This document shows, piece by piece, positions 1 through 64,000 of a stretch of DNA of 64,000 bases (positions within the stretch are counted from its first letter, which is position 1; each line of letters opens with the position of its first letter). A program made the translations under genes and the position numbers. Origin of the DNA: Pseudothauera nasutitermitis (lineage in GTDB: Bacteria; Pseudomonadota; Gammaproteobacteria; Burkholderiales; Rhodocyclaceae); contig NZ_SSOC01000006.1 of assembly GCF_004801295.1 (NCBI RefSeq), positions 1 through 64,000 on the forward strand. The letters are read 5' to 3'. The notes beneath the pieces were generated by a model. It searched no databases. It was not told the origin of the DNA and was given only the letters and a program-made list of their open reading frames with translations.

Positions 1-75
1 ACGGCCAGTCTCATTGACGCCATGCACGGCAAATACGTTCTTGGCGAGATCGATTCCAGCGGTCACAATGCTCAT
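1..75 (-). mobile_element. IS110-family transposase, N-terminal 25 codons (partial)
   Basis: The reverse strand opens with ATG at 75 and reads MSIVTAGIDLAKNVFAVHGV and on to the window edge. This is the characteristic N-terminus of IS110/IS1111-family DEDD transposases; the D of GIDLAKN is the first acidic catalytic residue of the RuvC-like fold. The gene runs off the left end, so family subgroup and integrity cannot be judged. The adjacent DNA on its upstream side is structured (10-bp inverted repeat) and then meets integron-like core sequences, which fits elements of this family that target cassette attC sites. Confidence 0.85.
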
Positions 76-175
76 GGACTTCCCCTGTCGGACGGATTGA
101 TGAGAGTTCGCACTTCCCATCGTGGCATTCAGGTGCCGATTACCGCAATGCGGTCAGGCCGGGACGGGGAAGTCC
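76..175 (-). ncRNA. structured 5' non-coding end of the IS110-type element (possible bridge RNA region)
   Basis: Directly upstream of the transposase start lies a perfect 10-bp inverted repeat, GGACTTCCCC at 76-85 and GGGGAAGTCC at 166-175, enclosing smaller hairpins such as ACCGC-AAT-GCGGT near 151-163. IS110-group elements are known to encode a structured bridge RNA in the non-coding end next to the recombinase gene. That this segment is such an RNA is inference; it could also be a simple regulatory hairpin or element terminus. Confidence 0.35.
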
Positions 176-184
176 CTTTCATTC

Positions 185-191
185 GTTAGAA
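185..191. other. integron-like core site (GTTAGAA) at the element/cassette junction
   Basis: GTTAGAA matches the GTTRRRY core of attC sites except for the last base. It sits between the IS110-type end and the first unknown ORF, where a preceding attC half would be expected if the element had inserted into an attC site. Weak evidence taken alone; the two better core sites at 678 and 1383 support it. Confidence 0.35.
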
Positions 192-196
192 ATCTT

Positions 197-682
197 ATGC
201 AACTGTCCATTTCATCAATAAGTCAAGCATTCTTCGCCTGGGCAGACCAAGCGTTATCTCAGCCAATTCCGAGCTCGACCGTAGCATTCCACTTCAATCT
301 CTACGAGGGGCGGGAGTCAGTGCATGTCCAGCTCATAGGCATTGATTCCTTTGTTCTTGGCGATGTTTCAGAGCGGGACTACTGGCCCGGCTCGGAGACG
401 TTTAGTACAGGAGAGAACATTTTCGAGATTCCGTTCTCCGTAGCTGGCGCTGGCTGGCAAGAATGGCAGCAAACCAGCATCGCGATGGCTCAGTCCTACA
501 TTATCAATGGCAACAAGTCGAACGTTCTCAAGATACACGCGGCGTGGGAATTGGCTTTGTCGATGGGGATATGTATGTACTCTGGCAATCATCAGCCATC
601 TAATATGGTGCTCAACCACGCTCCCTTCGGTCGCTGGACGCTGCACCATAAAGCCGCGCAGCGCCAGCTAGATCTACGTTAG
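197..682 (+). CDS. hypothetical protein, probable integron gene-cassette ORF
   Basis: A 161-residue protein starting MQLSISSISQAFF that I do not recognise. It is soluble-looking, without membrane segments or a signal peptide, and rich in Trp near its middle. ATG 197 lies 6 bases after a core-like GTTAGAA and the stop codon overlaps GTTAGGC at 678, so the gene fills the space between two recombination-site-like cores, as cassette genes do. An upstream GTG at 122 keeps the frame open but lies inside the IS end, so I prefer 197. Base composition is visibly AT-richer than the chromosomal genes to the right, consistent with acquisition. No ribosome-binding site stands out. Confidence 0.6.
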   Translation: MQLSISSISQAFFAWADQALSQPIPSSTVAFHFNLYEGRESVHVQLIGIDSFVLGDVSERDYWPGSETFSTGENIFEIPFSVAGAGWQEWQQTSIAMAQSYIINGNKSNVLKIHAAWELALSMGICMYSGNHQPSNMVLNHAPFGRWTLHHKAAQRQLDLR

Positions 683-684
683 GC
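610..684 (+). other. possible attC site between cassette ORFs
   Basis: GCTCAAC (610-616, fits RYYYAAC) and GTTAGGC (678-684, fits GTTRRRY) are 75 nt end to end, within the usual attC size range. The span contains an imperfect hairpin (GCTGGACGCTGC paired with GCAGCGCCAGC). The left half lies inside the coding sequence, and the L-type inner boxes are poor, so only the right core is convincing. Confidence 0.4.
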
Positions 685-709
685 TTCATCAACAACCGGT
701 TGCGGCCAT

Positions 710-1381
710 ATGGACTGGAAACCAAAAACAACCAATCCCGCAATACTTACGGCCTTGTCTGACTACCGCGACTTTCTCATGCGGATAGCAACTCTTTACG
801 CAGGCACTAGGCTTGTCGAGTTAATCGATCTATTTGCACTCGGCGGCGAGACAAAGATTGCTATATCTGATGACTTTCCCGAAGGAATGACCACCATCCG
901 GACAGTAGATCAGTTGTCCAAATCCATTCAATGCGGAGAGTATGGGCAACTTGCATTAGGGCTTGGAGTGATCCAGTTATGCACCGCCTTCGAGATATTC
1001 TTTGATAGTGCTGCAAGCTCCCACGGAGTCGCCGTCTCACAGGCTGACTCATTTGACGCGACCCATCATTCGATTGGCGGAACAGTCAAGCTGGGTAACA
1101 AGACGCTGATGCAGATTAGGAAGCTCCACCTCTCATTGGGAGTCAATAGTCCAATGAATTCCGACGAAGTTTTGATCAAACTCGCGTCGATCATCGAAGC
1201 ACGGAACTGCTTTACTCACGCCGGCGGCTTGGTGAAAACTCTCAAAGCTAAAGAGAGACTGTGGGCATACCGAATCCCGAGCACCGTTGGGCAACCTTTG
1301 AAGCTCAAAGACAACCACCTCGATGACTTCTTGCATTACATGGCAATCAACACCTTGGCGTTTGTCAACAACGTGCCATGA
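710..1381 (+). CDS. hypothetical protein, probable integron gene-cassette ORF
   Basis: A 223-residue protein starting MDWKPKTTNPAIL that I do not recognise. It looks like an all-helical soluble protein with a central acidic stretch and an RNCFTHAGG segment reminiscent of HEPN/RiboL-PSP-HEPN-like proteins (R-N-x-x-x-H), which would suggest an RNase-type or defence role. That is a guess from one motif. It starts 26 bases after GTTAGGC at 678 and its stop is followed after one base by GCCTAAC, exactly the arrangement of a mobile cassette. Composition is AT-richer than the flanking chromosome. Confidence 0.65.
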   Translation: MDWKPKTTNPAILTALSDYRDFLMRIATLYAGTRLVELIDLFALGGETKIAISDDFPEGMTTIRTVDQLSKSIQCGEYGQLALGLGVIQLCTAFEIFFDSAASSHGVAVSQADSFDATHHSIGGTVKLGNKTLMQIRKLHLSLGVNSPMNSDEVLIKLASIIEARNCFTHAGGLVKTLKAKERLWAYRIPSTVGQPLKLKDNHLDDFLHYMAINTLAFVNNVP

Positions 1382-1382
1382 A

Positions 1383-1412
1383 GCCTAACTCCTCAGTCAA
1401 GCAGACTGGGCG
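1383..1412 (+). other. attC left half (R''-L''), apparently truncated
   Basis: GCCTAAC at 1383-1389 is a perfect RYYYAAC and is followed by a C-rich/TCAAGC stretch like the L'' region of many attC sites. No matching GTTRRRY occurs in the next 130 bases, so the right half of this site is missing. The break between cassette DNA and chromosome probably lies near 1405-1425. Confidence 0.55.
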
Positions 1413-1520
1413 GTTCCTACGGTTTTGTGGATGCCCGGGACAAACGGCTTCGGAGTGTGCCTTGCTGCGTGGCCACAAAACTCTCGACACATCGTGCTGA
1501 TTCATGGAGAGGCCACTTAT

Positions 1521-1931
1521 ATGGCTACCGTTCCTTTCTCATCCGACCCCGAGCAGGATCCCCGGGTCCGCGCGGTATTTGACGATATCCGCGCCACCCG
1601 CAAGACGGATTTCATCAACAACATGTGGCGGGCGCTGGCCTTCGATCCGGCGCTGCTGGAGCGCACCTGGGGCGAGGTCAAGGCGTTGATGGCCACGCCG
1701 ACGGCGCTGGACCCGCTCACCAAGGAAATGATCTACATCGCGGTGTCCGTCGCCAATTCCTGCGGCTACTGCGTGCATTCCCATACGGCCGCAGCCAAAG
1801 CCAAGGGGATGACGGCCGAACAGCATGCCGAACTGCTGGCGATCGTCTCGTTGGCGGCAAAGACCAACCACCTGGCAACCGGCCTGCAGGTGCCGGTGGA
1901 CGAGGTGTTCGACCTGGGACGCGGCGCATAG
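1521..1931 (+). CDS. carboxymuconolactone decarboxylase / AhpD-like protein
   Basis: A 136-residue protein of the CMD/AhpD family. Residues around 76-90 read NSCGYCVHSH, the CxxCxxxH redox motif typical of alkylhydroperoxidase-like members, so a thiol-dependent peroxidase or reductase role is likely rather than decarboxylation. ATG 1521 is chosen because residues from here match the family; the frame is open further upstream to 1425 but that part is not conserved-looking. It stands alone next to the cassette remnant and ends 64 bases before the convergent MFS gene. The physiological substrate cannot be read from the sequence. Confidence 0.8.
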   Translation: MATVPFSSDPEQDPRVRAVFDDIRATRKTDFINNMWRALAFDPALLERTWGEVKALMATPTALDPLTKEMIYIAVSVANSCGYCVHSHTAAAKAKGMTAEQHAELLAIVSLAAKTNHLATGLQVPVDEVFDLGRGA

Positions 1932-1995
1932 CAGCCGAACCCGTGCCTGCGCCGCTCGACTTCGGCGCGGCATCTTCGGGGATTGTGCAGCGTAG

Positions 1996-3258
1996 CTACG
2001 GCTGCGCGGCCACCGCCTGCCGTGGCGTGGCCTTCGCCGCCACGCCGATGCCCACCAGCCCGGCGGAGGCCACGCTCAGCACGAGCGCGGCCGCAGAGCC
2101 GTAGAAGATGCCGGAATCCAGGCCGGCATCCAGCATCGCGCCGAACACCGGCGCGGCCACGCAGAACCCCAGATCGAGGCCGGAATACACCGTGCCGTAC
2201 ACCCGTCCGGTGGCGCCCGGCGGCGCGGCGCGCTTGATCAGCATGTCGCGCGAAGGGCCGGCCAGGCCGGTGCCCAGGCCGGCCACTGCGGCGAGCGAGA
2301 GCGCCGCGATGCCGGGCAGCCAGCCGCTGCCGGCCAGTGCCAGCAATGTGGCGGAGGCGAGCAGGCTGACGCTGATGACCAGCTCCAGACGTGCCACCCG
2401 GCCGACCAAGAAGCCGCCCGCCACCATGCCGGCCGCGCCGAACAGCATGTAGCCGGTGACCACCATGGAGGTCAGCGCCAGCGGCAGGGCGTAGAGATGC
2501 TGAAGCGCCGGGCTGGCGAAATTCTGGATGACGCTGAGCGCGCAGGTGCTCCAGAAGAAGAACGAGAAGCACAGCCACACCGAGCGCAGCTTGAGGAAGG
2601 CGAGCGGGTGCTCGCGCGTCGGCGCCGCATGGGTGGCGGCCCTGTGCGGGGTAGCGGCGCGTATGCCCTGGCGGTCGTCCAGCGCGTCGCGGTGCCACAC
2701 CATGATGGCCAGCACCGCGGCCGCCAGCAGTCCGCCGCACAGGCAGGCCAGGCGCCAGGAACCCGTGGCGGCGGCGATGCCGGCCATGAACACCGGCGCG
2801 GCGGCCCAGCCGAGGTTGCCGGAAATGCCATGCACGGAAAAACCGTGGCCCAGTCGCTGCGGAGAGACGCGCTTGTTGAGGATGGTGAAATCCACCGGAT
2901 GGAAGGGCGCATTGCCCAGCCCGGCGATGGCCGAGGCCGCCACCAGCCCGAAGTAGCCGGTGGCCGTGCTGGCGACCAGGCCCGCGATGGCGAAGCAGGC
3001 CAGCGCGAAGAACAGCACCGGGCGGGCGCCCACGCGGTCCACGACGAAGCCGGCCAGCGCCTGCCCGACGCCGGAAATCACGAAGAACACCGACACCATC
3101 AGGCCGAGTTCGGAATAGCTGAAGCCGAATTCCGCGATCAGGAACGGAAACAGCGGCGGCAGCAGCATGTGGAAGAAGTGAGAAGAGCCGTGTGCCAGGC
3201 CGATCAGGCCGATGGTGCGGGCATCCTGTTTCAGTGTGTTGGGGTTGGGCGTGCTCAT
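1996..3258 (-). CDS. MFS transporter (Fsr-like)
   Basis: A 420-residue major facilitator with about 12 hydrophobic segments. The N-terminus contains LAHGSSHFFHMLLPPLFP, resembling fosmidomycin-resistance-type (Fsr) exporters, and the loop after TM2 has DRVGARP, the MFS motif-A type. ATG 3258 (MSTPNPN) is preferred over upstream in-frame starts that would overlap the divergent regulator promoter. Its partner is the AraC-type regulator starting 65 bases away on the other strand, so the pair is probably a regulated drug or metabolite efflux unit. Substrate unknown. Confidence 0.8.
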   Translation of the reverse strand: MSTPNPNTLKQDARTIGLIGLAHGSSHFFHMLLPPLFPFLIAEFGFSYSELGLMVSVFFVISGVGQALAGFVVDRVGARPVLFFALACFAIAGLVASTATGYFGLVAASAIAGLGNAPFHPVDFTILNKRVSPQRLGHGFSVHGISGNLGWAAAPVFMAGIAAATGSWRLACLCGGLLAAAVLAIMVWHRDALDDRQGIRAATPHRAATHAAPTREHPLAFLKLRSVWLCFSFFFWSTCALSVIQNFASPALQHLYALPLALTSMVVTGYMLFGAAGMVAGGFLVGRVARLELVISVSLLASATLLALAGSGWLPGIAALSLAAVAGLGTGLAGPSRDMLIKRAAPPGATGRVYGTVYSGLDLGFCVAAPVFGAMLDAGLDSGIFYGSAAALVLSVASAGLVGIGVAAKATPRQAVAAQP

Positions 3259-3262
3259 GAAG

Positions 3263-3325
3263 GCGATCATAGTCAGCGGCATGCCGTCCGATATACGATA
3301 GCAAGCCAACTACTGTCGCGATCAT
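3263..3325. promoter_or_regulatory. shared divergent promoter with direct repeats
   Basis: The 65-base gap between the MFS gene and the AraC-type gene carries GCGATCAT twice in direct orientation (3263-3270 and 3318-3325). Direct repeats are the usual arrangement of AraC-family half-sites, so control of both genes from here is plausible. The right copy overlaps the regulator start codon. Inference from position and repeats only. Confidence 0.3.
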
Positions 3326-4232
3326 GCCAAGCCACGCCGTTGCCGATCCCTCCGCCCCGTCCCCGCGCCGCACGGTCCGCCCGTCCGCAACGCAAGGGCG
3401 TGGCGCGTGCGTGCCGGCGGTCACGCCGCATCTGTTCGTGCCCACCGGGCAGCGTCCGGTACGCGCCAAGGCGCGCCAGTTGAGCGCGGCCACGCAGGTG
3501 ATCCCGCACAGCCACGCATGGGCGCAGATGTCGATTTCCACCACCGGGGTGATCCGCCTGAGCGTGCCCACCGGCACCTACATCGTGCCGCCTTCGCGCG
3601 CGGTATGGATTCCGCCGGAAGTGGAGCATACGGTGACCATGGTGGAAGACGCCGACCTGCGTACCCTGTACTTTCACCAGCCTGCGGGGTGCTGCGGGCC
3701 TGGCGTGCCGCCCGGTGAGGAGGAGCCATGGCGCCGCTGTCGGGTATTGCACGTCTCCGAACTGCTGCGCGCGCTGGTGCGCGAGATGCCCAGCGTGCCG
3801 GACGACGTGGCGCTGCCGGCGGAAGCGCTGCGCCGTGAAGCCTTGCTGAGTGCGTTGATCCTGGAAGAGATGCGTACCGCCCACGCGGTGCGCCTGGGCG
3901 TGGACCTGCCACGCGACAAGCGCCTGCGCGCGCTGTGCGAGGCGGTGCTGGCCGACCCCACGCGGCACGAAACGCTCGATGGCTGGGCGCGCGACACCGG
4001 CGCCAGCCCGCGCACCGTCGCCCGGCTGTTCCGCCAGGAACTGGGCAGCACCTTCTCCCAATGGCGCCAGCAGGTGATCCTGGCGAAAGCCGTGGCGCTG
4101 GCCGCCGGGCGGCGGCCGATCAACCAGATCGCCGCCGAACTGGGCTACAACAGCCCGAGCGCGTTCAGCGCCATGGTGCGCCGGGCGGTGGGCATGTCGC
4201 CGGCGCGCTTCCTGGGCGCGCAGCAGGGTTGA
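3324..4232 (+). CDS. AraC-family transcriptional regulator with N-terminal cupin
   Basis: A 302-residue protein. Residues about 45-110 form a cupin-like sensor (PHSHAWAQMS, then VPPSRAVWIPPEVEHTV) and residues about 195-300 hold the two helix-turn-helix units of AraC/XylS proteins, ending in ELGYNSPSAFSAMVRR, the typical second HTH. It is divergent from the Fsr-like MFS gene and probably controls it in response to a small ligand bound by the cupin. ATG 3324 gives an N-terminal extension of about 40 residues compared with the family; a later start is possible but none has a clear ribosome site. Confidence 0.85.
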   Translation: MPSHAVADPSAPSPRRTVRPSATQGRGACVPAVTPHLFVPTGQRPVRAKARQLSAATQVIPHSHAWAQMSISTTGVIRLSVPTGTYIVPPSRAVWIPPEVEHTVTMVEDADLRTLYFHQPAGCCGPGVPPGEEEPWRRCRVLHVSELLRALVREMPSVPDDVALPAEALRREALLSALILEEMRTAHAVRLGVDLPRDKRLRALCEAVLADPTRHETLDGWARDTGASPRTVARLFRQELGSTFSQWRQQVILAKAVALAAGRRPINQIAAELGYNSPSAFSAMVRRAVGMSPARFLGAQQG

Positions 4233-4371
4233 AGCGCCGGGCGCGGATCATGCCTTGCCCGGGATGCTTCGACTTCGCGCCCGCGCGCGGCTACCATTCG
4301 GCCGCCCCCGAAGGCGGCGGGCAAACGCAGGCCAAAACCCAAACCCCCGACCGACCGTGACCGGAGTTGCC

Positions 4372-4980
4372 ATGACCCAGACCGAATCCCCCGCCCCGTT
4401 CCGCAGCCTGTGCGTGTATTGCGGTTCCGCCAACGGACGGCTCGACGACTACGCGGGTGCCGCCCGCGCGCTGGCCGCCGCCATGGTGGAGCGTGGCATC
4501 CGCCTGGTGTATGGCGGCGCCAGCGTGGGCATCATGGGCGCGGTGGCCGACGAGGTGCTGCGCCTGGGCGGCGAGGCGGTGGGCGTGATTCCCGAATCGC
4601 TGATGCGCAAGGAGCTCGCCCATGCCAAGCTCACCGAACTGCACGTCACGCCGTCCATGCATGCGCGCAAGACGCTGATGGCCGAACTGGCCGACGGTTT
4701 CGTCGCCCTGCCGGGCGGCATCGGCACCTTCGAGGAACTCTTCGAGGTGTGGACCTGGGGGCAACTCGGCTTCCACCGCAAGCCCTGCGGCCTGCTCAAC
4801 GTGGCCGGTTATTACGACGGGCTCACCGGCTTCCTCGATCACGCCGCGCAGGAGCAGTTCGTGCGTGCCGAGCATCGCGCCATGCTGGTGGTGGAAAGCG
4901 ATCCGGTGAGGCTGCTCGAGCGCTACGCCGCCTATCAGCCGCCCGCGCTGGCGAAGTGGGTGGAGCGCGGGCAGACCTGA
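4372..4980 (+). CDS. LOG-family nucleoside 5'-monophosphate phosphoribohydrolase
   Basis: A 202-residue protein of the LONELY GUY family, formerly called lysine decarboxylase-like. It shows CVYCGSANG near the N-terminus, VYGGASVGIMG, and the signature PGGIGTFEELFEV around residues 110-122 that forms the catalytic site. These enzymes cleave ribose 5-phosphate from nucleoside monophosphates, including cytokinin ribotides. ATG 4372 follows GGAG by six bases and the family begins here; the upstream open frame to 4255 is spurious. It stands alone, convergent with the acetyltransferase gene. Confidence 0.9.
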   Translation: MTQTESPAPFRSLCVYCGSANGRLDDYAGAARALAAAMVERGIRLVYGGASVGIMGAVADEVLRLGGEAVGVIPESLMRKELAHAKLTELHVTPSMHARKTLMAELADGFVALPGGIGTFEELFEVWTWGQLGFHRKPCGLLNVAGYYDGLTGFLDHAAQEQFVRAEHRAMLVVESDPVRLLERYAAYQPPALAKWVERGQT

Positions 4981-4984
4981 TGTT

Positions 4985-5422
4985 CTAGCCACCGCGCGGG
5001 CCCAGCGCTTTGGTCAGACGCACCAGCGGGAAACGCCCTCCCTGCGTCACCGCGCCATCCGTGGCGTAGCCGAGCTTCAGGTAGAAGTCGAGTACCTCCA
5101 GCTTGCCGGTGACCAGCGCTTCGCGCAGGCCGGTCTCGTAGGCCCATGTTTCCAGGCCCTGCATCAGCAGGCGGCCGATGCCTTGGCCCTGGCGATCCAC
5201 CGCGACGGTGATGCGTTCGAACTTGGCCTTGCCTTCGTAGTTGCGCAGGCGGCCGGTGGCGGCCGGGGTCGGGCCGTCCATGATCAACAGATAGTCGACC
5301 TTTTCCCCCGGCTTCTCGTCGATTTCGCCTGCCACCGGAATGTCCAGGCTCAACGCCACTTGTATCCGCAGATAATGCACGGCGGCCAATTGCCAGGTCT
5401 CTGCGACCCGAATGATTTCCAT
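4985..5422 (-). CDS. GNAT-family N-acetyltransferase
   Basis: A 145-residue acetyltransferase. RQGQGIGRLLM near residues 76-86 is the Q/RxxGxG/A acetyl-CoA loop and LDFYLKLGY near the end is the usual helix-turn of ElaA/GNAT proteins. No substrate can be assigned. It lies 12 bases downstream of the histidinol-phosphate aminotransferase gene in the same direction, so the two are very likely co-transcribed, which might point to acetylation of an amine or amino-acid-related product. Confidence 0.85.
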   Translation of the reverse strand: MEIIRVAETWQLAAVHYLRIQVALSLDIPVAGEIDEKPGEKVDYLLIMDGPTPAATGRLRNYEGKAKFERITVAVDRQGQGIGRLLMQGLETWAYETGLREALVTGKLEVLDFYLKLGYATDGAVTQGGRFPLVRLTKALGPRGG

Positions 5423-5434
5423 GATGTTTGCCCT

Positions 5435-6520
5435 TTATGTCTGCCGGTCCGCGGCGAGGCGCCGCAGCACTGCGAAGACTCGCCGGTTTTCCTCGTCGTT
5501 GCCGATGGTGACGCGGATCCAGTTGGGCAGGCCGGTCTCGCGCCCCGAGCGCAATACGATGCCTTCTTCCAGGAATACCCTGGCCGCCTCGTCGCCGTCG
5601 CGGCCGAGATCGATCATCAGGAAATTGGCGAAGCTGGGGATGTAGCCCAGGCCCAGCGCGTCGCAGCAGGCGTAGTAGTCGGCGAGCCCTTGCCGCACCG
5701 CAGCGACCGAGCGCGCGAGGAAGTCCTCGTCGTCCAGCGCGGCGGCGGCGGCGATCTGAGCAAGATGATTCACATTGGGCGGCGTCTTGACCTTGTGCAG
5801 CAGGCGTATCGTCTCCGCCCCGGCGGCCGCGTAGCCGATGCGCAGGCCGGCCAGGCCATAGGCCTTGGAGAAGGTGCGCAGCACGATCAGGTTGGCATGC
5901 CGGCGTGCGAGCGCGATGCCGTCCGGGAAGTCCGGCGCCGCGGCGTACTCTCCGTAGGCTTCGTCGAGCACCACCGCCACCTCCGGCGGCACGCGCTCGA
6001 GAAATGCCCGTAGCGCCCCCGAGGCGACCACGGTGCCCATCGGATTGTGGGGGTTGCAGAGCCAGACCAGGCGCGTGCGTGGGCCGATGGCCGCCGCGAC
6101 CGCGTCGAGGTCGATGGCGTATTCCCGCAGGGGAACCGTCACGACGCGTCCGCCGCTCACCTTGCTGGCGATCGTGTACCAGCCGAAGGAGGGTTCGGGG
6201 AGGACGACCTCGTCACCCTCGCCGACGAAAACCGAACAGATCAGCGACAGAATCTCGAAAATCCCGTTGCCGAACAGAAAACGCTCCGGTTCGAGATCGT
6301 GGCGGCGTGCCAGTTTGTTGCGCAGCGCGTCGCAGAAAGTGGCTGGGTAGCGCGAAGCCTCGCCGAGCGCTGCCGCCAGCGCCTCGCCGACCCGCGGCGA
6401 GTAGCCCAGGCTGTTCTCGTTGAGGGCCAGGTTGATCAGCCTGCCGTGCGCGCCGGATTCGTCCAGTGAGCGTGGAGGGTCGAAGCCACGGATGGCATCC
6501 AGGTGGTGGCGATACTTCAT
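5435..6520 (-). CDS. hisC: histidinol-phosphate aminotransferase (class I/II PLP enzyme)
   Basis: A 361-residue PLP-dependent aminotransferase. Hallmarks: LNENSLGYSP near the N-terminus, NPHNPMGT in the substrate/cofactor site, VLDEAYGEY, and TFSKAYGLAGLRIGY containing the PLP lysine. It transfers the amino group from glutamate in histidine synthesis, or to related keto acids. ATG 6520 is chosen over ATG 6529 because GGAGAG lies about 10 bases upstream of it but only 2 bases from the other. It is not in a his operon; coupling with a GNAT gene and separation from other his genes suggests it could be a second, specialised HisC paralogue. Confidence 0.85.
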   Translation of the reverse strand: MKYRHHLDAIRGFDPPRSLDESGAHGRLINLALNENSLGYSPRVGEALAAALGEASRYPATFCDALRNKLARRHDLEPERFLFGNGIFEILSLICSVFVGEGDEVVLPEPSFGWYTIASKVSGGRVVTVPLREYAIDLDAVAAAIGPRTRLVWLCNPHNPMGTVVASGALRAFLERVPPEVAVVLDEAYGEYAAAPDFPDGIALARRHANLIVLRTFSKAYGLAGLRIGYAAAGAETIRLLHKVKTPPNVNHLAQIAAAAALDDEDFLARSVAAVRQGLADYYACCDALGLGYIPSFANFLMIDLGRDGDEAARVFLEEGIVLRSGRETGLPNWIRVTIGNDEENRRVFAVLRRLAADRQT

Positions 6521-6545
6521 GGTGTGCATGCTCTCCCGTGCAGCC

Positions 6546-7583
6546 TCACGCGGCCGCTCCCGGTTCTCCCCAGCGCCACAGTCCGGCCGTGCCGGCCGCT
6601 CCCGGCCCCGAATTCAGCGCCGCGCCGCGCAGTTCTTCGCGCCCATGCGGCGCCAGCCAGGGCGCCAGCGGATCCTCGTCCAGCACCACTTCGGTCTCGA
6701 AACCGCGCCGGTACTTGCCGTTCGTGCCCGGCAGCAGGCCCAGGCTGATCTTCTCGCGCTCGTCGATGAAGCCGGGCGTCTGGAACAGATCGCGCGCATA
6801 GGCCCACAGGTGGGGGAAGTCGGTGATGCGCTCGACCGGCCCCAGTTCGGCCGGAAAGCGCGGCCGGTAGTTGGTGTCGTAAGAGGCCAGGGTGACGAAC
6901 AGACGCACGTCGGCGTCGGTCAATTGCTCGCCGAACAGGTAGCGCCGGCTCTGCAGACGGAAGTCGAGATCGGCCAGGCGGGCCTCGAAGACCGTCTTGG
7001 CCGCCGCCGCGGCACCGGTGGAGGTAGCGAACAGCACCTTGTAGGGGCCGTTGTTGACGTCGTCGAAGAGTTGCTGGTTGAGCAGGTCGATCTGCGCACG
7101 CAAGGCCTGCGGATAAAGATCCGGCGCGCCCGGGCGGTGCAGCGGTGCCCAGGCGGTCTCCAGGTCGATGCTCAAGGTATGGTAGTCGTTGGTGACGACC
7201 CGCCCGCTCGCCACTTCGACCACGGCCGGTACGGTGCCCCGCCGGTCGTAGCCCGGCAGCGTGCGGCGGTACAGCTCATTGAGGCGGGCCACCTTGAATA
7301 CCTCGTCCACGCCGCCGGGCTGGTCGTCGAATTCCCAGCCGTCGTCGCCGCGTGTCTTCACGTAGCCCACTGGGATCGCCTGCTCCAGCCCGAGCAGGCG
7401 GCGCACGATCAGTTGGCGGCGCGACCAGCCGCAGCCGGTGGATACGATCAGACGGTAGCGGCCGGCTTCGACCGGCAGTTGCGCAGGTCCGTCGCCAAAG
7501 CGTTGCGTGAACACGTTGCCCTGTCGTACGAAGGCGCCGTCGTGGCTTTGTTCCACGGTCTTTTCTGGATACACGGTTGCCAT
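6546..7583 (-). CDS. glutathione S-transferase, glutathionyl-hydroquinone reductase-like
   Basis: A 345-residue protein with the overall plan of Xi-class GSTs (YqjG/PcpF/ECM4 type): thioredoxin-like N-terminal domain with STGCGWSRR as the likely catalytic cysteine region, then an all-helical C-terminal domain containing DADVRLFVTLASYD and a FQTPGF segment. Xi-class enzymes use glutathione to reduce glutathionyl-hydroquinones. The usual CPWA is replaced here by CGWS, which keeps the cysteine but marks a sub-branch. ATG 7583 has AAGGA seven bases upstream. It follows the TonB receptor gene in the same direction. Confidence 0.8.
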   Translation of the reverse strand: MATVYPEKTVEQSHDGAFVRQGNVFTQRFGDGPAQLPVEAGRYRLIVSTGCGWSRRQLIVRRLLGLEQAIPVGYVKTRGDDGWEFDDQPGGVDEVFKVARLNELYRRTLPGYDRRGTVPAVVEVASGRVVTNDYHTLSIDLETAWAPLHRPGAPDLYPQALRAQIDLLNQQLFDDVNNGPYKVLFATSTGAAAAAKTVFEARLADLDFRLQSRRYLFGEQLTDADVRLFVTLASYDTNYRPRFPAELGPVERITDFPHLWAYARDLFQTPGFIDEREKISLGLLPGTNGKYRRGFETEVVLDEDPLAPWLAPHGREELRGAALNSGPGAAGTAGLWRWGEPGAAA

Positions 7584-7687
7584 GTCATTTTCCTTGGAAG
7601 GGTTTTGCGGGTGCCTGGATGTTCGCCGCCTGGGCGTGCCGGGGCCCATGCCGGCGGAGCGCGGTGCGGCGCCGTTCTTTCATCCGC

Positions 7688-9979
<2,292 letters not shown>

Positions 9980-10053
9980 GACGTTCTCCGGAAAGTTCTT
10001 TCGTCGGGGGGAAGGAAACCGAGGCCCGGTGCGCAGGCGGCGGGCCGGTGTGC

Positions 10054-11352
10054 TCAGGCCGGCTCTGCTGTCTGGCCGGGGCGTCCGAGCCAGAAGGCGA
10101 GGACGATCCAGATCAGCCCGGCGGCGGCATAGGCGACCGGCGCCACGAACACCGCCTGGGCCAGGGAGTGGGCGTCGGACAGGCGGCCGACGAGTTCGGG
10201 GCCGACGATGCCGGCGATGCCGGAGGTCAACACCACGGACAGCGCGGTCGCGCTGTTGCGCAGATAGGGCGGCACCGTCTCGACGATCAGCGTCGTCAGG
10301 GTGCCGGCGCTGAAGCCGAAGAGGGCGATCCCGGCCGCGATGGCGATCTGCGCGACCGTCAGATCGCGGCTGCCGTAGGCGATGGCGAAGGCCCCGGCGG
10401 CCAGCAGCGAGGTGGTCGCCAGAAAGGCGGGAAAGCCCCAGCGGAAAGGCCGCAGGAACAGGCTGGAGAAATAGCCGCCGAGCAGGCCCACCGGCAGGGT
10501 GTAGAGCAGGATCTGGGCGAGAAACCCGGAAGCCTGCTGGTTGCTCAGATCGAAGACGCGGTGCAGGTAGGCCGGAATCCAGATCTGCACCGACATGGCG
10601 GTGAAGAAGAACAGCAGCGCCAGCGAATGCAGGACGTAGCCCGGATAACGGAAAACGGCCAGGCTTTCGCGCACGCCGGGCCTGGCGCGGGCCGGCGCCT
10701 CGCCGGGCTGGATGTCGTCGAGCGCACCGATGGCCGGTTCCCGGACCCACAGCAGCAGGGCCGCGAGCAGCAGTCCGGGCAGCCCGGCGACGAAGAAGGC
10801 GGTCCGCCAGCCGTATTCGGCCGCCAGCCAGCCGCCGAGCGCCAGTGCGGCGGCGGTGCCGATCTTGTTTTTCAGCATGTACAGCGAGAACACCAGGTTG
10901 CGCCAGCGCGGACGGTAGAGGTCGGCCAGCCAACTCGGTGCGAGGGTGTTGTAGGCCGCTTCGCCGAAACCGGTGGCGACGCGCCAGAACAGCAGGCCGA
11001 GAAAGCCGGTGGCGAGGCCGGTGGCAATGGAGGACACGCTCCAGATGGCGACCCCGGTGAGCAATACGGCCTTGCGTCCGAAACGGTTGGCCAGGACGCC
11101 GAAGATTGGCGCGCCGAGGATGCCCGCCAGGGTAAACATCGAAGACAAACGCCCGATCTGCTCGTCGCTGAAACCGAATTCCGCTTTGATCGGCGTCAGC
11201 AGCGAGGCAATGATCATCGCGTCCAACACGCAGACGACGCCCAGCAGCCAGATCAGCGTCAGCGACGCATGGCTGTTGTGCTGCCAACGGGAAGGGCTTG
11301 GCAAAGGGGTGTCGAAAGAATCGGTGAGCGTGCTTTCCTGCGGGTTGGCCAT
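10054..11352 (-). CDS. MFS transporter (spinster-like)
   Basis: A 432-residue major facilitator with 12 predicted membrane segments. LWLLGVVCVLDAMIIASL-type first helix, ANRFGRKAVLLTG motif A after TM2, and GFGEAAYNTLAPSWLADLY after TM4 match the spinster-like/phthalate-permease-like MFS branch. ATG 11352 is preferred to an upstream start at 11454, which would run into the promoter. It lies 74 bases upstream of the TonB receptor gene in the same direction, so receptor and inner-membrane permease are probably an operon moving the same substrate across both membranes. Confidence 0.85.
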   Translation of the reverse strand: MANPQESTLTDSFDTPLPSPSRWQHNSHASLTLIWLLGVVCVLDAMIIASLLTPIKAEFGFSDEQIGRLSSMFTLAGILGAPIFGVLANRFGRKAVLLTGVAIWSVSSIATGLATGFLGLLFWRVATGFGEAAYNTLAPSWLADLYRPRWRNLVFSLYMLKNKIGTAAALALGGWLAAEYGWRTAFFVAGLPGLLLAALLLWVREPAIGALDDIQPGEAPARARPGVRESLAVFRYPGYVLHSLALLFFFTAMSVQIWIPAYLHRVFDLSNQQASGFLAQILLYTLPVGLLGGYFSSLFLRPFRWGFPAFLATTSLLAAGAFAIAYGSRDLTVAQIAIAAGIALFGFSAGTLTTLIVETVPPYLRNSATALSVVLTSGIAGIVGPELVGRLSDAHSLAQAVFVAPVAYAAAGLIWIVLAFWLGRPGQTAEPA

Positions 11353-11770
11353 GACTGTCTGCCTCGGATGATCGGGAGCGGAAATCCGAACGGCCTGGGG
11401 GCGTCCAGAAGGAGGCCTATTGTTCAATGCCGGGTGCAGGGGATCGAAGGACAATCCGTGTCACATATATACAAACATCTGATTAACTTAGATTTTTGAT
11501 TGCCTTGCCATAAACCTGCGGCTTGATTAGCTTTTTTTGGAAGCATCCGTCAGCCATGCAAAAGAGCCGCCCGGAGGGGGCGGGTGCACGCATGAACGTT
11601 CGGGCAAAGCCGCCGGATTCGCCGCTTTGCGGGGCCGGCCTTCAAGGTGCCTGATCCGCGTGATGCCCGGTCCGACGCGCGGCGAGATGATGACGGTGAT
11701 GGCCGCAAAGCCGTCCATCACCGCGCTGGCGGGCAACGATGAACGAAGTACAGGAAGAGCGAACCGATCC
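11353..11770. promoter_or_regulatory. divergent control region between MFS permease and AraC regulator
   Basis: This 418-base gap has an AT-rich core at about 11460-11510, the only such patch in the neighbourhood, and is the expected site of promoters for both the leftward receptor operon and the rightward regulator. The rightward frame is open from 11537, but its translation there is Gly/Arg-rich and unlike the regulator family. I see no clean -35/-10 pair or palindrome. Confidence 0.4.
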
Positions 11771-12871
11771 ATGGAACATCCAGCAGCGGACAATTCGTGC
11801 CAGCCTCGCAGTGCCAACCCCGCTTCCGGAGCGGCGCCGGGGAGGTACCAGATCGGCCTCTACGACCGTGAATTCACCCTGTTCCAGGTATCCGGCCTGC
11901 TGATGTCGGCAATGGAGCAAAGTGTTTCGTTCGAAGGGCTGCGACGGGAGATCGATATCGATCTGCAGCAGGGCAGTTGGCCGGCCGCGACCGTCTCCTA
12001 TGCCGAGATGCGGAGAATCTTCGAGCGTTTGTGGCTGACCGGAGATAAAGCGCAATCCCTGTTCAACCATGCCTCACGGATCAACTTTGCCAGTTTCGGT
12101 ATCGTCAGCCTGGCGGCGATGGCGCTGGACAGCAGCGAGAAGGGCATCCGCTTTTGCGCCAAGAATCTCCGTACCCCCTGGAATGCGGTCCCGGAGGCCA
12201 ATCGGAACGGCAGCATGAGCATGCTGCACATTCCCAAATTCTACGATCCGGAGTTGCGCGCGACGCTCGAGCATTTCCATTTCGTCAACTGCTTCGCGGT
12301 GTCCCGTTCCCGATCGCCTGGAATCCGGGTCGCTGATTCGGTGCGGTTTACACGCTCCTGCGGCATTTCCCGGTCGGCGCTGGAGGACTATTTCGGCTGT
12401 CCGGTTTTTTTCGACGAGGACATCGCACAAATCGATTTTTCCCGGCAGTGGCTCGACCGCCCCGTTCCGATCCTTGATCCTGGCTTGCGGACCAGGGTGA
12501 CGCAAATGTTCGAGGACGTTCTGGCCGAAGAGGCGCTGCGCGGGCAGAGCATCCTCCAGTTTCTGAGTACGCACCTAGACGAAATCAGATCGTCCGAAGA
12601 CATGGCGCGCCTGCTCGGCGTCAGCCGCCGTACGCTGGCTCGTCTCCTCGACCGGGAAGGGGTCAGCTATTCCATCCTGTCGCGTGAGGTGCGCCTGACC
12701 GCGGCCCGCCGCATGCTGCGGCACGGCGTGGGCACGGCGAGGATTGCCGAGAACCTCGGTTTTGCCGACGAACGCAGCTTCCGGCGGGCCTTCCGGACCT
12801 GGAGCGGGGTGAGTCCTTCCGAGTACCGGCGTTCCCAGGAGCGCTTTCCCGGGGGCCTGACACGGGCCTGA
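11771..12871 (+). CDS. AraC-family regulator (OruR/GliR-like, arabinose-binding-type sensor)
   Basis: A 366-residue regulator. The first two thirds resemble the ligand-binding domain of the long AraC proteins (HIPKFYDPELRATLEHFHF, SCGISRSALEDYFGCPVFF), and residues about 265-355 carry the DNA-binding domain with MARLLGVSRRTLARLLDREG and LGFADERSFRRAFRTWSGVSPSEYR. ATG 11771 is chosen because the upstream part of the frame is unlike the family; AGGA lies about 15 bases before it, slightly far. Divergent from the MFS/receptor operon and upstream of tonB, it most likely controls the uptake genes. Confidence 0.85.
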   Translation: MEHPAADNSCQPRSANPASGAAPGRYQIGLYDREFTLFQVSGLLMSAMEQSVSFEGLRREIDIDLQQGSWPAATVSYAEMRRIFERLWLTGDKAQSLFNHASRINFASFGIVSLAAMALDSSEKGIRFCAKNLRTPWNAVPEANRNGSMSMLHIPKFYDPELRATLEHFHFVNCFAVSRSRSPGIRVADSVRFTRSCGISRSALEDYFGCPVFFDEDIAQIDFSRQWLDRPVPILDPGLRTRVTQMFEDVLAEEALRGQSILQFLSTHLDEIRSSEDMARLLGVSRRTLARLLDREGVSYSILSREVRLTAARRMLRHGVGTARIAENLGFADERSFRRAFRTWSGVSPSEYRRSQERFPGGLTRA

Positions 12872-12960
12872 GCCGTCCGGTATTCCACCGGGAAAACCGA
12901 AGGCATGACTTGCTCGGCCGTTCGGCCCGATTCCGCAGACCTGCAAGGATCCATCGATTC

Positions 12961-13608
12961 ATGAGTTACGCCACCCAGCAACGCGACCCGCGCCGGCACC
13001 TGATCGGCATCGTGTTCGTGATCGTGCTGCACGTCATCGTTGTGTACGCACTGATCAACGGTCTTGGGCGCGAGGTGGTCGAGGTCTTCAAGGCGCCGCT
13101 GGACGTGCGCCTGATCGAAGAGCTCAAGCCGCCCCCGCTGCCGCCACCTCCCCCGCCATCCGAGATCAGGAAGATCGTCGCCCGCCCGCGCCCCGCTCCG
13201 CCGCCCCCGGCCTACGTCCCGCCGCCCGAGGTGGTGGTGGAAACCCCGGCCGAGCCTGCCCCGACGATCATCGTGACCCAAGCCGAACCGCCGCCCCCGG
13301 CGCCCCCCGCGCCGCCCGCCCCCGCCCAGCCGGTGGCCGCGGCCATCGGCGTGGCCTGCCCCAACCACCTCGCCATCCGCAGCAGCGTGCCCTACCCGCG
13401 CCAGGCCCTGCGCCGCAACCTCGCCGGCGACGTGCGGGTGGAGTTCGTCGTCGATACCAGCGGCGCCATCGGCAACGTGCGCATCCTCGAATCCAGCAAC
13501 CCGGTGTTCGACGACGCCGTGCTCGGCGCCGTGCGCCGGCTCAAGTGCGTCGGCCAGGGCCAGCCGGTGCGCGTCAGCGTGCCGTTCCGCTTCGCCCTGG
13601 ACGGCTGA
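12961..13608 (+). CDS. tonB: TonB energy-transducing protein
   Basis: A 215-residue TonB. One membrane helix (about residues 14-33), then a long Pro-rich periplasmic spacer (residues 55-140), then the TonB C-terminal domain with VPYPRQALRRNLAGDVRVEF and the closing PFRFALDG. It couples the inner-membrane proton gradient, through ExbB and ExbD, to outer-membrane receptors. ATG 12961 precedes the membrane helix directly. It heads a tonB-exbB-exbD-exbD operon next to a TonB-dependent receptor, so it may be dedicated to that receptor. The YP motif of the family is seen as VPYPRQA. Confidence 0.92.
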   Translation: MSYATQQRDPRRHLIGIVFVIVLHVIVVYALINGLGREVVEVFKAPLDVRLIEELKPPPLPPPPPPSEIRKIVARPRPAPPPPAYVPPPEVVVETPAEPAPTIIVTQAEPPPPAPPAPPAPAQPVAAAIGVACPNHLAIRSSVPYPRQALRRNLAGDVRVEFVVDTSGAIGNVRILESSNPVFDDAVLGAVRRLKCVGQGQPVRVSVPFRFALDG

Positions 13609-13651
13609 CGGACCCCGACCATTTTCAGACCCCAGCAAGATGGAGAACCCC

Positions 13652-14521
13652 ATGACCCGCCCATCCAACGCGCGCCTGCTGCGCGCCTATCTCACCGCAT
13701 CGCTCCTCGCGCTGTCCGTGGCAGGCACCCCGGCAGCGTGGGCGCAAGACACGTCCGCGCCCGAGGCTGCCCCGGCCAGCACCGCCCCGGACCCGGCTCC
13801 GCCCAGCCCGCAGCCCCCTGCAGCGGAAAAGGTCCTCAACCCCTACGGCCTGGAAGCGCTGTGGGCGCAGGGCGACGCGGTCGCCAAGGGCACCCTGCTG
13901 ATCCTGGTATTGATGTCGGCGGCCACCTGGTACGTGATCGTCACCAAGCTGTACGAGCAGCACAAGCTGCGCCGCCACGCGCGCGAGGCCAGGGAGAAGT
14001 TCTGGACCGCCGGCGGCGTGCAGCAGGCCACCGAGGCGCTCAACCCGCACGGCGCCTTCCGCTTCATCGCCCAGTCCGGCCTGGAAGCCAAGGAACACCA
14101 CACCGGGCTGCTGGAGCACATCGACCTGAACACCTGGGTGGGCCAGTCCATCCAGCGCGCCATCGAGAACGTGCAAAGCCGCCTGCAGGATGGCCTGGCG
14201 CTGCTCGCCACGGTGGGCTCCACTGCCCCCTTCATCGGCCTCTTCGGTACCGTGTGGGGCATCTACCACGCGCTCACGGCCATCGGCATCGCCGGCCAGG
14301 CCAGCATCGACAAGGTGGCCGGCCCGGTGGGCGAGGCGCTGATCATGACCGCCATCGGCCTGGCCGTGGCCGTGCCCGCGGTGCTCGGCTACAACTGGCT
14401 GGTACGGCGCAACAAGGCTTCGCTCGACGAGGTGCGTGCCTTCGGCGTGGATCTGCACGCGGTGCTGCTGGGCGGGGGCAACGCGCGCACCGCGGCGGCG
14501 GCCGCGCAGGAGGCGCACTGA
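13652..14521 (+). CDS. exbB: ExbB biopolymer transport protein (MotA/TolQ/ExbB)
   Basis: A 289-residue ExbB. A cleavable-looking signal sequence (residues 1-30, ending AAWAQ) and a Pro/Ala-rich segment precede three membrane segments; LATVGSTAPFIGLFGTVWGIYHAL near residue 185 is the MotA/TolQ/ExbB signature. The N-terminal extension is typical of one ExbB subtype. ATG 13652 follows GGAGA; a start four codons earlier is possible. The stop TGA overlaps the exbD ATG, so translation is coupled. Forms the pentameric channel of the TonB motor. Confidence 0.92.
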   Translation: MTRPSNARLLRAYLTASLLALSVAGTPAAWAQDTSAPEAAPASTAPDPAPPSPQPPAAEKVLNPYGLEALWAQGDAVAKGTLLILVLMSAATWYVIVTKLYEQHKLRRHAREAREKFWTAGGVQQATEALNPHGAFRFIAQSGLEAKEHHTGLLEHIDLNTWVGQSIQRAIENVQSRLQDGLALLATVGSTAPFIGLFGTVWGIYHALTAIGIAGQASIDKVAGPVGEALIMTAIGLAVAVPAVLGYNWLVRRNKASLDEVRAFGVDLHAVLLGGGNARTAAAAAQEAH

Positions 14522-14943
14522 TGGGCATGCAGGTGGGGGCTGCACAGGAAGAAGACGAAGCCATCTCGGCAATCAACACCACGCCGCTGGTGGATGTGAT
14601 GCTGGTGCTGCTGATCATCTTCCTGATCACCATCCCGGTGGCCATCCATACGGTGCCGGTGGAGTTGCCGCGGGAGAGCAACCAGCCGCGCGAAACCAAA
14701 CCGGAAAACATCAATCTCTCGGTCACCCGCGAGGGCACGGTGTTCTGGAACCAGGAGGCGATCGCAGGCGAGGCGCTGGTCGAGCGCCTGAAGACGGTGG
14801 CCGTGCTGCAGCCCCAGCCCGAGGTGCAGATCCGCGGCGACGGCGCCGCGCCCTACGAGCACGTGGGGCGGGTGGTGCTGGCCTGCCAGCGCGCGGGGAT
14901 CCTCAAGATCGGCTTCATCACCGAACCGCCGCCGCGCGGCTGA
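14521..14943 (+). CDS. exbD: ExbD biopolymer transport protein, copy 1
   Basis: A 140-residue ExbD/TolR protein. A cytoplasmic tail with AINTTPLVDVMLVLLIIFL places the conserved membrane Asp in the single helix, which carries protons in the ExbBD motor, and a small periplasmic domain follows. The start codon overlaps the exbB stop (TGATG). It is followed 11 bases later by a second exbD, a tandem arrangement also known in other TonB systems such as those of Xanthomonas. Confidence 0.9.
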   Translation: MGMQVGAAQEEDEAISAINTTPLVDVMLVLLIIFLITIPVAIHTVPVELPRESNQPRETKPENINLSVTREGTVFWNQEAIAGEALVERLKTVAVLQPQPEVQIRGDGAAPYEHVGRVVLACQRAGILKIGFITEPPPRG

Positions 14944-14954
14944 CGAGGGCACCC

Positions 14955-15380
14955 ATGGGAATGAACCTGCAAGGCCCTTCGCCGGCCGGCGAGCCGGAGG
15001 TGATGATGGACATCAACACCACGCCGCTGATCGACGTGATGCTGGTGCTGCTGATCATGCTGATCGTCACCATCCCGATCCAGCTGCATTCGGTGGCGCT
15101 GAACCTGCCGCAGGGCAACCCGCCGCCGGTGGTGGAGCCGGAGGTGGTGCGCCTGCACATCGAGGGCGACGGTACCATCCTGTGGAACGGTGAGACGCTG
15201 GCCGGCCTGCCCGGGCTCGAAGCCCGCCTGGCCGCCGCCGCGGCCCAGGCCATCCAGCCCGAACTGCACATCCGCCCCGATGCCGCCGTCGCCTACCAGG
15301 TGGTCGTCTCGGTCATGGCCGCCGTCCAGCGCAACCGCCTCAACAGAATCGGACTCCTCGGCAACGAGCAGTTCCTGTGA
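14955..15380 (+). CDS. exbD: ExbD biopolymer transport protein, copy 2
   Basis: A 141-residue ExbD paralogue with DINTTPLIDVMLVLLIMLI, again with the proton-carrying Asp in the membrane helix. The periplasmic part differs clearly from copy 1, so this is an old paralogue rather than a recent duplication. Two different ExbD subunits may give a mixed dimer in the motor or serve different TonB complexes. Last gene of the tonB operon; its stop lies 17 bases before the end of the convergent ABM gene. Confidence 0.9.
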   Translation: MGMNLQGPSPAGEPEVMMDINTTPLIDVMLVLLIMLIVTIPIQLHSVALNLPQGNPPPVVEPEVVRLHIEGDGTILWNGETLAGLPGLEARLAAAAAQAIQPELHIRPDAAVAYQVVVSVMAAVQRNRLNRIGLLGNEQFL

Positions 15381-15397
15381 GGCCTGTGCCGATGGCC

Positions 15398-15703
15398 CTA
15401 TAACACCGCTTCGAACAGCTCCAGGCTGGGCGGCCCCAGGTAGATCTCGCGCGGGCTCTTGCCCGCGTTGGCGTGCGCCAGGCGGAAGGCCTCGGAGCGC
15501 GTCCAGGCCTCGAAGGCCTCGGTGGATGTCCACTCCGTATGCGAGGCGAACAAGGTGTATTCCTCGGTCTGCGGGCCTTGCAGCAGATGGAAGCGCACGA
15601 AGCCCGGCACCTGGTCGAGGTAGCTTTCGCGCTGGCGCCAGTGTTCGATGAAGGTCTGCTCGTGGCCGCGCAGGATTTTGAAGCGGTTCATGGCCAGAAA
15701 CAT
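15398..15703 (-). CDS. antibiotic biosynthesis monooxygenase family protein, haem-monooxygenase-like
   Basis: A 101-residue ABM-fold protein. NRFKILRGHEQTFIEHWRQR and PGFVRFHLLQG, then SHTEWTSTEAFEAWTRSEAF with the conserved Trp and a possible haem-ligand His (LAHANAG) match the HmoA/IsdG-like group that opens haem. Being convergent with and abutting a tonB-exbBDD operon supports a role in haem or iron use. Other ABM proteins act on quinones or polyketides, so haem degradation is a likely but unproven reading. ATG 15703 is chosen since earlier starts add no family sequence. Confidence 0.7.
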   Translation of the reverse strand: MFLAMNRFKILRGHEQTFIEHWRQRESYLDQVPGFVRFHLLQGPQTEEYTLFASHTEWTSTEAFEAWTRSEAFRLAHANAGKSPREIYLGPPSLELFEAVL

Positions 15704-15778
15704 GGTGGCTTCTCCACAACGATACGGGGTGCCTGCCATGGTACGCCGCCCGCGCCGTGCGTGGCGGGTGGAGCAGTC

Positions 15779-17002
15779 TCAGTCCAGTGCCGGACGCAGG
15801 CGGCGCAGCCATAATGCGGTGAGCAGGGCCAGCACGGTGCAGCCCGTCAGCATCGCCACCAGGCCCGCCCAGCCACCCGCGCTCCACGCCAGCCCGCCCA
15901 GCGCGCCCAGCACGCTGCTGCCGAAATAGTAGCTGCACAGGTACAGCGCCGAGCCCAGTGCCCGGCGCTCCTGTGCGCGCCGGCCGACCCAGCCGCTGGC
16001 GGCGGTGTGTACGGCGAAGTAGGCGAAGGTGAAGATGCCCACCCCGATGATGACCACCGGCAGCGCTTCGAACAGGGTCAGCAGCAGCCCCGCGGCCATC
16101 AGCGGCATCAGGCTCCACAGCACGTTGCGCCGGCCGATGCGGTCGGCCAGGCGGCCGGCCCAGGTGGACGCCAGCGTGCCCAGCAGATAGAGCAGGAACA
16201 CCGCGCCCACCGCGCTCTGGCTGAGCAGGTAGGGCGCCTCCTGCAGGCGGAAGCCGAGGTAGTTGTACAGGCCGACGAAGGCGCCCATGATCAGGAAGGC
16301 CACGGTGAACAGCCAGGGCAGGCCGGGGTCGCGGTAGATGCTCAGCACGTCGGCGAACACCCGGCGCGGCGTGGCCGGGCGGGCGCGGAAGTTGCGCGAG
16401 GCCGGCAGCCAGCGCCAGAACGCCAGCGCGGCGACGGCGCCCAGCACGCCCAGCAGACCCAGTGCGATGCGCCAGGAAAAGAAGTCGGTGAGCAGCGCGG
16501 CGATGAAGCGCCCGCTCATGCCGCCCAGTGCATTGCCGGCGATGTACAGGCCCATCGCGCGGCCCTGCGCGGACGGGGAGATTTCCTCGCCCAGCCAGGC
16601 CATCGCGGCGGCCGGCAGCCCGGCCAGCGCCAGGCCGAGCAATGCGCGGAGCACCAGCAACTGGTCGAAGCCGACGACGAAAGCCGAGGCCAGCGCGCAC
16701 AGCGCGGCCAGCGCCAGCGCGGTGTTCATGACGCGGGCGCGGCCATAGCGGTCGGACAGGATGCTGGCCGGGATCAGCGCGGCGGCCAGCGCGCCGGTGC
16801 CCAGCGACACGGTCAGGCTGGCGCGTGCCGGGCCGACGCCGAATTCGCTGGACAGCAGCGGCAGGATCGGCTGCGTGCCGTAGAGCATCGCGAAGGTGGC
16901 GAAGCCGCCGATGAACAGCGCCACGTTGGCGCGCTGGTAGGCGGGGGTGCCGGCTTCGAGCGGGGCCGGTTCGGCGCTTGGGGCGGGGGGGACGGGGGAC
17001 AT
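15779..17002 (-). CDS. MFS transporter (YnfM-like)
   Basis: A 407-residue major facilitator, 12 membrane segments. FATFAMLYGTQPILPLLSSEF in TM1 and LSDRYGRARVMN motif A match the YnfM/YdhP-type drug:H+ antiporter group, often induced by acid or aromatic compounds. It is divergent from a LysR regulator 70 bases away, which very probably controls it. The start ATG 17002 is followed by a short Pro-rich cytoplasmic tail. Confidence 0.85.
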   Translation of the reverse strand: MSPVPPAPSAEPAPLEAGTPAYQRANVALFIGGFATFAMLYGTQPILPLLSSEFGVGPARASLTVSLGTGALAAALIPASILSDRYGRARVMNTALALAALCALASAFVVGFDQLLVLRALLGLALAGLPAAAMAWLGEEISPSAQGRAMGLYIAGNALGGMSGRFIAALLTDFFSWRIALGLLGVLGAVAALAFWRWLPASRNFRARPATPRRVFADVLSIYRDPGLPWLFTVAFLIMGAFVGLYNYLGFRLQEAPYLLSQSAVGAVFLLYLLGTLASTWAGRLADRIGRRNVLWSLMPLMAAGLLLTLFEALPVVIIGVGIFTFAYFAVHTAASGWVGRRAQERRALGSALYLCSYYFGSSVLGALGGLAWSAGGWAGLVAMLTGCTVLALLTALWLRRLRPALD

Positions 17003-17037
17003 GGCGCGATGCTATTTGCCGCCGATGCGTCAGTCCA

Positions 17038-17074
17038 ATATATTCGAATCGATCCATTGATACGTTGAATATAT
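17038..17074. promoter_or_regulatory. inverted repeat operator candidate, LysR/MFS intergenic
   Basis: ATATATTC (17038-17045) and GAATATAT (17067-17074) form a perfect 8-bp inverted repeat in the 70-base gap between the divergent genes. The right arm overlaps the LysR start codon, a position suited to autoregulation. It is the only AT-rich patch in the area and probably also holds promoter elements. Confidence 0.45.
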
Positions 17075-17984
17075 GGAATTGCGCCACCTGCGTTACTTCG
17101 TCGCCGTCGCCGAAACGCTCAGCTTCACGCGCGCGGCGGAACGCCTGCACATCGCCCAGCCGCCGCTGTCCATGCAGATCCGTGATCTGGAGGAGGAACT
17201 GGGCGCGCGCCTGTTCGAGCGCGGACGGCGCAAGGTGGCGCTGACCGAGGCCGGTGCGCGTTTTCTGGAGCATGCGCGGGCCATCCTGGCGCGCGCCGCG
17301 CATGCTGCCGACGAGGCGCGCCGCGCGGCGGCGGGGGAGTTGGGCGAACTGCGCATCGGCATCACCTCCTCGCTGCCGTATACCGAGATGCTGCCGGACC
17401 TGCTGGCGAGCTTCCGCCGGCGTTATCCGCAGGTGCGTCTGCAACTGCGCGAGTTGTTCACCACCGCGCAATTCCAGGCGCTGGCGGCCGGCGAGCTGGA
17501 TATTGGTCTGGTGCGCGTGGAAGCCGGCGCGGCGCCGTCCGGCATCGAATTGCGCGAGATCGGCCGCGATCCGCTCAATCTGGTCGTGCCGGCCACCCAT
17601 CGGCTGGCGCGCCGCGCGGCGGTGGGCTTCGCCGAACTGACGGAAGAGGAATTCGTCACCTTCCCGCCGGGCACCGGTACCGGCCTGCCGGACAAGCTGC
17701 GCCAACTCGCGCTGGCGGCCGGTTTCGAGCCGCGCATCGTGCAGACCGCGCGCGAGGCCACCACGCAGATCGGCCTGGTGGCCGCCGGCCTGGGGCTGGC
17801 GATGCTGCCCGCGCCGCTGGCCTGCGTACGCGTGCCGCGCGTGCGCTATCTGCCGTTGAGCGATGCGGGGGCGGATTTCCCGCTCGCGCTGGCCTGGCGC
17901 GCGCCGGCACCGGAGCCGGTGGGCGTGCGCTTTCTGGAGGTGGTGGAGGCGGTGCGCGCGGCGCGCAATGCGGTTCAGGGATAG
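17073..17984 (+). CDS. LysR-family transcriptional regulator
   Basis: A 303-residue regulator. Residues 1-60 are the winged HTH (LSFTRAAERLHIAQPPLSMQ) and residues 90-300 the effector-binding domain of periplasmic-binding fold. The N-terminal MELRHLRYFVAVAET is typical of BenM/CatM/CynR-like members that sense aromatic acids. It is divergent from the YnfM-like MFS gene, the usual target arrangement. The last 10 bases overlap the end of the convergent namZ-like gene. Confidence 0.9.
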   Translation: MELRHLRYFVAVAETLSFTRAAERLHIAQPPLSMQIRDLEEELGARLFERGRRKVALTEAGARFLEHARAILARAAHAADEARRAAAGELGELRIGITSSLPYTEMLPDLLASFRRRYPQVRLQLRELFTTAQFQALAAGELDIGLVRVEAGAAPSGIELREIGRDPLNLVVPATHRLARRAAVGFAELTEEEFVTFPPGTGTGLPDKLRQLALAAGFEPRIVQTAREATTQIGLVAAGLGLAMLPAPLACVRVPRVRYLPLSDAGADFPLALAWRAPAPEPVGVRFLEVVEAVRAARNAVQG

Positions 17985-19189
17985 CGCCGGTACGGTGCGC
18001 TGCTTTCCAGCCAGGCCGCTTCATCGGCGGCGGCCAGCGCATCCAGGTCGCCGGGTTCGGCAGCCGGATCGTCCACCCATTCGCGCAGCAACGGCGAGCC
18101 GTTGATCAGGTCGATGGCCAGGCGGTCGAATTCGTATTCGTAGGGGAAGTCGCGCCACAGCGGATAGTCCGGGCGCAGGCGGCGCAGGGCCTTGAAGGCC
18201 AGCGCCTGCAGGCGCCAGGGGCGGAAGGCGTGGTGGGCGTAGGCGCCGTCTTCCACGTGGAACTGCAGGCCGCTGCACAACTGGCCGGCGTGTTTGTGGA
18301 AGGTGGGTTCGAACCAGCATTCGCGCGGTCGGCAGCCGGCCAGCCAGGCGGGGGCGAGCGCCTGCATTTCGGCGAGCAGCGCGCGTGCATCCAGGTCGGG
18401 GGCGCCGAACAGTTCCAGCGGGCGGGTGGTGCCGCGCCCTTCGGAGAGCGTGGTGCCTTCCAGCATCACCGTGCCGGCGTAGCAGCGCGCCATGGAGAGG
18501 TTCGGGGCGTTGGGGCTGGGGTTGATCCAGGCGCGCTCATTCAGCGGCCAGCCATGGCCGGGCGCGGCGTCCGGCTGCCAGCCGAGCATGTCGATGACCT
18601 GCAGGTCCACGTCCAGTTGCAGCGTGCCGACGAACCAGTGCGCCAGTTCGCCCATGGTCAGGCCGTGGCGCATGGGCAGCGGCCCGGCGCCGACGAAGCT
18701 TTCCCAGCCGGGGCGCAGCAGGGTGCCTTCCACCGGCCGCCCGGCGGGGTTGGGGCGGTCCAGTACCCACACGCTCTGGCCGCGCGCGGCGGCGGCTTCG
18801 AGCACGTAGCGCAGCGTGGTGATGAAGGTGTAGATGCGGCAGCCGAGGTCCTGCAGGTCCACCAGTAGCACGTCGAAGGTATCGAGCATGGCCGCCGTGG
18901 GGCGGCGCACCTCGCCGTACAGGCTGAATACCGGAATGCCGTGCACCGGGTCGCGGTAGTCGGGCGATTCCATCATGTTGTCCTGCTTGTCGCCGCGCAG
19001 GCCGTGCTGCGGGCCGAAGGCGGCGGTGAGCCGCAGGTCGGGCAGTGCGGCCAGGGCGTCGAGGGCGTGCTGCAGCGTGGCGGTGACCGAGGCCGGATGG
19101 GCGAGCAGGGCGACGCGGCGGCCGGCCAGCGGGCGGCGCAGGGCGGGCTCGGCGAGCAGGCGGTCGAGGCCGAACAGGGTAGGGGTCAT
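17975..19189 (-). CDS. exo-beta-N-acetylmuramidase NamZ-like (DUF1343)
   Basis: A 404-residue DUF1343 protein. FGPQHGLRGDKQDNM, VDLQDLGCRIYTFI, DRPNPAGR and EGTTLSEGRGTTRP are the conserved blocks of the family, in which NamZ enzymes release terminal MurNAc from muropeptides. No signal peptide is visible after ATG 19189, which suggests cytoplasmic recycling of peptidoglycan fragments rather than secretion; some relatives are secreted. Its start overlaps the stop of the DOMON-like gene (ATGA), so the two are translationally coupled. The long open frame upstream is antisense. Confidence 0.85.
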   Translation of the reverse strand: MTPTLFGLDRLLAEPALRRPLAGRRVALLAHPASVTATLQHALDALAALPDLRLTAAFGPQHGLRGDKQDNMMESPDYRDPVHGIPVFSLYGEVRRPTAAMLDTFDVLLVDLQDLGCRIYTFITTLRYVLEAAAARGQSVWVLDRPNPAGRPVEGTLLRPGWESFVGAGPLPMRHGLTMGELAHWFVGTLQLDVDLQVIDMLGWQPDAAPGHGWPLNERAWINPSPNAPNLSMARCYAGTVMLEGTTLSEGRGTTRPLELFGAPDLDARALLAEMQALAPAWLAGCRPRECWFEPTFHKHAGQLCSGLQFHVEDGAYAHHAFRPWRLQALAFKALRRLRPDYPLWRDFPYEYEFDRLAIDLINGSPLLREWVDDPAAEPGDLDALAAADEAAWLESSAPYRRYP

Positions 19190-19767
19190 GGGTGCTCGGG
19201 GCGTGGAAAGTGGGGCGAGAGCGCCAGCGCGAAACCGCGCCGGTCGTGGAAGTCGGCCTGCACGGCGGGGTGGCGCAGCGCCCAGTAATGCAGGCCGCCG
19301 CCATCCTCGGTCACCGCGCTGAGGCCGAGCATCCACTGGCGTCCGGGCGGGGCGGCGGGCAGCAGGGCCGCGGGCACTTGAATGGCGAGTTCCAGGCGTT
19401 GTGGCATGGCGGTGACCAGAATCTGCGGGGCCGTGCCGGCGGGCGGAGCAGCATCGCTGCGCGCGCGGTAGCGGGCGAAGTCGTACACCGCCCATTGGCC
19501 GGAGGGGGAGAAGTTGAACTCGCGGTAGGCGGTCTCTCCGGCGACGGTGATGAAGGCTTCGCAGCAGGTGTGCCGCCAGAGTTCGTCGGCAGGGCCGGAG
19601 GGCTGGATGGCCGGGATCCGCAGGCCGCCGTCGTGCTCGACGGCGTAGCGCAGCAGCAGGCCGCCACGGGGGTGCAGGTCGATGTCCGTTTCGACGCGGG
19701 TGGCCGCGCCCGCTCCGGTGGCCGGATGGGGTTGCAGCTTGAGGCGAACGGGCAGGCGGACGGACAT
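19186..19767 (-). CDS. DOMON-like domain protein
   Basis: A 193-residue protein resembling the bacterial type 1 DOMON-like domain family: RLPAIQ-type strand, DELWRHTCCEAFI, YREFNFSPSGQWAVYDFARYR, and WMLGLSAVTED near the C-terminus. DOMON-like beta-sandwiches bind sugars or haem. There is no signal peptide. Its 3' end overlaps the namZ-like start by four bases, so it may bind or present the sugar substrate of that enzyme. Function is inferred from the fold and coupling only. Confidence 0.7.
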   Translation of the reverse strand: MSVRLPVRLKLQPHPATGAGAATRVETDIDLHPRGGLLLRYAVEHDGGLRIPAIQPSGPADELWRHTCCEAFITVAGETAYREFNFSPSGQWAVYDFARYRARSDAAPPAGTAPQILVTAMPQRLELAIQVPAALLPAAPPGRQWMLGLSAVTEDGGGLHYWALRHPAVQADFHDRRGFALALSPHFPRPEHP

Positions 19768-19835
19768 GGCGTCGGGCCGGGAAGCGGGACGCCAATGGTA
19801 GCGCCTGGGTGGGCGCGAGGCGAGGTATGGCGTGG

Positions 19836-19863
19836 GGGCGCGGCGGCCGGAGCCGCCGCGCCC
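19836..19863 (-). terminator. strong stem-loop after aapP
   Basis: A perfect 12-bp GC stem (19836-19847 with 19852-19863) around a CGGA tetraloop, 9 bases past the aapP stop. There is no T-run on the minus strand, so it may act as a 3' mRNA stabiliser or a Rho-assisted end rather than a full intrinsic terminator. Confidence 0.45.
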
Positions 19864-19872
19864 TGCCGCGGG

Positions 19873-20643
<771 letters not shown>

Positions 20644-20658
20644 TTTCGACGCTCGTTC

Positions 20659-21753
20659 CTAACGTTTGTGCCCGGTGTGCAGGCGGCGTTCCAGCCGCAT
20701 CGAATAGCGCGACATGCCGAAGCAGAAGATCCAGTAGACCAGCGCGGCGAACACATAGCCTTCAATGGCGAAGCCCAGCCAGGCGGGGTCCACGGTGGCC
20801 TGGTGGATGCTGTTGAACAGGTCGAACAGGCCGATGATGATCACTAGGCTGGTGTCCTTGAACAGCGCGATGAAGGTATTCACGATGCCGGGGATGACCA
20901 GTTTGAGCGCCTGCGGCAGGATCACCAGGCCCATCATCCGCCAGTAGCCCAGGCCCAGCGCGCCGGCGGCCTCGTACTGGCCCTTGGGGATGGCCTGCAG
21001 GCCGCCGCGCACCACTTCGGCGATGTAGGCGGCCTCGAACAGGATCACCGCGATCAGCGCGCGCAGCAGCTTGTCGATGGTGATCTGCTCGGGCAGGAAC
21101 AGCGGCAGCATCACCGAGGACATGAACAGCACGGTGATCAGCGGCACGCCGCGCCAGAACTCGATGAAGGTCACGCAGATGACGCGGATCGCCGGCATGT
21201 CGGAGCGCCGCCCGAGGGCCAGCAGCACGCCCAGCGGCATGGCGCCGGCGATGCCCACCACGGCGATCACCAGGGTCAGCATCAGGCCACCCCACTGGCT
21301 GGTCGGCACCACTTCCAGCCCCGGGCCGCCGTGCAGCAGCCAGAACGCCAGCCACGGGTAGACCAGCAGGTAGGCCAGGCCATACACCAGCTTGCGCGGC
21401 ATGGCCTTGACGAACAGCGGCGCCGCGCCGGCCACCGCGAGGATCACGGTGAGGTCCACCCGCCAGCGCAGCCCCTGCGGGTAGAAGCCGTACATGAACT
21501 GCGCGAAGCGGTTCTGGATGAACACCCAGCAGGCCCCGCCCGGCGCGCAGTCGCTGCGTGTGCTGCCGCTCCAGGTGGCGTCGAGGAAGGCCCACTGGAT
21601 CAGCGGCGGCACCGTGACCCAGATCAGGTACAGGGCCAGCGCGGTGAGCAGGGTGTTGAACCAGTTGGAGAACAGGTTGGCGCGCAGCCAGCCCACGACG
21701 CCCACCGACAGGGTCGGCGGCGGAAGATCGGGTTTGAAGACGTGCGTGCTCAT
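20659..21753 (-). CDS. aapM: general L-amino acid ABC transporter, permease AapM
   Basis: A 364-residue HisM/GlnP-type permease. After an N-terminal part longer than in simple PAAT permeases, it has several membrane segments and the EAA loop ARGGLQAIPKGQYEAAGALG region (GGLQAIPKGQYEAAGALGL) that docks the ATPase. The large N-terminal extension with a Cys-containing periplasmic loop (CAPGGACWV) is typical of AapM. Starts four bases after the aapQ stop, so probably coupled. Confidence 0.92.
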   Translation of the reverse strand: MSTHVFKPDLPPPTLSVGVVGWLRANLFSNWFNTLLTALALYLIWVTVPPLIQWAFLDATWSGSTRSDCAPGGACWVFIQNRFAQFMYGFYPQGLRWRVDLTVILAVAGAAPLFVKAMPRKLVYGLAYLLVYPWLAFWLLHGGPGLEVVPTSQWGGLMLTLVIAVVGIAGAMPLGVLLALGRRSDMPAIRVICVTFIEFWRGVPLITVLFMSSVMLPLFLPEQITIDKLLRALIAVILFEAAYIAEVVRGGLQAIPKGQYEAAGALGLGYWRMMGLVILPQALKLVIPGIVNTFIALFKDTSLVIIIGLFDLFNSIHQATVDPAWLGFAIEGYVFAALVYWIFCFGMSRYSMRLERRLHTGHKR

Positions 21754-21757
21754 GGCC

Positions 21758-22942
21758 TCAACGCTCCACCAGCGCGATGCGCTTGTTGTACCAGTTCATC
21801 AGCAGCGAAATGCTGAGGCTGATCGCCAGGTACACCGACATGGTGATGGCGATGGTCTCGATGGCCTGACCGGTCTGGTTCAGCACCGTGCCGGCGAACA
21901 CCGACACCAGGTCGGGGTAGCCGATCGCTGCGGCCAGCGAGGAGTTCTTCACCAGGTTCAGGTACTGGCTGGTCAGCGGCGGAATGATCACCCGCAGGGC
22001 CTGCGGGATGATCACCAGGCGCAGGATGTGGCCCGGGCGCAGGCCCAGCGAGCGCGCCGCTTCGGTCTGCCCGTGGCTCACCGCCTGGATGCCGGCGCGC
22101 ACGATCTCGGCGATGAACGCCGCGGTGTAGATCGACAGCGCCAGGGTGATCGCCACCAGTTCGGGAATCACCACCCAGCCGCCGCGGAAGTTGAAGCCGG
22201 TAAGTTCCGGCACGCTCCAGTGGAACGGGCTGCCGGCCACCAGCGCGAACAGCGCCGGCACGACCACGAGGATGCCCAGGCTGGCCCACAGCACCGGGAA
22301 ATAGCGGCCGGTGTTTTCGTGGCGGACCCGCGCCCAGCGTGCCAGCGCGACGCAGCCGGCGATGGCGATGACCAGCGCGACGATGAACGCCCAGAACCCC
22401 TCGGCCGGCGTCGGCGAGGGCAGATACAGGCCGCGGATGTTGAGGAAGACGGTTTCGCCCAGCGCATGGCTGTCGCGCGGCGGCGGCATGGCGCGCAGCA
22501 CCGCGAAGTACCAGAAGAAGATCTGCAGCAGCGGGGGGATGTTGCGGAAAATCTCGATGTACAGCGCGGCCAGCCGGCTGATCAGCCAATTGGGCGACAG
22601 GCGCGCGACGCCGACGACGAAGCCGACGATGGTGGCGATGAAGATGCCCAGCACGGAGACCAGCAGCGTGTTGAGCAGGCCCACGACGAACACCCGCCCG
22701 TAGGTATCGCCCTCGGTGTAGTCGATCAGCGACTGCAGGATGCCGAAGCCGGCGGGATTGTTGAGGAAGGCGAAGCCGGAGGTGATGCCGCGCTGCGCCA
22801 GGTTGGCTTGCGTGTTGTGGAACAGATACCAGCCGATCCCCAGGACGGCGCCGATGGCAAGGATCTGGAAGACCCAGGCGCGCACCTTGGGGTCGGTCAT
22901 CATCGAGCCGCGCCTGGACGGCTCGCTTGCCGGATTCTGCAT
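21758..22942 (-). CDS. aapQ: general L-amino acid ABC transporter, permease AapQ
   Basis: A 394-residue permease. The first helices carry the long insert typical of AapQ (a 150-residue stretch with extra membrane segments) and the C-terminal half holds the EAA loop RAGIQAVSHGQTEAARSLGL. ATG 22942 (MQNPASEP) is used; an earlier open frame is spurious. It pairs with AapM as the transmembrane channel. A stable stem-loop separates it from aapJ, which probably lowers permease expression relative to the binding protein. Confidence 0.92.
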   Translation of the reverse strand: MQNPASEPSRRGSMMTDPKVRAWVFQILAIGAVLGIGWYLFHNTQANLAQRGITSGFAFLNNPAGFGILQSLIDYTEGDTYGRVFVVGLLNTLLVSVLGIFIATIVGFVVGVARLSPNWLISRLAALYIEIFRNIPPLLQIFFWYFAVLRAMPPPRDSHALGETVFLNIRGLYLPSPTPAEGFWAFIVALVIAIAGCVALARWARVRHENTGRYFPVLWASLGILVVVPALFALVAGSPFHWSVPELTGFNFRGGWVVIPELVAITLALSIYTAAFIAEIVRAGIQAVSHGQTEAARSLGLRPGHILRLVIIPQALRVIIPPLTSQYLNLVKNSSLAAAIGYPDLVSVFAGTVLNQTGQAIETIAITMSVYLAISLSISLLMNWYNKRIALVER

Positions 22943-22990
22943 GGCAGACCCTGTCAGGAAATGGAGAAAAGGGAGAAGCCCTGAAACGGG

Positions 22991-23014
22991 CGCCACCGCC
23001 CGGAGGCGGTGGCG
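22991..23014 (-). other. intercistronic stem-loop aapJ-aapQ
   Basis: Perfect 10-bp stem CGCCACCGCC / GGCGGTGGCG with a four-base loop, 19 bases after the aapJ stop and about 50 before aapQ. Such hairpins after a binding-protein gene usually protect the upstream mRNA or partly terminate, giving more binding protein than permease. Confidence 0.6.
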
Positions 23015-23032
23015 TGTGCCGCGAATGCGGGC

Positions 23033-24061
23033 TTAGCGGACCGGCGGCGCGTACTGCAGGCCGCCCTTGTTCCACAGTGCGTTCAGGCCGCGCTCGATCT
23101 TCAGTTCGCTACCCTGGCCGACGTTGCGCTCGAACATCTCGCCGTAGTTGCCCACTTGCTTGACGATCTTGACGGCCCAGTCCTTCGGCAGGCGCAGGTC
23201 CTTGCCGTACTCGCCCTCGGCGCCCAGCAGGCGGCGCACGTCGGGGTTGGTGGAGCTCTTCGCCAGTTGTTCGACGTTGGCGGAGGTCACGCCCAGTTCC
23301 TCGGCGTTGATCTGGGCGAACAGCGCCCAGCGCACGATGGCGAACCACTCGTCGTCGCCGCGGCGCACGACCGGGCCGAGCGGCTCCTTGGAAATCACTT
23401 CGGGCAGCACGATGTAGCCATCCGGGTTGGCCAGCTTGATGCGCTGGGCGTACAGCTGCGACTGGTCGGAGGTCAGCACGTCGCAGCGGCCGGCTTCCAG
23501 CGCCTTCACGGTTTCGTCGGAGCGGTCGTAGGTGATCGGGGTGTATTTCAGGTTGTTGGAGCGGAAGTAGTCGGACAGGTTGAGTTCGGTGGTGGTACCG
23601 GCCTGGATGCACACTGCGGCGCCGTCGAGTTCCTTGGCGCTCTTCACGCCCAGCTTCGTGCTCACCAGGAAGCCCTGGCCGTCGTAATAGGTCACGCCGG
23701 TGAAGCTCAGGCCCAGGCCCGCGTCACGAGTGCTGGTCCAGGTGGTGTTGCGCGACAGGATGTCCACTTCGCCGGACTGCAGTGCGGTGAAGCGCTCCTT
23801 GGCGGTCAGCGGGGTGAAACGCACCTTGGCGGCGTCGCCGAACACGGCGGCGGCCACGGCGCGGCACACGTCCACGTCGATGCCCAGGAAGGTGCCCTTT
23901 TGATCGGTGTAGGAAAAGCCCGGCAGGCCGTCGCTGACGCCGCATTGCACGTAGCCCTTCTTGACCACCGCATCCAGGGTGGTGCCGGCGCTGGCCGGAA
24001 CGGACAGGCCGAGGGCGGCGAGCGCGGCGACAGAAGCCAGCGTGGTCTTTACAGTTTTCAT
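23033..24061 (-). CDS. aapJ: general L-amino acid ABC transporter, periplasmic binding protein
   Basis: A 342-residue substrate-binding protein. Signal peptide residues 1-26 ending SVPASA; then the PAAT-type fold with GYVQCGVSDGLPGFSY, GIDVDVCRAVAAAVFGD, SGEVDILSRNTTWTSTRD and CDVLTSDQSQLYA. AapJ binds many L-amino acids. First gene of the aapJQMP operon; 535 bases of non-coding DNA lie upstream, leaving room for nitrogen-type control. ATG 24061 has AGGTA-like bases upstream (reverse of TACCTCC), a good ribosome site. Confidence 0.93.
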   Translation of the reverse strand: MKTVKTTLASVAALAALGLSVPASAGTTLDAVVKKGYVQCGVSDGLPGFSYTDQKGTFLGIDVDVCRAVAAAVFGDAAKVRFTPLTAKERFTALQSGEVDILSRNTTWTSTRDAGLGLSFTGVTYYDGQGFLVSTKLGVKSAKELDGAAVCIQAGTTTELNLSDYFRSNNLKYTPITYDRSDETVKALEAGRCDVLTSDQSQLYAQRIKLANPDGYIVLPEVISKEPLGPVVRRGDDEWFAIVRWALFAQINAEELGVTSANVEQLAKSSTNPDVRRLLGAEGEYGKDLRLPKDWAVKIVKQVGNYGEMFERNVGQGSELKIERGLNALWNKGGLQYAPPVR

Positions 24062-24596
24062 CGAATACCTCCAAGGGGTGTTGGACAGCAATGGAACAGT
24101 TACGGGCAATGACGAACGGGATAACCGTCCGCCGCCGATGACCAATGGCCGAACATGTCGCCATACTGGCGGGAACCGAGTATTCGCCCGAAAAACCCCG
24201 CGCGCAATGGCTTTAGGGAAAGCCCTAACATGTCCGATATTTTTCCGGAGTGAGCCGGAATGCGTTGATCTAGCAGGAGGCGTGCCAGCATGTTGCATCG
24301 CACGACGAATGGGGAAACGCGGGGCTATCGGCGACTTTCGCCGTACGCGGGCACCTGGATGGTGCCTGGGGTGTGCGCAACGCACCGCCACGGTTCGTTT
24401 TTCGCGAATCGGGTATTCCGCGGCCGCGCCGAGGCGAAGGACGCCGGAGAGGCGTCGGCGCCGCGTTGAGGGGGCCGGGTTGTGCCGTGCATCATCAGCC
24501 GGCCGGAAAAACCGGGACTGCGGCTTTCACCGAGCGCGCCTCCGGTGTGGATGGGGTACAGTGCGCCCCTTGTTCGTCGCACTGAGTTCCGGGTCG
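24062..24596. promoter_or_regulatory. long aap upstream region with palindrome
   Basis: This 535-base gap holds the leftward aap promoter and the rightward PilZ-gene promoter. The clearest structure is TTAGGG-AAAG-CCCTAA (24213-24228), a perfect 6-bp inverted repeat in an AT-richer patch that ends in TATTTTTCC, a possible operator. I found no convincing sigma-54 site (GG-N10-GC) although amino acid transporters of this type are often under nitrogen control. No gene seen. Confidence 0.4.
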
Positions 24597-24971
24597 ATGG
24601 AAGAACATCGCCAACACCCCCGCTATCACCTGCGCTGGGATGTCGCCCTGGCCTTCGAGAATGGAGGCCGCACCCAAACGGCGGTCGGGCGCACCCACGA
24701 CATCTCGCTCGGCGGCCTGTCCGCCCTGGTGCCCTGTGATGTGCGCAGCACGGGCCTGGTCACCGTGCGCCTGGCGCCCGCGCCGCTGCATGCCGGCCAT
24801 GAATCGCCGATGATCGACGCGCAGGCCCGTCTGGTCTATTCCATCCTGTCGCCGCGCGACGGCTGCTTTCGCGTCGGCCTGGCGTTCGAGCGCTTCACCG
24901 GGGACGGCCGGGCGCAACTGCGCCGGCGTCTCGACCAGCACCTGCCCGGCTTCGGCCTGCCCGGGGGCTGA
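24597..24971 (+). CDS. PilZ domain protein (c-di-GMP binding)
   Basis: A 124-residue single PilZ domain. HPRYHLRWD provides the RxxxR-type arginines and THDISLGGLSAL the D/NxSxxG motif; together these bind cyclic di-GMP. The partner output is unknown as the protein has no other domain. ATG 24597 fits the family start; the upstream open frame lies in the aap promoter region. It is convergent with the substrate-binding protein gene and shares the terminator at 24991. Confidence 0.9.
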   Translation: MEEHRQHPRYHLRWDVALAFENGGRTQTAVGRTHDISLGGLSALVPCDVRSTGLVTVRLAPAPLHAGHESPMIDAQARLVYSILSPRDGCFRVGLAFERFTGDGRAQLRRRLDQHLPGFGLPGG

Positions 24972-24990
24972 AGAGGGCACCAAAAGAAAA

Positions 24991-25022
24991 CGGGCCGTGC
25001 CGGGGAAACCCGGCACGGCCCG
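24991..25022 (-). terminator. intrinsic terminator of the liv substrate-binding gene
   Basis: Perfect 14-bp stem (24991-25004 with 25009-25022), GAAA/TTTC loop, followed on the minus strand by TTTTCTTTT. A textbook intrinsic terminator for leftward transcription; in the rightward sense it has no T-run. Confidence 0.9.
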
Positions 25023-25049
25023 CGTGGGCAGCGTCGCGCGCTGGCTTGC

Positions 25050-26255
25050 TTACTTCATGTCGGCGATGGCCTCGTAGGTGCCGTTGGCCACCTTGAAGAG
25101 GGCGTAGGTGCCCGGCACGTCGCCGGCCTGGTCGAACTCGTGGTCGCCGCCGGCGCCCTTGTAGTCGATGTCCTTGCCCTCGGCGATCAGCTTCTTGGCC
25201 TTGGCCCACTCGCCCGGCAGGATCGGCTCGCCCGGGCCGCTGGCCACGGCGCGCAGCGCTTCCGACAGCTTGGCCTTGTCGCCGCCGGCCTTCTCGATGG
25301 CCAGTGCGACCAGGAAGGCCGCGTCGTACGCCGAAGTGGCGAACACGGCGTTGGGGTCGTGGCCGGCGGCGGCGAAGGCCTTGTTGAACAGTTCCAGCGC
25401 CTGGGTGGCTTCGCCCACCGGCGCGGAGGTGAAGAAGTTCGCCAGGTTCTTCTCGCCCAGGGAGCGGATGATGCTGTCGATCTTCATGCCGTCGGCGCCC
25501 ACGTACTGCTTGAAGAAGCCGTTTTCCAACGCCTGGCGCAGGATGGTCAGGCCGGTGCCGTCGCCGTAGTCGAAGATCACCAGGGTGTCGGCGCCGCCAC
25601 GGGCCAGTTGGGCCAGGTCGGAGCGGTAGGAGGCCTTGCCGCCTTCATGCCCGGAGTAGCCGGCCAGCTTGCCGCCCTTGGCTTCGAACTCGGCCTTGAA
25701 GGATTCGGCCAGGCCCTTGCCGTAGTCGTTGTTCAGATAGGCCACCGCCACCGTCTTGGTGCCGCGCTCCAGCAGGGAGCGCGCCAGCGCGCGGCCCTGG
25801 TAATCGTCGGACGGCAGGGTGCGGAACACCAGATCCTTGTCGTTGAGCTTGGTGATTTCCGGGGAGGTGCCGGACGGGGTCACCATCAGCACGCCGGCCG
25901 GGATGGTGACCGAGTTGGCCGCCGCCAGCACGGCGCCGGAGCAGCTCGGGCCGACGATGGCGACCACGCGGTCGATGTTCACCGCCTTGGTGGCCGCGTC
26001 GGTGGCGTTCTGCGGGTTGCAGGCGCTGTCGCCGATGGTGAATTCCAGCTTGCCGTTGTTGAGGATGCCGCCTTGCTCATTGACCTGGGCGATGGCCAGG
26101 CGCGAGGCGTCCAGCATGCCCGGGGCCATGGCCGCGATGGGGCCGGAGATGCCGGCGAGCAGGCCGATCTTGACGTTCTGCGCGTGCGCCGGGGCGGCCA
26201 GGACGGCCGCGCCCAGCAGGGAGCCGACGAGGGTTGCGATGGTCTTCTTGTTCAC
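25050..26255 (-). CDS. livK: branched-chain amino acid ABC transporter, substrate-binding protein
   Basis: A 401-residue periplasmic binding protein of the LivJ/LivK (type I fold) family. Signal peptide residues 1-25 ending APAHAQ; KIGLLAGISGPIAAMA, AIVGPSCSGAVLAA and TSAYDAAFLVALAIEKAGG are family blocks. The start is GTG 26255, supported by an AGGAGGT ribosome site about eight bases upstream. It lies downstream of livM in the same direction, so it is the last gene of a leftward livGFHMK operon and is closed by a strong terminator. The ligand could be a branched-chain amino acid, amide or aromatic acid. Confidence 0.88.
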   Translation of the reverse strand: MNKKTIATLVGSLLGAAVLAAPAHAQNVKIGLLAGISGPIAAMAPGMLDASRLAIAQVNEQGGILNNGKLEFTIGDSACNPQNATDAATKAVNIDRVVAIVGPSCSGAVLAAANSVTIPAGVLMVTPSGTSPEITKLNDKDLVFRTLPSDDYQGRALARSLLERGTKTVAVAYLNNDYGKGLAESFKAEFEAKGGKLAGYSGHEGGKASYRSDLAQLARGGADTLVIFDYGDGTGLTILRQALENGFFKQYVGADGMKIDSIIRSLGEKNLANFFTSAPVGEATQALELFNKAFAAAGHDPNAVFATSAYDAAFLVALAIEKAGGDKAKLSEALRAVASGPGEPILPGEWAKAKKLIAEGKDIDYKGAGGDHEFDQAGDVPGTYALFKVANGTYEAIADMK

Positions 26256-26330
26256 AGGGTCACCTCCTGAGAATGCCGTGTGGCATGTGATCGATGGAAT
26301 GTTGTGGTTGTTTGTCCGCGATTTTCGCGC

Positions 26331-27284
26331 TCAGGCCCGGGGCGGCGCGGTGCCGCCGCCGTGCTGGCGCTCGGGCAGTATACCCTCGGGGCGGAAGCGC
26401 AGGACCAGTTGCAGCGTCAGGCCGATGATGAACACGCGGACGTATTTGGCCTGGATGGCGATTTCGGTGGGCAGGCGGTCGGTGAGCAGTTCGGAGACCG
26501 ACCAGATGACCCAGATCACCGCCGCGCCGAGGATGGCGCCCCGGTTGTTGCCCGAGCCGCCGAGGATCAGCATGATCCAGATCAGGAAGGTGGCGATCAT
26601 CGGATCGATGGCTTCCGGCGTGACCGAACGGTTGAAATGCACGAACAGCGCGCCGGCCAGGCCCATCAGCGCGGAGCCGAACACGAAGGCCTGCAGGCGC
26701 CGGTCGGCCACCCGCTTGCCCATCGCCGCGGCGGCGTTCTCGTTGTCGCGGATGGCGCGCATCATGCGGCCCCAGGGGGCCTTCAACTGGCGCTCGACGA
26801 GCAGATAGGCGGCCAGCAGCAGCACCGCGACGATGGCCAGATAGGCCATTTGCGACTCCATGTAGGGCAGGTCGCCGAAGGGCCGGGGAATGCCGGTGAT
26901 GCCGCGCACGCCGCCGGTCAGCCAGTCCTCGGTGCGCACCACCAGGCGGATGATTTCCGCCACGCCGATGGTGGCGATGGCCAGGTAGTCGGAGCGGAAG
27001 CGCAGGCAGATCTTGCCGATCGGCCAGGCGATCAGCGCGGCGACCGCCATCGCGGCCAGCAGGCCGAGCACCATCGGCAGTTCGAAGCCGCCCACACGGC
27101 CGCTGGCCGGCAGGCTGGTGAGGATGGCCGAGGTATAGGCGCCGATGGCGAAGAAGCCGGCGATGCCCGCGTTGAACAGTCCGCTGAAACCCCACTGGAT
27201 GTTCAGGCCGAGGGCGAGCAGGGCATAGATGCCCACCAGGATGGCCATGAAGACCGCGTAGTTGGCGAGGCCGACGATATCCAT
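26331..27284 (-). CDS. livM: branched-chain amino acid ABC transporter, permease LivM
   Basis: A 317-residue LivM with 8-9 membrane segments. ALGLNIQWGFSGLFNAGIAGFFAIGAY near the N-terminus and the EAA-like RAIRDNENAAAAMGKRV loop are diagnostic. ATG 27284 lies nine bases after the livH stop. Forms the channel together with LivH. The long upstream continuation of the same frame is antisense noise. Its end is 76 bases before the substrate-binding gene. Confidence 0.92.
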   Translation of the reverse strand: MDIVGLANYAVFMAILVGIYALLALGLNIQWGFSGLFNAGIAGFFAIGAYTSAILTSLPASGRVGGFELPMVLGLLAAMAVAALIAWPIGKICLRFRSDYLAIATIGVAEIIRLVVRTEDWLTGGVRGITGIPRPFGDLPYMESQMAYLAIVAVLLLAAYLLVERQLKAPWGRMMRAIRDNENAAAAMGKRVADRRLQAFVFGSALMGLAGALFVHFNRSVTPEAIDPMIATFLIWIMLILGGSGNNRGAILGAAVIWVIWSVSELLTDRLPTEIAIQAKYVRVFIIGLTLQLVLRFRPEGILPERQHGGGTAPPRA

Positions 27285-27292
27285 GAGCGTCC

Positions 27293-28162
27293 TCAGAGAA
27301 CTTTGCCGTTGAGCAGGCCGCGCGGGCGGACCAGCAGGATGATCAGCAGCAGCGCGAAGGCTGTGGCCGCCTTGTACTGCGCCGGCACGACGAACACCGA
27401 GAGTTCCTCGGTGATGCCGACGATCAGGCCGCCCAGCACGGCGCCCTGCACGCGGCCGACGCCGCCCAGGATGGCGGCGGCGAACATCGGCAGCAGCAGC
27501 TGCCAGCCCATCATCGAATGCAGTTCGGTGTTGATGCCGAGCATGAAGCCGGAGGCCGTACACAGTGCGCCGACGATGGCCCAGGTGAGCATGGTGACCT
27601 TGCGGTTGTCCACGCCGGACAGGCGGGCCAGATCCGGGTTGTCCGACATCGCGCGCATGGCCTTGCCCCACTTGGACTTGCGCAGGAAGAGTTCCAGGCC
27701 GACGACGATCAGCACCACGGTAAGCAGGGTGTTCAGCTCGCGCGGGCGCAGCAGGATGCCGAAATACTCCTCCGGGCGCACGATGCCGGTGACGTAGGTG
27801 GTGGGGTCCACGCCCCATACCACCTGCACCACCGCGCGCAGCATCAGCGCCACGCCCAGCGAGGCCATCACGGTGAGGATCTTCGGACGGCGCGAGAGGT
27901 AGTCGTAGAAGCTGCGGTCCACGCCGATGGCGATCACCGCGGTGATCGCCATCGCCAGCGGCAGCGCGACCCACGGGTCCATGCCGCTGGCGGCCAGCGC
28001 CAGGGCGATGAAGGCGCCCAGCGTGGCCATGTCGCCGTGGGCGAAGTGGGCGAAGCGCAGGATGCCGAACACCAGCGTGATGCCGATGGCGCCCACCGCG
28101 TAGATGGCGCCGAGCACGATGCCCGGCACCAGGTAGAAGTTGAGGAAATCGAGCAGGGTCAT
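27293..28162 (-). CDS. livH: branched-chain amino acid ABC transporter, permease LivH
   Basis: A 289-residue LivH. FLVPGIVLGAIYAVGAIGI, FGILRFAHFAHGDMATLGA and RAMSDNPDLARLSGVD are the characteristic blocks; the last is the ATPase-docking loop. It sits between livF and livM in a compact leftward operon, starting 13 bases after the livF stop. Confidence 0.93.
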   Translation of the reverse strand: MTLLDFLNFYLVPGIVLGAIYAVGAIGITLVFGILRFAHFAHGDMATLGAFIALALAASGMDPWVALPLAMAITAVIAIGVDRSFYDYLSRRPKILTVMASLGVALMLRAVVQVVWGVDPTTYVTGIVRPEEYFGILLRPRELNTLLTVVLIVVGLELFLRKSKWGKAMRAMSDNPDLARLSGVDNRKVTMLTWAIVGALCTASGFMLGINTELHSMMGWQLLLPMFAAAILGGVGRVQGAVLGGLIVGITEELSVFVVPAQYKAATAFALLLIILLVRPRGLLNGKVL

Positions 28163-28174
28163 GGATGGGATCTC

Positions 28175-28879
28175 TCAGCCGCCGAGGAACATCTCGGCCA
28201 CTTCCCGGTCGGCGAGCAGCGCCTGGCCGGTGCCTTCGTGGCGGTTGGCGCCGGTGGCCAGCACGTAGCCGCGGTCGCAGAAGGCCAGCGCCTGCTTGGC
28301 GTGCTGTTCCACCAGCAGGATGGACACGCCGGCATCGCGCACGTCGCGGGTGATCTGGAAGATCTGCTCCATGTATTTGGGCGACAGGCCAGCGGTGGGC
28401 TCGTCGAGCAGCAGCAGCTTGGGGTCGAGCATCAGCGCGCGGCCCATGGCGACCATCTGGCGCTGGCCGCCGGAGAGGTCGCCGGCGAGGTTCCTGCGCT
28501 TGGCCTTGAGGTCGGGGAACAGCTGGTACACCCGGTCGTAGGCGGCGGACAGGTCGCCGCTGCGCAGGAAGCCGCCCATTTCGAAGTTCTCGTGCACCGT
28601 CATCTCGCGGAACACGTTGTCCACCTGCGGCACGTAGCACACGCCGCGCTGCACGATGCGGTTGGGCGCCCAGCCGGTGATCTCCTCGCCGTCGAAGACG
28701 ATCTGCCCGCCGCGCACGTTGAGCAGGCCGAACACGGCCTTCATTGCGGTGGATTTGCCAGCGCCGTTGGGGCCGACGATGACCACGATTTCCTTCTCGG
28801 CGACGGTGATCGAGACGCCCTGCAGGATGTCCGCGTCACCGTAGCCGCCGCGCACGTCGCGCATGTCGAGCAGTGGCAT
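28175..28879 (-). CDS. livF: branched-chain amino acid ABC transporter, ATPase LivF
   Basis: A 234-residue ABC ATPase: Walker A GPNGAGKST, signature LSGGQRQMV, Walker B LLLLDEPTAGLSP, switch His in LVEQHAKQ. ATG 28879 overlaps the last base of the livG stop, so the two ATPases are translationally coupled and presumably form a heterodimer beneath LivH/LivM. Confidence 0.93.
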   Translation of the reverse strand: MPLLDMRDVRGGYGDADILQGVSITVAEKEIVVIVGPNGAGKSTAMKAVFGLLNVRGGQIVFDGEEITGWAPNRIVQRGVCYVPQVDNVFREMTVHENFEMGGFLRSGDLSAAYDRVYQLFPDLKAKRRNLAGDLSGGQRQMVAMGRALMLDPKLLLLDEPTAGLSPKYMEQIFQITRDVRDAGVSILLVEQHAKQALAFCDRGYVLATGANRHEGTGQALLADREVAEMFLGG

Positions 28880-29718
28880 CACAGGTCCTCCCGCGGCAGT
28901 TCTTGTTCTCGCATGTCTTCCACCCTGGGGTCGTGTTCCGCCTCGTTGCGCTCGATGGCCGACGCGGTCTCGCCGAGGTAGGCCTCCAGCACGCGCGTGT
29001 CCGAGCGCACGGTGTGGAAGTCGCCCTGGATCAGCACCTTGCCCTCGGCCATGCACACCACCGGGTCGCACAGCTTCTCGATCATCTCCATGTCGTGCTC
29101 GATGAGGATGAAGGTGTAGCCGCGTTCGCGGTTGAGGATCAGGATCTTCTCTTCGAGCTTGCGCAGCAGGGTGCGGTTGACGCCGGCGGCCGGCTCGTCG
29201 AGCAGCACCAGTTGGGCGTCGGTCATCATCGTGCGGCCCAGTTCGAGCAGCTTCTTCTGGCCGCCAGAGAGGTTGCCGGCGCGCTCGTGGGCGACGTGGC
29301 CGAGTTCCAGGAAGGCCAGCGTGTCCTCGGCCTTGCGGTGCACCTCCTCTTCGGCGCGGCGCACCTTGCCCCAGGCCAGCCAGTTGGCGAACAGGCTTTC
29401 GCCCGGCTGGCGCGGCGGCACCATCATCAGGTTCTCCAGCGCGGTCAGGCGGTGGAACTCGTGGGGAATCTGGAAGGTGCGCACCAGGCCCTTGTGGAAC
29501 AGCGCGTCGGTGGGCAGGTGGGTGACGTCCTCGCCAAGGAAGCGGATGGTGCCCGAGGTCGGTTGCAGGGCGCCGGCGATGAGATTGAAGAGCGTCGTCT
29601 TGCCCGCGCCGTTCGGGCCGATCAGGCCGAGAATCTCGCCCTTGTTCACGCGCAGCGAACAGCCATCGACCGCGTGAAAGCCCCCGAACGCTTTGACCAG
29701 GCCGTCCAGTTCTAGCAT
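28879..29718 (-). CDS. livG: branched-chain amino acid ABC transporter, ATPase LivG
   Basis: A 279-residue ABC ATPase: Walker A GPNGAGKTT, signature LSGGQKKLLELGR, Walker B LVLLDEPAAGVNR, switch His in LIEHDMEM. The C-terminus has a short acidic extension beyond the usual LivG end (NEAEHDPRVEDMREQ), which overlaps the livF start region. First gene of the leftward liv operon. About 100 bases upstream separate it from ggpPS and contain a GC-rich hairpin at 29761-29793 without a T-run. Confidence 0.92.
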   Translation of the reverse strand: MLELDGLVKAFGGFHAVDGCSLRVNKGEILGLIGPNGAGKTTLFNLIAGALQPTSGTIRFLGEDVTHLPTDALFHKGLVRTFQIPHEFHRLTALENLMMVPPRQPGESLFANWLAWGKVRRAEEEVHRKAEDTLAFLELGHVAHERAGNLSGGQKKLLELGRTMMTDAQLVLLDEPAAGVNRTLLRKLEEKILILNRERGYTFILIEHDMEMIEKLCDPVVCMAEGKVLIQGDFHTVRSDTRVLEAYLGETASAIERNEAEHDPRVEDMREQELPREDL

Positions 29719-29822
29719 GTTGTTGTCCAGTGGGCGCCGCCCCGCCGTGGGCGCGGCGCGGACCCCCGCCGGCCGCGCGGGCCGCCGGGGGTCGGTTATG
29801 TTTCGGTTATGGGGCGGGGAGA

Positions 29823-32150
29823 TTACCGTATTGGGTGGCGTGCGGGAAGTTCGGGAGAACCAGCAGTCCCCGGCGCCCCCGGTTGGGCCGTTGCCTGGGG
29901 TGCGGCGGAAAGACTGGATGCGGCCGCCTCGGTGACCGCGTCGAGAAAGTCCTGCCCCCAGCGGTGGATGTCGTTGTGGCGGACCACGCCGAACAGTTCG
30001 CGCAGGCGCGCCTCGGCCTCGGCGCGGTTCATCGCGATGCCCAGATAGAGCTTTTCGCGCAGGTCGACGGGGTCGTGCGGGTTGGTCAGCAGCGCGCCGT
30101 GCAGTTCGGCGGCGGCGCCGGCGAATTCGGACAGCACCAGCACTCCGCGCCCTTCGGTGAGGCCCTGCACGGCCACGTATTCCTTGGCCACCAGATTCAG
30201 CCCGTCGCGCAGCGGGGTGATCCACATCACGTCGGCCATGGCGTACCAGGCCACCACCTCCTCGAACGGCAGCGCGCGGAAGAAGAACTGCACCGGCGTC
30301 CAGCCCACGCTGGAAAAGCGCCCGTTGATGCGCCCCACGGCCTGCTCGATCTGGTGCTGCAGGGTGTCGTAGATGGTCATCTCGCGCGCCGCCGGCACGC
30401 ACACGGCGAGCAGCGAGACCTTGCCGCGCAGTTCCGGGTGGGTGTCGAGCAGTGCCTCGAAGGCGCCCAGCTTCTCCAGCGTGCCTTTGGTGTAATCCAG
30501 CCGTTCCACCGACAGGATCACGCGCTGCCCGGCCAGTTCGCGGCGCAGCGCGGCCATGCGTTCGGCGTTGCGCGGGTCGTCGAGCACCGCGCGCACGCGG
30601 CCCACGTCCAGCCCCACCGGGTGCGCGCCCAGGCCGATGCGCCGGCCATGCACCTCGATGGCCGTGGTGACTTCCTCCAGGCCCACCGCGCAGCCGTAGC
30701 TGAGAAAGCGCGGCGCGCAGCTTTTCGTCTCGAGCACCTTGACCGGCGCCACGCCGCGCGCCACGTCGACGAAGTTCTCCGCCTGGCGCGGAATGTGGAA
30801 GCCCACGTAGTCGCACTGCAGCAGGCTGCCGACGATCTCGCGCCGCCACGGCAGCACGTTGAACACGTCGGCCGAGGGGAAATAGGTGTGGTGGAAGAAG
30901 GCGATCTTCAGGTCCGGGCGCAGTTCGCGCAGGAAGGCCGGCACCATCCACAGGTTGTAGTCGTGAAGCCACACCACCGCACCCTCGGCGGCTTCCGCCG
31001 CGGTGCGTTCGGCGAACAGGCGGTTGACCTTGAGGAACACCACCCAGTCTTCGTCGCGGAACACCGCGCGTTCCCAGAAAGTGTGCAGCGTGGGCCAGAA
31101 GGCTTCCTTGGAGAAGCGCTTGTAGAACACGTCCACGTCTTCCTTGGAGAGCGCCACGCGGGCGGCCACCAGGTTGGGATAGCGGGCGCGATCCACGTCG
31201 GTGTGCGTCTCGAAGGGGATGGCGCGCTTGGGGTCGTGGATGGACCAGGCTACCCAGGCACCGCGCCGGCCGTCGCCGAAGAAGCCCAGCAGCGTCGGAA
31301 TGATGCCGTTGGGCGAGGTCGGCCGGCGGCGCACGATGCGGCCCTCCTCGAAGCCCTCCTCGTAGGGCAGGCGGTGGTACACCATCACCAGGTCGGAACG
31401 CCCGCGCGCCTCCATGGCGCGCAGTTCGGCCTCCACGCCCTGCGGGCCGAGGAAGCCGAAATGGCCGATGGCCTCCAGGATGCCGCCGCAGCCGGTATGC
31501 GCGGAATGCAGCACGCGCGCGCGGTCGCGGGTGGCTTCGAGCAGTGCGGGTTCGGATTCGCCCACGCACACGCCCTTGAAGCCGGCCTCGAACATCGACA
31601 GATCGTTGAGCGTGTCGCCGGCCACCAGCACCTCGTCGGGGTGGATGGCCAGGTGGGCGACCAGCGCGCGCAGCGTGCTGCCCTTGTTCACCCCGCGCGG
31701 CAGGATGTCCAGATACATGTCGGCCGAATACAGCACGTCGCAGCCCAGCGCCTCGGCGGTGGCGCGCACCTCGTCATCGACCGCGCCGGCCGCGCAGAAG
31801 TACGAGCAGCGCCGCTGCTGCGGCACCTCCTGGCGTTCCAGCGCGGGAAAGCGTGCCATCGCGTCGGCCACCGCGCGCTCGCCCGGCCAGCGCTGTTCCA
31901 CCTCGGTCTGCAGGGGCAGCACGGCCTGCCGGCTGTGGCCGTCGACCACGGTGGCGCCGACGTCGCAGACGATGTAGTCGGGCACCGGAATGGTGGGATC
32001 GGCGAGCAGCGGCAGCACCACCTCCAGGCCGCGCCCGGTGACGAACACCAGGCGGATTTCGGGGTGCGCGCTGATCAGTTGGTAGAGGCGCTGGCGATTG
32101 TCCGGATCGCCGGCGAGAAAGGTGCCGTCCAGGTCGGTGGCAAGCAGCAT
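29823..32150 (-). CDS. ggpPS: glucosylglycerol-phosphate phosphatase/synthase fusion (GgpPS-like)
   Basis: A 775-residue two-domain enzyme. Residues 1-250 are a HAD-type phosphatase (DLDGTFLAGD with the nucleophile Asp, later AGDTLNDLSMF), and residues about 260-730 a GT20 glycosyltransferase (WLHDYNLWMVPAF, FFHHTYFPSADVFN, SVERLDYTKGTLEKL, TPLRDGLNLVAKEYVA). GT20 enzymes with a C-terminal phosphatase are OtsA/OtsB; the N-terminal phosphatase order is that of the GgpPS proteins of Azotobacter/Pseudomonas, which make the osmolyte glucosylglycerol from ADP-glucose and glycerol 3-phosphate. I favour this over trehalose synthesis but substrate cannot be proven by eye. The C-terminal 30 residues are low-complexity Ala/Pro. 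Confidence 0.75.
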   Translation of the reverse strand: MLLATDLDGTFLAGDPDNRQRLYQLISAHPEIRLVFVTGRGLEVVLPLLADPTIPVPDYIVCDVGATVVDGHSRQAVLPLQTEVEQRWPGERAVADAMARFPALERQEVPQQRRCSYFCAAGAVDDEVRATAEALGCDVLYSADMYLDILPRGVNKGSTLRALVAHLAIHPDEVLVAGDTLNDLSMFEAGFKGVCVGESEPALLEATRDRARVLHSAHTGCGGILEAIGHFGFLGPQGVEAELRAMEARGRSDLVMVYHRLPYEEGFEEGRIVRRRPTSPNGIIPTLLGFFGDGRRGAWVAWSIHDPKRAIPFETHTDVDRARYPNLVAARVALSKEDVDVFYKRFSKEAFWPTLHTFWERAVFRDEDWVVFLKVNRLFAERTAAEAAEGAVVWLHDYNLWMVPAFLRELRPDLKIAFFHHTYFPSADVFNVLPWRREIVGSLLQCDYVGFHIPRQAENFVDVARGVAPVKVLETKSCAPRFLSYGCAVGLEEVTTAIEVHGRRIGLGAHPVGLDVGRVRAVLDDPRNAERMAALRRELAGQRVILSVERLDYTKGTLEKLGAFEALLDTHPELRGKVSLLAVCVPAAREMTIYDTLQHQIEQAVGRINGRFSSVGWTPVQFFFRALPFEEVVAWYAMADVMWITPLRDGLNLVAKEYVAVQGLTEGRGVLVLSEFAGAAAELHGALLTNPHDPVDLREKLYLGIAMNRAEAEARLRELFGVVRHNDIHRWGQDFLDAVTEAAASSLSAAPQATAQPGAPGTAGSPELPARHPIR

Positions 32151-32211
32151 GTGCGTTTCTCCTGGGAAGGGTGAGCGCCGACATGGGATGCCGACAACGT
32201 GGGTGCGTGGT

Positions 32212-33471
32212 TCAGTCGGCGTGTGTGGCCGCCGGGGCTTCCGGCGGCGCGGCCTCGGGCGGGTTCATCATCTCCAGCACGGTGGGTGAGGTGCGCAGCA
32301 TCGGCATGAACTGCGCGGGGTCATCGACGATCTCATCCGCGCCGCGGCGTGCCTGCAGCAGCGCGAAGGCGGCCGCCGGGGCGAACATCGCGGCGAAATA
32401 CAGCGGCAGCGCGGCCGGGCCGATCCAGTCCATCAGCACGCCGGCCAGCGCCGGGCCGACGGCCGCCGCCGCGCCATGCACCAGCAGCAGGCCGGCGTTG
32501 CCGGAGAGGATCTCGTCGTGGTGCAGGTGGTCGATGAGGTGGGCGACCACCACCGGATACACCGCGAAGGCGGCCGCGCCGAAAATTGCGCAGCCCACCA
32601 GCACGGCCAGGCCGAAGTTGCCCAGGATGGCCATCATCACCCCCCCGGCGGCAGCCACCGCGGCCACCAGCGCCAGTGCGTAGCGGCGGTCCATGCTGTC
32701 CGACAGCCGGCCGATGGGCCACTGCAGCAGGGCGCCGGCCAGGATCGTCAGGCTGATGAACGTCGCCACGCCGTCCGCCGGCAGGCCGATGCGGCCGGCG
32801 TATACCGCGCCCAGCCCCCAGAACGCGCCCATCGCCAGCCCGGAGGCCAGCGCGCCGCCGATCGCCACCGGGGCTGCCTCCCACAGGCGGCGGATGGGCA
32901 GGCGCGGGGTATCGGTGAGCGGCGGCGGCGGCAGGCGGGTGGCCATCACCGGCATCAGCGCCAGCATCACGCTGATTGCCGCCACCGCGAACAGGGTGAA
33001 CGCCGCCGGCGCGGCGAGATGGAGAAACTGCTGCGCGCCGGCCAGCGCGAACAGGTTCACCGCCATGTAGATGGCGAAGATCTGTCCGCGCCGCTCGCCC
33101 GGCGCCTGGCTGTTCAGCCAGCTCTCGATCACCGTGTAGAAACCCACCAGGGCGATGCCGGTGATCACCCGCAGCAGCATCCAGAACCACGCCTCGGCGA
33201 GCAGCGCGTGCGCCAGCACGCAGGCCGCCGTGGCCGCGCCGAAAAAGGCGAAGGCGCGCACATGGCCCATGCGGCGGATCAACGGCGGGGCCACGAAGGT
33301 GCCGGCGAAGAAACCGACGAAGTAGGCAGAGCCGATCAGCCCCAGGGTCTGGTCGCTGAACCCCTCCACGCTGCCGCGCAGGGCCAGCAGCGTGTTGAGC
33401 AGCCCGGTGCCGGTGAGCATCAGGGCGATTCCGGCGAGCAGTGCGCCGATGGGTAGCAGCAGGGGCAGCAT
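32212..33471 (-). CDS. MFS transporter (YcaD-like)
   Basis: A 419-residue major facilitator with 12 membrane segments: GSAYFVGFFAGTFVAPPLIRRMG (motif A-like), FYTVIESWLNSQAPGERRGQ after TM4, and a C-terminal Pro/Glu-rich tail. This matches the YcaD/sugar-like MFS group. ATG 33471 is used; the frame stays open for another 1,300 codons but only as the antisense of cdiA. It lies 61 bases upstream of ggpPS in the same direction, so the two may be co-transcribed; whether it moves the osmolyte or its precursor is unknown. Confidence 0.8.
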   Translation of the reverse strand: MLPLLLPIGALLAGIALMLTGTGLLNTLLALRGSVEGFSDQTLGLIGSAYFVGFFAGTFVAPPLIRRMGHVRAFAFFGAATAACVLAHALLAEAWFWMLLRVITGIALVGFYTVIESWLNSQAPGERRGQIFAIYMAVNLFALAGAQQFLHLAAPAAFTLFAVAAISVMLALMPVMATRLPPPPLTDTPRLPIRRLWEAAPVAIGGALASGLAMGAFWGLGAVYAGRIGLPADGVATFISLTILAGALLQWPIGRLSDSMDRRYALALVAAVAAAGGVMMAILGNFGLAVLVGCAIFGAAAFAVYPVVVAHLIDHLHHDEILSGNAGLLLVHGAAAAVGPALAGVLMDWIGPAALPLYFAAMFAPAAAFALLQARRGADEIVDDPAQFMPMLRTSPTVLEMMNPPEAAPPEAPAATHAD

Positions 33472-33960
33472 GCGGTCGTGTTCTTCCGTTTCCGCTGCCG
33501 CGCGAGGGGGGCGGGCGGCGGGGAACCGGCGCCACGGTGTTCGCCGTCCGTCCGAAGGCGGATGACCCGTCGCGCCAATATATTTGCGCCAATATTCTAA
33601 CGCAAAGCGACCCGGCCCGTGCGGCCCAGCAATGCTTGTTTGCACTGGGCTCCCTGGCGAGTTTGCCGCGCAGAGGAGAAATTTTTTGACATACTTTTTT
33701 TGGATAACTAAATTAGTTCTGTTGCATGACCAGATTGAACTTATTTTCCGTTGGCATTGAACGCTTGGCGAAGCATGCCTCAGGCAGGCTCGCGGCGTCC
33801 GCCGGCGATCTTTCCTCCATGCCTTTCCGGCCTCATCCCCCTTCGCCTGTCTCCCGCTCCGAGGCCCAGTCTCTCGTACGCCCGGACGTTCTGCCCGCCG
33901 GCGAGCACCCGCTGCACTTGCGCGTCGAACTCCTCCTCTGACCGAGCCGCCTTTCCCGCC
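33472..33960 (+). promoter_or_regulatory. cdiA promoter and long leader region
   Basis: TTGACA at 33686-33691 and TAAATT at 33709-33714, with a 17-base spacer in an unusually T-rich stretch, make a good sigma-70 promoter pointing at the cdiA-like gene. The predicted 5' untranslated leader would then be about 240 bases to ATG 33961. A short ATG frame at 33726 (71 codons) and a TTG frame at 33751 that reads into cdiA both occur in the leader; neither has a clear ribosome site or recognisable content. Confidence 0.55.
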
Positions 33961-36900
33961 ATGAAGAACACCACCGCCTCTGTGCCGGAAACGCCGATGA
34001 ACCTGCGCAGCCCGGCCAGCCGCAGCCTGGCCTGGGTGCTCACCGCCACGCTGACCCTCAACCCGATGGCACCCGCGCTGGCCCAGATCACGGTGGCAAA
34101 CGGCACGACCACGCTCGGCCAGGCCGGCAACGGCGTGCCGGTGGTCAACATCGCCGCGCCCAACGCACGCGGGCTGTCGCACAACCGCTTCACCGACTAC
34201 AACGTCGGCAGCCAGGGGCTGATCCTCAACAACGCCACCGAGCGCACCCAGTCGACCCAACTCGGCGGGATCATCCTCGGCAACCCCAATCTGCAGGGCA
34301 AGGCCGCCGGGATGATCCTCAACGAGGTAACCGGCACCAACCCCAGCCAGTTGCGCGGCTACACCGAGGTGGCCGGGCAGGCCGCGCGGGTCATAGTCGC
34401 CAACCCCCACGGCATCAGCTGCGACGGCTGCGGTTTCATCAACACCCCGCGGGCGACCCTCTCCACTGGCCGGCCGATCCTCGAAGACGGGCGCCTGGAT
34501 CACTTCGACGTGGATGGCGGGCAGATCGCCATCGAGGGGGCCGGGCTCAACGCCAGCAATATCGACCAGTTCGACCTGATCACCCGCAGCGCGCGGATCA
34601 ACGCCGAGATTCACGCCAACCGGCTGAACATCGTCGCCGGGCGCAACCAGGTGGACGCCGACAGCCTGGCCGCTACCGCCAAGGCCGGCGCCGGCAGCGC
34701 GCAGCCCATGCTGGCCATCGACAGTTCGGCGCTGGGCGGCATGTACGCCGGCGCCATCCGCCTGGTGGGTACCGAGGCCGGGGTAGGGGTGAAGCTGGCC
34801 GGCGATCTGGCGGCCAGCGCCGGCGACATCCGCATCGATGCCAGCGGCAAGCTGAGCCTGGCGCAGACGGCTGCCGCTGGCGATCTGGCGCTCAAGGCCG
34901 GCGACCTGGATCTGACCGGCAAGACCTACGCCGGCGGCGAGGCCGAGATCGCCGCCCAGGGCCGGCTCGACGTGCGGCAGAGCCTGGCGGCGGCGGGCAC
35001 GGTCACCTTGCAGGGGGCGCAGGTGGTCAACCAGGGGGTGGTCGAGGCGGGTGTCCAGCCGGACAACGGCCGCGCCGCTGCCGACCTGCGGGTCAGCGCC
35101 CAGCAACTGCGCAATGCCGGCACCTTGATCGGCAATGGTCAGCTCGACGTCAAGGTCGAGCAGAGCCTGGACAACCGTGGCGGCACCCTCAGCGGCAAGA
35201 GCCTGGCCCAGGTCGAGGCTGGGCATCTGGACAACCGCCAGGGCCGGGTGCTGGCCGAGCAACAGTTGAAGATCGACGGCACGCACCTCGACAACGCGGG
35301 GGGCCTGCTGCAAAGCCAGGGGAGCGTCGCGATCAGCGTGCGCGAGGCGCTCGACAACCGCCAGGGCGATATCCACAGCCATGGCGACCTCCAGCTCACG
35401 GCTGGGCGGCTGGACAACCGCGAGGATGGCCTGATCCTCAGTCAGACCCGTCTGGACGCCGCTATTGGCCAATTGGACAACCGTGGCGGTGTACTCAGTG
35501 GCAGGCAGGCGCTGAGCCTGAGCGCACAAGGGGTCGACAACCGCGACCAGGGGCTGATCAACAGCGCCGGCGCCCTCGCCCTCGACGCCGACCGGCTCGA
35601 CTCCTCCAATCGGGGCGAAGTGTCCGCCAAGGGGACGCTCGCCGTGCGTGTGGGCGAACTGGTGCAGCACGGCGGCCAACTGATCGGCGAGGGCAGCGTC
35701 AGCCTCGACCTGCGGAGCGGCACCCTGGACAACCAGGGCGGCCTGATCGCTGCCGGGGAAGATCTGACCCTGAGCCAGGTCGGCGAACTGAGGAACGGCG
35801 GCGGCGAGCTGTCGAGTACGGGTGATATGGCCATTGCCGGCCGGCAACTGGACAACAGTCAAGGTGGCCGGTTGATTGCTGCAGGGCAACTGGCGCTCGA
35901 TGTCGACTCGGTGGACAACTCGGGCGCTGGGCTGCTCTCTGGCTGGAGCGGCATTCGTATCGACGGCGCCAGTCTCGACAACCGCGACCAGGGCACCGTC
36001 TCCAGTCGTGACGGCGCGCTGGAGGTGAACCTCAGCGGCACGCTCGACAACAGTGGCGGCGGGGCGCTGGTCAGCCAGGGCGCCCAGCGCCTTCGGGCCG
36101 GCAGCCTGGACAACCATGGCCAGGGCATCCTCTCCAGCGAAACCGGCATCGACCTGAACATCGCCGGCACGCTGAACAACGCCAGCCAGGGCCTGATTAG
36201 CGCCCCGGATCTCAGCCTCGAGGCCGGTCAGGTGCTCAACCAGGACGGCCGGATCGTCTCGGCGGGTGATCTGCTGCTCAGCGGCGGCGGCCTCGACAAC
36301 AGCGGCGGCAGCCTGACCGCCGCCCGAACCCTGAGCGCCAGCCTGAGCGGAACCCTGCGCAACAACAGCGCCGGTCAGCTCGCCAGCGGCGGGCCGCTGG
36401 TACTGAACCTGGGCAGCCTCGACAACCGTGGCGGGCAACTGGCCAGCCAGGGCCCGCTGGAACTGTTCGCCGCCAGCCTGGACAACACCCAAGGTGTCCT
36501 GGCCGGCCAGGGTGACATGACGCTGAAGCTCAGCGGTGCCCTGATCAACCGCGCCGAAGGACTGATCTACAGTCGCCAGGGCGGCCTGACGATCGAAGCG
36601 GACAGCCTGATCAACGATGCCGGCACCCTGCAGGCCAGGGGCCTGATCGATGTCGTCATCGAGGCGGCCGCGAGCAACCAGAGTGGGCGCATACTCAGCG
36701 AAAGCGGCGACCTCGAGCTGAGCGCCGAACGCCTGGACAACAGCAATGGTGGCATCCTTGCCAGTACCCTCGGTGGCATCAAGCTGGCCCTGGCCAGCCT
36801 GTTCGACAACCGTGGCGGCACCACCCAGGCCAAGCAGGATATCGACCTGAACACCACGGCTAACGGCCAGGTGCTCAATGCCGGCGGGCACCTCTCCGCC

Positions 36901-39900
36901 GTTGCGGGCAATGCCCGTATCCAGACCGGCACCTTCGACAACCAGGGCGGCGGCCTGTACGCCGGCAGCCTGCTCAACCTGTACGCCGGCAGCTTCGCCA
37001 ACCAGGGCGCGGCCGCCGGCCAGGGCGGCAAGGTCGCGGCGCACAGCATCGACTTCAGTCTGAGTGGCGCGCTGAACAATGCCCATGGCCTGATCGAGGC
37101 CGGGGATGCCCTGCGCTTCGGCGCCGCCAGCCTGGACAACCGCCAGGGTGCCCTGCGTGCCTTGGGCCAGGGCGGCGAGAGCCGCCTGACCACCAGCGGT
37201 GCGTTGGACAACCGTGGCGGCCGCATCGAAGTGGCCAATAGCGACCTTGCCCTGACCCCCGGCAGCCTGCTCAATGCCGACGGTTCGATCCTGCACCTCG
37301 GCAGCGGCAACTTCGGCCTGGCCAGCAGCAGCCTGGTGCAGGCCGGTGGCACACTGATCAGCAACGGCGCCCTGAGCGTCAATGCGGCCACCTGGAACCA
37401 CAGCGGCACCCTGCAGGCGCGCGAGCTGACCCTCGACGTCGGCACCTTCACCCAGAGCGCCAGCGGTCAGTTGCTGGCGACGCAGCGCCTGAGCGCCCGC
37501 GGCGGCGACTGGAGCAACGCCGGCCTGATCGCCAGCGACGGCAGCCTCGAGTTGACCCTGAGCGGTGCCTACGGCGGCAGCGGTCGCCTGACCAGCCTGG
37601 GCGACCTCAGCCTACAGGGCGCCAGCCTCGACCTGGCCGACGCCGGCAGCATCGCCGGTGGTGCGCTCAGCCAGTTGACCTTCAGCGGCCAGGCCGTCAA
37701 CCGTGGCCAACTCACCGCCGACGGCGACCTCACCGTGCGCGCCGCCAGCCTGATCAACTCCGGCACCCTGGGCAGCGCCGAGAACCTTCGGCTGTATGCC
37801 CCGACCCTGCGCAACGAGAACGGCCTGATCTTCAGCGGCGGGGACATGGCGCTGCGGGTGAACAGCTTCACCAACCGGTTTGCGGATGTGTACAGCCTGG
37901 GGGCCATCGACCTGGCGCAGGACGACGAGGGCCATGCGGGCGCTCTACTGGAGAACATCTCCGCCACACTGGAGTCGGCAGGCGACCTCAGTCTGGCCGT
38001 CTCGCAGTTGATCAACCGCAAGGACGTCTTCGCCGTCGAGTATGAACAGGCCTCGGGGCAGATCAGCGTCAGATGCTACGACTGCGGCGGCGATCACCAT
38101 AACGTGGACTACATTGCCAGGGAGGTCTTCGAGAGCCGAGTCGTCGAAGACTCTCCCAGTGCCCTGCTGCAAAGCGGGGCCGATCTGAACCTGGTGGTTG
38201 GCAGCCTGGAAAACCGCTACAGCACCATCGCCGCTGCCGGCGACCTGCGCATCGAGGCAGAGCGTCTGGATAACCAGGGCGCCGCCACCGGACAGAGCGT
38301 GCGAATCCGCACCTGGAATACCGGCCGGGTGACCGACGGCACCGATGAGCGTTTCCGCTACAACCACATCAACCCCTACAATGCCCAGGCCCTGCCCAAG
38401 GAGGTGCCCGTCGAAGCCCTGTCGCGTTTCACCCTGGTGAGTGACATCACCGAGGTCACGCCGACCGGGGTGGCAGCCGCGGCCATCATCCAGGCAGGTG
38501 GCGCCGTTTCCGTCACCGTTGCGGGTGCTGTGGACAACGGCGTCGTGCTGCAGCAAGCCGTGGCGAGCGGTTCGGAGCGGGAGGCAGGTACTGCCGTGCA
38601 TGGCTCGACCCAGCCCGTGGTCGTCACCCTCAACCCCCAGCTACCGCCTGATCTTTCCCAGCAGCAGGTCAACCCGCTTGAGCTGCCAGGCTTCAGCCTG
38701 CCTGTCGGCGATAACGGCCTGTTCCGCCTGAGTGGCCAGGGAGGCGAGCAGCAATCCGCCAGCGCCGGTCATGGCGACAGCCTGCCGGCCCAGCAGTTGC
38801 AGCATGCCCAGGGCTCGCCCATCGCCTCCCGTCCGGCAGGTGCCCACCCGTACCTGATCGAAACCAACCCTGCGCTGACCGAGCTGGCCCACTTCCTGGG
38901 CTCGGACTACCTGCTGGCCAACCTCGGCTACGACCCGGACCAGGCGCAGAAACGCCTGGGCGACGGGCTGTACGAGCAGCGTCTGATCCGCGAAGCGGTG
39001 GTGGCGCGCACCGGTCAGCGCTACCTGGCCGGGCTGAGCAGCGACGAGGCGATGTACCGCTACCTGATGGACAACGCGGTGGCGAGCAAGGACGCGCTGA
39101 ACCTGTCGGTGGGGGTGAGCCTGACGGCCGACCAGGTGGCCGCGCTCACGCACGACATCGTGTGGCTGGAAGCGTACGAAGTGAATGGGGAAGAAGTGCT
39201 GGTGCCGGTGCTCTATCTGGCCCAGGCCGAGGGCCGGCTGGCGGCCAACGGCGCGCTGATCCAGGGCCGTGACGTGACCCTGATCAGCGGCGGCGCACTG
39301 AACAACCAGGGCACCCTGCGCGCCAGCGGCGAGCTGGATCTGAGTGCCCAGCACATCGCCAACAGCGGGCTGATCGAAGCCGAGGAGCGCCTGCAACTGC
39401 TGGCCACCGAGAGCATCCGCAACGTCCAGGGCGGGATCATCAACGGGCGCGACGTCAGCCTGATCGCCGGGCAGGACATCCTCAACGCGCGTACGGTGAC
39501 GAGCTATTCCGCCGAAGGGCGGGGTTTCAGCCAGTATGGCAGCCTGCTCGACAACGCGGCACAGATCGAGGCGAGGGGGGATCTCAGTCTGTCGGCGGGT
39601 CGCGATATCCAGAATACAGGGGGGGCGCTGAGCGCCGCTGGCAACGCCGAACTTCACGCCGGCAACGACCTGGTGATTAGCGCCGCGCAAGCGCAAGAAG
39701 GCCAGATGCGCCAGGACAAGCGTCATTTCTGGAGCGCAGGACAGACCACCCAGCATGCCGCCGACGTGACGGTGGGCGGTCACCTGGAGGCCGCTGCCGG
39801 GCGTGACCTTGCGGTGATCGCCAGCCGGGTGCAAGCCGGCGGGGACGCGTTCCTGCTGGCCGGCGGCGACCTGACGCTGTCGTCGGCGGCCGACGTCTCG

Positions 39901-41547
39901 CACACGGACTACCGCTACCGGAGCAGCCGCAAGAAGATCCACGATGAAAAGCTCAGCGTGCGCCAGCAGGCGGCCGAGGTGGAAGCGGGCGGCAACCTGC
40001 TGCTGGCGGCCGGTGAGGACCTGACGCTGGTGGCCAGCGCGGCGCAAGCCGGGGGCGAAGCCTACCTGTACGCCGGCGGCGAGGTGGCGCTGCTGGCTGC
40101 GGAGGATCTGAGTTACAGCCTCTACGACAAGAAGAAAAAGGGCAGCTTCGGTCGCAAGAAGATGCGCCGCGACGAAGTGACCGTGATCACCCAGGTGGGC
40201 AGCCAGGTGAGCGCGGGCGAAAGCGTCACGCTGGAAAGCGGCGGTGACCAGACCTACCAGGTGGCGAAGCTGACCAGCGGCGGGGATCTGACCCTGGACA
40301 GTGGCGGAGAGATCGCCTTCGAAGGGGTGATGGACCTGAAGCAGGAAAGCCACGAGAAGAGCAAGAGCAGTTGGGCGTGGACCTCGGCCAAGGGCAAGGG
40401 CAAGACGGACGAGACGCTGCGCCAGAGCGAACTGGTGGCCGGAGGTGAGCTGGCGATCCGTGCGGCGGGCCGGATCAGCATCGACATCAAGGAAGTCAAT
40501 GCGCAGACGGTGAGCCAGACGATCGACGCGCTGGTGCAGGCGGACCCGCAGCTGGCGTGGCTGAAGGAGATGGAAGCGCGCGGGGACGTGGATTGGCAGC
40601 GCGTGAAGGAAGTGCACGACCAGTGGAAGTACAGCCATTCGGGCATGGGCCCGGGGCTTGCGCTGGTGGTGGCGATCGTGGTGGCGGCGGTGACCGGGCC
40701 GATGATGAGCACCTGGATCGGCTCGGGCGCGCCGGCCACCTCGGCGCTGACGGCGGCGCTCCCGGCCACGGCGACGGCGGCGGCGATCCCGGCGGGCTGG
40801 GCCAACGTGGCGCTGACGGCGGCCATGAGCTCGGCGGCGAGCAACATGGCGATCAACACGATCAACAGTGGCGGGGACCTGGGCGAAGCGTTCAAGCTGA
40901 CCTTCTCGGGCGATGCCATGAAGGGCTATGCAAGCGCCGCAGTAATCGCCGGCTTAGGAGCGTATACGGATATGTGGGGCCGTACAACGACTGAAAGCGG
41001 CAACACGATACTGACCGATCTGCCCGAACGTGCAAAGGCCTATGCACTGAATACTGCCGTCAAAGGTGTGCTTACCGGTGCCAGCAGTTCTGAGGAGTGG
41101 GCGACCGTGGCTGGTATCGGACTGATGGGAGAGGCGTACCAATACTGGGTAGGTCGAGAATCGGACCTACGGCCCGGTGTGGACAGGCCAGAGGGAGCAA
41201 AATTTTTCCCCATTCCAGAAGACGGTTTCTTCCGTGTACCCACAGTTATCGTTGAGGGAGTTGTGCGCGAAGGGAAAAACATTGGGCTGAATGATGTTTG
41301 CACGTCAGCTTTATCTATTTGCCATGGAATGCCGATCAGCAATGCCTTGAATGCAGTTCCAGGATTCAATTCATTTGCTACGCTCCACGATACTTGGATG
41401 AATTGGTTGGATGTAAATAAAATGACAAATGTGGCGACGAATATTGGATCCATGCCTCCTGCGCTAATATTGAATTATGGCAGCCTTGCCAACCAATACT
41501 ATTGGCTCAAGCCGACGGTCGATCAATCTAGAGAGAATGATAGATGA
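33961..41547 (+). CDS. cdiA: CdiA/TpsA-type two-partner-secreted contact-dependent toxin
   Basis: A 2,528-residue protein. Order by residue: export leader with MNLRSPASRSLAWVL (13-40); TPS domain with NPHGISCDGCGFINT near 148; about a thousand residues of FHA-1 repeats with LDNRGG-like units (310-1290); YP-like region with GSDYLLANLGYDPD and KRLGDGLYEQRLIRE (1630-1765); FHA-2 repeats (1765-2160); hydrophobic DUF637-like pretoxin (2240-2320, SAASNMAINTINSGGDLG); variable C-terminus (about 2340-2528) ending with NAVPGFNSFATLHDTWMNW. I see no VENN or ELYN boundary motif. The C-terminal coding DNA is AT-richer than the body, as expected for an exchanged toxin. The stop overlaps a lipoprotein gene start (ATGA), the likely immunity gene. 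No TpsB gene is present nearby. ATG 33961 is preferred; 33997 is an alternative. Confidence 0.88.
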   Translation: MKNTTASVPETPMNLRSPASRSLAWVLTATLTLNPMAPALAQITVANGTTTLGQAGNGVPVVNIAAPNARGLSHNRFTDYNVGSQGLILNNATERTQSTQLGGIILGNPNLQGKAAGMILNEVTGTNPSQLRGYTEVAGQAARVIVANPHGISCDGCGFINTPRATLSTGRPILEDGRLDHFDVDGGQIAIEGAGLNASNIDQFDLITRSARINAEIHANRLNIVAGRNQVDADSLAATAKAGAGSAQPMLAIDSSALGGMYAGAIRLVGTEAGVGVKLAGDLAASAGDIRIDASGKLSLAQTAAAGDLALKAGDLDLTGKTYAGGEAEIAAQGRLDVRQSLAAAGTVTLQGAQVVNQGVVEAGVQPDNGRAAADLRVSAQQLRNAGTLIGNGQLDVKVEQSLDNRGGTLSGKSLAQVEAGHLDNRQGRVLAEQQLKIDGTHLDNAGGLLQSQGSVAISVREALDNRQGDIHSHGDLQLTAGRLDNREDGLILSQTRLDAAIGQLDNRGGVLSGRQALSLSAQGVDNRDQGLINSAGALALDADRLDSSNRGEVSAKGTLAVRVGELVQHGGQLIGEGSVSLDLRSGTLDNQGGLIAAGEDLTLSQVGELRNGGGELSSTGDMAIAGRQLDNSQGGRLIAAGQLALDVDSVDNSGAGLLSGWSGIRIDGASLDNRDQGTVSSRDGALEVNLSGTLDNSGGGALVSQGAQRLRAGSLDNHGQGILSSETGIDLNIAGTLNNASQGLISAPDLSLEAGQVLNQDGRIVSAGDLLLSGGGLDNSGGSLTAARTLSASLSGTLRNNSAGQLASGGPLVLNLGSLDNRGGQLASQGPLELFAASLDNTQGVLAGQGDMTLKLSGALINRAEGLIYSRQGGLTIEADSLINDAGTLQARGLIDVVIEAAASNQSGRILSESGDLELSAERLDNSNGGILASTLGGIKLALASLFDNRGGTTQAKQDIDLNTTANGQVLNAGGHLSAVAGNARIQTGTFDNQGGGLYAGSLLNLYAGSFANQGAAAGQGGKVAAHSIDFSLSGALNNAHGLIEAGDALRFGAASLDNRQGALRALGQGGESRLTTSGALDNRGGRIEVANSDLALTPGSLLNADGSILHLGSGNFGLASSSLVQAGGTLISNGALSVNAATWNHSGTLQARELTLDVGTFTQSASGQLLATQRLSARGGDWSNAGLIASDGSLELTLSGAYGGSGRLTSLGDLSLQGASLDLADAGSIAGGALSQLTFSGQAVNRGQLTADGDLTVRAASLINSGTLGSAENLRLYAPTLRNENGLIFSGGDMALRVNSFTNRFADVYSLGAIDLAQDDEGHAGALLENISATLESAGDLSLAVSQLINRKDVFAVEYEQASGQISVRCYDCGGDHHNVDYIAREVFESRVVEDSPSALLQSGADLNLVVGSLENRYSTIAAAGDLRIEAERLDNQGAATGQSVRIRTWNTGRVTDGTDERFRYNHINPYNAQALPKEVPVEALSRFTLVSDITEVTPTGVAAAAIIQAGGAVSVTVAGAVDNGVVLQQAVASGSEREAGTAVHGSTQPVVVTLNPQLPPDLSQQQVNPLELPGFSLPVGDNGLFRLSGQGGEQQSASAGHGDSLPAQQLQHAQGSPIASRPAGAHPYLIETNPALTELAHFLGSDYLLANLGYDPDQAQKRLGDGLYEQRLIREAVVARTGQRYLAGLSSDEAMYRYLMDNAVASKDALNLSVGVSLTADQVAALTHDIVWLEAYEVNGEEVLVPVLYLAQAEGRLAANGALIQGRDVTLISGGALNNQGTLRASGELDLSAQHIANSGLIEAEERLQLLATESIRNVQGGIINGRDVSLIAGQDILNARTVTSYSAEGRGFSQYGSLLDNAAQIEARGDLSLSAGRDIQNTGGALSAAGNAELHAGNDLVISAAQAQEGQMRQDKRHFWSAGQTTQHAADVTVGGHLEAAAGRDLAVIASRVQAGGDAFLLAGGDLTLSSAADVSHTDYRYRSSRKKIHDEKLSVRQQAAEVEAGGNLLLAAGEDLTLVASAAQAGGEAYLYAGGEVALLAAEDLSYSLYDKKKKGSFGRKKMRRDEVTVITQVGSQVSAGESVTLESGGDQTYQVAKLTSGGDLTLDSGGEIAFEGVMDLKQESHEKSKSSWAWTSAKGKGKTDETLRQSELVAGGELAIRAAGRISIDIKEVNAQTVSQTIDALVQADPQLAWLKEMEARGDVDWQRVKEVHDQWKYSHSGMGPGLALVVAIVVAAVTGPMMSTWIGSGAPATSALTAALPATATAAAIPAGWANVALTAAMSSAASNMAINTINSGGDLGEAFKLTFSGDAMKGYASAAVIAGLGAYTDMWGRTTTESGNTILTDLPERAKAYALNTAVKGVLTGASSSEEWATVAGIGLMGEAYQYWVGRESDLRPGVDRPEGAKFFPIPEDGFFRVPTVIVEGVVREGKNIGLNDVCTSALSICHGMPISNALNAVPGFNSFATLHDTWMNWLDVNKMTNVATNIGSMPPALILNYGSLANQYYWLKPTVDQSRENDR
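35160..37760 (+). repeat. FHA-1 repeat region within cdiA
   Basis: Dozens of degenerate repeats of about 20-30 codons with the core L-D-N-R/S/Q-x-G-x-L, predicted to build the beta-helical stalk of the secreted protein. The repetition also keeps the antisense frame open for over 1,000 codons, which should not be annotated as a gene. Confidence 0.85.
38851..39290 (+). repeat. YP-like segment, copy 1 (in cdiA)
   Basis: Segment coding for the SDYLLANLGYDPD to LYLAQAEGRL block. It recurs at 42218-42665 and 45137-45560 with high DNA identity, including long identical stretches such as that coding AVVARTGQRYLAGL. These shared blocks could recombine to move downstream toxin modules into cdiA. Confidence 0.85.
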
Positions 41548-42170
41548 AAATCAAAAGAGGTATATCAATTTCACTGACTCTGGCATGTTTTTTTATGGTG
41601 AGTGGGTGTTATCATGGTTACTGGAAAGAAAGCAAGGATAGGTTGATTGGAACAAAATTCGATCCAAGTAAAAACCGGGATGAAACAGGGGGTGGATATA
41701 GATTTTTTGTTCCAAAAGGGGAGGGGGTTTACTATCGTGTGGATCAAGAACCACCCAATACTCGCTATTTCATCAAATGGACTCCACATTGCCGGTATTC
41801 GCTACTGGTCGATCCGAACGGTACGATCCTTTCTTGGCGCTTCGAAGATACGGAAAATCCTAGCCGGTCTTGTACCATTAGCTGAAAAAACAAAAGAGAT
41901 GACAGATTTATTTTTGCTCCACCCGACGCTCTTTAAAATAGGTAGATGATGCTGCTTGGCCGGGTGTACAGATTGTGTGTTTGTATGGCATAAATTTTGA
42001 TCCAGTGCTCCTTCAAATCTCCCACATGCCCCATTTTCTGTAGTTTGCGATGAACCTCCGTACTTCGGCCAGTCGCATCCTTGTCTGGGCGCTCAGCGCC
42101 ACGCTGATCTTCAACCCCATGCATCCGGCCCTGGCCCGGATTGCTGCTTTTTCCGACCTTTCGCAGCAGC
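41362..42170 (+). repeat. 0.8-kb direct repeat, copy 1
   Basis: Covers the 3' end of cdiA, the lipoprotein gene, the intergenic region and the start of the next leader. It matches 44280-45089 with a constant offset of 2,918 bases (2,919 after one extra A near 44808) and few substitutions, so it is a fairly recent duplication. Confidence 0.88.
41544..41885 (+). CDS. small lipoprotein, predicted CDI immunity protein (I1)
   Basis: A 113-residue lipoprotein: basic start MKIKRG, hydrophobic stretch, lipobox MVSGC with Cys at 22. The residue after Cys is Tyr, not Asp, so outer-membrane sorting is expected by the usual rule. The mature part ends with the conserved block FIKWTPHCRYSLLVDPNGTI and RSCTIS. 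ATG overlaps the cdiA stop (ATGA), giving tight coupling. A lipid-anchored periplasmic immunity protein implies that the toxin acts in the periplasm or at the membrane. No known immunity family recognised, hence an inference from gene order, size and duplication with the toxin ends. Confidence 0.75.
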   Translation: MKIKRGISISLTLACFFMVSGCYHGYWKESKDRLIGTKFDPSKNRDETGGGYRFFVPKGEGVYYRVDQEPPNTRYFIKWTPHCRYSLLVDPNGTILSWRFEDTENPSRSCTIS

Positions 42171-43814
42171 AGACCAGCCCGCTGCCCCCGTCCGAGTCCG
42201 GCGCGCCGAAGCCCCCGTACCTGATCGAGACGAACCCTGCGCTGACCGAACTGGCCAATTTCCTGGGCTCGGACTACCTGCTGGGTCTGCTGGGCGAGGA
42301 TGGGGACACGTCCTGGCGGCGGCTGGGCGACGGGCTGTACGAGCAGCGTCTGATCCGCGAAGCGGTGGTGGCGCGTACCGGGCAGCGCTATCTGGCCGGG
42401 CTGGGCTCGGACGAAGCGATGTACCGCTACCTGATGGACAACGCGGTGGCGAGCAAGGACGCGCTGAACCTGTCGTTGGGGGTGAGCCTGACAGCCGAGC
42501 AGGTGGCCGCGCTCACGCACGACATCGTGTGGCTCGAAGCGTACGAAGTGAATGGGGAAGAAGTGCTGGTGCCGGTGCTGTACCTGGCGCAGGCCGAAGG
42601 CCGGCTGGGCCCGACCGGGGCGCTGATCCAGGGCCGGGACGTGACGCTGATCAGCGGCGGCGAACTTTCCAACCAGGGCACGCTGCGGGCGGTGGGCAGC
42701 CTGGATGCAGGTGCTGCGAGCTGGCGATCCGCGCGGCGGGCCGGATCAGCATCGACATCCCGGAAGTCAATGCGCAGACGGTGGGGCAGACCATCGACGC
42801 GCTGGTGCAGGCCGAACCGCAGTTGGCGTGGTTGAAGGAGATGGAAGCGCGCGGGGACGTGGATTGGCAGCGCGTGAAGGAAGTGCACGACAGCTTCAAG
42901 TACAGCCATTCGGGGCTGGGAGCGGGGCTGAGCCTGGTGGTGGCGATCGTGGCGGTGGCGGTGACCGGGCCGATGACGAGCACCTGGATCGGCTCGGGCG
43001 CGCAGGCCGGCTCGGCGCTGGCGGCAGCAGTGCCAGCCACGGCCACGGCGGCGGCGATCCCGGCGGGCTGGACGAACGTGGCGCTGACGGCGGCGGCGAC
43101 CTCGGCGGCGAGCAACATGGCGATCAGCACGATCAACAACGGAGGGGACCTGGGCGCGGCGCTCAAGGAAACCGATGCGCTTAAGGGCTATGCGAGTGCA
43201 GCAGCAATCGCCGGCTTAGGGGCGTATACGGATATGTGGGGCCGTACAACGACTGAACGCGGCAACACGATACTGACCGATCTGCCCGAGCGTGCAAAGG
43301 CTTATGCACTGAATACCGCTGCCAAGGGGATTCTTACTGGCGCGAACAGTCCGGAAGAATGGGCGACGGTAGCCGGTATCGGACTAATGGGGGAAGCGTA
43401 CCAATACTGGGTCGGTCGAGAAACGGACCTACGGCCCGGCGTAGACCGGTCAGAGGGGGCGAAATTTATTGCCATTCAAGAAGATGGTTTCTTCCGCGTA
43501 CCCACGGTTGTCGTTGAGGGAGTCGTGCGTGAAGGGAAAATATTGGCTTCAATGATGTATGACTATTATCGTTTTCTATTTGCCACGGAACACCGATCAG
43601 CAACGCGTTGAATGCCGTGCCAGGATTCAACGCCTTTGGTACCTTACACGACACTTGGATGAATTGGATCGATGAAAGAGGGATAAGTAGTACCGCAATC
43701 AACCTTGGTAGCATGCCACCTGCAATAATAGTGAACTATGGCGGGACCGCCAATCGATATTACTGGCTCAAGACCACCATCGAACAAGCCAAGGTTCGAG
43801 AGGAAAAGAAATGA
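42050..43814 (+). pseudogene. orphan CdiA module 1: leader + YP-like + pretoxin/toxin, frameshifted
   Basis: Starts with its own export leader (MNLRTSASRILVWALSATL) joined directly to the YP-like block at about codon 57, omitting TPS and FHA-1. At about 42712 an internal deletion relative to cdiA (about 1.1 kb of FHA-2) shifts the frame; homology resumes with ELAIRAAGRISID in another frame and continues through the DUF637-like region. Near 43538 one base is missing from an A-run and a TGA replaces a Cys codon, so the end (43608-43814, with PGFNAFGTLHDTWMNWID) is in a third frame. The toxin end differs in sequence from that of cdiA, so it is a different allele. Unlikely to make a full-length protein. 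Confidence 0.8.
42218..42665 (+). repeat. YP-like segment, copy 2 (orphan module 1)
   Basis: Second copy of the block at 38851-39290. It differs mainly at its start, where GLLGEDGDTSWRR replaces ANLGYDPDQAQKR, then is nearly identical to the end of the block. Confidence 0.85.
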
Positions 43815-44164
43815 AGAGGCTGAATTTTTCGATGACCGTCGCGATGCTTTCCATTTTCTGCGTGGGATGCGTGTCGCATAGCATGTGGGTGGATGAAAGG
43901 GACAAAATGGTCGGCACAAAATTTGATCCATCTTGGAATGTTGGTATGGCAAGAATTGGAGTAATGAATAGATATAAGGCTTCTGTCCATCAGGATGATG
44001 AGGTTGCTTACTATCGTATGGACCAAGAATCACCCAACATCCGCTACTTCATCCAATGGACTCCTCATTGCCGGTATTCGTTGCTGGTCGACCCAAACGG
44101 TACGATCCTTTCATGGCGCTTCGAGGCTACGAAAGACCCTGGCCGGTCTTGTGTCATTCATTGA
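43811..44164 (+). CDS. small lipoprotein, predicted immunity protein of a second allele (I2)
   Basis: A 117-residue lipoprotein with lipobox FCVGC (Cys 20). Its C-terminal half is almost the same as I1 (QWTPHCRYSLLVDPNGTI, SWRFEATKDPGRSC), but residues 20-65 are quite different. This is the pattern expected if the N-terminal half reads the cognate toxin. The start overlaps the last codon of the broken toxin end (ATGA), the same coupling as at cdiA. The frame is intact although its toxin is broken, so selection to keep protection against siblings is plausible. Confidence 0.72.
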   Translation: MKRLNFSMTVAMLSIFCVGCVSHSMWVDERDKMVGTKFDPSWNVGMARIGVMNRYKASVHQDDEVAYYRMDQESPNIRYFIQWTPHCRYSLLVDPNGTILSWRFEATKDPGRSCVIH

Positions 44165-44189
44165 AGAAGACAAGGAGGTGCGGAAATGA

Positions 44190-44465
44190 AGCGCCTGCGT
44201 TTATGGGTTTCCCAGCTTCAACGCCTTCGGCACATTGCACGATACCCGGATGATTAGTAATGTCTTGAACACGGTCCCGGGATTCAATTCATTTGCTACG
44301 CTCCACGATACTTGGATGAATTGGCTGGATGTAGAAGAAATGACAAATGTGGCGACAAATATTGGATCCATGCCTCCTGCGATAATATTGAATTATGGCA
44401 GCCTTGCAAACCAATACTATTGGCTCAAGCCGAAGGTCGATAAATCTAGAGAGAATGATAGATGA
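44190..44465 (+). pseudogene. toxin C-terminal fragments fused in tandem (orphan module 2)
   Basis: An open frame follows the TGA at 44187. It encodes FPSFNAFGTLHDT, the start of an allele-2-like toxin end, joined directly to RMISNVLNTVPGFNSFATLHDTW and the rest of an allele-1-like end. The only internal start is TTG 44235. It is a scar of recombination between two toxin ends. The stop overlaps the next lipoprotein gene by ATGA as in the other modules. Without leader or pretoxin it is unlikely to be secreted. Confidence 0.75.
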
Positions 44466-45089
44466 AAATCAAAAGAGGTATATCAATTTCACTGACTCTG
44501 GCATGTTTTTTTATGGTGAGTGGGTGTTATCACGGTTACTGGAAAGAAAGCAAGGATAGGCTGATTGGAACAAAATTCGATCCAAATGAAATTCGGAATG
44601 AAACAGGGGATGTATATAGAGCTTTTGTTCCAAAAGGGGAGGCGATTTACTATCGTGTGGATCAAGAGCCGCCCAATACTCGCTACTTCATCAAGTGGAC
44701 TTCACATTGCCGGTATTCGCTGCTGGTCGATCCGAACGGTACGATCCTTTCTTGGCGCTTCGAAGATACGGAAAGTCCTAGCCGGTCTTGTACCATTAGC
44801 TGAAAAAAACAAAAGAGATGGCAGATTTATTTTTGCTCCACCCGACGCTCTTTAAAATAGGTAGATGATGCTGCTTGGCCGGGTGTACAGATTGTGTGTT
44901 TGTATGGCATAAATTTTGATCCAGTGCTCCCTCAAATCTCCCACATGCCCCATTTTCTGTAGTTTGCGATGAACCTCCGTACTTCGGCCAGTCGCATCCT
45001 TGTCTGGGCGCTCAGCGCCACGCTGATCTTCAACCCCATGCATCCGGCCCTGGCCCGGATTGCTGCTTTTTCCGATCTTTCGAAGCAGC
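44280..45089 (+). repeat. 0.8-kb direct repeat, copy 2
   Basis: Second copy of 41362-42170, carrying the toxin end, the third lipoprotein gene, the intergenic region and the leader of the third orphan module. Recombination between the copies would delete about 2.9 kb, including module 1 and I2. Confidence 0.88.
44462..44803 (+). CDS. small lipoprotein, predicted immunity protein (I3, near-copy of I1)
   Basis: A 113-residue lipoprotein almost the same as I1: identical signal peptide and lipobox MVSGC, and the conserved FIKWTSHCRYSLLVDPNGTI end. Differences cluster at residues 41-60 (DPNEIRNETGDVYRAF against DPSKNRDETGGGYRFF), the same place where I2 diverges. Coupled by ATGA overlap to a toxin remnant. 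It probably protects against allele-1 toxins or a slight variant of them. Confidence 0.73.
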   Translation: MKIKRGISISLTLACFFMVSGCYHGYWKESKDRLIGTKFDPNEIRNETGDVYRAFVPKGEAIYYRVDQEPPNTRYFIKWTSHCRYSLLVDPNGTILSWRFEDTESPSRSCTIS

Positions 45090-46006
45090 AGACCAGCCCG
45101 CTGCCCTCGTCCGAATCCAACGTGCCGAAACCCCCGTACGTGGTGGAAACCAACCCGGCGCTGACCGAGCTCAAGCAGTTCATGGGCTCGGACTACCTGC
45201 TGGCCAACCTCGGCTACGACCCGGACCAGGCGCAGAAACGCCTGGGCGACGGGCTGTACGAGCAGCGTCTGATCCGCGAAGCGGTGGTGGCGCGCACCGG
45301 TCAGCGCTACCTGGCCGGGCTGAGCAGCGACGAGGCGATGTACCGCTACCTGATGGACAACGCGGTGGCGAGCAAGGACGCGCTGAACCTGTCGGTGGGG
45401 GTGAGCCTGACGGCCGAGCAGGTGGCCGCGCTCACGCACGACATCGTGTGGCTCGAAGCGTATGAAGTGAATGGGGAAGAAGTGCTGGTGCCGGTGCTGT
45501 ACCTGGCGCAGGCCGAAGGCCGGCTGGGCCCGACCGGGGCACTGATCCAGGGCAGCGACCTGGCGCTGATCGCCGGGGACACGCTCGCCAACCGGGGCAC
45601 GCTGCGGGCCGACGGAAACCTCTCGGCCACGGCCGGTCAGGTGGTCAACAGCGGCCTCATGGAAGCGGGCGATCGGCTGTCGGTGCTGGCGGTCGACAGC
45701 GTGCTCAACACCCGGGGCGGCATCCTCGCGGGGCGCGACGTGGACGTCACCGCACTCAGCGGGGACCTGATCAACGAGCGCACGGTGACGGAATTCACCA
45801 GCCAAGCCAGCAGGCTGAGTTTCGCCCACAGCCAGGTTCCTGCCCAGCAGCCCGTCGGCCTTGCCGAGCAGGCGCTGGATTATTGCAAGAGCACACCGGA
45901 GCAGCGCGCCCCGCGTTTTGTCGAACAGACAGCAGAGGACGTACTGGCTGCGATGGAGCGAGGCACAACACAGGGCTGCCGCAGCTATCCGCTTGAAACA
46001 TTTTGA
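44969..46006 (+). CDS. orphan CdiA module 3: leader fused to YP-like and FHA-2 start, no toxin
   Basis: A 345-residue open frame with the same leader as module 1 (MNLRTSASRILVWALSATL), a Ser/Pro linker, then the YP-like block (GSDYLLANLGYDPD, closest to cdiA) and one or two FHA-2 repeats (GALIQGSDLALIAGD, GGILAGRDVDVTALSGD). After about residue 275 the sequence leaves the CdiA homology and ends with a short Cys-containing tail. It has no pretoxin, toxin or following lipoprotein gene, so it looks truncated by a deletion, though the frame is intact and a secreted product is possible. The last copy before the housekeeping genes resume. Confidence 0.7.
   Translation: MNLRTSASRILVWALSATLIFNPMHPALARIAAFSDLSKQQTSPLPSSESNVPKPPYVVETNPALTELKQFMGSDYLLANLGYDPDQAQKRLGDGLYEQRLIREAVVARTGQRYLAGLSSDEAMYRYLMDNAVASKDALNLSVGVSLTAEQVAALTHDIVWLEAYEVNGEEVLVPVLYLAQAEGRLGPTGALIQGSDLALIAGDTLANRGTLRADGNLSATAGQVVNSGLMEAGDRLSVLAVDSVLNTRGGILAGRDVDVTALSGDLINERTVTEFTSQASRLSFAHSQVPAQQPVGLAEQALDYCKSTPEQRAPRFVEQTAEDVLAAMERGTTQGCRSYPLETF
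45137..45560 (+). repeat. YP-like segment, copy 3 (orphan module 3)
   Basis: Third copy of the block at 38851-39290. It keeps GSDYLLANLGYDPD and is closer to the cdiA copy than to copy 2 in the first half. Confidence 0.85.
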
Positions 46007-46172
46007 CCGCCGGTGATGGGGACCAAGGAAGCCACCTCCCCGCGAAATCAGCATCAAGTCGCACAAAATCTGTGCAAATCGCTGCTGCCTTACACTGTTT
46101 GCACTGCGCGCCTTGCCATCGGACGGCTTCGCACCTATCGTAGCCGGCTTCATTCTCCGCATCGCCACCGCC

Positions 46173-46643
46173 GTGTCCGCCCACAAACCCAAGCTCCGTT
46201 CGTTCTGGGACCGTGTTCGCCAGATCAGTCTGTTCGAGGTGGGCGGGCTGCTGCTGATCACTCCGCCGTTCGCCTGGGCGAGCGGCGTGCCGCTGGCCGA
46301 ATCGGCCGGACTGCTGGCGATCATCGCGCTCATCGCCGCGCTGTGGAACGCCAGCTACAACACCTGTTTCGACTGGTTCGAAGGGCGTCTCACCGGGCGC
46401 ACCGCCGACCGCCGGCCGGTGCGCCTGCGCGTGCTGCATGCCTTCGGTTTCGAGATCGGCCTGCTGATGATGAGCCTGCCGGTCATCATGGGGTGGACCG
46501 GCATGACCTGGCTGGAAGCGCTGATTGCCGACATCGGCCTGGCGGCGGCCTACGTGGCCTACGCCTTCGTCTTCAACCTGACCTACGACCGGGTGTTCCC
46601 TATCCACGTGGAGCCGCTGGATGTCGCGCGCCAGGCCGACTGA
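46173..46643 (+). CDS. PACE-family multidrug/biocide efflux protein
   Basis: A 156-residue membrane protein made of two tandem bacterial transmembrane pair repeats. The first has [18 protein letters not shown] and the second [19 protein letters not shown] followed by [17 protein letters not shown], matching the PACE (AceI-type) signature with the membrane Glu in each FE pair that carries protons. AceI-like proteins export chlorhexidine, acriflavine or short diamines. GTG 46173 is chosen to fit the family N-terminus; a TTG at 46113 is in frame. The 3' end overlaps murB by 23 bases. The 166 bases upstream show no gene. Confidence 0.85.
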
Positions 46644-47679
46644 GCCGTGCGTGGGCGCGCCGCCGGCGTTCGAGCACGACGTGGCGCTCGACCGCCTGAA
46701 CACCTTCGGCCTGCCGGCGCGTGCGGCGCGGCTGGTGCGCATCGATTCGGTGGCCGGCCTGCAGGCCCTGGTGCGCACCCCTGCGTGGCGGGATGAACCG
46801 CGCCGGCTGGTGCTCGGCGGCGGCAGCAACGTGGTGCTCACCGGGGATTTTCCCGGGCTGGTGCTCAAGGTCGAACTGCGCGGCCGCCGCCTGCTCGGCG
46901 AGGACGGCGACGCCTGGCTGGTGGAAGCCGGCGGCGGCGAGAATTGGCACGACTTCGTGTGCTGGACGCTGGCCGAGGGCTGTCCCGGGCTGGAGAACCT
47001 CGCGCTGATTCCCGGCACCGTCGGGGCCGCGCCGGTGCAGAACATCGGCGCCTACGGGCTGGAAATGGCCGAACGCTTCGCCGGGCTGGATGCGGTGGAT
47101 CTGCACAGCGGCGAACTGCGCGCTTTCGATGCGGCCGCCTGCGCCTTCGGCTACCGCGACAGCGTGTTCCGCCGCCAGCCGGGGCGCTGGTTGATCGTCG
47201 CGGTGCGCTTCCGCCTGCCGCGCCGCTGGCGGGCCAACGCGGGGTATGCGGAGCTGGCGCGCGAACTGGCCGCCGCCGGGGTCGTCGATCCGGCGCCGGA
47301 GCAGGTGGCCAGGGCAGTCATCGCAGTGCGCCGGCGCAAGCTGCCCGACCCGGCGGAAACCGGCAATGCCGGCAGCTTCTTCAAGAATCCCGTGGTCGAC
47401 GCCGAGCAGGCCGCCGCGCTCGCCGAGCGCTGGCCGGACCTGCCGCGCTATCCGCAGGCCGATGGCCGCTGCAAGCTGGCCGCCGGCTGGCTGATCGAGC
47501 GATGCGGCTGCAAGGCGCGCGATTTCGGCCCGGTGGGCTGCCACGCCAACCAGGCGCTGGTGCTGGTCAATCGCGGCGGTGCCACGGGGGCCGACGTGCG
47601 GCGTGCGGCCGAGGCCGTGCGCAGCGAGGTGAGGCGGTGCTTCGGCATCGATCTGGAGCCCGAACCGGTATTCGTATGA
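46621..47679 (+). CDS. murB: UDP-N-acetylenolpyruvoylglucosamine reductase
   Basis: A 352-residue MurB of the E. coli-like (type I) branch. [24 protein letters not shown] for FAD binding, [20 protein letters not shown], and [10 protein letters not shown] with the catalytic Ser as proton donor are all present. It reduces UDP-enolpyruvyl-GlcNAc to UDP-MurNAc in peptidoglycan synthesis. ATG 46621 lies inside the PACE coding sequence, overlapping by 23 bases in another frame. Probably co-transcribed with it. Confidence 0.93.
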
Positions 47680-47820
47680 ACGTGCCACAGTGCCGTGGTG
47701 CACGGTGTTGTTTCAGTGCGTCGTGCCCGGGAAGCGCGCATGATGATAAAATTTCGGCCCAGGCGTAGCAGGCGGCTGCCATCCTGGACGGCCCATGCCG
47801 AAATCTTGCGGGAGTATTCA

Positions 47821-48474
47821 ATGCGCATCAGCTGGTCGCGGGCATGTACATCCTTCGTGCGTTACCTGACGGTCTTCGGGCTGGCAGCGGTCGCCACGAC
47901 GGCGTCATCGGCTGATCGGGCCGCCGATCTGGTGAACAAGTCGCGTTCGGATGCGGCGCTCCAGGAGACCCTGGTGGCCGAGGGGCGCAAGGCGGCGTTC
48001 TTCTGTGCCAACTGTCATGGCGATGCGGGCATCAGCCGGTTCACCAACGTGCCCAATCTGGCCGGCCAGCATCCGGATTACGTGCTCACGCAGATCGAGG
48101 CCTTCCTCTCCGGCGCCCGCAAGGACGAATTCATGCAGGGCCTGATGCGCGTGCTCAACGAGCGCGAAAAGGCCGCCATCGCGCTGATGTATTCGTCGAT
48201 GCCGGTCATCCCGGCCACCGAGCCCGGCCCGCGCGCCGCCAGCGGCGGCCAGCACTTCCAGCAGCTGTGCGCGCGCTGCCACCAGACCGATGCCCACGGC
48301 GGCAAGGACTTCCCCCGCCTGGCCGGCCAGCAGCCCGACTACCTGCGCCTCAGCCTGAAGCGCTACCTGACCATGTCGGGCGAGCGCTTCTACCCGCCGA
48401 TGACCGCCGCCGTGGCGCAACTCGGCGCGCAGAACATCGACGCCATGGTCGAGTTCCTCTCCAGCCAGCCCTGA
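47821..48474 (+). CDS. diheme c-type cytochrome (c4-like)
   Basis: A 217-residue periplasmic cytochrome. Signal peptide (residues 1-31), then two haem-binding sites, FCANCH near residue 61 and CARCH near 151, each with a later Met as possible sixth ligand (for example SSMPVIP and YPPMTAA). The two-domain plan is that of cytochrome c4, an electron carrier to terminal oxidases or nitrite reductases. ATG 47821 is preceded by GGGAG at a good distance; the longer open frame from 47695 is not translated in my view. Confidence 0.88.
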   Translation: MRISWSRACTSFVRYLTVFGLAAVATTASSADRAADLVNKSRSDAALQETLVAEGRKAAFFCANCHGDAGISRFTNVPNLAGQHPDYVLTQIEAFLSGARKDEFMQGLMRVLNEREKAAIALMYSSMPVIPATEPGPRAASGGQHFQQLCARCHQTDAHGGKDFPRLAGQQPDYLRLSLKRYLTMSGERFYPPMTAAVAQLGAQNIDAMVEFLSSQP

Positions 48475-48554
48475 TCCGCTCCACACCCGGCGCTGCCCGC
48501 GCCGGGCCACATCACGCTAGACTCGGGTTCCGCAAAACCCGAATCTTCGCGACC

Positions 48555-48908
48555 ATGACCGACATCCTGCGCCGGGGCACCACCGCCCGCTATTCCGATT
48601 CCGTCACCCACGCCGGCGTGGTGTACCTCGTCGAGGTGCCCGCCAGCGAGGACAGCGACATCCGCCAGCAGACCCGCGAGACGCTGGCGAGCATCGAGCG
48701 CCAGCTCACCGAGGCCGGCTCCGGCAAGGGCCGCGTGCTGATGGCCACCATCTACCTGACCGACATGGCCGACTACGCCGGCATGAACGAGGTGTGGGAT
48801 GCCTGGCTGCCGGCGGGCAGCGCACCCTCGCGCGCCTGCGTGCGGGTGGCCGGTCTGGCGCGCCCCGGCTGGCGGGTGGAGATTGCCTTGACCGCCGCGG
48901 TGGGCTGA
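48555..48908 (+). CDS. RidA/YjgF-family protein
   Basis: A 117-residue RidA-like protein: an N-terminal GVVYLVEVPASED strand, QTRETLASIERQLTEAGSGK helix and the closing block PSRACVRVAGLARPGWRVEIALTA. The catalytic Arg of imine deaminases is usually at this RxCV position and is present here. Members remove reactive enamine/imine intermediates from PLP enzymes. The subfamily, and so exact activity, is not clear. ATG 48555 fits the family length. Confidence 0.83.
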   Translation: MTDILRRGTTARYSDSVTHAGVVYLVEVPASEDSDIRQQTRETLASIERQLTEAGSGKGRVLMATIYLTDMADYAGMNEVWDAWLPAGSAPSRACVRVAGLARPGWRVEIALTAAVG

Positions 48909-49036
48909 GATACACGGCGACTGCTATTCCTTTCCCAATGTCCATGCGGGTTTCAAGGGCTTGATTTTTGCTGCGGAGCAGCGTGCGCTTCGTTAGAATC
49001 GAGTGTTTCCCTGCAGCAGCTGTGCCCGGTGCGCCA

Positions 49037-52000
49037 ATGACCCAACGCCTGCGAGAGATCCCCTACAACTACACTTCGTTCTCCGACCGCGAGATCGTCA
49101 TCCGCCTGCTCGGCGCGGAAGCCTGGGGGATGCTGGACGAACTGCGTGCCGAGCGGGTCACCGGGCGTTCCGCGCGCATGCTCTACGAGGTGCTGGGCGA
49201 CATCTGGGTGGTGCGCCGCAACCCCTACCTGGAAGACGACCTGCTGGCCAACCGCGAGCGCCGCGAGGCGCTGATCGGCGCGCTGGTGCACCGCCTCAAC
49301 GAGGTGGACAAGCGCCGCCAGGGCAATCAGCGGGTGACCTTCCTGCTCGGCCGCGCGCGCGAGGCGGTGGCCGACTTCGAGCGCTGGTTCTCCGACACTT
49401 CGCGCCGCCGCAAGGCCGTGCTGAAGACGCTGGGCCGCCACACCAAGCGCGACAACGTGTGCTTCGACGGCCATGCGCGCGTCAGCCACGTCACCGACGC
49501 CACCGACTGGCGGGTGGAATACCCCTTCGTGGTGCTCTACCCGGATACCGAGGAGGAGATGGCGCCGCTGGTGCGTGCCTGCATCGAGCTCGGCCTGACC
49601 ATCATCCCGCGCGGCGGCGGCACCGGCTACACCGGCGGCGCGGTACCGCTGGATGCGAACTCGGTGGTGATCAACACCGAAAAGCTGATCACTCTCGGAA
49701 CGGTCGAGGACATGGTGCTGCCCGACGCCGACGGCAAGCCCATGGCCTCGCCCTACGCCACCATCCGCACCGGCGCCGGCGTGGTCACCGAACGCGTGGC
49801 GGAAGCGGCCACGGCCGCCGGGCGGGTGTTCGCCGTCGACCCCACCTCGGCCAGCGCCTCCTGTGTGGGCGGCAACATCGCCATGAACGCCGGCGGCAAG
49901 AAGGCCGTGCTGTGGGGCACCGCGCTGGACAACCTGGCGTGGTGGAAGATGGTCACGCCGGACGGCAACTGGCTGGAGGTCGAGCGCCTCGACCACAACT
50001 TCGGCAAGATCCACGAGCAGCACACCGCGCGTTTCCGCCTGCGCCGCTTCGACGGCCTGAGCTACAAGCCGCTGGGCGAGGAAATCCTCTCCATGCCCGG
50101 CGCCTACTGCCGCAAGGACGGCCTGGGGAAGGACGTCACCGACAAGTTCCTCGGCGGCATTCCCGGGGTGCAGAAGGAAGGCACCGACGGGCTGATCGTC
50201 GCCGCGCGCTGGGTGCTGCACAAGATGCCGCCGATCACCCGCACGGTGTGCCTGGAGTTCTTCGGCCAGGTGCGCGAGGCGGTGCCGGCCATCGTCGAGA
50301 TCACCGACTACTTCAAGCCGGGCGGCCCGGGCAACCTGGCCGGCGTGCTGCTGGCCGGCCTGGAGCACCTCGACGAACGCTACGTGAACGCCGTGGGCTA
50401 CACCACCAAGGCCAAGCGCCACGGCCGTCCCAAGATGGTGCTGATCGGCGACATCGTCGGCTTCGACGAGGACGCGGTGATGCGCGCCGCTTCCGAGGTG
50501 GTGCGCATGACCAACGTGCGCGGCTCGGAAGGCTTCATCGCCGTGTCTCCCGAGCAGCGCAAGCGCTTCTGGCTGGAGCGCAGCCGCACCGCGGCCATCT
50601 CGCGCCACACCAACGCCTTCAAGATCAACGAGGACGTGGTGATTCCGCTGCCGCGCATGGGCGAGTACTGCGACGGCATCGAGCGCATCAACATCGAACT
50701 GTCGATCCAGAACAAGCTGGCGCTGTGCGACGCGCTGGCCGAATACCTGCAGGGCGACCTGCCGCTCGACCAGGGCGACGCGGAGATCGACCAGGACGTG
50801 TTCATCGGCGACCGCCGTCAGGCCGCGCTGGCTTATGTGGCCACGGTGCGCCGGCGCTGGCAGTGGCTGCTCGACCACCTCGACCTGCCGCTCGCCGAGG
50901 CCGAGGCGCAGTTCGCCGAATACGGCGTCGAGGCCGGCGAACTCTCCAACCGTGCCGCCGAGCCGCGTCTGTTCCACCGCCTGCAGGACTACTCCATCCG
51001 TGTGTCGTGGAAGGCCGAGCTGAAGCCGCGCCTGGACAAGATCTTCGAGGGCGTGGTGTTCCGCCAGGTGCTCGCGCGCATCGCCGCCATCCACAAGGAA
51101 GTGCTGCGCGGGCGCGTGTTCGTCGCCCTGCACATGCATGCCGGCGACGGCAACGTGCACACCAACATTCCGGTCAACTCCGACCACTACGAGATGCTGC
51201 AGACCGCCAACCGCGCGGTGGACCGCATCATGGCGCTGGCGCGCAGCCTGGACGGGGTAATCTCCGGCGAGCACGGCATCGGCATCACCAAGCTCGACTA
51301 CCTCACCGAGGAAGAGATGGCGAGCTTCTGGTCCTACAAGGCCAGGGTGGACCCGGAGGGCCGCTTCAACCGCGGCAAGCTGATGCGCGGCGGCAACCTG
51401 GACAACGCCTACACGCCCAGCTTCAACCTGATGGGGCACGAATCCCTCATCATGGAGCAGACCGAGATCGGCGCCATCGCGCACGACATCAAGGACTGCC
51501 TGCGCTGCGGCAAGTGCAAGCCGGTGTGCTCCACTCACGTGCCGCGCGCCAACCTGCTGTACAGCCCGCGCAACAAGATCCTCAGCACCTCGCTGCTGGT
51601 CGAGGCCATGCTCTACGAGGAGCAGACCCGGCGCGGCGTCTCGCTGGCCCACTGGGCCGAGTTCGAGGACGTGGCCGACCACTGCACGGTGTGCCACAAG
51701 TGCGAGAAGCCCTGTCCGGTGGACATCGACTTCGGCGACGTCTCGGTGAAGATGCGCAACCTGCTCAGAAAGCAGGGCAAGAAGTCGTTCAACCCGGGCA
51801 AGGCCGCCGCGATGGCCTTCCTCACCGTCAAGGACCCGGCCACCATCAAGCTGATCCGCACCGGCATGATCGAGTGGGGCTACAAGGCGCAGCGCCTCGG
51901 CCACCGCGTCGGCAAGGCGCTCGGGCTGATCCAGCCGCAGCTCAAGGCGCCGCCGGCCACGCTGGGCAAGGCGCCGCTCAAGGCGCAGGTCATCCACTTC

Positions 52001-52903
52001 ATCAACAAGCCCATGCCGGGCAACCTGCCCAAGAAGACCAGCCGCGCGCTGCTCGACATCGAGGACGACAAGGTCATCCCGGTGATCCGCGACCCGCGCC
52101 GCAACGGCGACGCCGAAGCGGTGTTCTACTTCCCCGGCTGCGGCTCGGAGCGCCTGTTCAGCCAGGTCGGCCTGGCCACCCAGGCCATGCTCTACCACGT
52201 CGGCGCGCAGACCGTGCTGCCCCCCGGCTACCTGTGCTGCGGCTACCCGCAGAGCGCCGCCGGCGAGGAAGACAAGGGCCAGAAGATCACCACCGACAAC
52301 CGCGTGCTGTTCCACCGCGTGGCCAACACGCTGAACTACCTGGACATCAAGACGGTGATCGTGTCCTGCGGCACCTGCATGGACCAGCTGCAGAAGTACG
52401 AATTCGAGAAGATCTTCCCCGGCTGCCGGCTGCTCGACATCCACGAGTACCTGATGGAGAAGGGCGTGAAGCTGGAAGGCGTGGACGGCGTGAAGTACAT
52501 GTACCACGAACCCTGCCACACGCCGATGAAGGTGCATGCCGGCATCAAGGTGGCCAACGAGCTGATGGGCACGCGGGTGGATCTGTCCGACCGCTGCTGC
52601 GGCGAATCCGGCACCCTGGCGGTGGCGCGCCCCGACATCTCCACCCAGGTGCGCTTCCGCAAGCAGGAAGAGATCGAGAAGGGCGCGGCCAGGCTGCGCG
52701 GCGACGATCCGACGGCCCGTGTGAAGCTGCTCACCTCCTGCCCGAGCTGCCTGCAGGGCATGCACCGCTACGCTAACGACGCCGGCGGCGTGGAGCCCGA
52801 CTACATCGTCGTGGAACTGGCCCGCCACCTGCTCGGCGAGAACTGGCTGCCCGACTACGTCGCCCAGGCCAACAGCGGCGGCATCGAGCGCGTGCTGCTC
52901 TGA
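49037..52903 (+). CDS. large FAD-binding/Fe-S oxidoreductase (DUF3683, GlcD/Dld plus CCG domains)
   Basis: A 1,288-residue fusion: an N-terminal DUF3683 region (1-130); a FAD-binding_4 domain with [15 protein letters not shown] (about 195) and [14 protein letters not shown]; a FAD-oxidase C-terminal domain with [13 protein letters not shown]; a ferredoxin-like double site [12 protein letters not shown] and [14 protein letters not shown] (820-905); and two CCG (CX31-38CCX33-34CXXC) blocks with [14 protein letters not shown] and CCGESG. It combines GlcD- and GlcF-like functions in one chain, so it probably oxidises a D-2-hydroxy acid such as D-lactate or glycolate and passes electrons to quinone. 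ATG 49037 fits; upstream open codons precede it. Closed by a strong terminator. Confidence 0.88.
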
Positions 52904-52913
52904 TCCGCGGCCC

Positions 52914-52948
52914 GGCCCCCGCCCCGGTTACGGTGCGGGGGCCTTTTT
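52914..52948 (+). terminator. intrinsic terminator after the FAD/Fe-S oxidoreductase
   Basis: GGCCCCCGC (52914-52922) pairs with GCGGGGGCC (52935-52943) and is followed by TTTTT. Ends transcription 11 bases after the stop codon and isolates the tyrS leader downstream. Confidence 0.9.
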
Positions 52949-52964
52949 GCTAGGATTGCATCCC

Positions 52965-53024
52965 ATGCGCCGCACCCACGTTTCCTTCGTCCGCTATTAC
53001 GCCTACCGCACATCACGGCGGTAG
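52965..53024 (+). CDS. short Tyr-containing leader peptide upstream of tyrS
   Basis: A 19-codon frame, MRRTHVSFVRYYAYRTSRR, with three Tyr codons within four positions (52995-53006) and a Phe nearby. It sits 93 bases before a tyrosyl-tRNA synthetase gene and is followed by hairpins (53037-53060) and a ribosome-site-masking pair (53072-53077 with 53112-53117). The clustering of the cognate amino acid is the classic mark of a ribosome-stalling attenuator. Caveat: only 16 bases separate the preceding terminator from this ATG, so a promoter would have to overlap the terminator or the peptide be nearly leaderless. Too short for conventional gene finding. Confidence 0.5.
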   Translation: MRRTHVSFVRYYAYRTSRR

Positions 53025-53117
53025 GGTTGCGCGCATCCCGGTCCGCCCAAGGCGGACGGGTCGGATGGATCGGCAGTTTTCCTTGGGCTTTTCGCCCCTT
53101 GTTCTCAGGAGACTGCC
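53025..53117 (+). promoter_or_regulatory. tyrS 5' leader with hairpins
   Basis: GTCCGCC-CAA-GGCGGAC (53041-53057, extended by CCC/GGG flanks to 53037-53060) forms a strong hairpin right after the leader-peptide stop. GGCAGT (53072-53077) can pair with ACTGCC (53112-53117), which lies next to the AGGAG ribosome site at 53107-53111, so alternative folding could hide or expose translation initiation. There is no immediate T-run after the first hairpin, so translation control fits better than simple termination. Confidence 0.45.
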
Positions 53118-54368
53118 ATGCCCCACCACGATCTTGCCGATGTCCTCCACCTCCTGGAGGAACGCGGCTTCATCCACCAGAGCACCGATCACGAAGGCCT
53201 GCGGCAGGCCTTGGCTCGCGGTGCGCTGAGCGCCTACATCGGTTTCGACGCCACCGCCGACAGCCTGCACGTCGGCCACCTGCAGGGCCTGATGCTGATG
53301 CGCTGGCTGCAGCGCGCCGGGCATCGCCCGATCCTGCTCATCGGCGGCGCCACGACGCGTATCGGTGATCCGAGCTTCCGCGACCAGAGCCGGCCGATGC
53401 TCGACGAGCCGACCATTGCCGCCAACATTCGCGGCATCCGCAGCGCGTTCGCGCGCTACCTGCGCCTGGACGACGGCCCGGGCGGCGCCCGGGTGGTCGA
53501 CAACGCCGAATGGCTCGACGGGCTGGGCTACCTCGAATTCCTCAACCGGGTGGGCCGGCACTTCAGCGTCAATCGCCTGCTGAGCTTCGATGCGGTGCGC
53601 ACGCGCATCGAGCACTCGCTGTCCTTCCAGGAATTCGGCTACACGCTGTTGCAGGCCTTCGACTTCACCGAGCTGGCCCGGCGCCACGGCTGCACGCTGC
53701 AGGTCGGCGGGGCCGACCAGTGGGCCAACATCATCAACGGCGTCGAATTGTCCAGGCGCCAGGGGGGCCTTCCGCTGTACGGCCTGACCATGCCGCTGCT
53801 GGTCACCGCCGACGGCCGCAAGATGGGCAAGTCCGCGCAAGGTGCGGTATGGCTCAACGCCGAACGCCTGTCCCCATTCGATTTCTGGCAGTTCTGGCGC
53901 AATGCGGACGACCGCGACGTGGCCCGCTTTCTCGCGCTGTTCACCGAACTGCCGATAGTGGAGGTGCGCCGCCTCGGCGCATTGCAGGGGGCGGAATTGA
54001 ACGAGGCCAAGATCATCCTGGCGACCGAAGCCACGCGTCTGGCCCATGGCGCGGATGCCGCTGCGGCGGCGGAGCGGGCCGCCAGGGGCGTGTTCGGCGG
54101 CGCCGGCGAGGACGACGATGAAGGCCTGGCGGTACTCGCCGTCGGCAAGGCGCGTGTCGCGCTCGGCGTCACCTTTGCCGAGCTTGCGGTGGAGGGCGGG
54201 CTGGCGTCATCGCGCAGTTCGGCGCGCCGGCTGGCGGCCGGCGGCGGCCTGCGCCTGAACGGCCAGCCGGTGGAGCGCGCGGAGGACTGCCTGCCGCCGG
54301 ACGGGATGGAGTGGCGCCTGTCAGCCGGGCGCAAGCAGCATCTGCGCGTGATTGTCACTGGCGACTGA
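53118..54368 (+). CDS. tyrS: tyrosyl-tRNA synthetase
   Basis: A 416-residue class I synthetase. [22 protein letters not shown] carries the HIGH-type motif as [19 protein letters not shown] is the Tyr-pocket block, KMGKS replaces KMSKS, and an S4-like RNA-binding tail ([21 protein letters not shown]) closes the protein. It charges tRNA-Tyr. ATG 53118 has AGGAG six bases upstream. A possible Tyr leader peptide precedes it. Confidence 0.93.
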
Positions 54369-54409
54369 AGCGGCGGTGCACAGGGCGGCGCTCGTCCGCC
54401 CGTCCGCGC

Positions 54410-55192
54410 TCAGTGTCCGGCGGGCGCGTCCGGATGCAGGCGCGCCCACAGCTTGCCCATCGCCTCCGCCGCGCCCAGGCGCAGGCGGTGGGTGACCAGG
54501 CCGCTCACCTCGCTGTCGCCCGGATTGATTTCCACGCTCGGGATACCTTCCTGGCGAGCCCACCAGACCGGTCCGGCGATGTAGGGGAACACGCTGGTGG
54601 TGCCGATGGAGAGCACCAGATCGACGCCTGCGGCGAGCACCCGTTCGAGCCGCTGGATGCCCTGCTCGGGCAGCATCTCGCCGAACAGCACCACGTCCGG
54701 ACGCAGCAGCCCGCCGCATACCGGGCAGGCGGGCGGGATGTCCAGTCCGGTGAAGTCGGCCACGTCGCGCTCGTGCGGGCATTCCGTGCAGCACAGGTGG
54801 TGCACGGTGCCGTGGATCTCGATGAGCTTTTGCGAGCCGGCGGCGCGGTGCAGGCCGTCGACGTTCTGGGTGAGCACCCACAGGGCGGATTTCTCCTGCT
54901 CCAGCGCGGCGATCAGGCGGTGCGCGGCGTTCGGCCCGGCGCCCCGGCAGTTGCTTTCCAGCTCGGCGATGTAGCGCCAGCAGATGTCCGGGCGACGGGC
55001 CATCATCTCGCCGGACAGGGCCTGCTCGATGGTCAGCCCCTCGCCGGTCAGGCGCTCGTGGTACAGGCCGCCGATGCCGCGGTAGGTGGGCAGGCCGGAA
55101 TCGGCGGAGATGCCCGCGCCGGTGATGATCAGGATGCGTTGGGCCTCGGCCAGCAGGCCGGCCACGGCGTCCAGGGTGGTGTCTTGGTTCAT
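54410..55192 (-). CDS. Sir2-family NAD-dependent protein deacylase
   Basis: A 260-residue sirtuin. GAGISADSGLPTYRG for NAD binding, TQNVDGLHRAAG, catalytic His in EIHGTVHHL, and a zinc site with CCTEC...CPVCGG are intact. It removes acyl groups from lysines using NAD. Its ATG 55192 overlaps the end of the molybdopterin oxidoreductase gene (ATGA) so it is translationally coupled, an unusual partner that may hint at control of that enzyme. Confidence 0.92.
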   Translation of the reverse strand: MNQDTTLDAVAGLLAEAQRILIITGAGISADSGLPTYRGIGGLYHERLTGEGLTIEQALSGEMMARRPDICWRYIAELESNCRGAGPNAAHRLIAALEQEKSALWVLTQNVDGLHRAAGSQKLIEIHGTVHHLCCTECPHERDVADFTGLDIPPACPVCGGLLRPDVVLFGEMLPEQGIQRLERVLAAGVDLVLSIGTTSVFPYIAGPVWWARQEGIPSVEINPGDSEVSGLVTHRLRLGAAEAMGKLWARLHPDAPAGH

Positions 55193-57258
55193 GCCGCTTC
55201 GGTGTCGACCAGGCAATCGTAGAAACAGGCGCCGCCGCCCAGATCGGTGAGCGCGTCGCTGGTCACCGCGTTGACGTTGTGGCCGTCGTCGGAAAGCTTC
55301 TGCCACCAGATCGACGGACAGACCACCACGCCGGGGCGGATGCGTTCGGTGACCACCGCGCTGGCGTGGAAGGCGCCACGGGTGTTGAACACGCGCACGC
55401 GCTGGCCGTCCGCGAGGCCGCGTGCGGCGGCGTCCTGTGGATGGATTTCCAGCTTCGGGCCGCCCTCGCCCTTGAGAAAGCGCGGCAGGTTGGCGAAGCT
55501 GCTGTTGAGGAAGTTGCGCGCCGGCGGGCTGATCAGCGCGAGCGGGTAGCGCGCGGCGAGGGCCGGATTGCTCGGCGCCGATTCGCGCGGCGGATGCCAG
55601 GCCGGCAGCGGGTCCAGCCCCTGCTCGGCGAGGCGCTGCGAGTAGAACTCGCATTTGCCCGAAGGAGTGGGGAAGCCACCCGCGGCGAAGGGCACGAAGG
55701 GGCTGGGCAGGTCGAGGCGTGCCCAGCCGCGTTCGGCGAAGCCCTCGGCCAGCCCGCGTGCGCGCGGATCGCCAGGCAGGAAGGCGCTGGCGGCGATGGC
55801 TTCGTCGTCCTCGCACAGCGCCGGGTCGTCGAAGCCCAGGCGCCGGGCCAGGCGGCGGAACACTTCGCTGTTGGGCAGCGCTTCGTCCAGCGGGGCGATG
55901 GCCGGGCGGTTGGTCAGCGCGTAGAGGTGGCCGTAGGCGGTGTGGAGGTCGTGGTGCTCGAGCTGGCTGGTGGCCGGCAGCAGGATGTCGGCGTAGTCGG
56001 CGGTGTCGGTCTGGAACAGCTCGTGTACCACGCAGAACAGATCCTCGCGCGCGAAGCCGGCGCGTACGCGGTTGCCGTCCGGGGCCACGGCGAGCGGGTT
56101 CGAATTGTAGACGTAGATGGCGCGGATCGGCGGGTCGTCGGCTTCCAGCAGGGCGCGGCCGATGGCGCTCATGTTGATGGTGCGCGGCGGAAAGCGTGCG
56201 GGCTCGGGGTAGAGGTCGGGGCGTTCGAGTGTGGCGCGGTCCACCGGGAAGTTGCCGGAGGCGGACAGCAGCGCGCCGCAGCCCGGCTTGCGCCAGGCGC
56301 CGGTGAGCGCGGGCAGGCAGGCCACGTTGCGCACCGCCATGCCGCCGCCGGCGTGGCGGTTGAGGCCGTAGTTGAGGCGGATCAGGCTGTCGTGACCGGC
56401 CTCGCCATAGTCGCGCGCCAGCTGGCGGATGGTGTCGGCGGGCAGGCCGACGAAGGGCGCGGCCCATTCCGGCGTGAAACCGCGCACGTGCTGGGCGAGT
56501 TCGGTGAAGCCCAGGGTATGGCGGGCGATGTAGTCGTGGTCGAGGCGGTCCTCGGCGATCAGCACCTGCATCATCGCCAGCGCCAGCGCGCCGTCGCTGC
56601 CGGGCAGCGGGGCGAGGTGCAGGTCGCACTTTTCTGCCGTCTGCGTGCGCCATGGGTCGATGCACACCAGGCGCGCGCCGCGCCGTTTCGCTTCCAGCAG
56701 GTGACGCCAGCCGTGCAGGTTGGAGACTACCGGGTTGGCGCCCCAGATGAGGATCAGGCGGGCTTCGGCCACGGCCTCGGGGTCGGCGCCCTGGGCGGCG
56801 CCCACGGTGGCCTTCCAGCCGGCCCCACCGGCGCTGGAGCAGATCGTGCGGTCGAGCAGCGATGCGCCCAGGCGGTGGAAGAAGCGCCGGTCCATGCCGG
56901 CGCTGTGCACCAGGCCCATGGTGCCGGCGAAGGAGTAGGGCAGGATGGCGCGCGGGTCGTCGGCGGCGATTTCGGCGAAGCGGGTGGCGATGGTGTCCAG
57001 CGCTTCGTCCCAGGAGATGCGCGCGAAGCGCCCTTCGCCCTTGCGGCCGATGCGCTTCATCGGATGGCGCAGGCGTTCCGGGGAATACACGCGTTCCAGG
57101 TAGTGGGCCACCTTGGTGCACAGCGCGCCATGGGTGAACGGCATGTCGGCCGCGCCGCGTACCTTCACCGCGCGGCCGTCGGCCACGGTGATTTCCATCG
57201 CGCAGGTGTCCGGGCAGTCGTGCGGACAGGCGGCGCGCACCACGCGGTTTTCTTGCAT
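55189..57258 (-). CDS. molybdopterin-dependent oxidoreductase (DMSO reductase family) with Fe-S site
   Basis: A 689-residue enzyme. CPHDCPDTCAM plus a Cys in GALCTKVAHY (about residues 13-48) binds a 4Fe-4S cluster; ICSSAGGAGW, LIWGANPVVSN and the C-terminal molydopterin-dinucleotide-binding domain (NSSFANLPRFLKGEGGP, VVCPSIWWQKLSDDGHNVNAVTSD) follow. No twin-arginine signal, so it is cytoplasmic. The active-site metal ligand cannot be pinned down by eye; SAGGAG near the usual position may mean Ser coordination, but this is uncertain. ATG 57258 is preferred over TTG 57267. Often annotated as formate dehydrogenase-like or assimilatory-type oxidoreductase; substrate unknown. Confidence 0.88.
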   Translation of the reverse strand: MQENRVVRAACPHDCPDTCAMEITVADGRAVKVRGAADMPFTHGALCTKVAHYLERVYSPERLRHPMKRIGRKGEGRFARISWDEALDTIATRFAEIAADDPRAILPYSFAGTMGLVHSAGMDRRFFHRLGASLLDRTICSSAGGAGWKATVGAAQGADPEAVAEARLILIWGANPVVSNLHGWRHLLEAKRRGARLVCIDPWRTQTAEKCDLHLAPLPGSDGALALAMMQVLIAEDRLDHDYIARHTLGFTELAQHVRGFTPEWAAPFVGLPADTIRQLARDYGEAGHDSLIRLNYGLNRHAGGGMAVRNVACLPALTGAWRKPGCGALLSASGNFPVDRATLERPDLYPEPARFPPRTINMSAIGRALLEADDPPIRAIYVYNSNPLAVAPDGNRVRAGFAREDLFCVVHELFQTDTADYADILLPATSQLEHHDLHTAYGHLYALTNRPAIAPLDEALPNSEVFRRLARRLGFDDPALCEDDEAIAASAFLPGDPRARGLAEGFAERGWARLDLPSPFVPFAAGGFPTPSGKCEFYSQRLAEQGLDPLPAWHPPRESAPSNPALAARYPLALISPPARNFLNSSFANLPRFLKGEGGPKLEIHPQDAAARGLADGQRVRVFNTRGAFHASAVVTERIRPGVVVCPSIWWQKLSDDGHNVNAVTSDALTDLGGGACFYDCLVDTEAA

Positions 57259-57263
57259 TGCGG

Positions 57264-57908
57264 TCAACGCCCGGGCGGGCTTCCCAGGGTGAGCTCGACG
57301 TAGCGCCGGCGGTCGTCGTCGAAGCGCGCACGCACGGCGTTCAACTCGCGGGTCTTGGCGTCGATCACCGCGCGCTGGGCGGCCACCTCACCCTCGGCGG
57401 CGCGCAGGTCGGCGGCCAGTTCGCGCGGCACCTTGTCCTCGTCGTAGAACTCGCGCTCCTGCTCCAGCTTGAAGCGGCGGTCGTCCAGCTCGGCCATGCG
57501 GGTGTTGAGTTCCTCGAGCTGGCGGTTCAGTTCGTTCAGCGCGCGGCCGCGCTGGGTGTCGAGGTCTTCCAGGCTGGCGTAGGTTTCCAGCAGGGCCTGG
57601 TCGAGCCGGCGCTGCTGCATCTCGCGTGCTTCCTCGAACCTGCGGCGGCGTTCCTCGGCCTGGCGGCGGGCGATTTCCTCGGCGGTCAGCGGCGCCGCGA
57701 CGTGGCGGCGCACCGTGCCCTGCGGGCTGATCTCGCGATAGGCCTTGCCGTAGCAGGCCATCGGCAGCACGTCGCCGCACACCGGTCTGCCGCTGTTGTC
57801 CTCGCAGCAGTAGATGGTGCGTCCGCCAGCGCCCTGTGCCGCCGCGTGCAGCGGCAGCGCCAGTGCGGTGGCGAACAGGAGCAGATCAGCGCGGCGCGGT
57901 CGTCCCAT
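57264..57908 (-). CDS. periplasmic coiled-coil protein with DUF4124-like N-terminus
   Basis: A 214-residue protein. A signal peptide (residues 1-25, ending HAAAQG) is followed by a small Cys-rich part (TIYCCEDNSGRPVCGDVLPMACYGKA) like the DUF4124 type, and then a long charged coiled coil (residues 75-210; repeated ARRQAEERRRRF and LNRQLEELNTRM units). Probably a periplasmic scaffold; no enzyme motif seen. ATG 57908 is inside the pyrE coding end (23-base overlap); GTG 57917 is an alternative. Confidence 0.7.
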   Translation of the reverse strand: MGRPRRADLLLFATALALPLHAAAQGAGGRTIYCCEDNSGRPVCGDVLPMACYGKAYREISPQGTVRRHVAAPLTAEEIARRQAEERRRRFEEAREMQQRRLDQALLETYASLEDLDTQRGRALNELNRQLEELNTRMAELDDRRFKLEQEREFYDEDKVPRELAADLRAAEGEVAAQRAVIDAKTRELNAVRARFDDDRRRYVELTLGSPPGR

Positions 57909-58533
57909 AGCGTTCACGATACGCCATCACGGCGTCGAGATTGGCGACCAGTTGCGGCATATCGGCGAGGTAGCCGATGAGGTCTTCGAGGGTGGCGACG
58001 GCGATCACCGGGATGCCGAAGGTCTCGCGCACCTCCTGCACGGCGGACAGCGCGCCGGTGCCGCGCTCCATGCGGTCCAGGGCGATCACCACGCCGGCCG
58101 GTTCGGCGCCGGCGGCGCGGATGATGTTCACCGATTCGCGCACCGAGGTGCCGGCGGAGATCACGTCGTCGAGAATCAGCACCTTGCCGGCGAGCGGGGC
58201 GCCGATCAGCGTGCCGCCCTCGCCGTGGTCCTTGGCTTCCTTGCGGTTGAACGCGAAAGGCAGGTTCGTGCCGTCCTCGGCGAGGCGGATGGCGGCGCCG
58301 GCGACCAGCGGAATGCCCTTGTAGGCCGGGCCGAAGAGCATGTTGCAGGGCACGCCGGCGGCGCGGATGGCGCGCGCGTAGAAACCGCACAGCTGGCGGA
58401 AGGAGTCGCCGTCGTCGAACAGGCCGGCGTTGAAGAAATACGGGGATTCGCGCCCGGCCTTGGTGATGAAGCTGCCGAAGCGCAGGACGCCCTTGCGGCA
58501 GGCAAGGGCGATGAATTCACGGCTAAAATCCAC
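57886..58533 (-). CDS. pyrE: orotate phosphoribosyltransferase
   Basis: A 215-residue PyrE. KAGRESPYFFNAGLF, FGPAYKGIPL, the conserved FNRKEAKDHGEGG block, and the PRPP motif VLILDDVISAGTSVRES identify it. It converts orotate to OMP in pyrimidine synthesis. The start is GTG 58533, one codon before DFSREF, which is the family N-terminus. Divergent from the exonuclease III gene; 41 bases separate them. Confidence 0.94.
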   Translation of the reverse strand: MDFSREFIALACRKGVLRFGSFITKAGRESPYFFNAGLFDDGDSFRQLCGFYARAIRAAGVPCNMLFGPAYKGIPLVAGAAIRLAEDGTNLPFAFNRKEAKDHGEGGTLIGAPLAGKVLILDDVISAGTSVRESVNIIRAAGAEPAGVVIALDRMERGTGALSAVQEVRETFGIPVIAVATLEDLIGYLADMPQLVANLDAVMAYRERYGTTAPR

Positions 58534-58574
58534 GGGCTGCCTTCTGAATCGCTGGTTTTTCCGAGAGTCCGCCC

Positions 58575-59366
58575 ATGTTACGCATCATCTCCATCAACCT
58601 CAATGGCATTCGCTCGGCCGCCAACAAGGGGTTTTTCGACTGGCTGTCCACGCAGGACGCGGACTTCGTCTGCCTGCAGGAACTCAAGGCGCAGGCCGCC
58701 GACCTGAGCGACGCGATGCGCGCGCCGGCGGGCTACACGGGCTATTTCCATTACGCCGAGAAGAAGGGCTACAGCGGGGTCGGGCTGTACGCACGGCGTA
58801 CGCCGGAGCGCGTGGTGGAGGGCCTGGGCATCGTCGACATCGACGCCGAGGGGCGCTACCTGCAGCTCGATTACCCCGGGCTGTCGGTGATCTCGCTGTA
58901 CCTGCCTTCCGGCTCCAGTTCGGAGGAGCGCCAGCAGGCCAAGTTCAGCTTCATGGAGCGTTTCCTGCCGCAACTCGCCCGCCTGCGCGCCGAGGGCCGC
59001 GAGGTGGTGATCTGCGGCGACTGGAACATCGCCCACAAGGAAATCGACCTGAAGAACTGGAAGAGCAACCAGAAGAATTCCGGCTTCCTGCCCGAGGAGC
59101 GCGACTGGCTCACCCGCGTGCTCGACGGGCAGGGCTGGGTGGACGTCTATCGCCGTTTGTATCCGGAGGCAACGGCGGAGTGCTACACGTGGTGGTCCAA
59201 CCGGGGGCAGGCCTGGGCCAAGAACGTGGGCTGGCGCCTCGACTACCAACTCGCCACCCCGGGTATCGCCGCGGCGGCGCGCACGGCCTCGGTGTACAAG
59301 GAACAGCGCTTCAGTGACCACGCTCCGCTGAGCGTCGAATATGACTGGTCACATCCTCCGGGCTGA
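58575..59366 (+). CDS. xthA: exodeoxyribonuclease III
   Basis: A 263-residue AP-endonuclease. RIISINLNGIRSAANKGF at the start, CLQELKAQ (metal-binding Glu), ICGDWNIAHKEIDLKNW, and SDHAPLSVEYDW with the catalytic Asp-His pair are intact. It cuts at abasic sites and degrades 3' ends in DNA repair. ATG 58575 fits the family. Confidence 0.93.
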   Translation: MLRIISINLNGIRSAANKGFFDWLSTQDADFVCLQELKAQAADLSDAMRAPAGYTGYFHYAEKKGYSGVGLYARRTPERVVEGLGIVDIDAEGRYLQLDYPGLSVISLYLPSGSSSEERQQAKFSFMERFLPQLARLRAEGREVVICGDWNIAHKEIDLKNWKSNQKNSGFLPEERDWLTRVLDGQGWVDVYRRLYPEATAECYTWWSNRGQAWAKNVGWRLDYQLATPGIAAAARTASVYKEQRFSDHAPLSVEYDWSHPPG

Positions 59367-59467
59367 GTTGCCGGGAGGTTGTTTGCCTTCCCGTGGAATT
59401 GCGTTTAGCCTTGAAACGGCGCCACTTGCGGCGCATATGTCATTGTTGCCCCATCACGGAGATCATC

Positions 59468-59794
59468 ATGCCTGCAGCCGCCAAAGCCAAACATAACGAT
59501 GCCGCCAAGGAAAAGCTCGTCGCCGATTTCAAGACCGTGGTGGCCGACGCGGAAGAACTGCTCAAGCTCACCGCCGACCAGGCCGGCGACAAGCTCACCG
59601 ATGTGCGTGCCCGCCTCGGCGACCGCCTGGTGATCGCCAAGCAGCGCATCGAGGATGCCGAGCACGCCTTGATCGAACAGACCCGCAAGGTTGCGCACGC
59701 CACCGACGATTACGTGCATGCCCACCCGTGGCAGTCCGTCGGCGTGGCGGCTGGTGTGGCCTTCCTGCTCGGCCTGCTCTCCGGCCGGCGCTGA
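59468..59794 (+). CDS. DUF883/ElaB-YqjD-type membrane-anchored protein
   Basis: A 108-residue protein: amphipathic helix-rich body (LVADFKTVVADAEELL, RIEDAEHALIEQT) and a C-terminal membrane anchor (QSVGVAAGVAFLLGLLSGRR). These match YqjD/ElaB, which tether ribosomes to the inner membrane in stationary phase in E. coli. Followed 8 bases later by yqjE-like and then yqjK-like genes, the same order as in E. coli. Upstream is a 100-base intergenic region with the promoter, and CATCACGGAGATC gives a good ribosome site. Confidence 0.88.
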   Translation: MPAAAKAKHNDAAKEKLVADFKTVVADAEELLKLTADQAGDKLTDVRARLGDRLVIAKQRIEDAEHALIEQTRKVAHATDDYVHAHPWQSVGVAAGVAFLLGLLSGRR

Positions 59795-59801
59795 CCTACC
59801 G

Positions 59802-60194
59802 ATGAGCGAAACGCGGAAACCGCGTCTGGCGGACAGCCTGCGCGGCTTCCTCGACGCCGGGCTGTCCACCGTGCAGACCCGGCTCGAATTGCTGGCCGTG
59901 GAGGTGCAGGAAGAAAAGCTGCGCCTCACCAGCCTGTTGTTCAACACCGTGCTGTGCGCGCTGATGCTCGGTCTCGGCGTGGTGTTCCTGGTGATCTTCC
60001 TGGCCGTGCTGTTCTGGGAGGAGCATCGCCTGCTGGTGCTCGGTCTGGCCACCGCGGCCTTCATCGGCGTGGGCATATGGACCGCCAGCAATGCCGCGCG
60101 CGAACTGCGGCGCGGCAGCCGGCTGTTCGCCGCCAGCCTGAGCGAACTGGCGCGCGACCGCGAGGCGCTGCGCCGCGAAGAGCGCGCAGAGTGA
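59802..60194 (+). CDS. phage holin family / YqjE-like membrane protein
   Basis: A 130-residue protein with two central membrane helices (TVLCALMLGLGVVFLVIFLA and LLVLGLATAAFIGVGIW), and charged ends, matching the YqjE/holin superfamily III group. It is 8 bases downstream of the YqjD-like gene and its stop overlaps the start of the next gene (GTGA). No lytic function is implied; this is a widespread housekeeping set. Confidence 0.87.
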   Translation: MSETRKPRLADSLRGFLDAGLSTVQTRLELLAVEVQEEKLRLTSLLFNTVLCALMLGLGVVFLVIFLAVLFWEEHRLLVLGLATAAFIGVGIWTASNAARELRRGSRLFAASLSELARDREALRREERAE

Positions 60195-60544
60195 ATCCCC
60201 GCCTGGTGGAATTCGCGCTGCGCAAGCAGCGCCTGCAGATCAAGGCCGAATACCAGCGCGCCGACATGGTGCACCGGCTGGCCGGCATCGAATCGGCGCT
60301 CGACACCGTCGATACCATCCGCGAGCAATTCACCTGGGCGCGCCAGCATGCGCCGCTGCTGTCGAGCGGCGTGCTGCTCCTGCTGTTCAGCCGGCCGCGC
60401 ATGGTGCTGCGGCTGGCGCGCAGCGGCTGGGTGGGCTGGCTGTTGTGGAGCCGCCTGCGCGGCCGGGGGCCGCGGAGCCTGCTGACCCCGGTTGTCGCCC
60501 CCGCGCTGCGTCTGCTGCTCGGCCTGTTCCGGCGGCGGGCCTGA
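60191..60544 (+). CDS. YqjK-like protein
   Basis: A 117-residue protein, starting GTG 60191 (overlap GTGA with the previous stop). The N-terminal half is a basic helix (LVEFALRKQRLQIKAEYQR) resembling YqjK, and the C-terminal half carries a hydrophobic segment (LLSSGVLLLLFSRP) and Arg-rich tail. Role unknown; conserved order yqjD-yqjE-yqjK supports the assignment. Confidence 0.75.
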   Translation: MNPRLVEFALRKQRLQIKAEYQRADMVHRLAGIESALDTVDTIREQFTWARQHAPLLSSGVLLLLFSRPRMVLRLARSGWVGWLLWSRLRGRGPRSLLTPVVAPALRLLLGLFRRRA

Positions 60545-60576
60545 AGAAGCGTCCGCCGTACGTACTATAGGGGCGC

Positions 60577-61824
60577 TCAGTCCGCCTTGCGGCGGGCGGG
60601 CAGCACCAGGTTGAGCAGCACCGCGAACACCCCGCACAGGCTCACGCCCTGCAGCACGAAGCTGCCCACGGTGAAGCCGAAGCCGCCGATGCCGAGCACC
60701 AGCACGGTCGACACGATGACCAGATTGCGCGGCTCGTCCAGATCGGTGCGCGCGGCGATCAGCGTTTTCAGGCCGATCGCGGCGATGGAGCCGAACAGCA
60801 GGATCATGATGCCGCCCATCACCGGGGTGGGGATCGATTGCAGGATGGCGTTGAACTTGCCGACGAAGGCCATGGCGATGGCGAAGATGGCCGCCCAGGT
60901 CATGATTGCCGGGTTGAAGTTGCGCGTCAGCGTCACCGCGCCGGTCACCTCGGCATAGGTGGTCACCGGCGGCCCGCCCACCGCGCCGGCGAACAGCACG
61001 CCGAGGCCGTCGCCGGCCAGCGTGCGGTCCAGGCCGGGCGACTTGGTGTAGTCCTTGCCGGTGACCCCGCCGATGGCCACCACGTTGCCGACGTGCTCGA
61101 TGGCCGGCGCCAGCGCCACCGGCAGCATGAACAGGATGGCGGCCAGGTTGAAGCTGGGCGCGACCAGATCCGGCAGCGCGATCCAGCGCGCTTCGGCGAT
61201 GCGGGAAAAATCCACCCAGCCCATCGCCGCGGCCAGCACGTAGCCGACCACCACGCCGAACAGGATGGGCACCAGGCGCAGGATGCCCTTGGCGAAGATC
61301 GCCGCCACCATGGTGGCGCCCAGCGATACCGTGGCGAGCAGCAGCGCGTCGCTGTAGGGCATCAGCTCGGCGGCGCCGTCGCCGGTCTTGCCCATCGCCA
61401 TGTTCACCGCCACGCCGGCCAGCGCGAGGCCGATCACCATGATGATCGGCCCGATCACCACCGGCGGCATCAGCCGGTGCACCACCTGCGCGCCATACAC
61501 CCGCACCAGCCCGGCGAAGGCGAAGTAGGCCAGGCTGACCGCTGCCAGCGCGCCCATGGTGGCGCTCATGCCCCAGGTCTGCATGCTGTAGATGATCGGC
61601 GCGATGAAGGCGAACGAGGAGCCGAGGAAGATCGGCACCTCGCGACGCGTCAGCAACTGGAACAGCAGGGTGCCGACGCCGGCGCCGAGCAGCGCCATGC
61701 TGGGATTCAGCCCGGTGAGCAGGGGCACCAGGACGGTGGCGCCGAAGGCGACGAACAGGATCTGCGCGCCGGAAATGGCCTGGCGCCACACCGGATCGGG
61801 CGATTGGACGGGAATTTCACGCAT
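60577..61824 (-). CDS. uraA: uracil permease (NCS2 family)
   Basis: A 415-residue nucleobase:cation symporter-2 protein with 14 membrane segments. LFVAFGATVLVPLLTGLNPS at the start, VGNVVAIGGVTGKDYTKSPG in TM8 region with a conserved Glu-like substrate site, and TRNFNPAIMTWAAIF are family blocks. It imports uracil with a proton. It is 99 bases downstream of upp in the same direction, so uptake and salvage of uracil form one unit. Confidence 0.92.
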   Translation of the reverse strand: MREIPVQSPDPVWRQAISGAQILFVAFGATVLVPLLTGLNPSMALLGAGVGTLLFQLLTRREVPIFLGSSFAFIAPIIYSMQTWGMSATMGALAAVSLAYFAFAGLVRVYGAQVVHRLMPPVVIGPIIMVIGLALAGVAVNMAMGKTGDGAAELMPYSDALLLATVSLGATMVAAIFAKGILRLVPILFGVVVGYVLAAAMGWVDFSRIAEARWIALPDLVAPSFNLAAILFMLPVALAPAIEHVGNVVAIGGVTGKDYTKSPGLDRTLAGDGLGVLFAGAVGGPPVTTYAEVTGAVTLTRNFNPAIMTWAAIFAIAMAFVGKFNAILQSIPTPVMGGIMILLFGSIAAIGLKTLIAARTDLDEPRNLVIVSTVLVLGIGGFGFTVGSFVLQGVSLCGVFAVLLNLVLPARRKAD

Positions 61825-61923
61825 GCGGGTTCTCCGCCGCCCTCGCGGGCGGATTCATGTTGTTGTTTGCAGGGGTGCTACGAAAAGCGGAACGGAAAGC
61901 GTGGACGGGGCGGCGGTGCGCAC

Positions 61924-62556
61924 TCAGTTGTGCTTGGTGCCGAAGATCTTGTCGCCCGCGTCGCCGAGGCCGGGGATGATGTAGCCGATCTCGTTGAGGT
62001 GGCTGTCGATGCTGGCGGTGTAGACCTCCACGTCCGGGTGGCGCTCCTGCATCAGGCGGATGCCCTCCGGCGCGGCCACCAGCACCAGCGCGCGGATCTG
62101 CGTGCAGCCCTTGCGCTTGAGCATGTCGCAGGTGGCGGCCAGCGAGCCGCCGGTGGCCAGCATGGGGTCGATGATCAGCGCCATGCGTTCGCCCAGGTCG
62201 CCGACGAACTTCTCGAAGTACGGCGCCGGTTGCAGGGTTTCCTCGTTGCGCGCGATGCCCACCACGCTCACCTTGGCGCTGGGGATCATGTCCAGCACGC
62301 CGTCCAGCATGCCCAGCCCGGCGCGCAGGATGGGCACCACGGTGACCTTCTTGCCCTTGATCTGTTCGATGTCCACCGGCCCAGCCCAGCCCTGGATGGC
62401 GACGGTTTCCAGGGGGAAGTCCTTGCACGCCTCGTAGGCCAGCAGGCGGGCCAGTTCCGCGGTGAGTTCGCGGAATTTCTTGGTGCTGATGTCGGCTTCG
62501 CGCATCAAACCGATCTTGTGGCGGACGAGCGGGTGGGAGATTTGCTGGATGGGCAT
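61924..62556 (-). CDS. upp: uracil phosphoribosyltransferase
   Basis: A 210-residue Upp. [31 protein letters not shown] and the PRPP motif [17 protein letters not shown] are intact, and the end [15 protein letters not shown] is the uracil-binding tail. It makes UMP from uracil and PRPP. Divergent from the hypoxanthine phosphoribosyltransferase gene; 160 bases upstream. Confidence 0.94.
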
Positions 62557-62718
62557 GGCGCGCTTCGCTGGATTTCGACGCGCGCCAGTGTACTACCGCG
62601 CGACCCGCCATAGGCAGGCTCTTCGGCTGATCGTTCGCCTTTCACAGGTAGCCGGCGCATGGGCGCCATCCGGGCTAAAATCCGCCCACGCAAAACCACG
62701 CCGGCCGGAGGGCGTTTC

Positions 62719-63276
62719 ATGAATATCGACCTGCAGGAAATCATCCATGCGCGCGAAGAGGCCGACTGCCTCGCCGACGCACCCGCCGTGGAGGCTGCGC
62801 TGGATCGCATGGCCGAAGAGATCACCGCGCGGCTGCAGCACAGCAACCCGCTAGTCTACACGGTGATGAACGGCGGGCTGATTTTCGCCGGGCGCCTCCT
62901 GCCGCGCCTGCCCTTCCCGCTGGAAACCGCCTACCTGCACGCCACGCGTTACGGCCTGTCCACGCACGGCACGCTGCTCGACTGGCGCGTGCGCCCGACC
63001 CAGGACCTGCGCGGGCGCAGCGTGCTGGTGCTCGACGACATCCTCGACGAAGGCCATACCCTGGCCGCCGTCCTCGACCATCTGCGCGGCGAGGGCGCCA
63101 GGGAAGTGCTGTCCGCCGTGCTGGTGCACAAGCAGCATGAGCGCAAGGCCTTCCCCGGCATGCGCGCCGATTTCACCGGACTCGACATCGCCGACCGCTA
63201 TCTCTTCGGCTGCGGCATGGACTACAAGGGCTACTGGCGCAATGCGCCGGGCATCTACGCGGTCAAAGGACTGTAA
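62719..63276 (+). CDS. hypoxanthine-guanine phosphoribosyltransferase
   Basis: A 185-residue purine PRTase. VYTVMNGGLIFAGRL (PPi loop), and VLVLDDILDEGHTLAAV (PRPP motif with the two acidic residues), then FGCGMDYKGYWRNAPGIYAV. It salvages hypoxanthine and/or guanine. Unusually for the family the protein starts with MNIDLQEIIHAREEAD; ATG 62719 follows GGAGGG. Start overlaps nothing; it precedes the DUF1840 gene by 18 bases. Confidence 0.87.
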   Translation: MNIDLQEIIHAREEADCLADAPAVEAALDRMAEEITARLQHSNPLVYTVMNGGLIFAGRLLPRLPFPLETAYLHATRYGLSTHGTLLDWRVRPTQDLRGRSVLVLDDILDEGHTLAAVLDHLRGEGAREVLSAVLVHKQHERKAFPGMRADFTGLDIADRYLFGCGMDYKGYWRNAPGIYAVKGL

Positions 63277-63294
63277 ATCGCCAGGGAGATCCGC

Positions 63295-63630
63295 ATGCTG
63301 ATCGTATTCAAATCCGACGCCGCCGCCGACGTCATCATGTTCGGCGATGCCGCCAGGCCGCTCATCGCCGCCATGGGCAAGGATCCGGACGACGCCAAGG
63401 GCATCGTCACCGTGGAGCAGCTGCCGGGCGCCATCGCCCGCTTGCAGGCGCTGATCGAAGAAGAAAAGGCGCGCGCCGCCGCCAGCGCCGAGGAAGACGA
63501 AGAAGCCGCGCGCGAAGCCGGCCGCAGCGGCATGGCCGCCCCGGTCAATCTCGCCCAGCGCGCCTGGCCGCTACTCGACATGCTGCAATATTCGGCGAAG
63601 GAAGGCGTGCCGGTGGTTTGGGGGGTGTAG
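63295..63630 (+). CDS. DUF1840 domain-containing protein
   Basis: A 111-residue protein MLIVFKSDAAADVIMFGDAA with the family blocks PLIAAMGKDPDDAKGIV and a C-terminal NLAQRAWPLLDMLQYSAKEGVPVVWGV. Widespread in Betaproteobacteria, function unknown. It is 18 bases downstream of the purine phosphoribosyltransferase gene, likely one transcript. The central acidic helix EEDEEAAREAG is low-complexity. Confidence 0.88.
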   Translation: MLIVFKSDAAADVIMFGDAARPLIAAMGKDPDDAKGIVTVEQLPGAIARLQALIEEEKARAAASAEEDEEAAREAGRSGMAAPVNLAQRAWPLLDMLQYSAKEGVPVVWGV

Positions 63631-63731
63631 CGGCCGGTTGTCCGCCGCGCGGGCGCGGAATGGCCCGCATACGTTAGCCCACCGCATCGCTGTGGAATAA
63701 TGCCGGCTCACTTCCTTGCGGGGCGGACGGC

Positions 63732-64000
63732 ATGGATTCGCTTACCTCCACGGATCTGAAAACGATCCTCCACTCCAAGCGGGCCAATCTGTACTACCTG
63801 GAGCATTGCCGGGTACTGGTCAACGGCGGGCGGGTCGAGTACGTCACCGACGAGGGGCGCCAGTCGCTGTACTGGAACATCCCCATCGCCAATACCACGA
63901 CCGTTCTGCTGGGCACGGGCACCTCCATTACCCAGGCGGCCATGCGCGAACTGGCCAAGGCCGGCGTGCTGGTCGGCTTCTGCGGCGGCGGGGGAACGCC
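63732..64000 (+). CDS. cas1: CRISPR-associated endonuclease Cas1, type I-F (partial, 5' end)
   Basis: The first 89 codons are present and the gene runs off the window. LKTILHSKRANLYYLEHCRV, VEYVTDEGRQ, YWNIPIANTTT, LLGTGTSITQAAMRELAKAG and VLVGFCGGGG are the typical N-terminal beta-domain blocks of I-F Cas1, the integrase that adds spacers. In I-F loci cas1 is followed by the cas2-cas3 fusion and csy1-4, so those genes and the array should lie just to the right. The 100 bases upstream contain no repeat array; a possible promoter lies near 63690-63720. Confidence 0.9.
   Translation, partial: MDSLTSTDLKTILHSKRANLYYLEHCRVLVNGGRVEYVTDEGRQSLYWNIPIANTTTVLLGTGTSITQAAMRELAKAGVLVGFCGGGGT

What the first reader, a model, noticed from the sequence alone, without database searches (positions are those of the whole stretch)
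33961..46006. CdiA-type toxin locus with several orphan toxin-immunity modules, with small lipoproteins as candidate immunity proteins
A full CdiA-like protein (TPS, FHA-1, YP-like, FHA-2, DUF637-like pretoxin, variable end) is followed by three decayed or partial modules. Every toxin end is coupled by an ATGA overlap to a lipoprotein with a clear lipobox. Known CDI immunity proteins are mostly cytosolic; a lipid-anchored periplasmic one implies a periplasm- or membrane-targeted toxin. The toxin end (PGFNSFATLHDTWMNW core) is not a toxin class I can name, so the toxin/immunity pair may be undescribed.
Basis: partly seen in the sequence, partly recalled or inferred. Interest (0 to 1): 0.85.

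Follow-up and report, generated by a model that had tools for sequence, protein, structure and literature searches.

The report
Contact toxin with lipoprotein immunity partner
This bacterium carries a contact-delivered toxin whose tip belongs to a so far unnamed family, found in varied bacteria, that usually sits beside a fat-anchored protein that probably shields the cell envelope from it.

Summary
A 2534-aa CdiA-like exoprotein (33943-41547) ends in a low-GC tail whose stop overlaps (ATGA) a 113-aa lipoprotein gene. Two further broken toxin tails each overlap an intact lipoprotein gene the same way; a last fragment has neither. No CdiB gene is adjacent; a paralogue in a cdiBA locus elsewhere in the genome carries another end.

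A motif scan of species genomes found 57 loci; I judged 41 to be relatives of the tail, on CdiA-like and Rhs carriers, under seven phylum names. A lipoprotein-like gene follows directly in 38 of 40 testable cases, against 19 of 212 control ORF ends. Toxin and lipoprotein divergence correlate (r 0.82, 33 loci). Extra tails and lipoproteins recur elsewhere.

Neither family gave a significant match in Pfam, NCBIfam or PDB sequences, apart from DUF637 at the tail's front edge. The toxin model is confident (pLDDT 87); the one structure comparison that ran found no convincing fold.

Best reading: a real toxin-immunity pair. The toxin acts in the periplasm or on its membranes, where an outer-membrane lipoprotein intercepts it. 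The chemistry is unknown; a conserved N-x5-H-D helix suggests an enzyme. Toxicity and protection are untested.

The parts
33943..41547 (+). CdiA-like exoprotein gene, 2534 aa (alternative ATG at 33979); no cdiB next to it
34084..34860 (+). TPS secretion domain (PF05860)
   Evidence: E 9.4e-57
40810..41034 (+). partial DUF637 pretoxin match (profile 1-55 of 168)
   Evidence: 37.6 bits, cut-off 26.6
40960..41544 (+). C-terminal toxin region T1 as modelled; core 41341-41544 with N-x2-P-G-x-N-x5-H-D; GC 44% at 41263-41544 against 68% at 33943-40900
41544..41885 (+). I1, 113-aa lipoprotein, candidate immunity; ATGA overlap with T1
41886..42049 (+). low-GC leader, lies in the copy pair 41334-42690 / 44252-45609
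42050..42835 (+). orphan module 2, 5' piece: signal-peptide-like start (by eye) followed by a late CdiA part, no TPS match; reading frame broken downstream
42529..43611 (+). orphan module 2, pretoxin-like piece (360-aa ORF)
43608..43814 (+). T2, toxin-tail remnant (61% aa identity to T1), separate frame
43811..44164 (+). I2, 117-aa lipoprotein (54% to I1); ATGA overlap with T2
44235..44465 (+). T3, toxin-tail remnant (90% to T1), preceded by a relic of a second core copy
44462..44803 (+). I3, 113-aa lipoprotein (90% to I1); ATGA overlap with T3
44804..44968 (+). low-GC leader, second copy (GC measured at 44807-44968)
44969..46006 (+). fragment with the same signal-peptide-like start and late CdiA part, no toxin end, no lipoprotein

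Best explanation
T1/I1 is a toxin-immunity pair of a so far unnamed family. The CdiA-like protein carries the toxin as its C-terminal end to a neighbouring cell; export would have to use a CdiB encoded elsewhere in the genome. In the target the tip works in the periplasm or on the membranes facing it and need not reach the cytoplasm. The producer is protected by I1, a lipoprotein predicted to sit on the periplasmic face of the outer membrane, which binds the tip where it arrives. I2 and I3 are immunity genes kept from older, displaced modules whose toxins are broken, so they should widen protection against variants. SHOWN: gene anatomy, domains, family spread, the pairing and its co-divergence, low GC of the cassettes, open immunity genes next to broken toxins. 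INFERRED: toxicity, protection, site of action, export through a distant CdiB, and that the conserved N-x5-H-D helix is a catalytic site.
For: A lipoprotein-like ORF lies directly downstream in 38 of 40 testable relatives, against 19 of 212 control ORF ends by the same rule; with a stricter rule 32 of 40 against 7 of 212. The tail occurs on different carriers: of 27 relatives with enough upstream sequence (of 41), Pfam finds RHS repeats in 9, DUF637 in 8 and FHA-2 repeats in 7. Toxin and lipoprotein identity matrices correlate, r 0.82 over 33 loci, largest of 2000 permutations 0.288. 33 of the 38 lipoproteins were aligned with the window's three; the lipobox Cys and C83 are invariant and C110 nearly so. 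0 of 41 have Asp at +2, the inner-membrane retention residue of E. coli (rule recalled), and 0 of 36 have a second hydrophobic span. Window copies and relatives are under purifying selection: I1-I3 dN 0.047, dS 0.117; I1 against Halotalea dN 0.131, dS 0.393; T1 against Halotalea dN 0.033, dS 0.678. Extra lipoproteins without a matching number of whole toxins occur here and in L089. Cassette parts are 42-47% GC; the gene body is 68%.
Confidence: 0.7

Rival explanations
1. The lipoprotein is an accessory factor for export or display of the exoprotein, like BcpO of Burkholderia bcpAIOB loci, and not the immunity protein.
For: BcpO is a small predicted outer-membrane lipoprotein encoded in some CDI operons, and its loss lowers CDI activity (PMC9086364, passages).
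Against: The lipoprotein family also follows Rhs proteins, which do not use the two-partner pathway (recalled). It tracks the toxin tail, is duplicated together with tail remnants, and in the window directly follows the tail with no other gene in between.
Confidence: 0.1
2. The tip acts in the cytoplasm like most known CDI toxins; the lipoprotein merely catches it in the periplasm before it crosses the inner membrane.
For: Most CDI toxin structures belong to two nuclease superfamilies (PMC9086364, passage), which act in the cytosol. An Ala/Gly-rich stretch precedes the domain (by eye) and could help crossing.
Against: Such immunity would leave the producer open to its own cytoplasmic precursor. 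No nuclease or other toxin family matches. Immunity to cytosolic CDI nucleases is cytosolic (recalled).
Confidence: 0.15
3. Within the envelope, the tip is a non-enzymatic membrane-disrupting or pore-forming domain rather than an enzyme.
For: The model is mainly helical (helices 21-39, 44-64, 136-152, 165-182), and an Ala/Gly-rich stretch precedes it; two of 42 members match a glycine-zipper model weakly (E 0.022).
Against: These helices have mean hydropathy near zero, unlike membrane spans. Polar residues N137, H143 and D144 are kept in 9 of 10 relatives not chosen by the motif (N137 counted with one shifted by an insertion, by eye). E. coli ionophore immunity proteins are two-helix membrane proteins (PMC11630599, passages), not lipoproteins.
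Confidence: 0.3
4. The tail is an ordinary structural or adhesive end of the exoprotein and no toxin.
For: No known toxin family matches.
Against: It sits at the C-terminus of unrelated carriers with a partner lipoprotein, and here in low-GC cassettes; a C2 paralogue of the same CdiA has a different end.
Confidence: 0.04

Closest known systems
CDI systems (cdiBAI) with orphan cdiA-CT/cdiI modules
   Same: TPS domain, FHA repeats, polymorphic C-terminus, small downstream immunity-type gene, displaced modules downstream (PMC9086364 and PMC4725963, passages)
   Different: no adjacent cdiB; none of the junction motifs VENN, ELYN, QLYN, LYVT, DAMV, NEALV-like or WVHN; partner is a lipoprotein; two orphan pieces start with a signal-peptide-like sequence instead of lacking a start codon
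Rhs polymorphic toxins
   Same: relatives of the same toxin/lipoprotein pair sit at the end of Rhs proteins (L009 and L028 by eye)
   Different: the window copy is on a CdiA-like carrier
Lipid-targeting Lipocone toxins with BamE-like or other lipoprotein immunity (PMC12419801)
   Same: polymorphic tips paired with periplasm-facing lipoprotein or membrane immunity proteins; one listed immunity type is an alpha-helix plus four beta-strands with four Cys, and our lipoprotein model is a helix plus four strands after the signal helix
   Different: our tip lacks the His/Glu/Asp set spread over three helices; our lipoprotein has two conserved Cys besides the lipobox; section 29 lists no T5SS/CDI carrier
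Imm65 lipoprotein immunity (with Tox-JAB-1)
   Same: in 2012 the only apparent lipoprotein among the immunity proteins of that collection (PMC3482391, passage)
   Different: different toxin; sequence relation not tested
BcpO of Burkholderia CDI operons
   Same: small lipoprotein in a CDI locus
   Different: BcpO comes with a separate BcpI immunity gene; here the lipoprotein directly follows the toxin and also pairs with Rhs toxins; sequences not compared

Membership tests
CDI (CdiA/BcpA) exoprotein | TPS domain and FHA repeats | tested here: met
CDI (CdiA/BcpA) exoprotein | pretoxin domain | tested here: met
   DUF637 above cut-off, but partial (1-55 of 168)
CDI (CdiA/BcpA) exoprotein | CdiB transporter gene in the same locus | tested here: not met
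   4 ShlB genes, none on contig C6; non-cognate export is known in Burkholderia (PMC10449530, passages)
CDI (CdiA/BcpA) exoprotein | VENN-type junction motif | tested here: not met
   other CDI classes lack VENN too
CDI (CdiA/BcpA) exoprotein | contact-dependent growth inhibition relieved by the immunity gene | not testable with these tools
   needs experiment
Toxin/lipoprotein family defined here | C-terminal domain with N-x2-P-G-x-N-x5-H-D and a following P-x-A helix | tested here: met
   the motif was the search key, so independent support is only
Toxin/lipoprotein family defined here | lipoprotein gene directly downstream | tested here: met
   window 3 of 3; relatives 38 of 40
Lipocone toxins | conserved His, Glu and Asp on three different core helices | tested here: not met
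   N137, H143 and D144 lie on one helix; among the 32 best-kept positions printed, no other helix has a well-kept acidic residue
Lipocone toxins | four-helix cone fold | tested here: inconclusive
   mainly helical model, no fold match either way
Tox-PLA2 | CxxHxxxYxN motif | tested here: not met
   present in 0 of 42 tails; motif from PMC3482391
Tox-WTIP pore former | Wx[ST]IP motif | tested here: not met
   present in 0 of 42 tails; motif from PMC3482391
E. coli CDI ionophores | two-helix membrane hairpin immunity protein | tested here: not met
   0 of 36 lipoproteins have a second hydrophobic span
BamE-like immunity lipoproteins | two-helix hairpin then three strands | tested here: inconclusive
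   model: one helix after the lipobox and four strands, pLDDT 72.8, residues 46-60 under 50; no clear fold match

The most novel reading that the evidence does not exclude
A widespread family of contact-delivered toxins, shared by CDI and Rhs carriers, that acts in the periplasm through a new fold with an N-x5-H-D active site on an envelope target, and is countered by an outer-membrane lipoprotein. In CDI this would mean effectors that never cross the inner membrane, and a new class of CDI immunity protein.
Probability: 0.4. Interest if true: 0.78.

Novelty: new variant of a known kind. Interest (0 to 1): 0.6.

Why it matters
The CDI passages read here stress nucleases and inner-membrane ionophores. 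A CdiA end with lipoprotein immunity would give a CDI tip whose action stops in the periplasm, and makes it testable whether the second, inner-membrane crossing step of CDI is dispensable. The family also links CDI and Rhs arsenals under seven phylum names and matches no model in the Pfam and NCBIfam copies searched, so annotation built on those libraries would leave both toxin and immunity gene unnamed. The orphan immunity arrays offer a clear case to test cross-protection.

Tried and rejected
Tail as a known toxin: no significant Pfam or NCBIfam match for the window tail. Over the 42 aligned tails Pfam gave DUF637 in 6 (best E 0.0046), two glycine-zipper models (2 members and 1) and one chance hit; NCBIfam gave four single hits at E 0.04-0.1. 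PHROGs was scanned for 5 proteins only, none matched. PDB profile search with A7: nothing up to E 5. Single-sequence PDB hits (aryl hydrocarbon receptor E 0.09, sphingomyelinase-like E 0.18) are taken as chance.

Lipoproteins: seven Pfam families each matched one of 36 at E 0.0055-0.095. NCBIfam gave nine weak families, among them MdtQ in 3 (best E 0.011) and, in one member, a 'putative T6SS immunity periplasmic lipoprotein' model (NF045617, E 0.012); not followed up. PDB profile search with A8: three hits at E 0.69-2.5.

Phospholipase A2 (His-Asp on a helix recalls it): the Tox-PLA2 motif is present in 0 of 42 tails and an acid on the last helix, by a loose regex, in 22 of 42; no such fold is listed. 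Lipocone and Tox-WTIP: see Membership tests.

Spurious hits dropped: L010, L011, L030-L032. Of the 57 motif loci, 16 were dropped by eye as chance (L035, L036, L037, L041, L044, L045, L048, L049, L064, L067, L069, L070, L072, L073, L083, L087); L045, L064 and L073 nevertheless have one profile hit each at E up to 1e-3, not followed up. Plasmid tblastn: no match for three tails. A single-sequence search of 300 genomes of the order matched the own genome alone.

Bias to know: N131, P134, G135, N137, H143 and D144 were in the search motif, so their invariance in the 41 loci is built in. The independent check is the 10 relatives outside the window not chosen by the motif, counted by eye: P134 10 of 10, H-D 9 of 10, N137 9 of 10 (one shifted), G135 6 of 10. 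The control ORF ends include ORFs that are not genes. The CDI-like label in the tree was given by eye, partly by sequence similarity, so its single clade is partly circular.
Full report
ANATOMY. The window is G000:C6:1-64000 of a 4.72 Mb genome in 20 contigs. The ORF ending at 41547 gives 2534 aa from ATG 33943, with a TPS domain, 19 haemagglutinin-repeat stretches and FHA-2; a partial DUF637 pretoxin match is found when the C-terminal piece is scanned alone. The gene body is 68% GC, the tail 41263-41544 44%, and I1 (41544-41885) 43%, which fits an imported cassette. I1 starts inside the toxin stop (ATGA) and has a lipobox ending at Cys22.

ORPHAN MODULES. After I1 a leader (GC 42%) is followed by a second, short CdiA-like start that goes from a signal-peptide-like sequence (by eye) to a late CdiA part, then a broken frame, a tail remnant T2 and I2; then a shorter tail remnant T3 and I3; then a second leader and a last fragment ending at 46006. 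The blocks 41334-42690 and 44252-45609 are 92% identical, and 40447-41893 and 42718-44173 are 79% identical. T3 carries the relic of a second core copy. So the array grew by duplication and recombination; the toxin parts broke, the three lipoprotein genes stayed open. I1-I3 differ by dN 0.047 and dS 0.117, and I1-I2 by dN 0.353 and dS 1.123.

ORPHAN CdiA. No transporter gene is in the window. The genome holds five TPS exoproteins and four ShlB-type transporters; ours is the only such exoprotein on C6. One other locus was compared: on C2 a CdiB gene precedes a CdiA of 3630 aa that is 51% identical over 2224 aligned positions but ends differently; the next ORF is Cys-rich, and I saw no lipoprotein in the three frames printed downstream. 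The other three exoproteins were not compared. Export through a distant CdiB is plausible, since Burkholderia BcpB transporters accept non-cognate BcpA proteins (PMC10449530, abstract and passages).

RELATIVES. A profile of the three tails hit 4 of 369 genomes of the same class: the window's own, G574 (two loci) and two chance hits. One G574 locus is an Rhs protein by eye, and both tails are followed by lipoproteins. In the order of G574, 2 of 8 genomes matched, G668 adding a third pair, also on an Rhs protein. In the order of the window 4 of 399 matched, three of them by chance, leaving the window's own. A degenerate DNA motif built on the shared core was scanned against the species genomes and gave 57 loci; I judged 41 to be members from tail length, C-terminal position and the second helix. 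In one search, 31 of the 41 are Pseudomonadota, nine are Thermodesulfobacteriota, Nitrospirota, Kiritimatiellota, Omnitrophota, Campylobacterota or Chloroflexota, and one has no phylum given; many are metagenome bins. The window tail groups with Halotalea, Pseudothauera, Azonexus, two Burkholderiales, Stutzerimonas and Pseudomonas tails (branch support 100/99).

PAIRING. By one fixed rule (lipobox-like small ORF starting between 40 bases before and 150 after the stop) 38 of 40 testable members are followed by a lipoprotein-like ORF, against 19 of 212 ends of other ORFs of at least 250 codons in the same set of loci; a stricter rule gives 32 of 40 against 7 of 212 (L076 was cut off by the locus end). 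33 of the 38 were aligned with the window's three; L057 (shortened) and L059, L074, L080 and L082 (unlike) were left out. Toxin and lipoprotein identities correlate (r 0.82, 33 loci, largest of 2000 permutations 0.288). Common descent contributes to this. None of 41 lipoproteins has Asp after the lipid Cys; by the E. coli sorting rule, recalled, they would go to the outer membrane. Extra lipoprotein relatives occur in L047, L052, L053, L057, L061, L062 and L089; L089 has three after one tail.

CARRIERS. Upstream parts of 27 of the 41 members were long enough to scan: RHS repeats in 9, DUF637 in 8, FHA-2 repeats in 7. The same kind of tip is thus used by two delivery families.

TOXIN DOMAIN. 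AlphaFold2 on 42 tails gives pLDDT 87.2 and pTM 0.80: two N-terminal helices, a small beta region, then a helix with N137, H143 and D144, and further C-terminal helices. Positions outside the search motif that are well kept include M165, Y173, P94, N161, G123 and S127. In the 10 relatives outside the window not chosen by the motif, H-D is kept in 9, N137 in 9 and P134 in 10 (counted by eye). L028 lacks the His. VIA-align of the 207 chains that Foldseek ranks highest found no convincing match. The helices measured are not hydrophobic enough for plain membrane spans. I lean to an enzyme acting at the membrane surface or cell wall, with low confidence.

LITERATURE. Eight searches of the open PMC library showed no CDI immunity lipoprotein in the titles and abstract starts listed: 20 of 73, 20 of 44, 14 of 14, 2 of 2, 3 of 3, 20 of 58, 3 of 3 and 1 of 1 papers. 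In the passages read, PMC9086364 mentions a lipoprotein once, BcpO, PMC11630599 describes membrane-hairpin immunity for ionophores, PMC3482391 names Imm65 as the only apparent lipoprotein among its immunity proteins, and PMC4725963 tabulates Pseudomonas CDI loci without naming this type. Subscription papers and preprints were not searchable.

VERDICT. Toxicity, protection and chemistry remain to be shown.

Noticed in passing
L092 (G000:C2:285000-304000), 3737-14728 -: cdiBA locus in the same genome whose CdiA resembles the window protein from its start but ends in a different tail, followed by a small Cys-rich (CPCC) ORF.
   Followed up: partly
L089, 936-2107: Three lipoprotein relatives in a row after a single toxin tail in an Azonexus bin: a polyimmunity array.
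   Followed up: partly
L009 2175-2714 and L028 2172-2717: Near-identical small ORFs, transposase-like by eye (REP-associated type, recalled), lie just after the Rhs toxin/lipoprotein pairs in two unnamed related genomes.
   Followed up: no
window 42050 and 44969: Two short CdiA-like starts run from a signal-peptide-like sequence to a late part of CdiA without a TPS match; they might reach the periplasm but not be exported by a CdiB.
   Followed up: partly
L074, L080, L082: Divergent tails of the family are followed by lipoproteins that look unrelated to the main immunity family, which suggests partner replacement.
   Followed up: no
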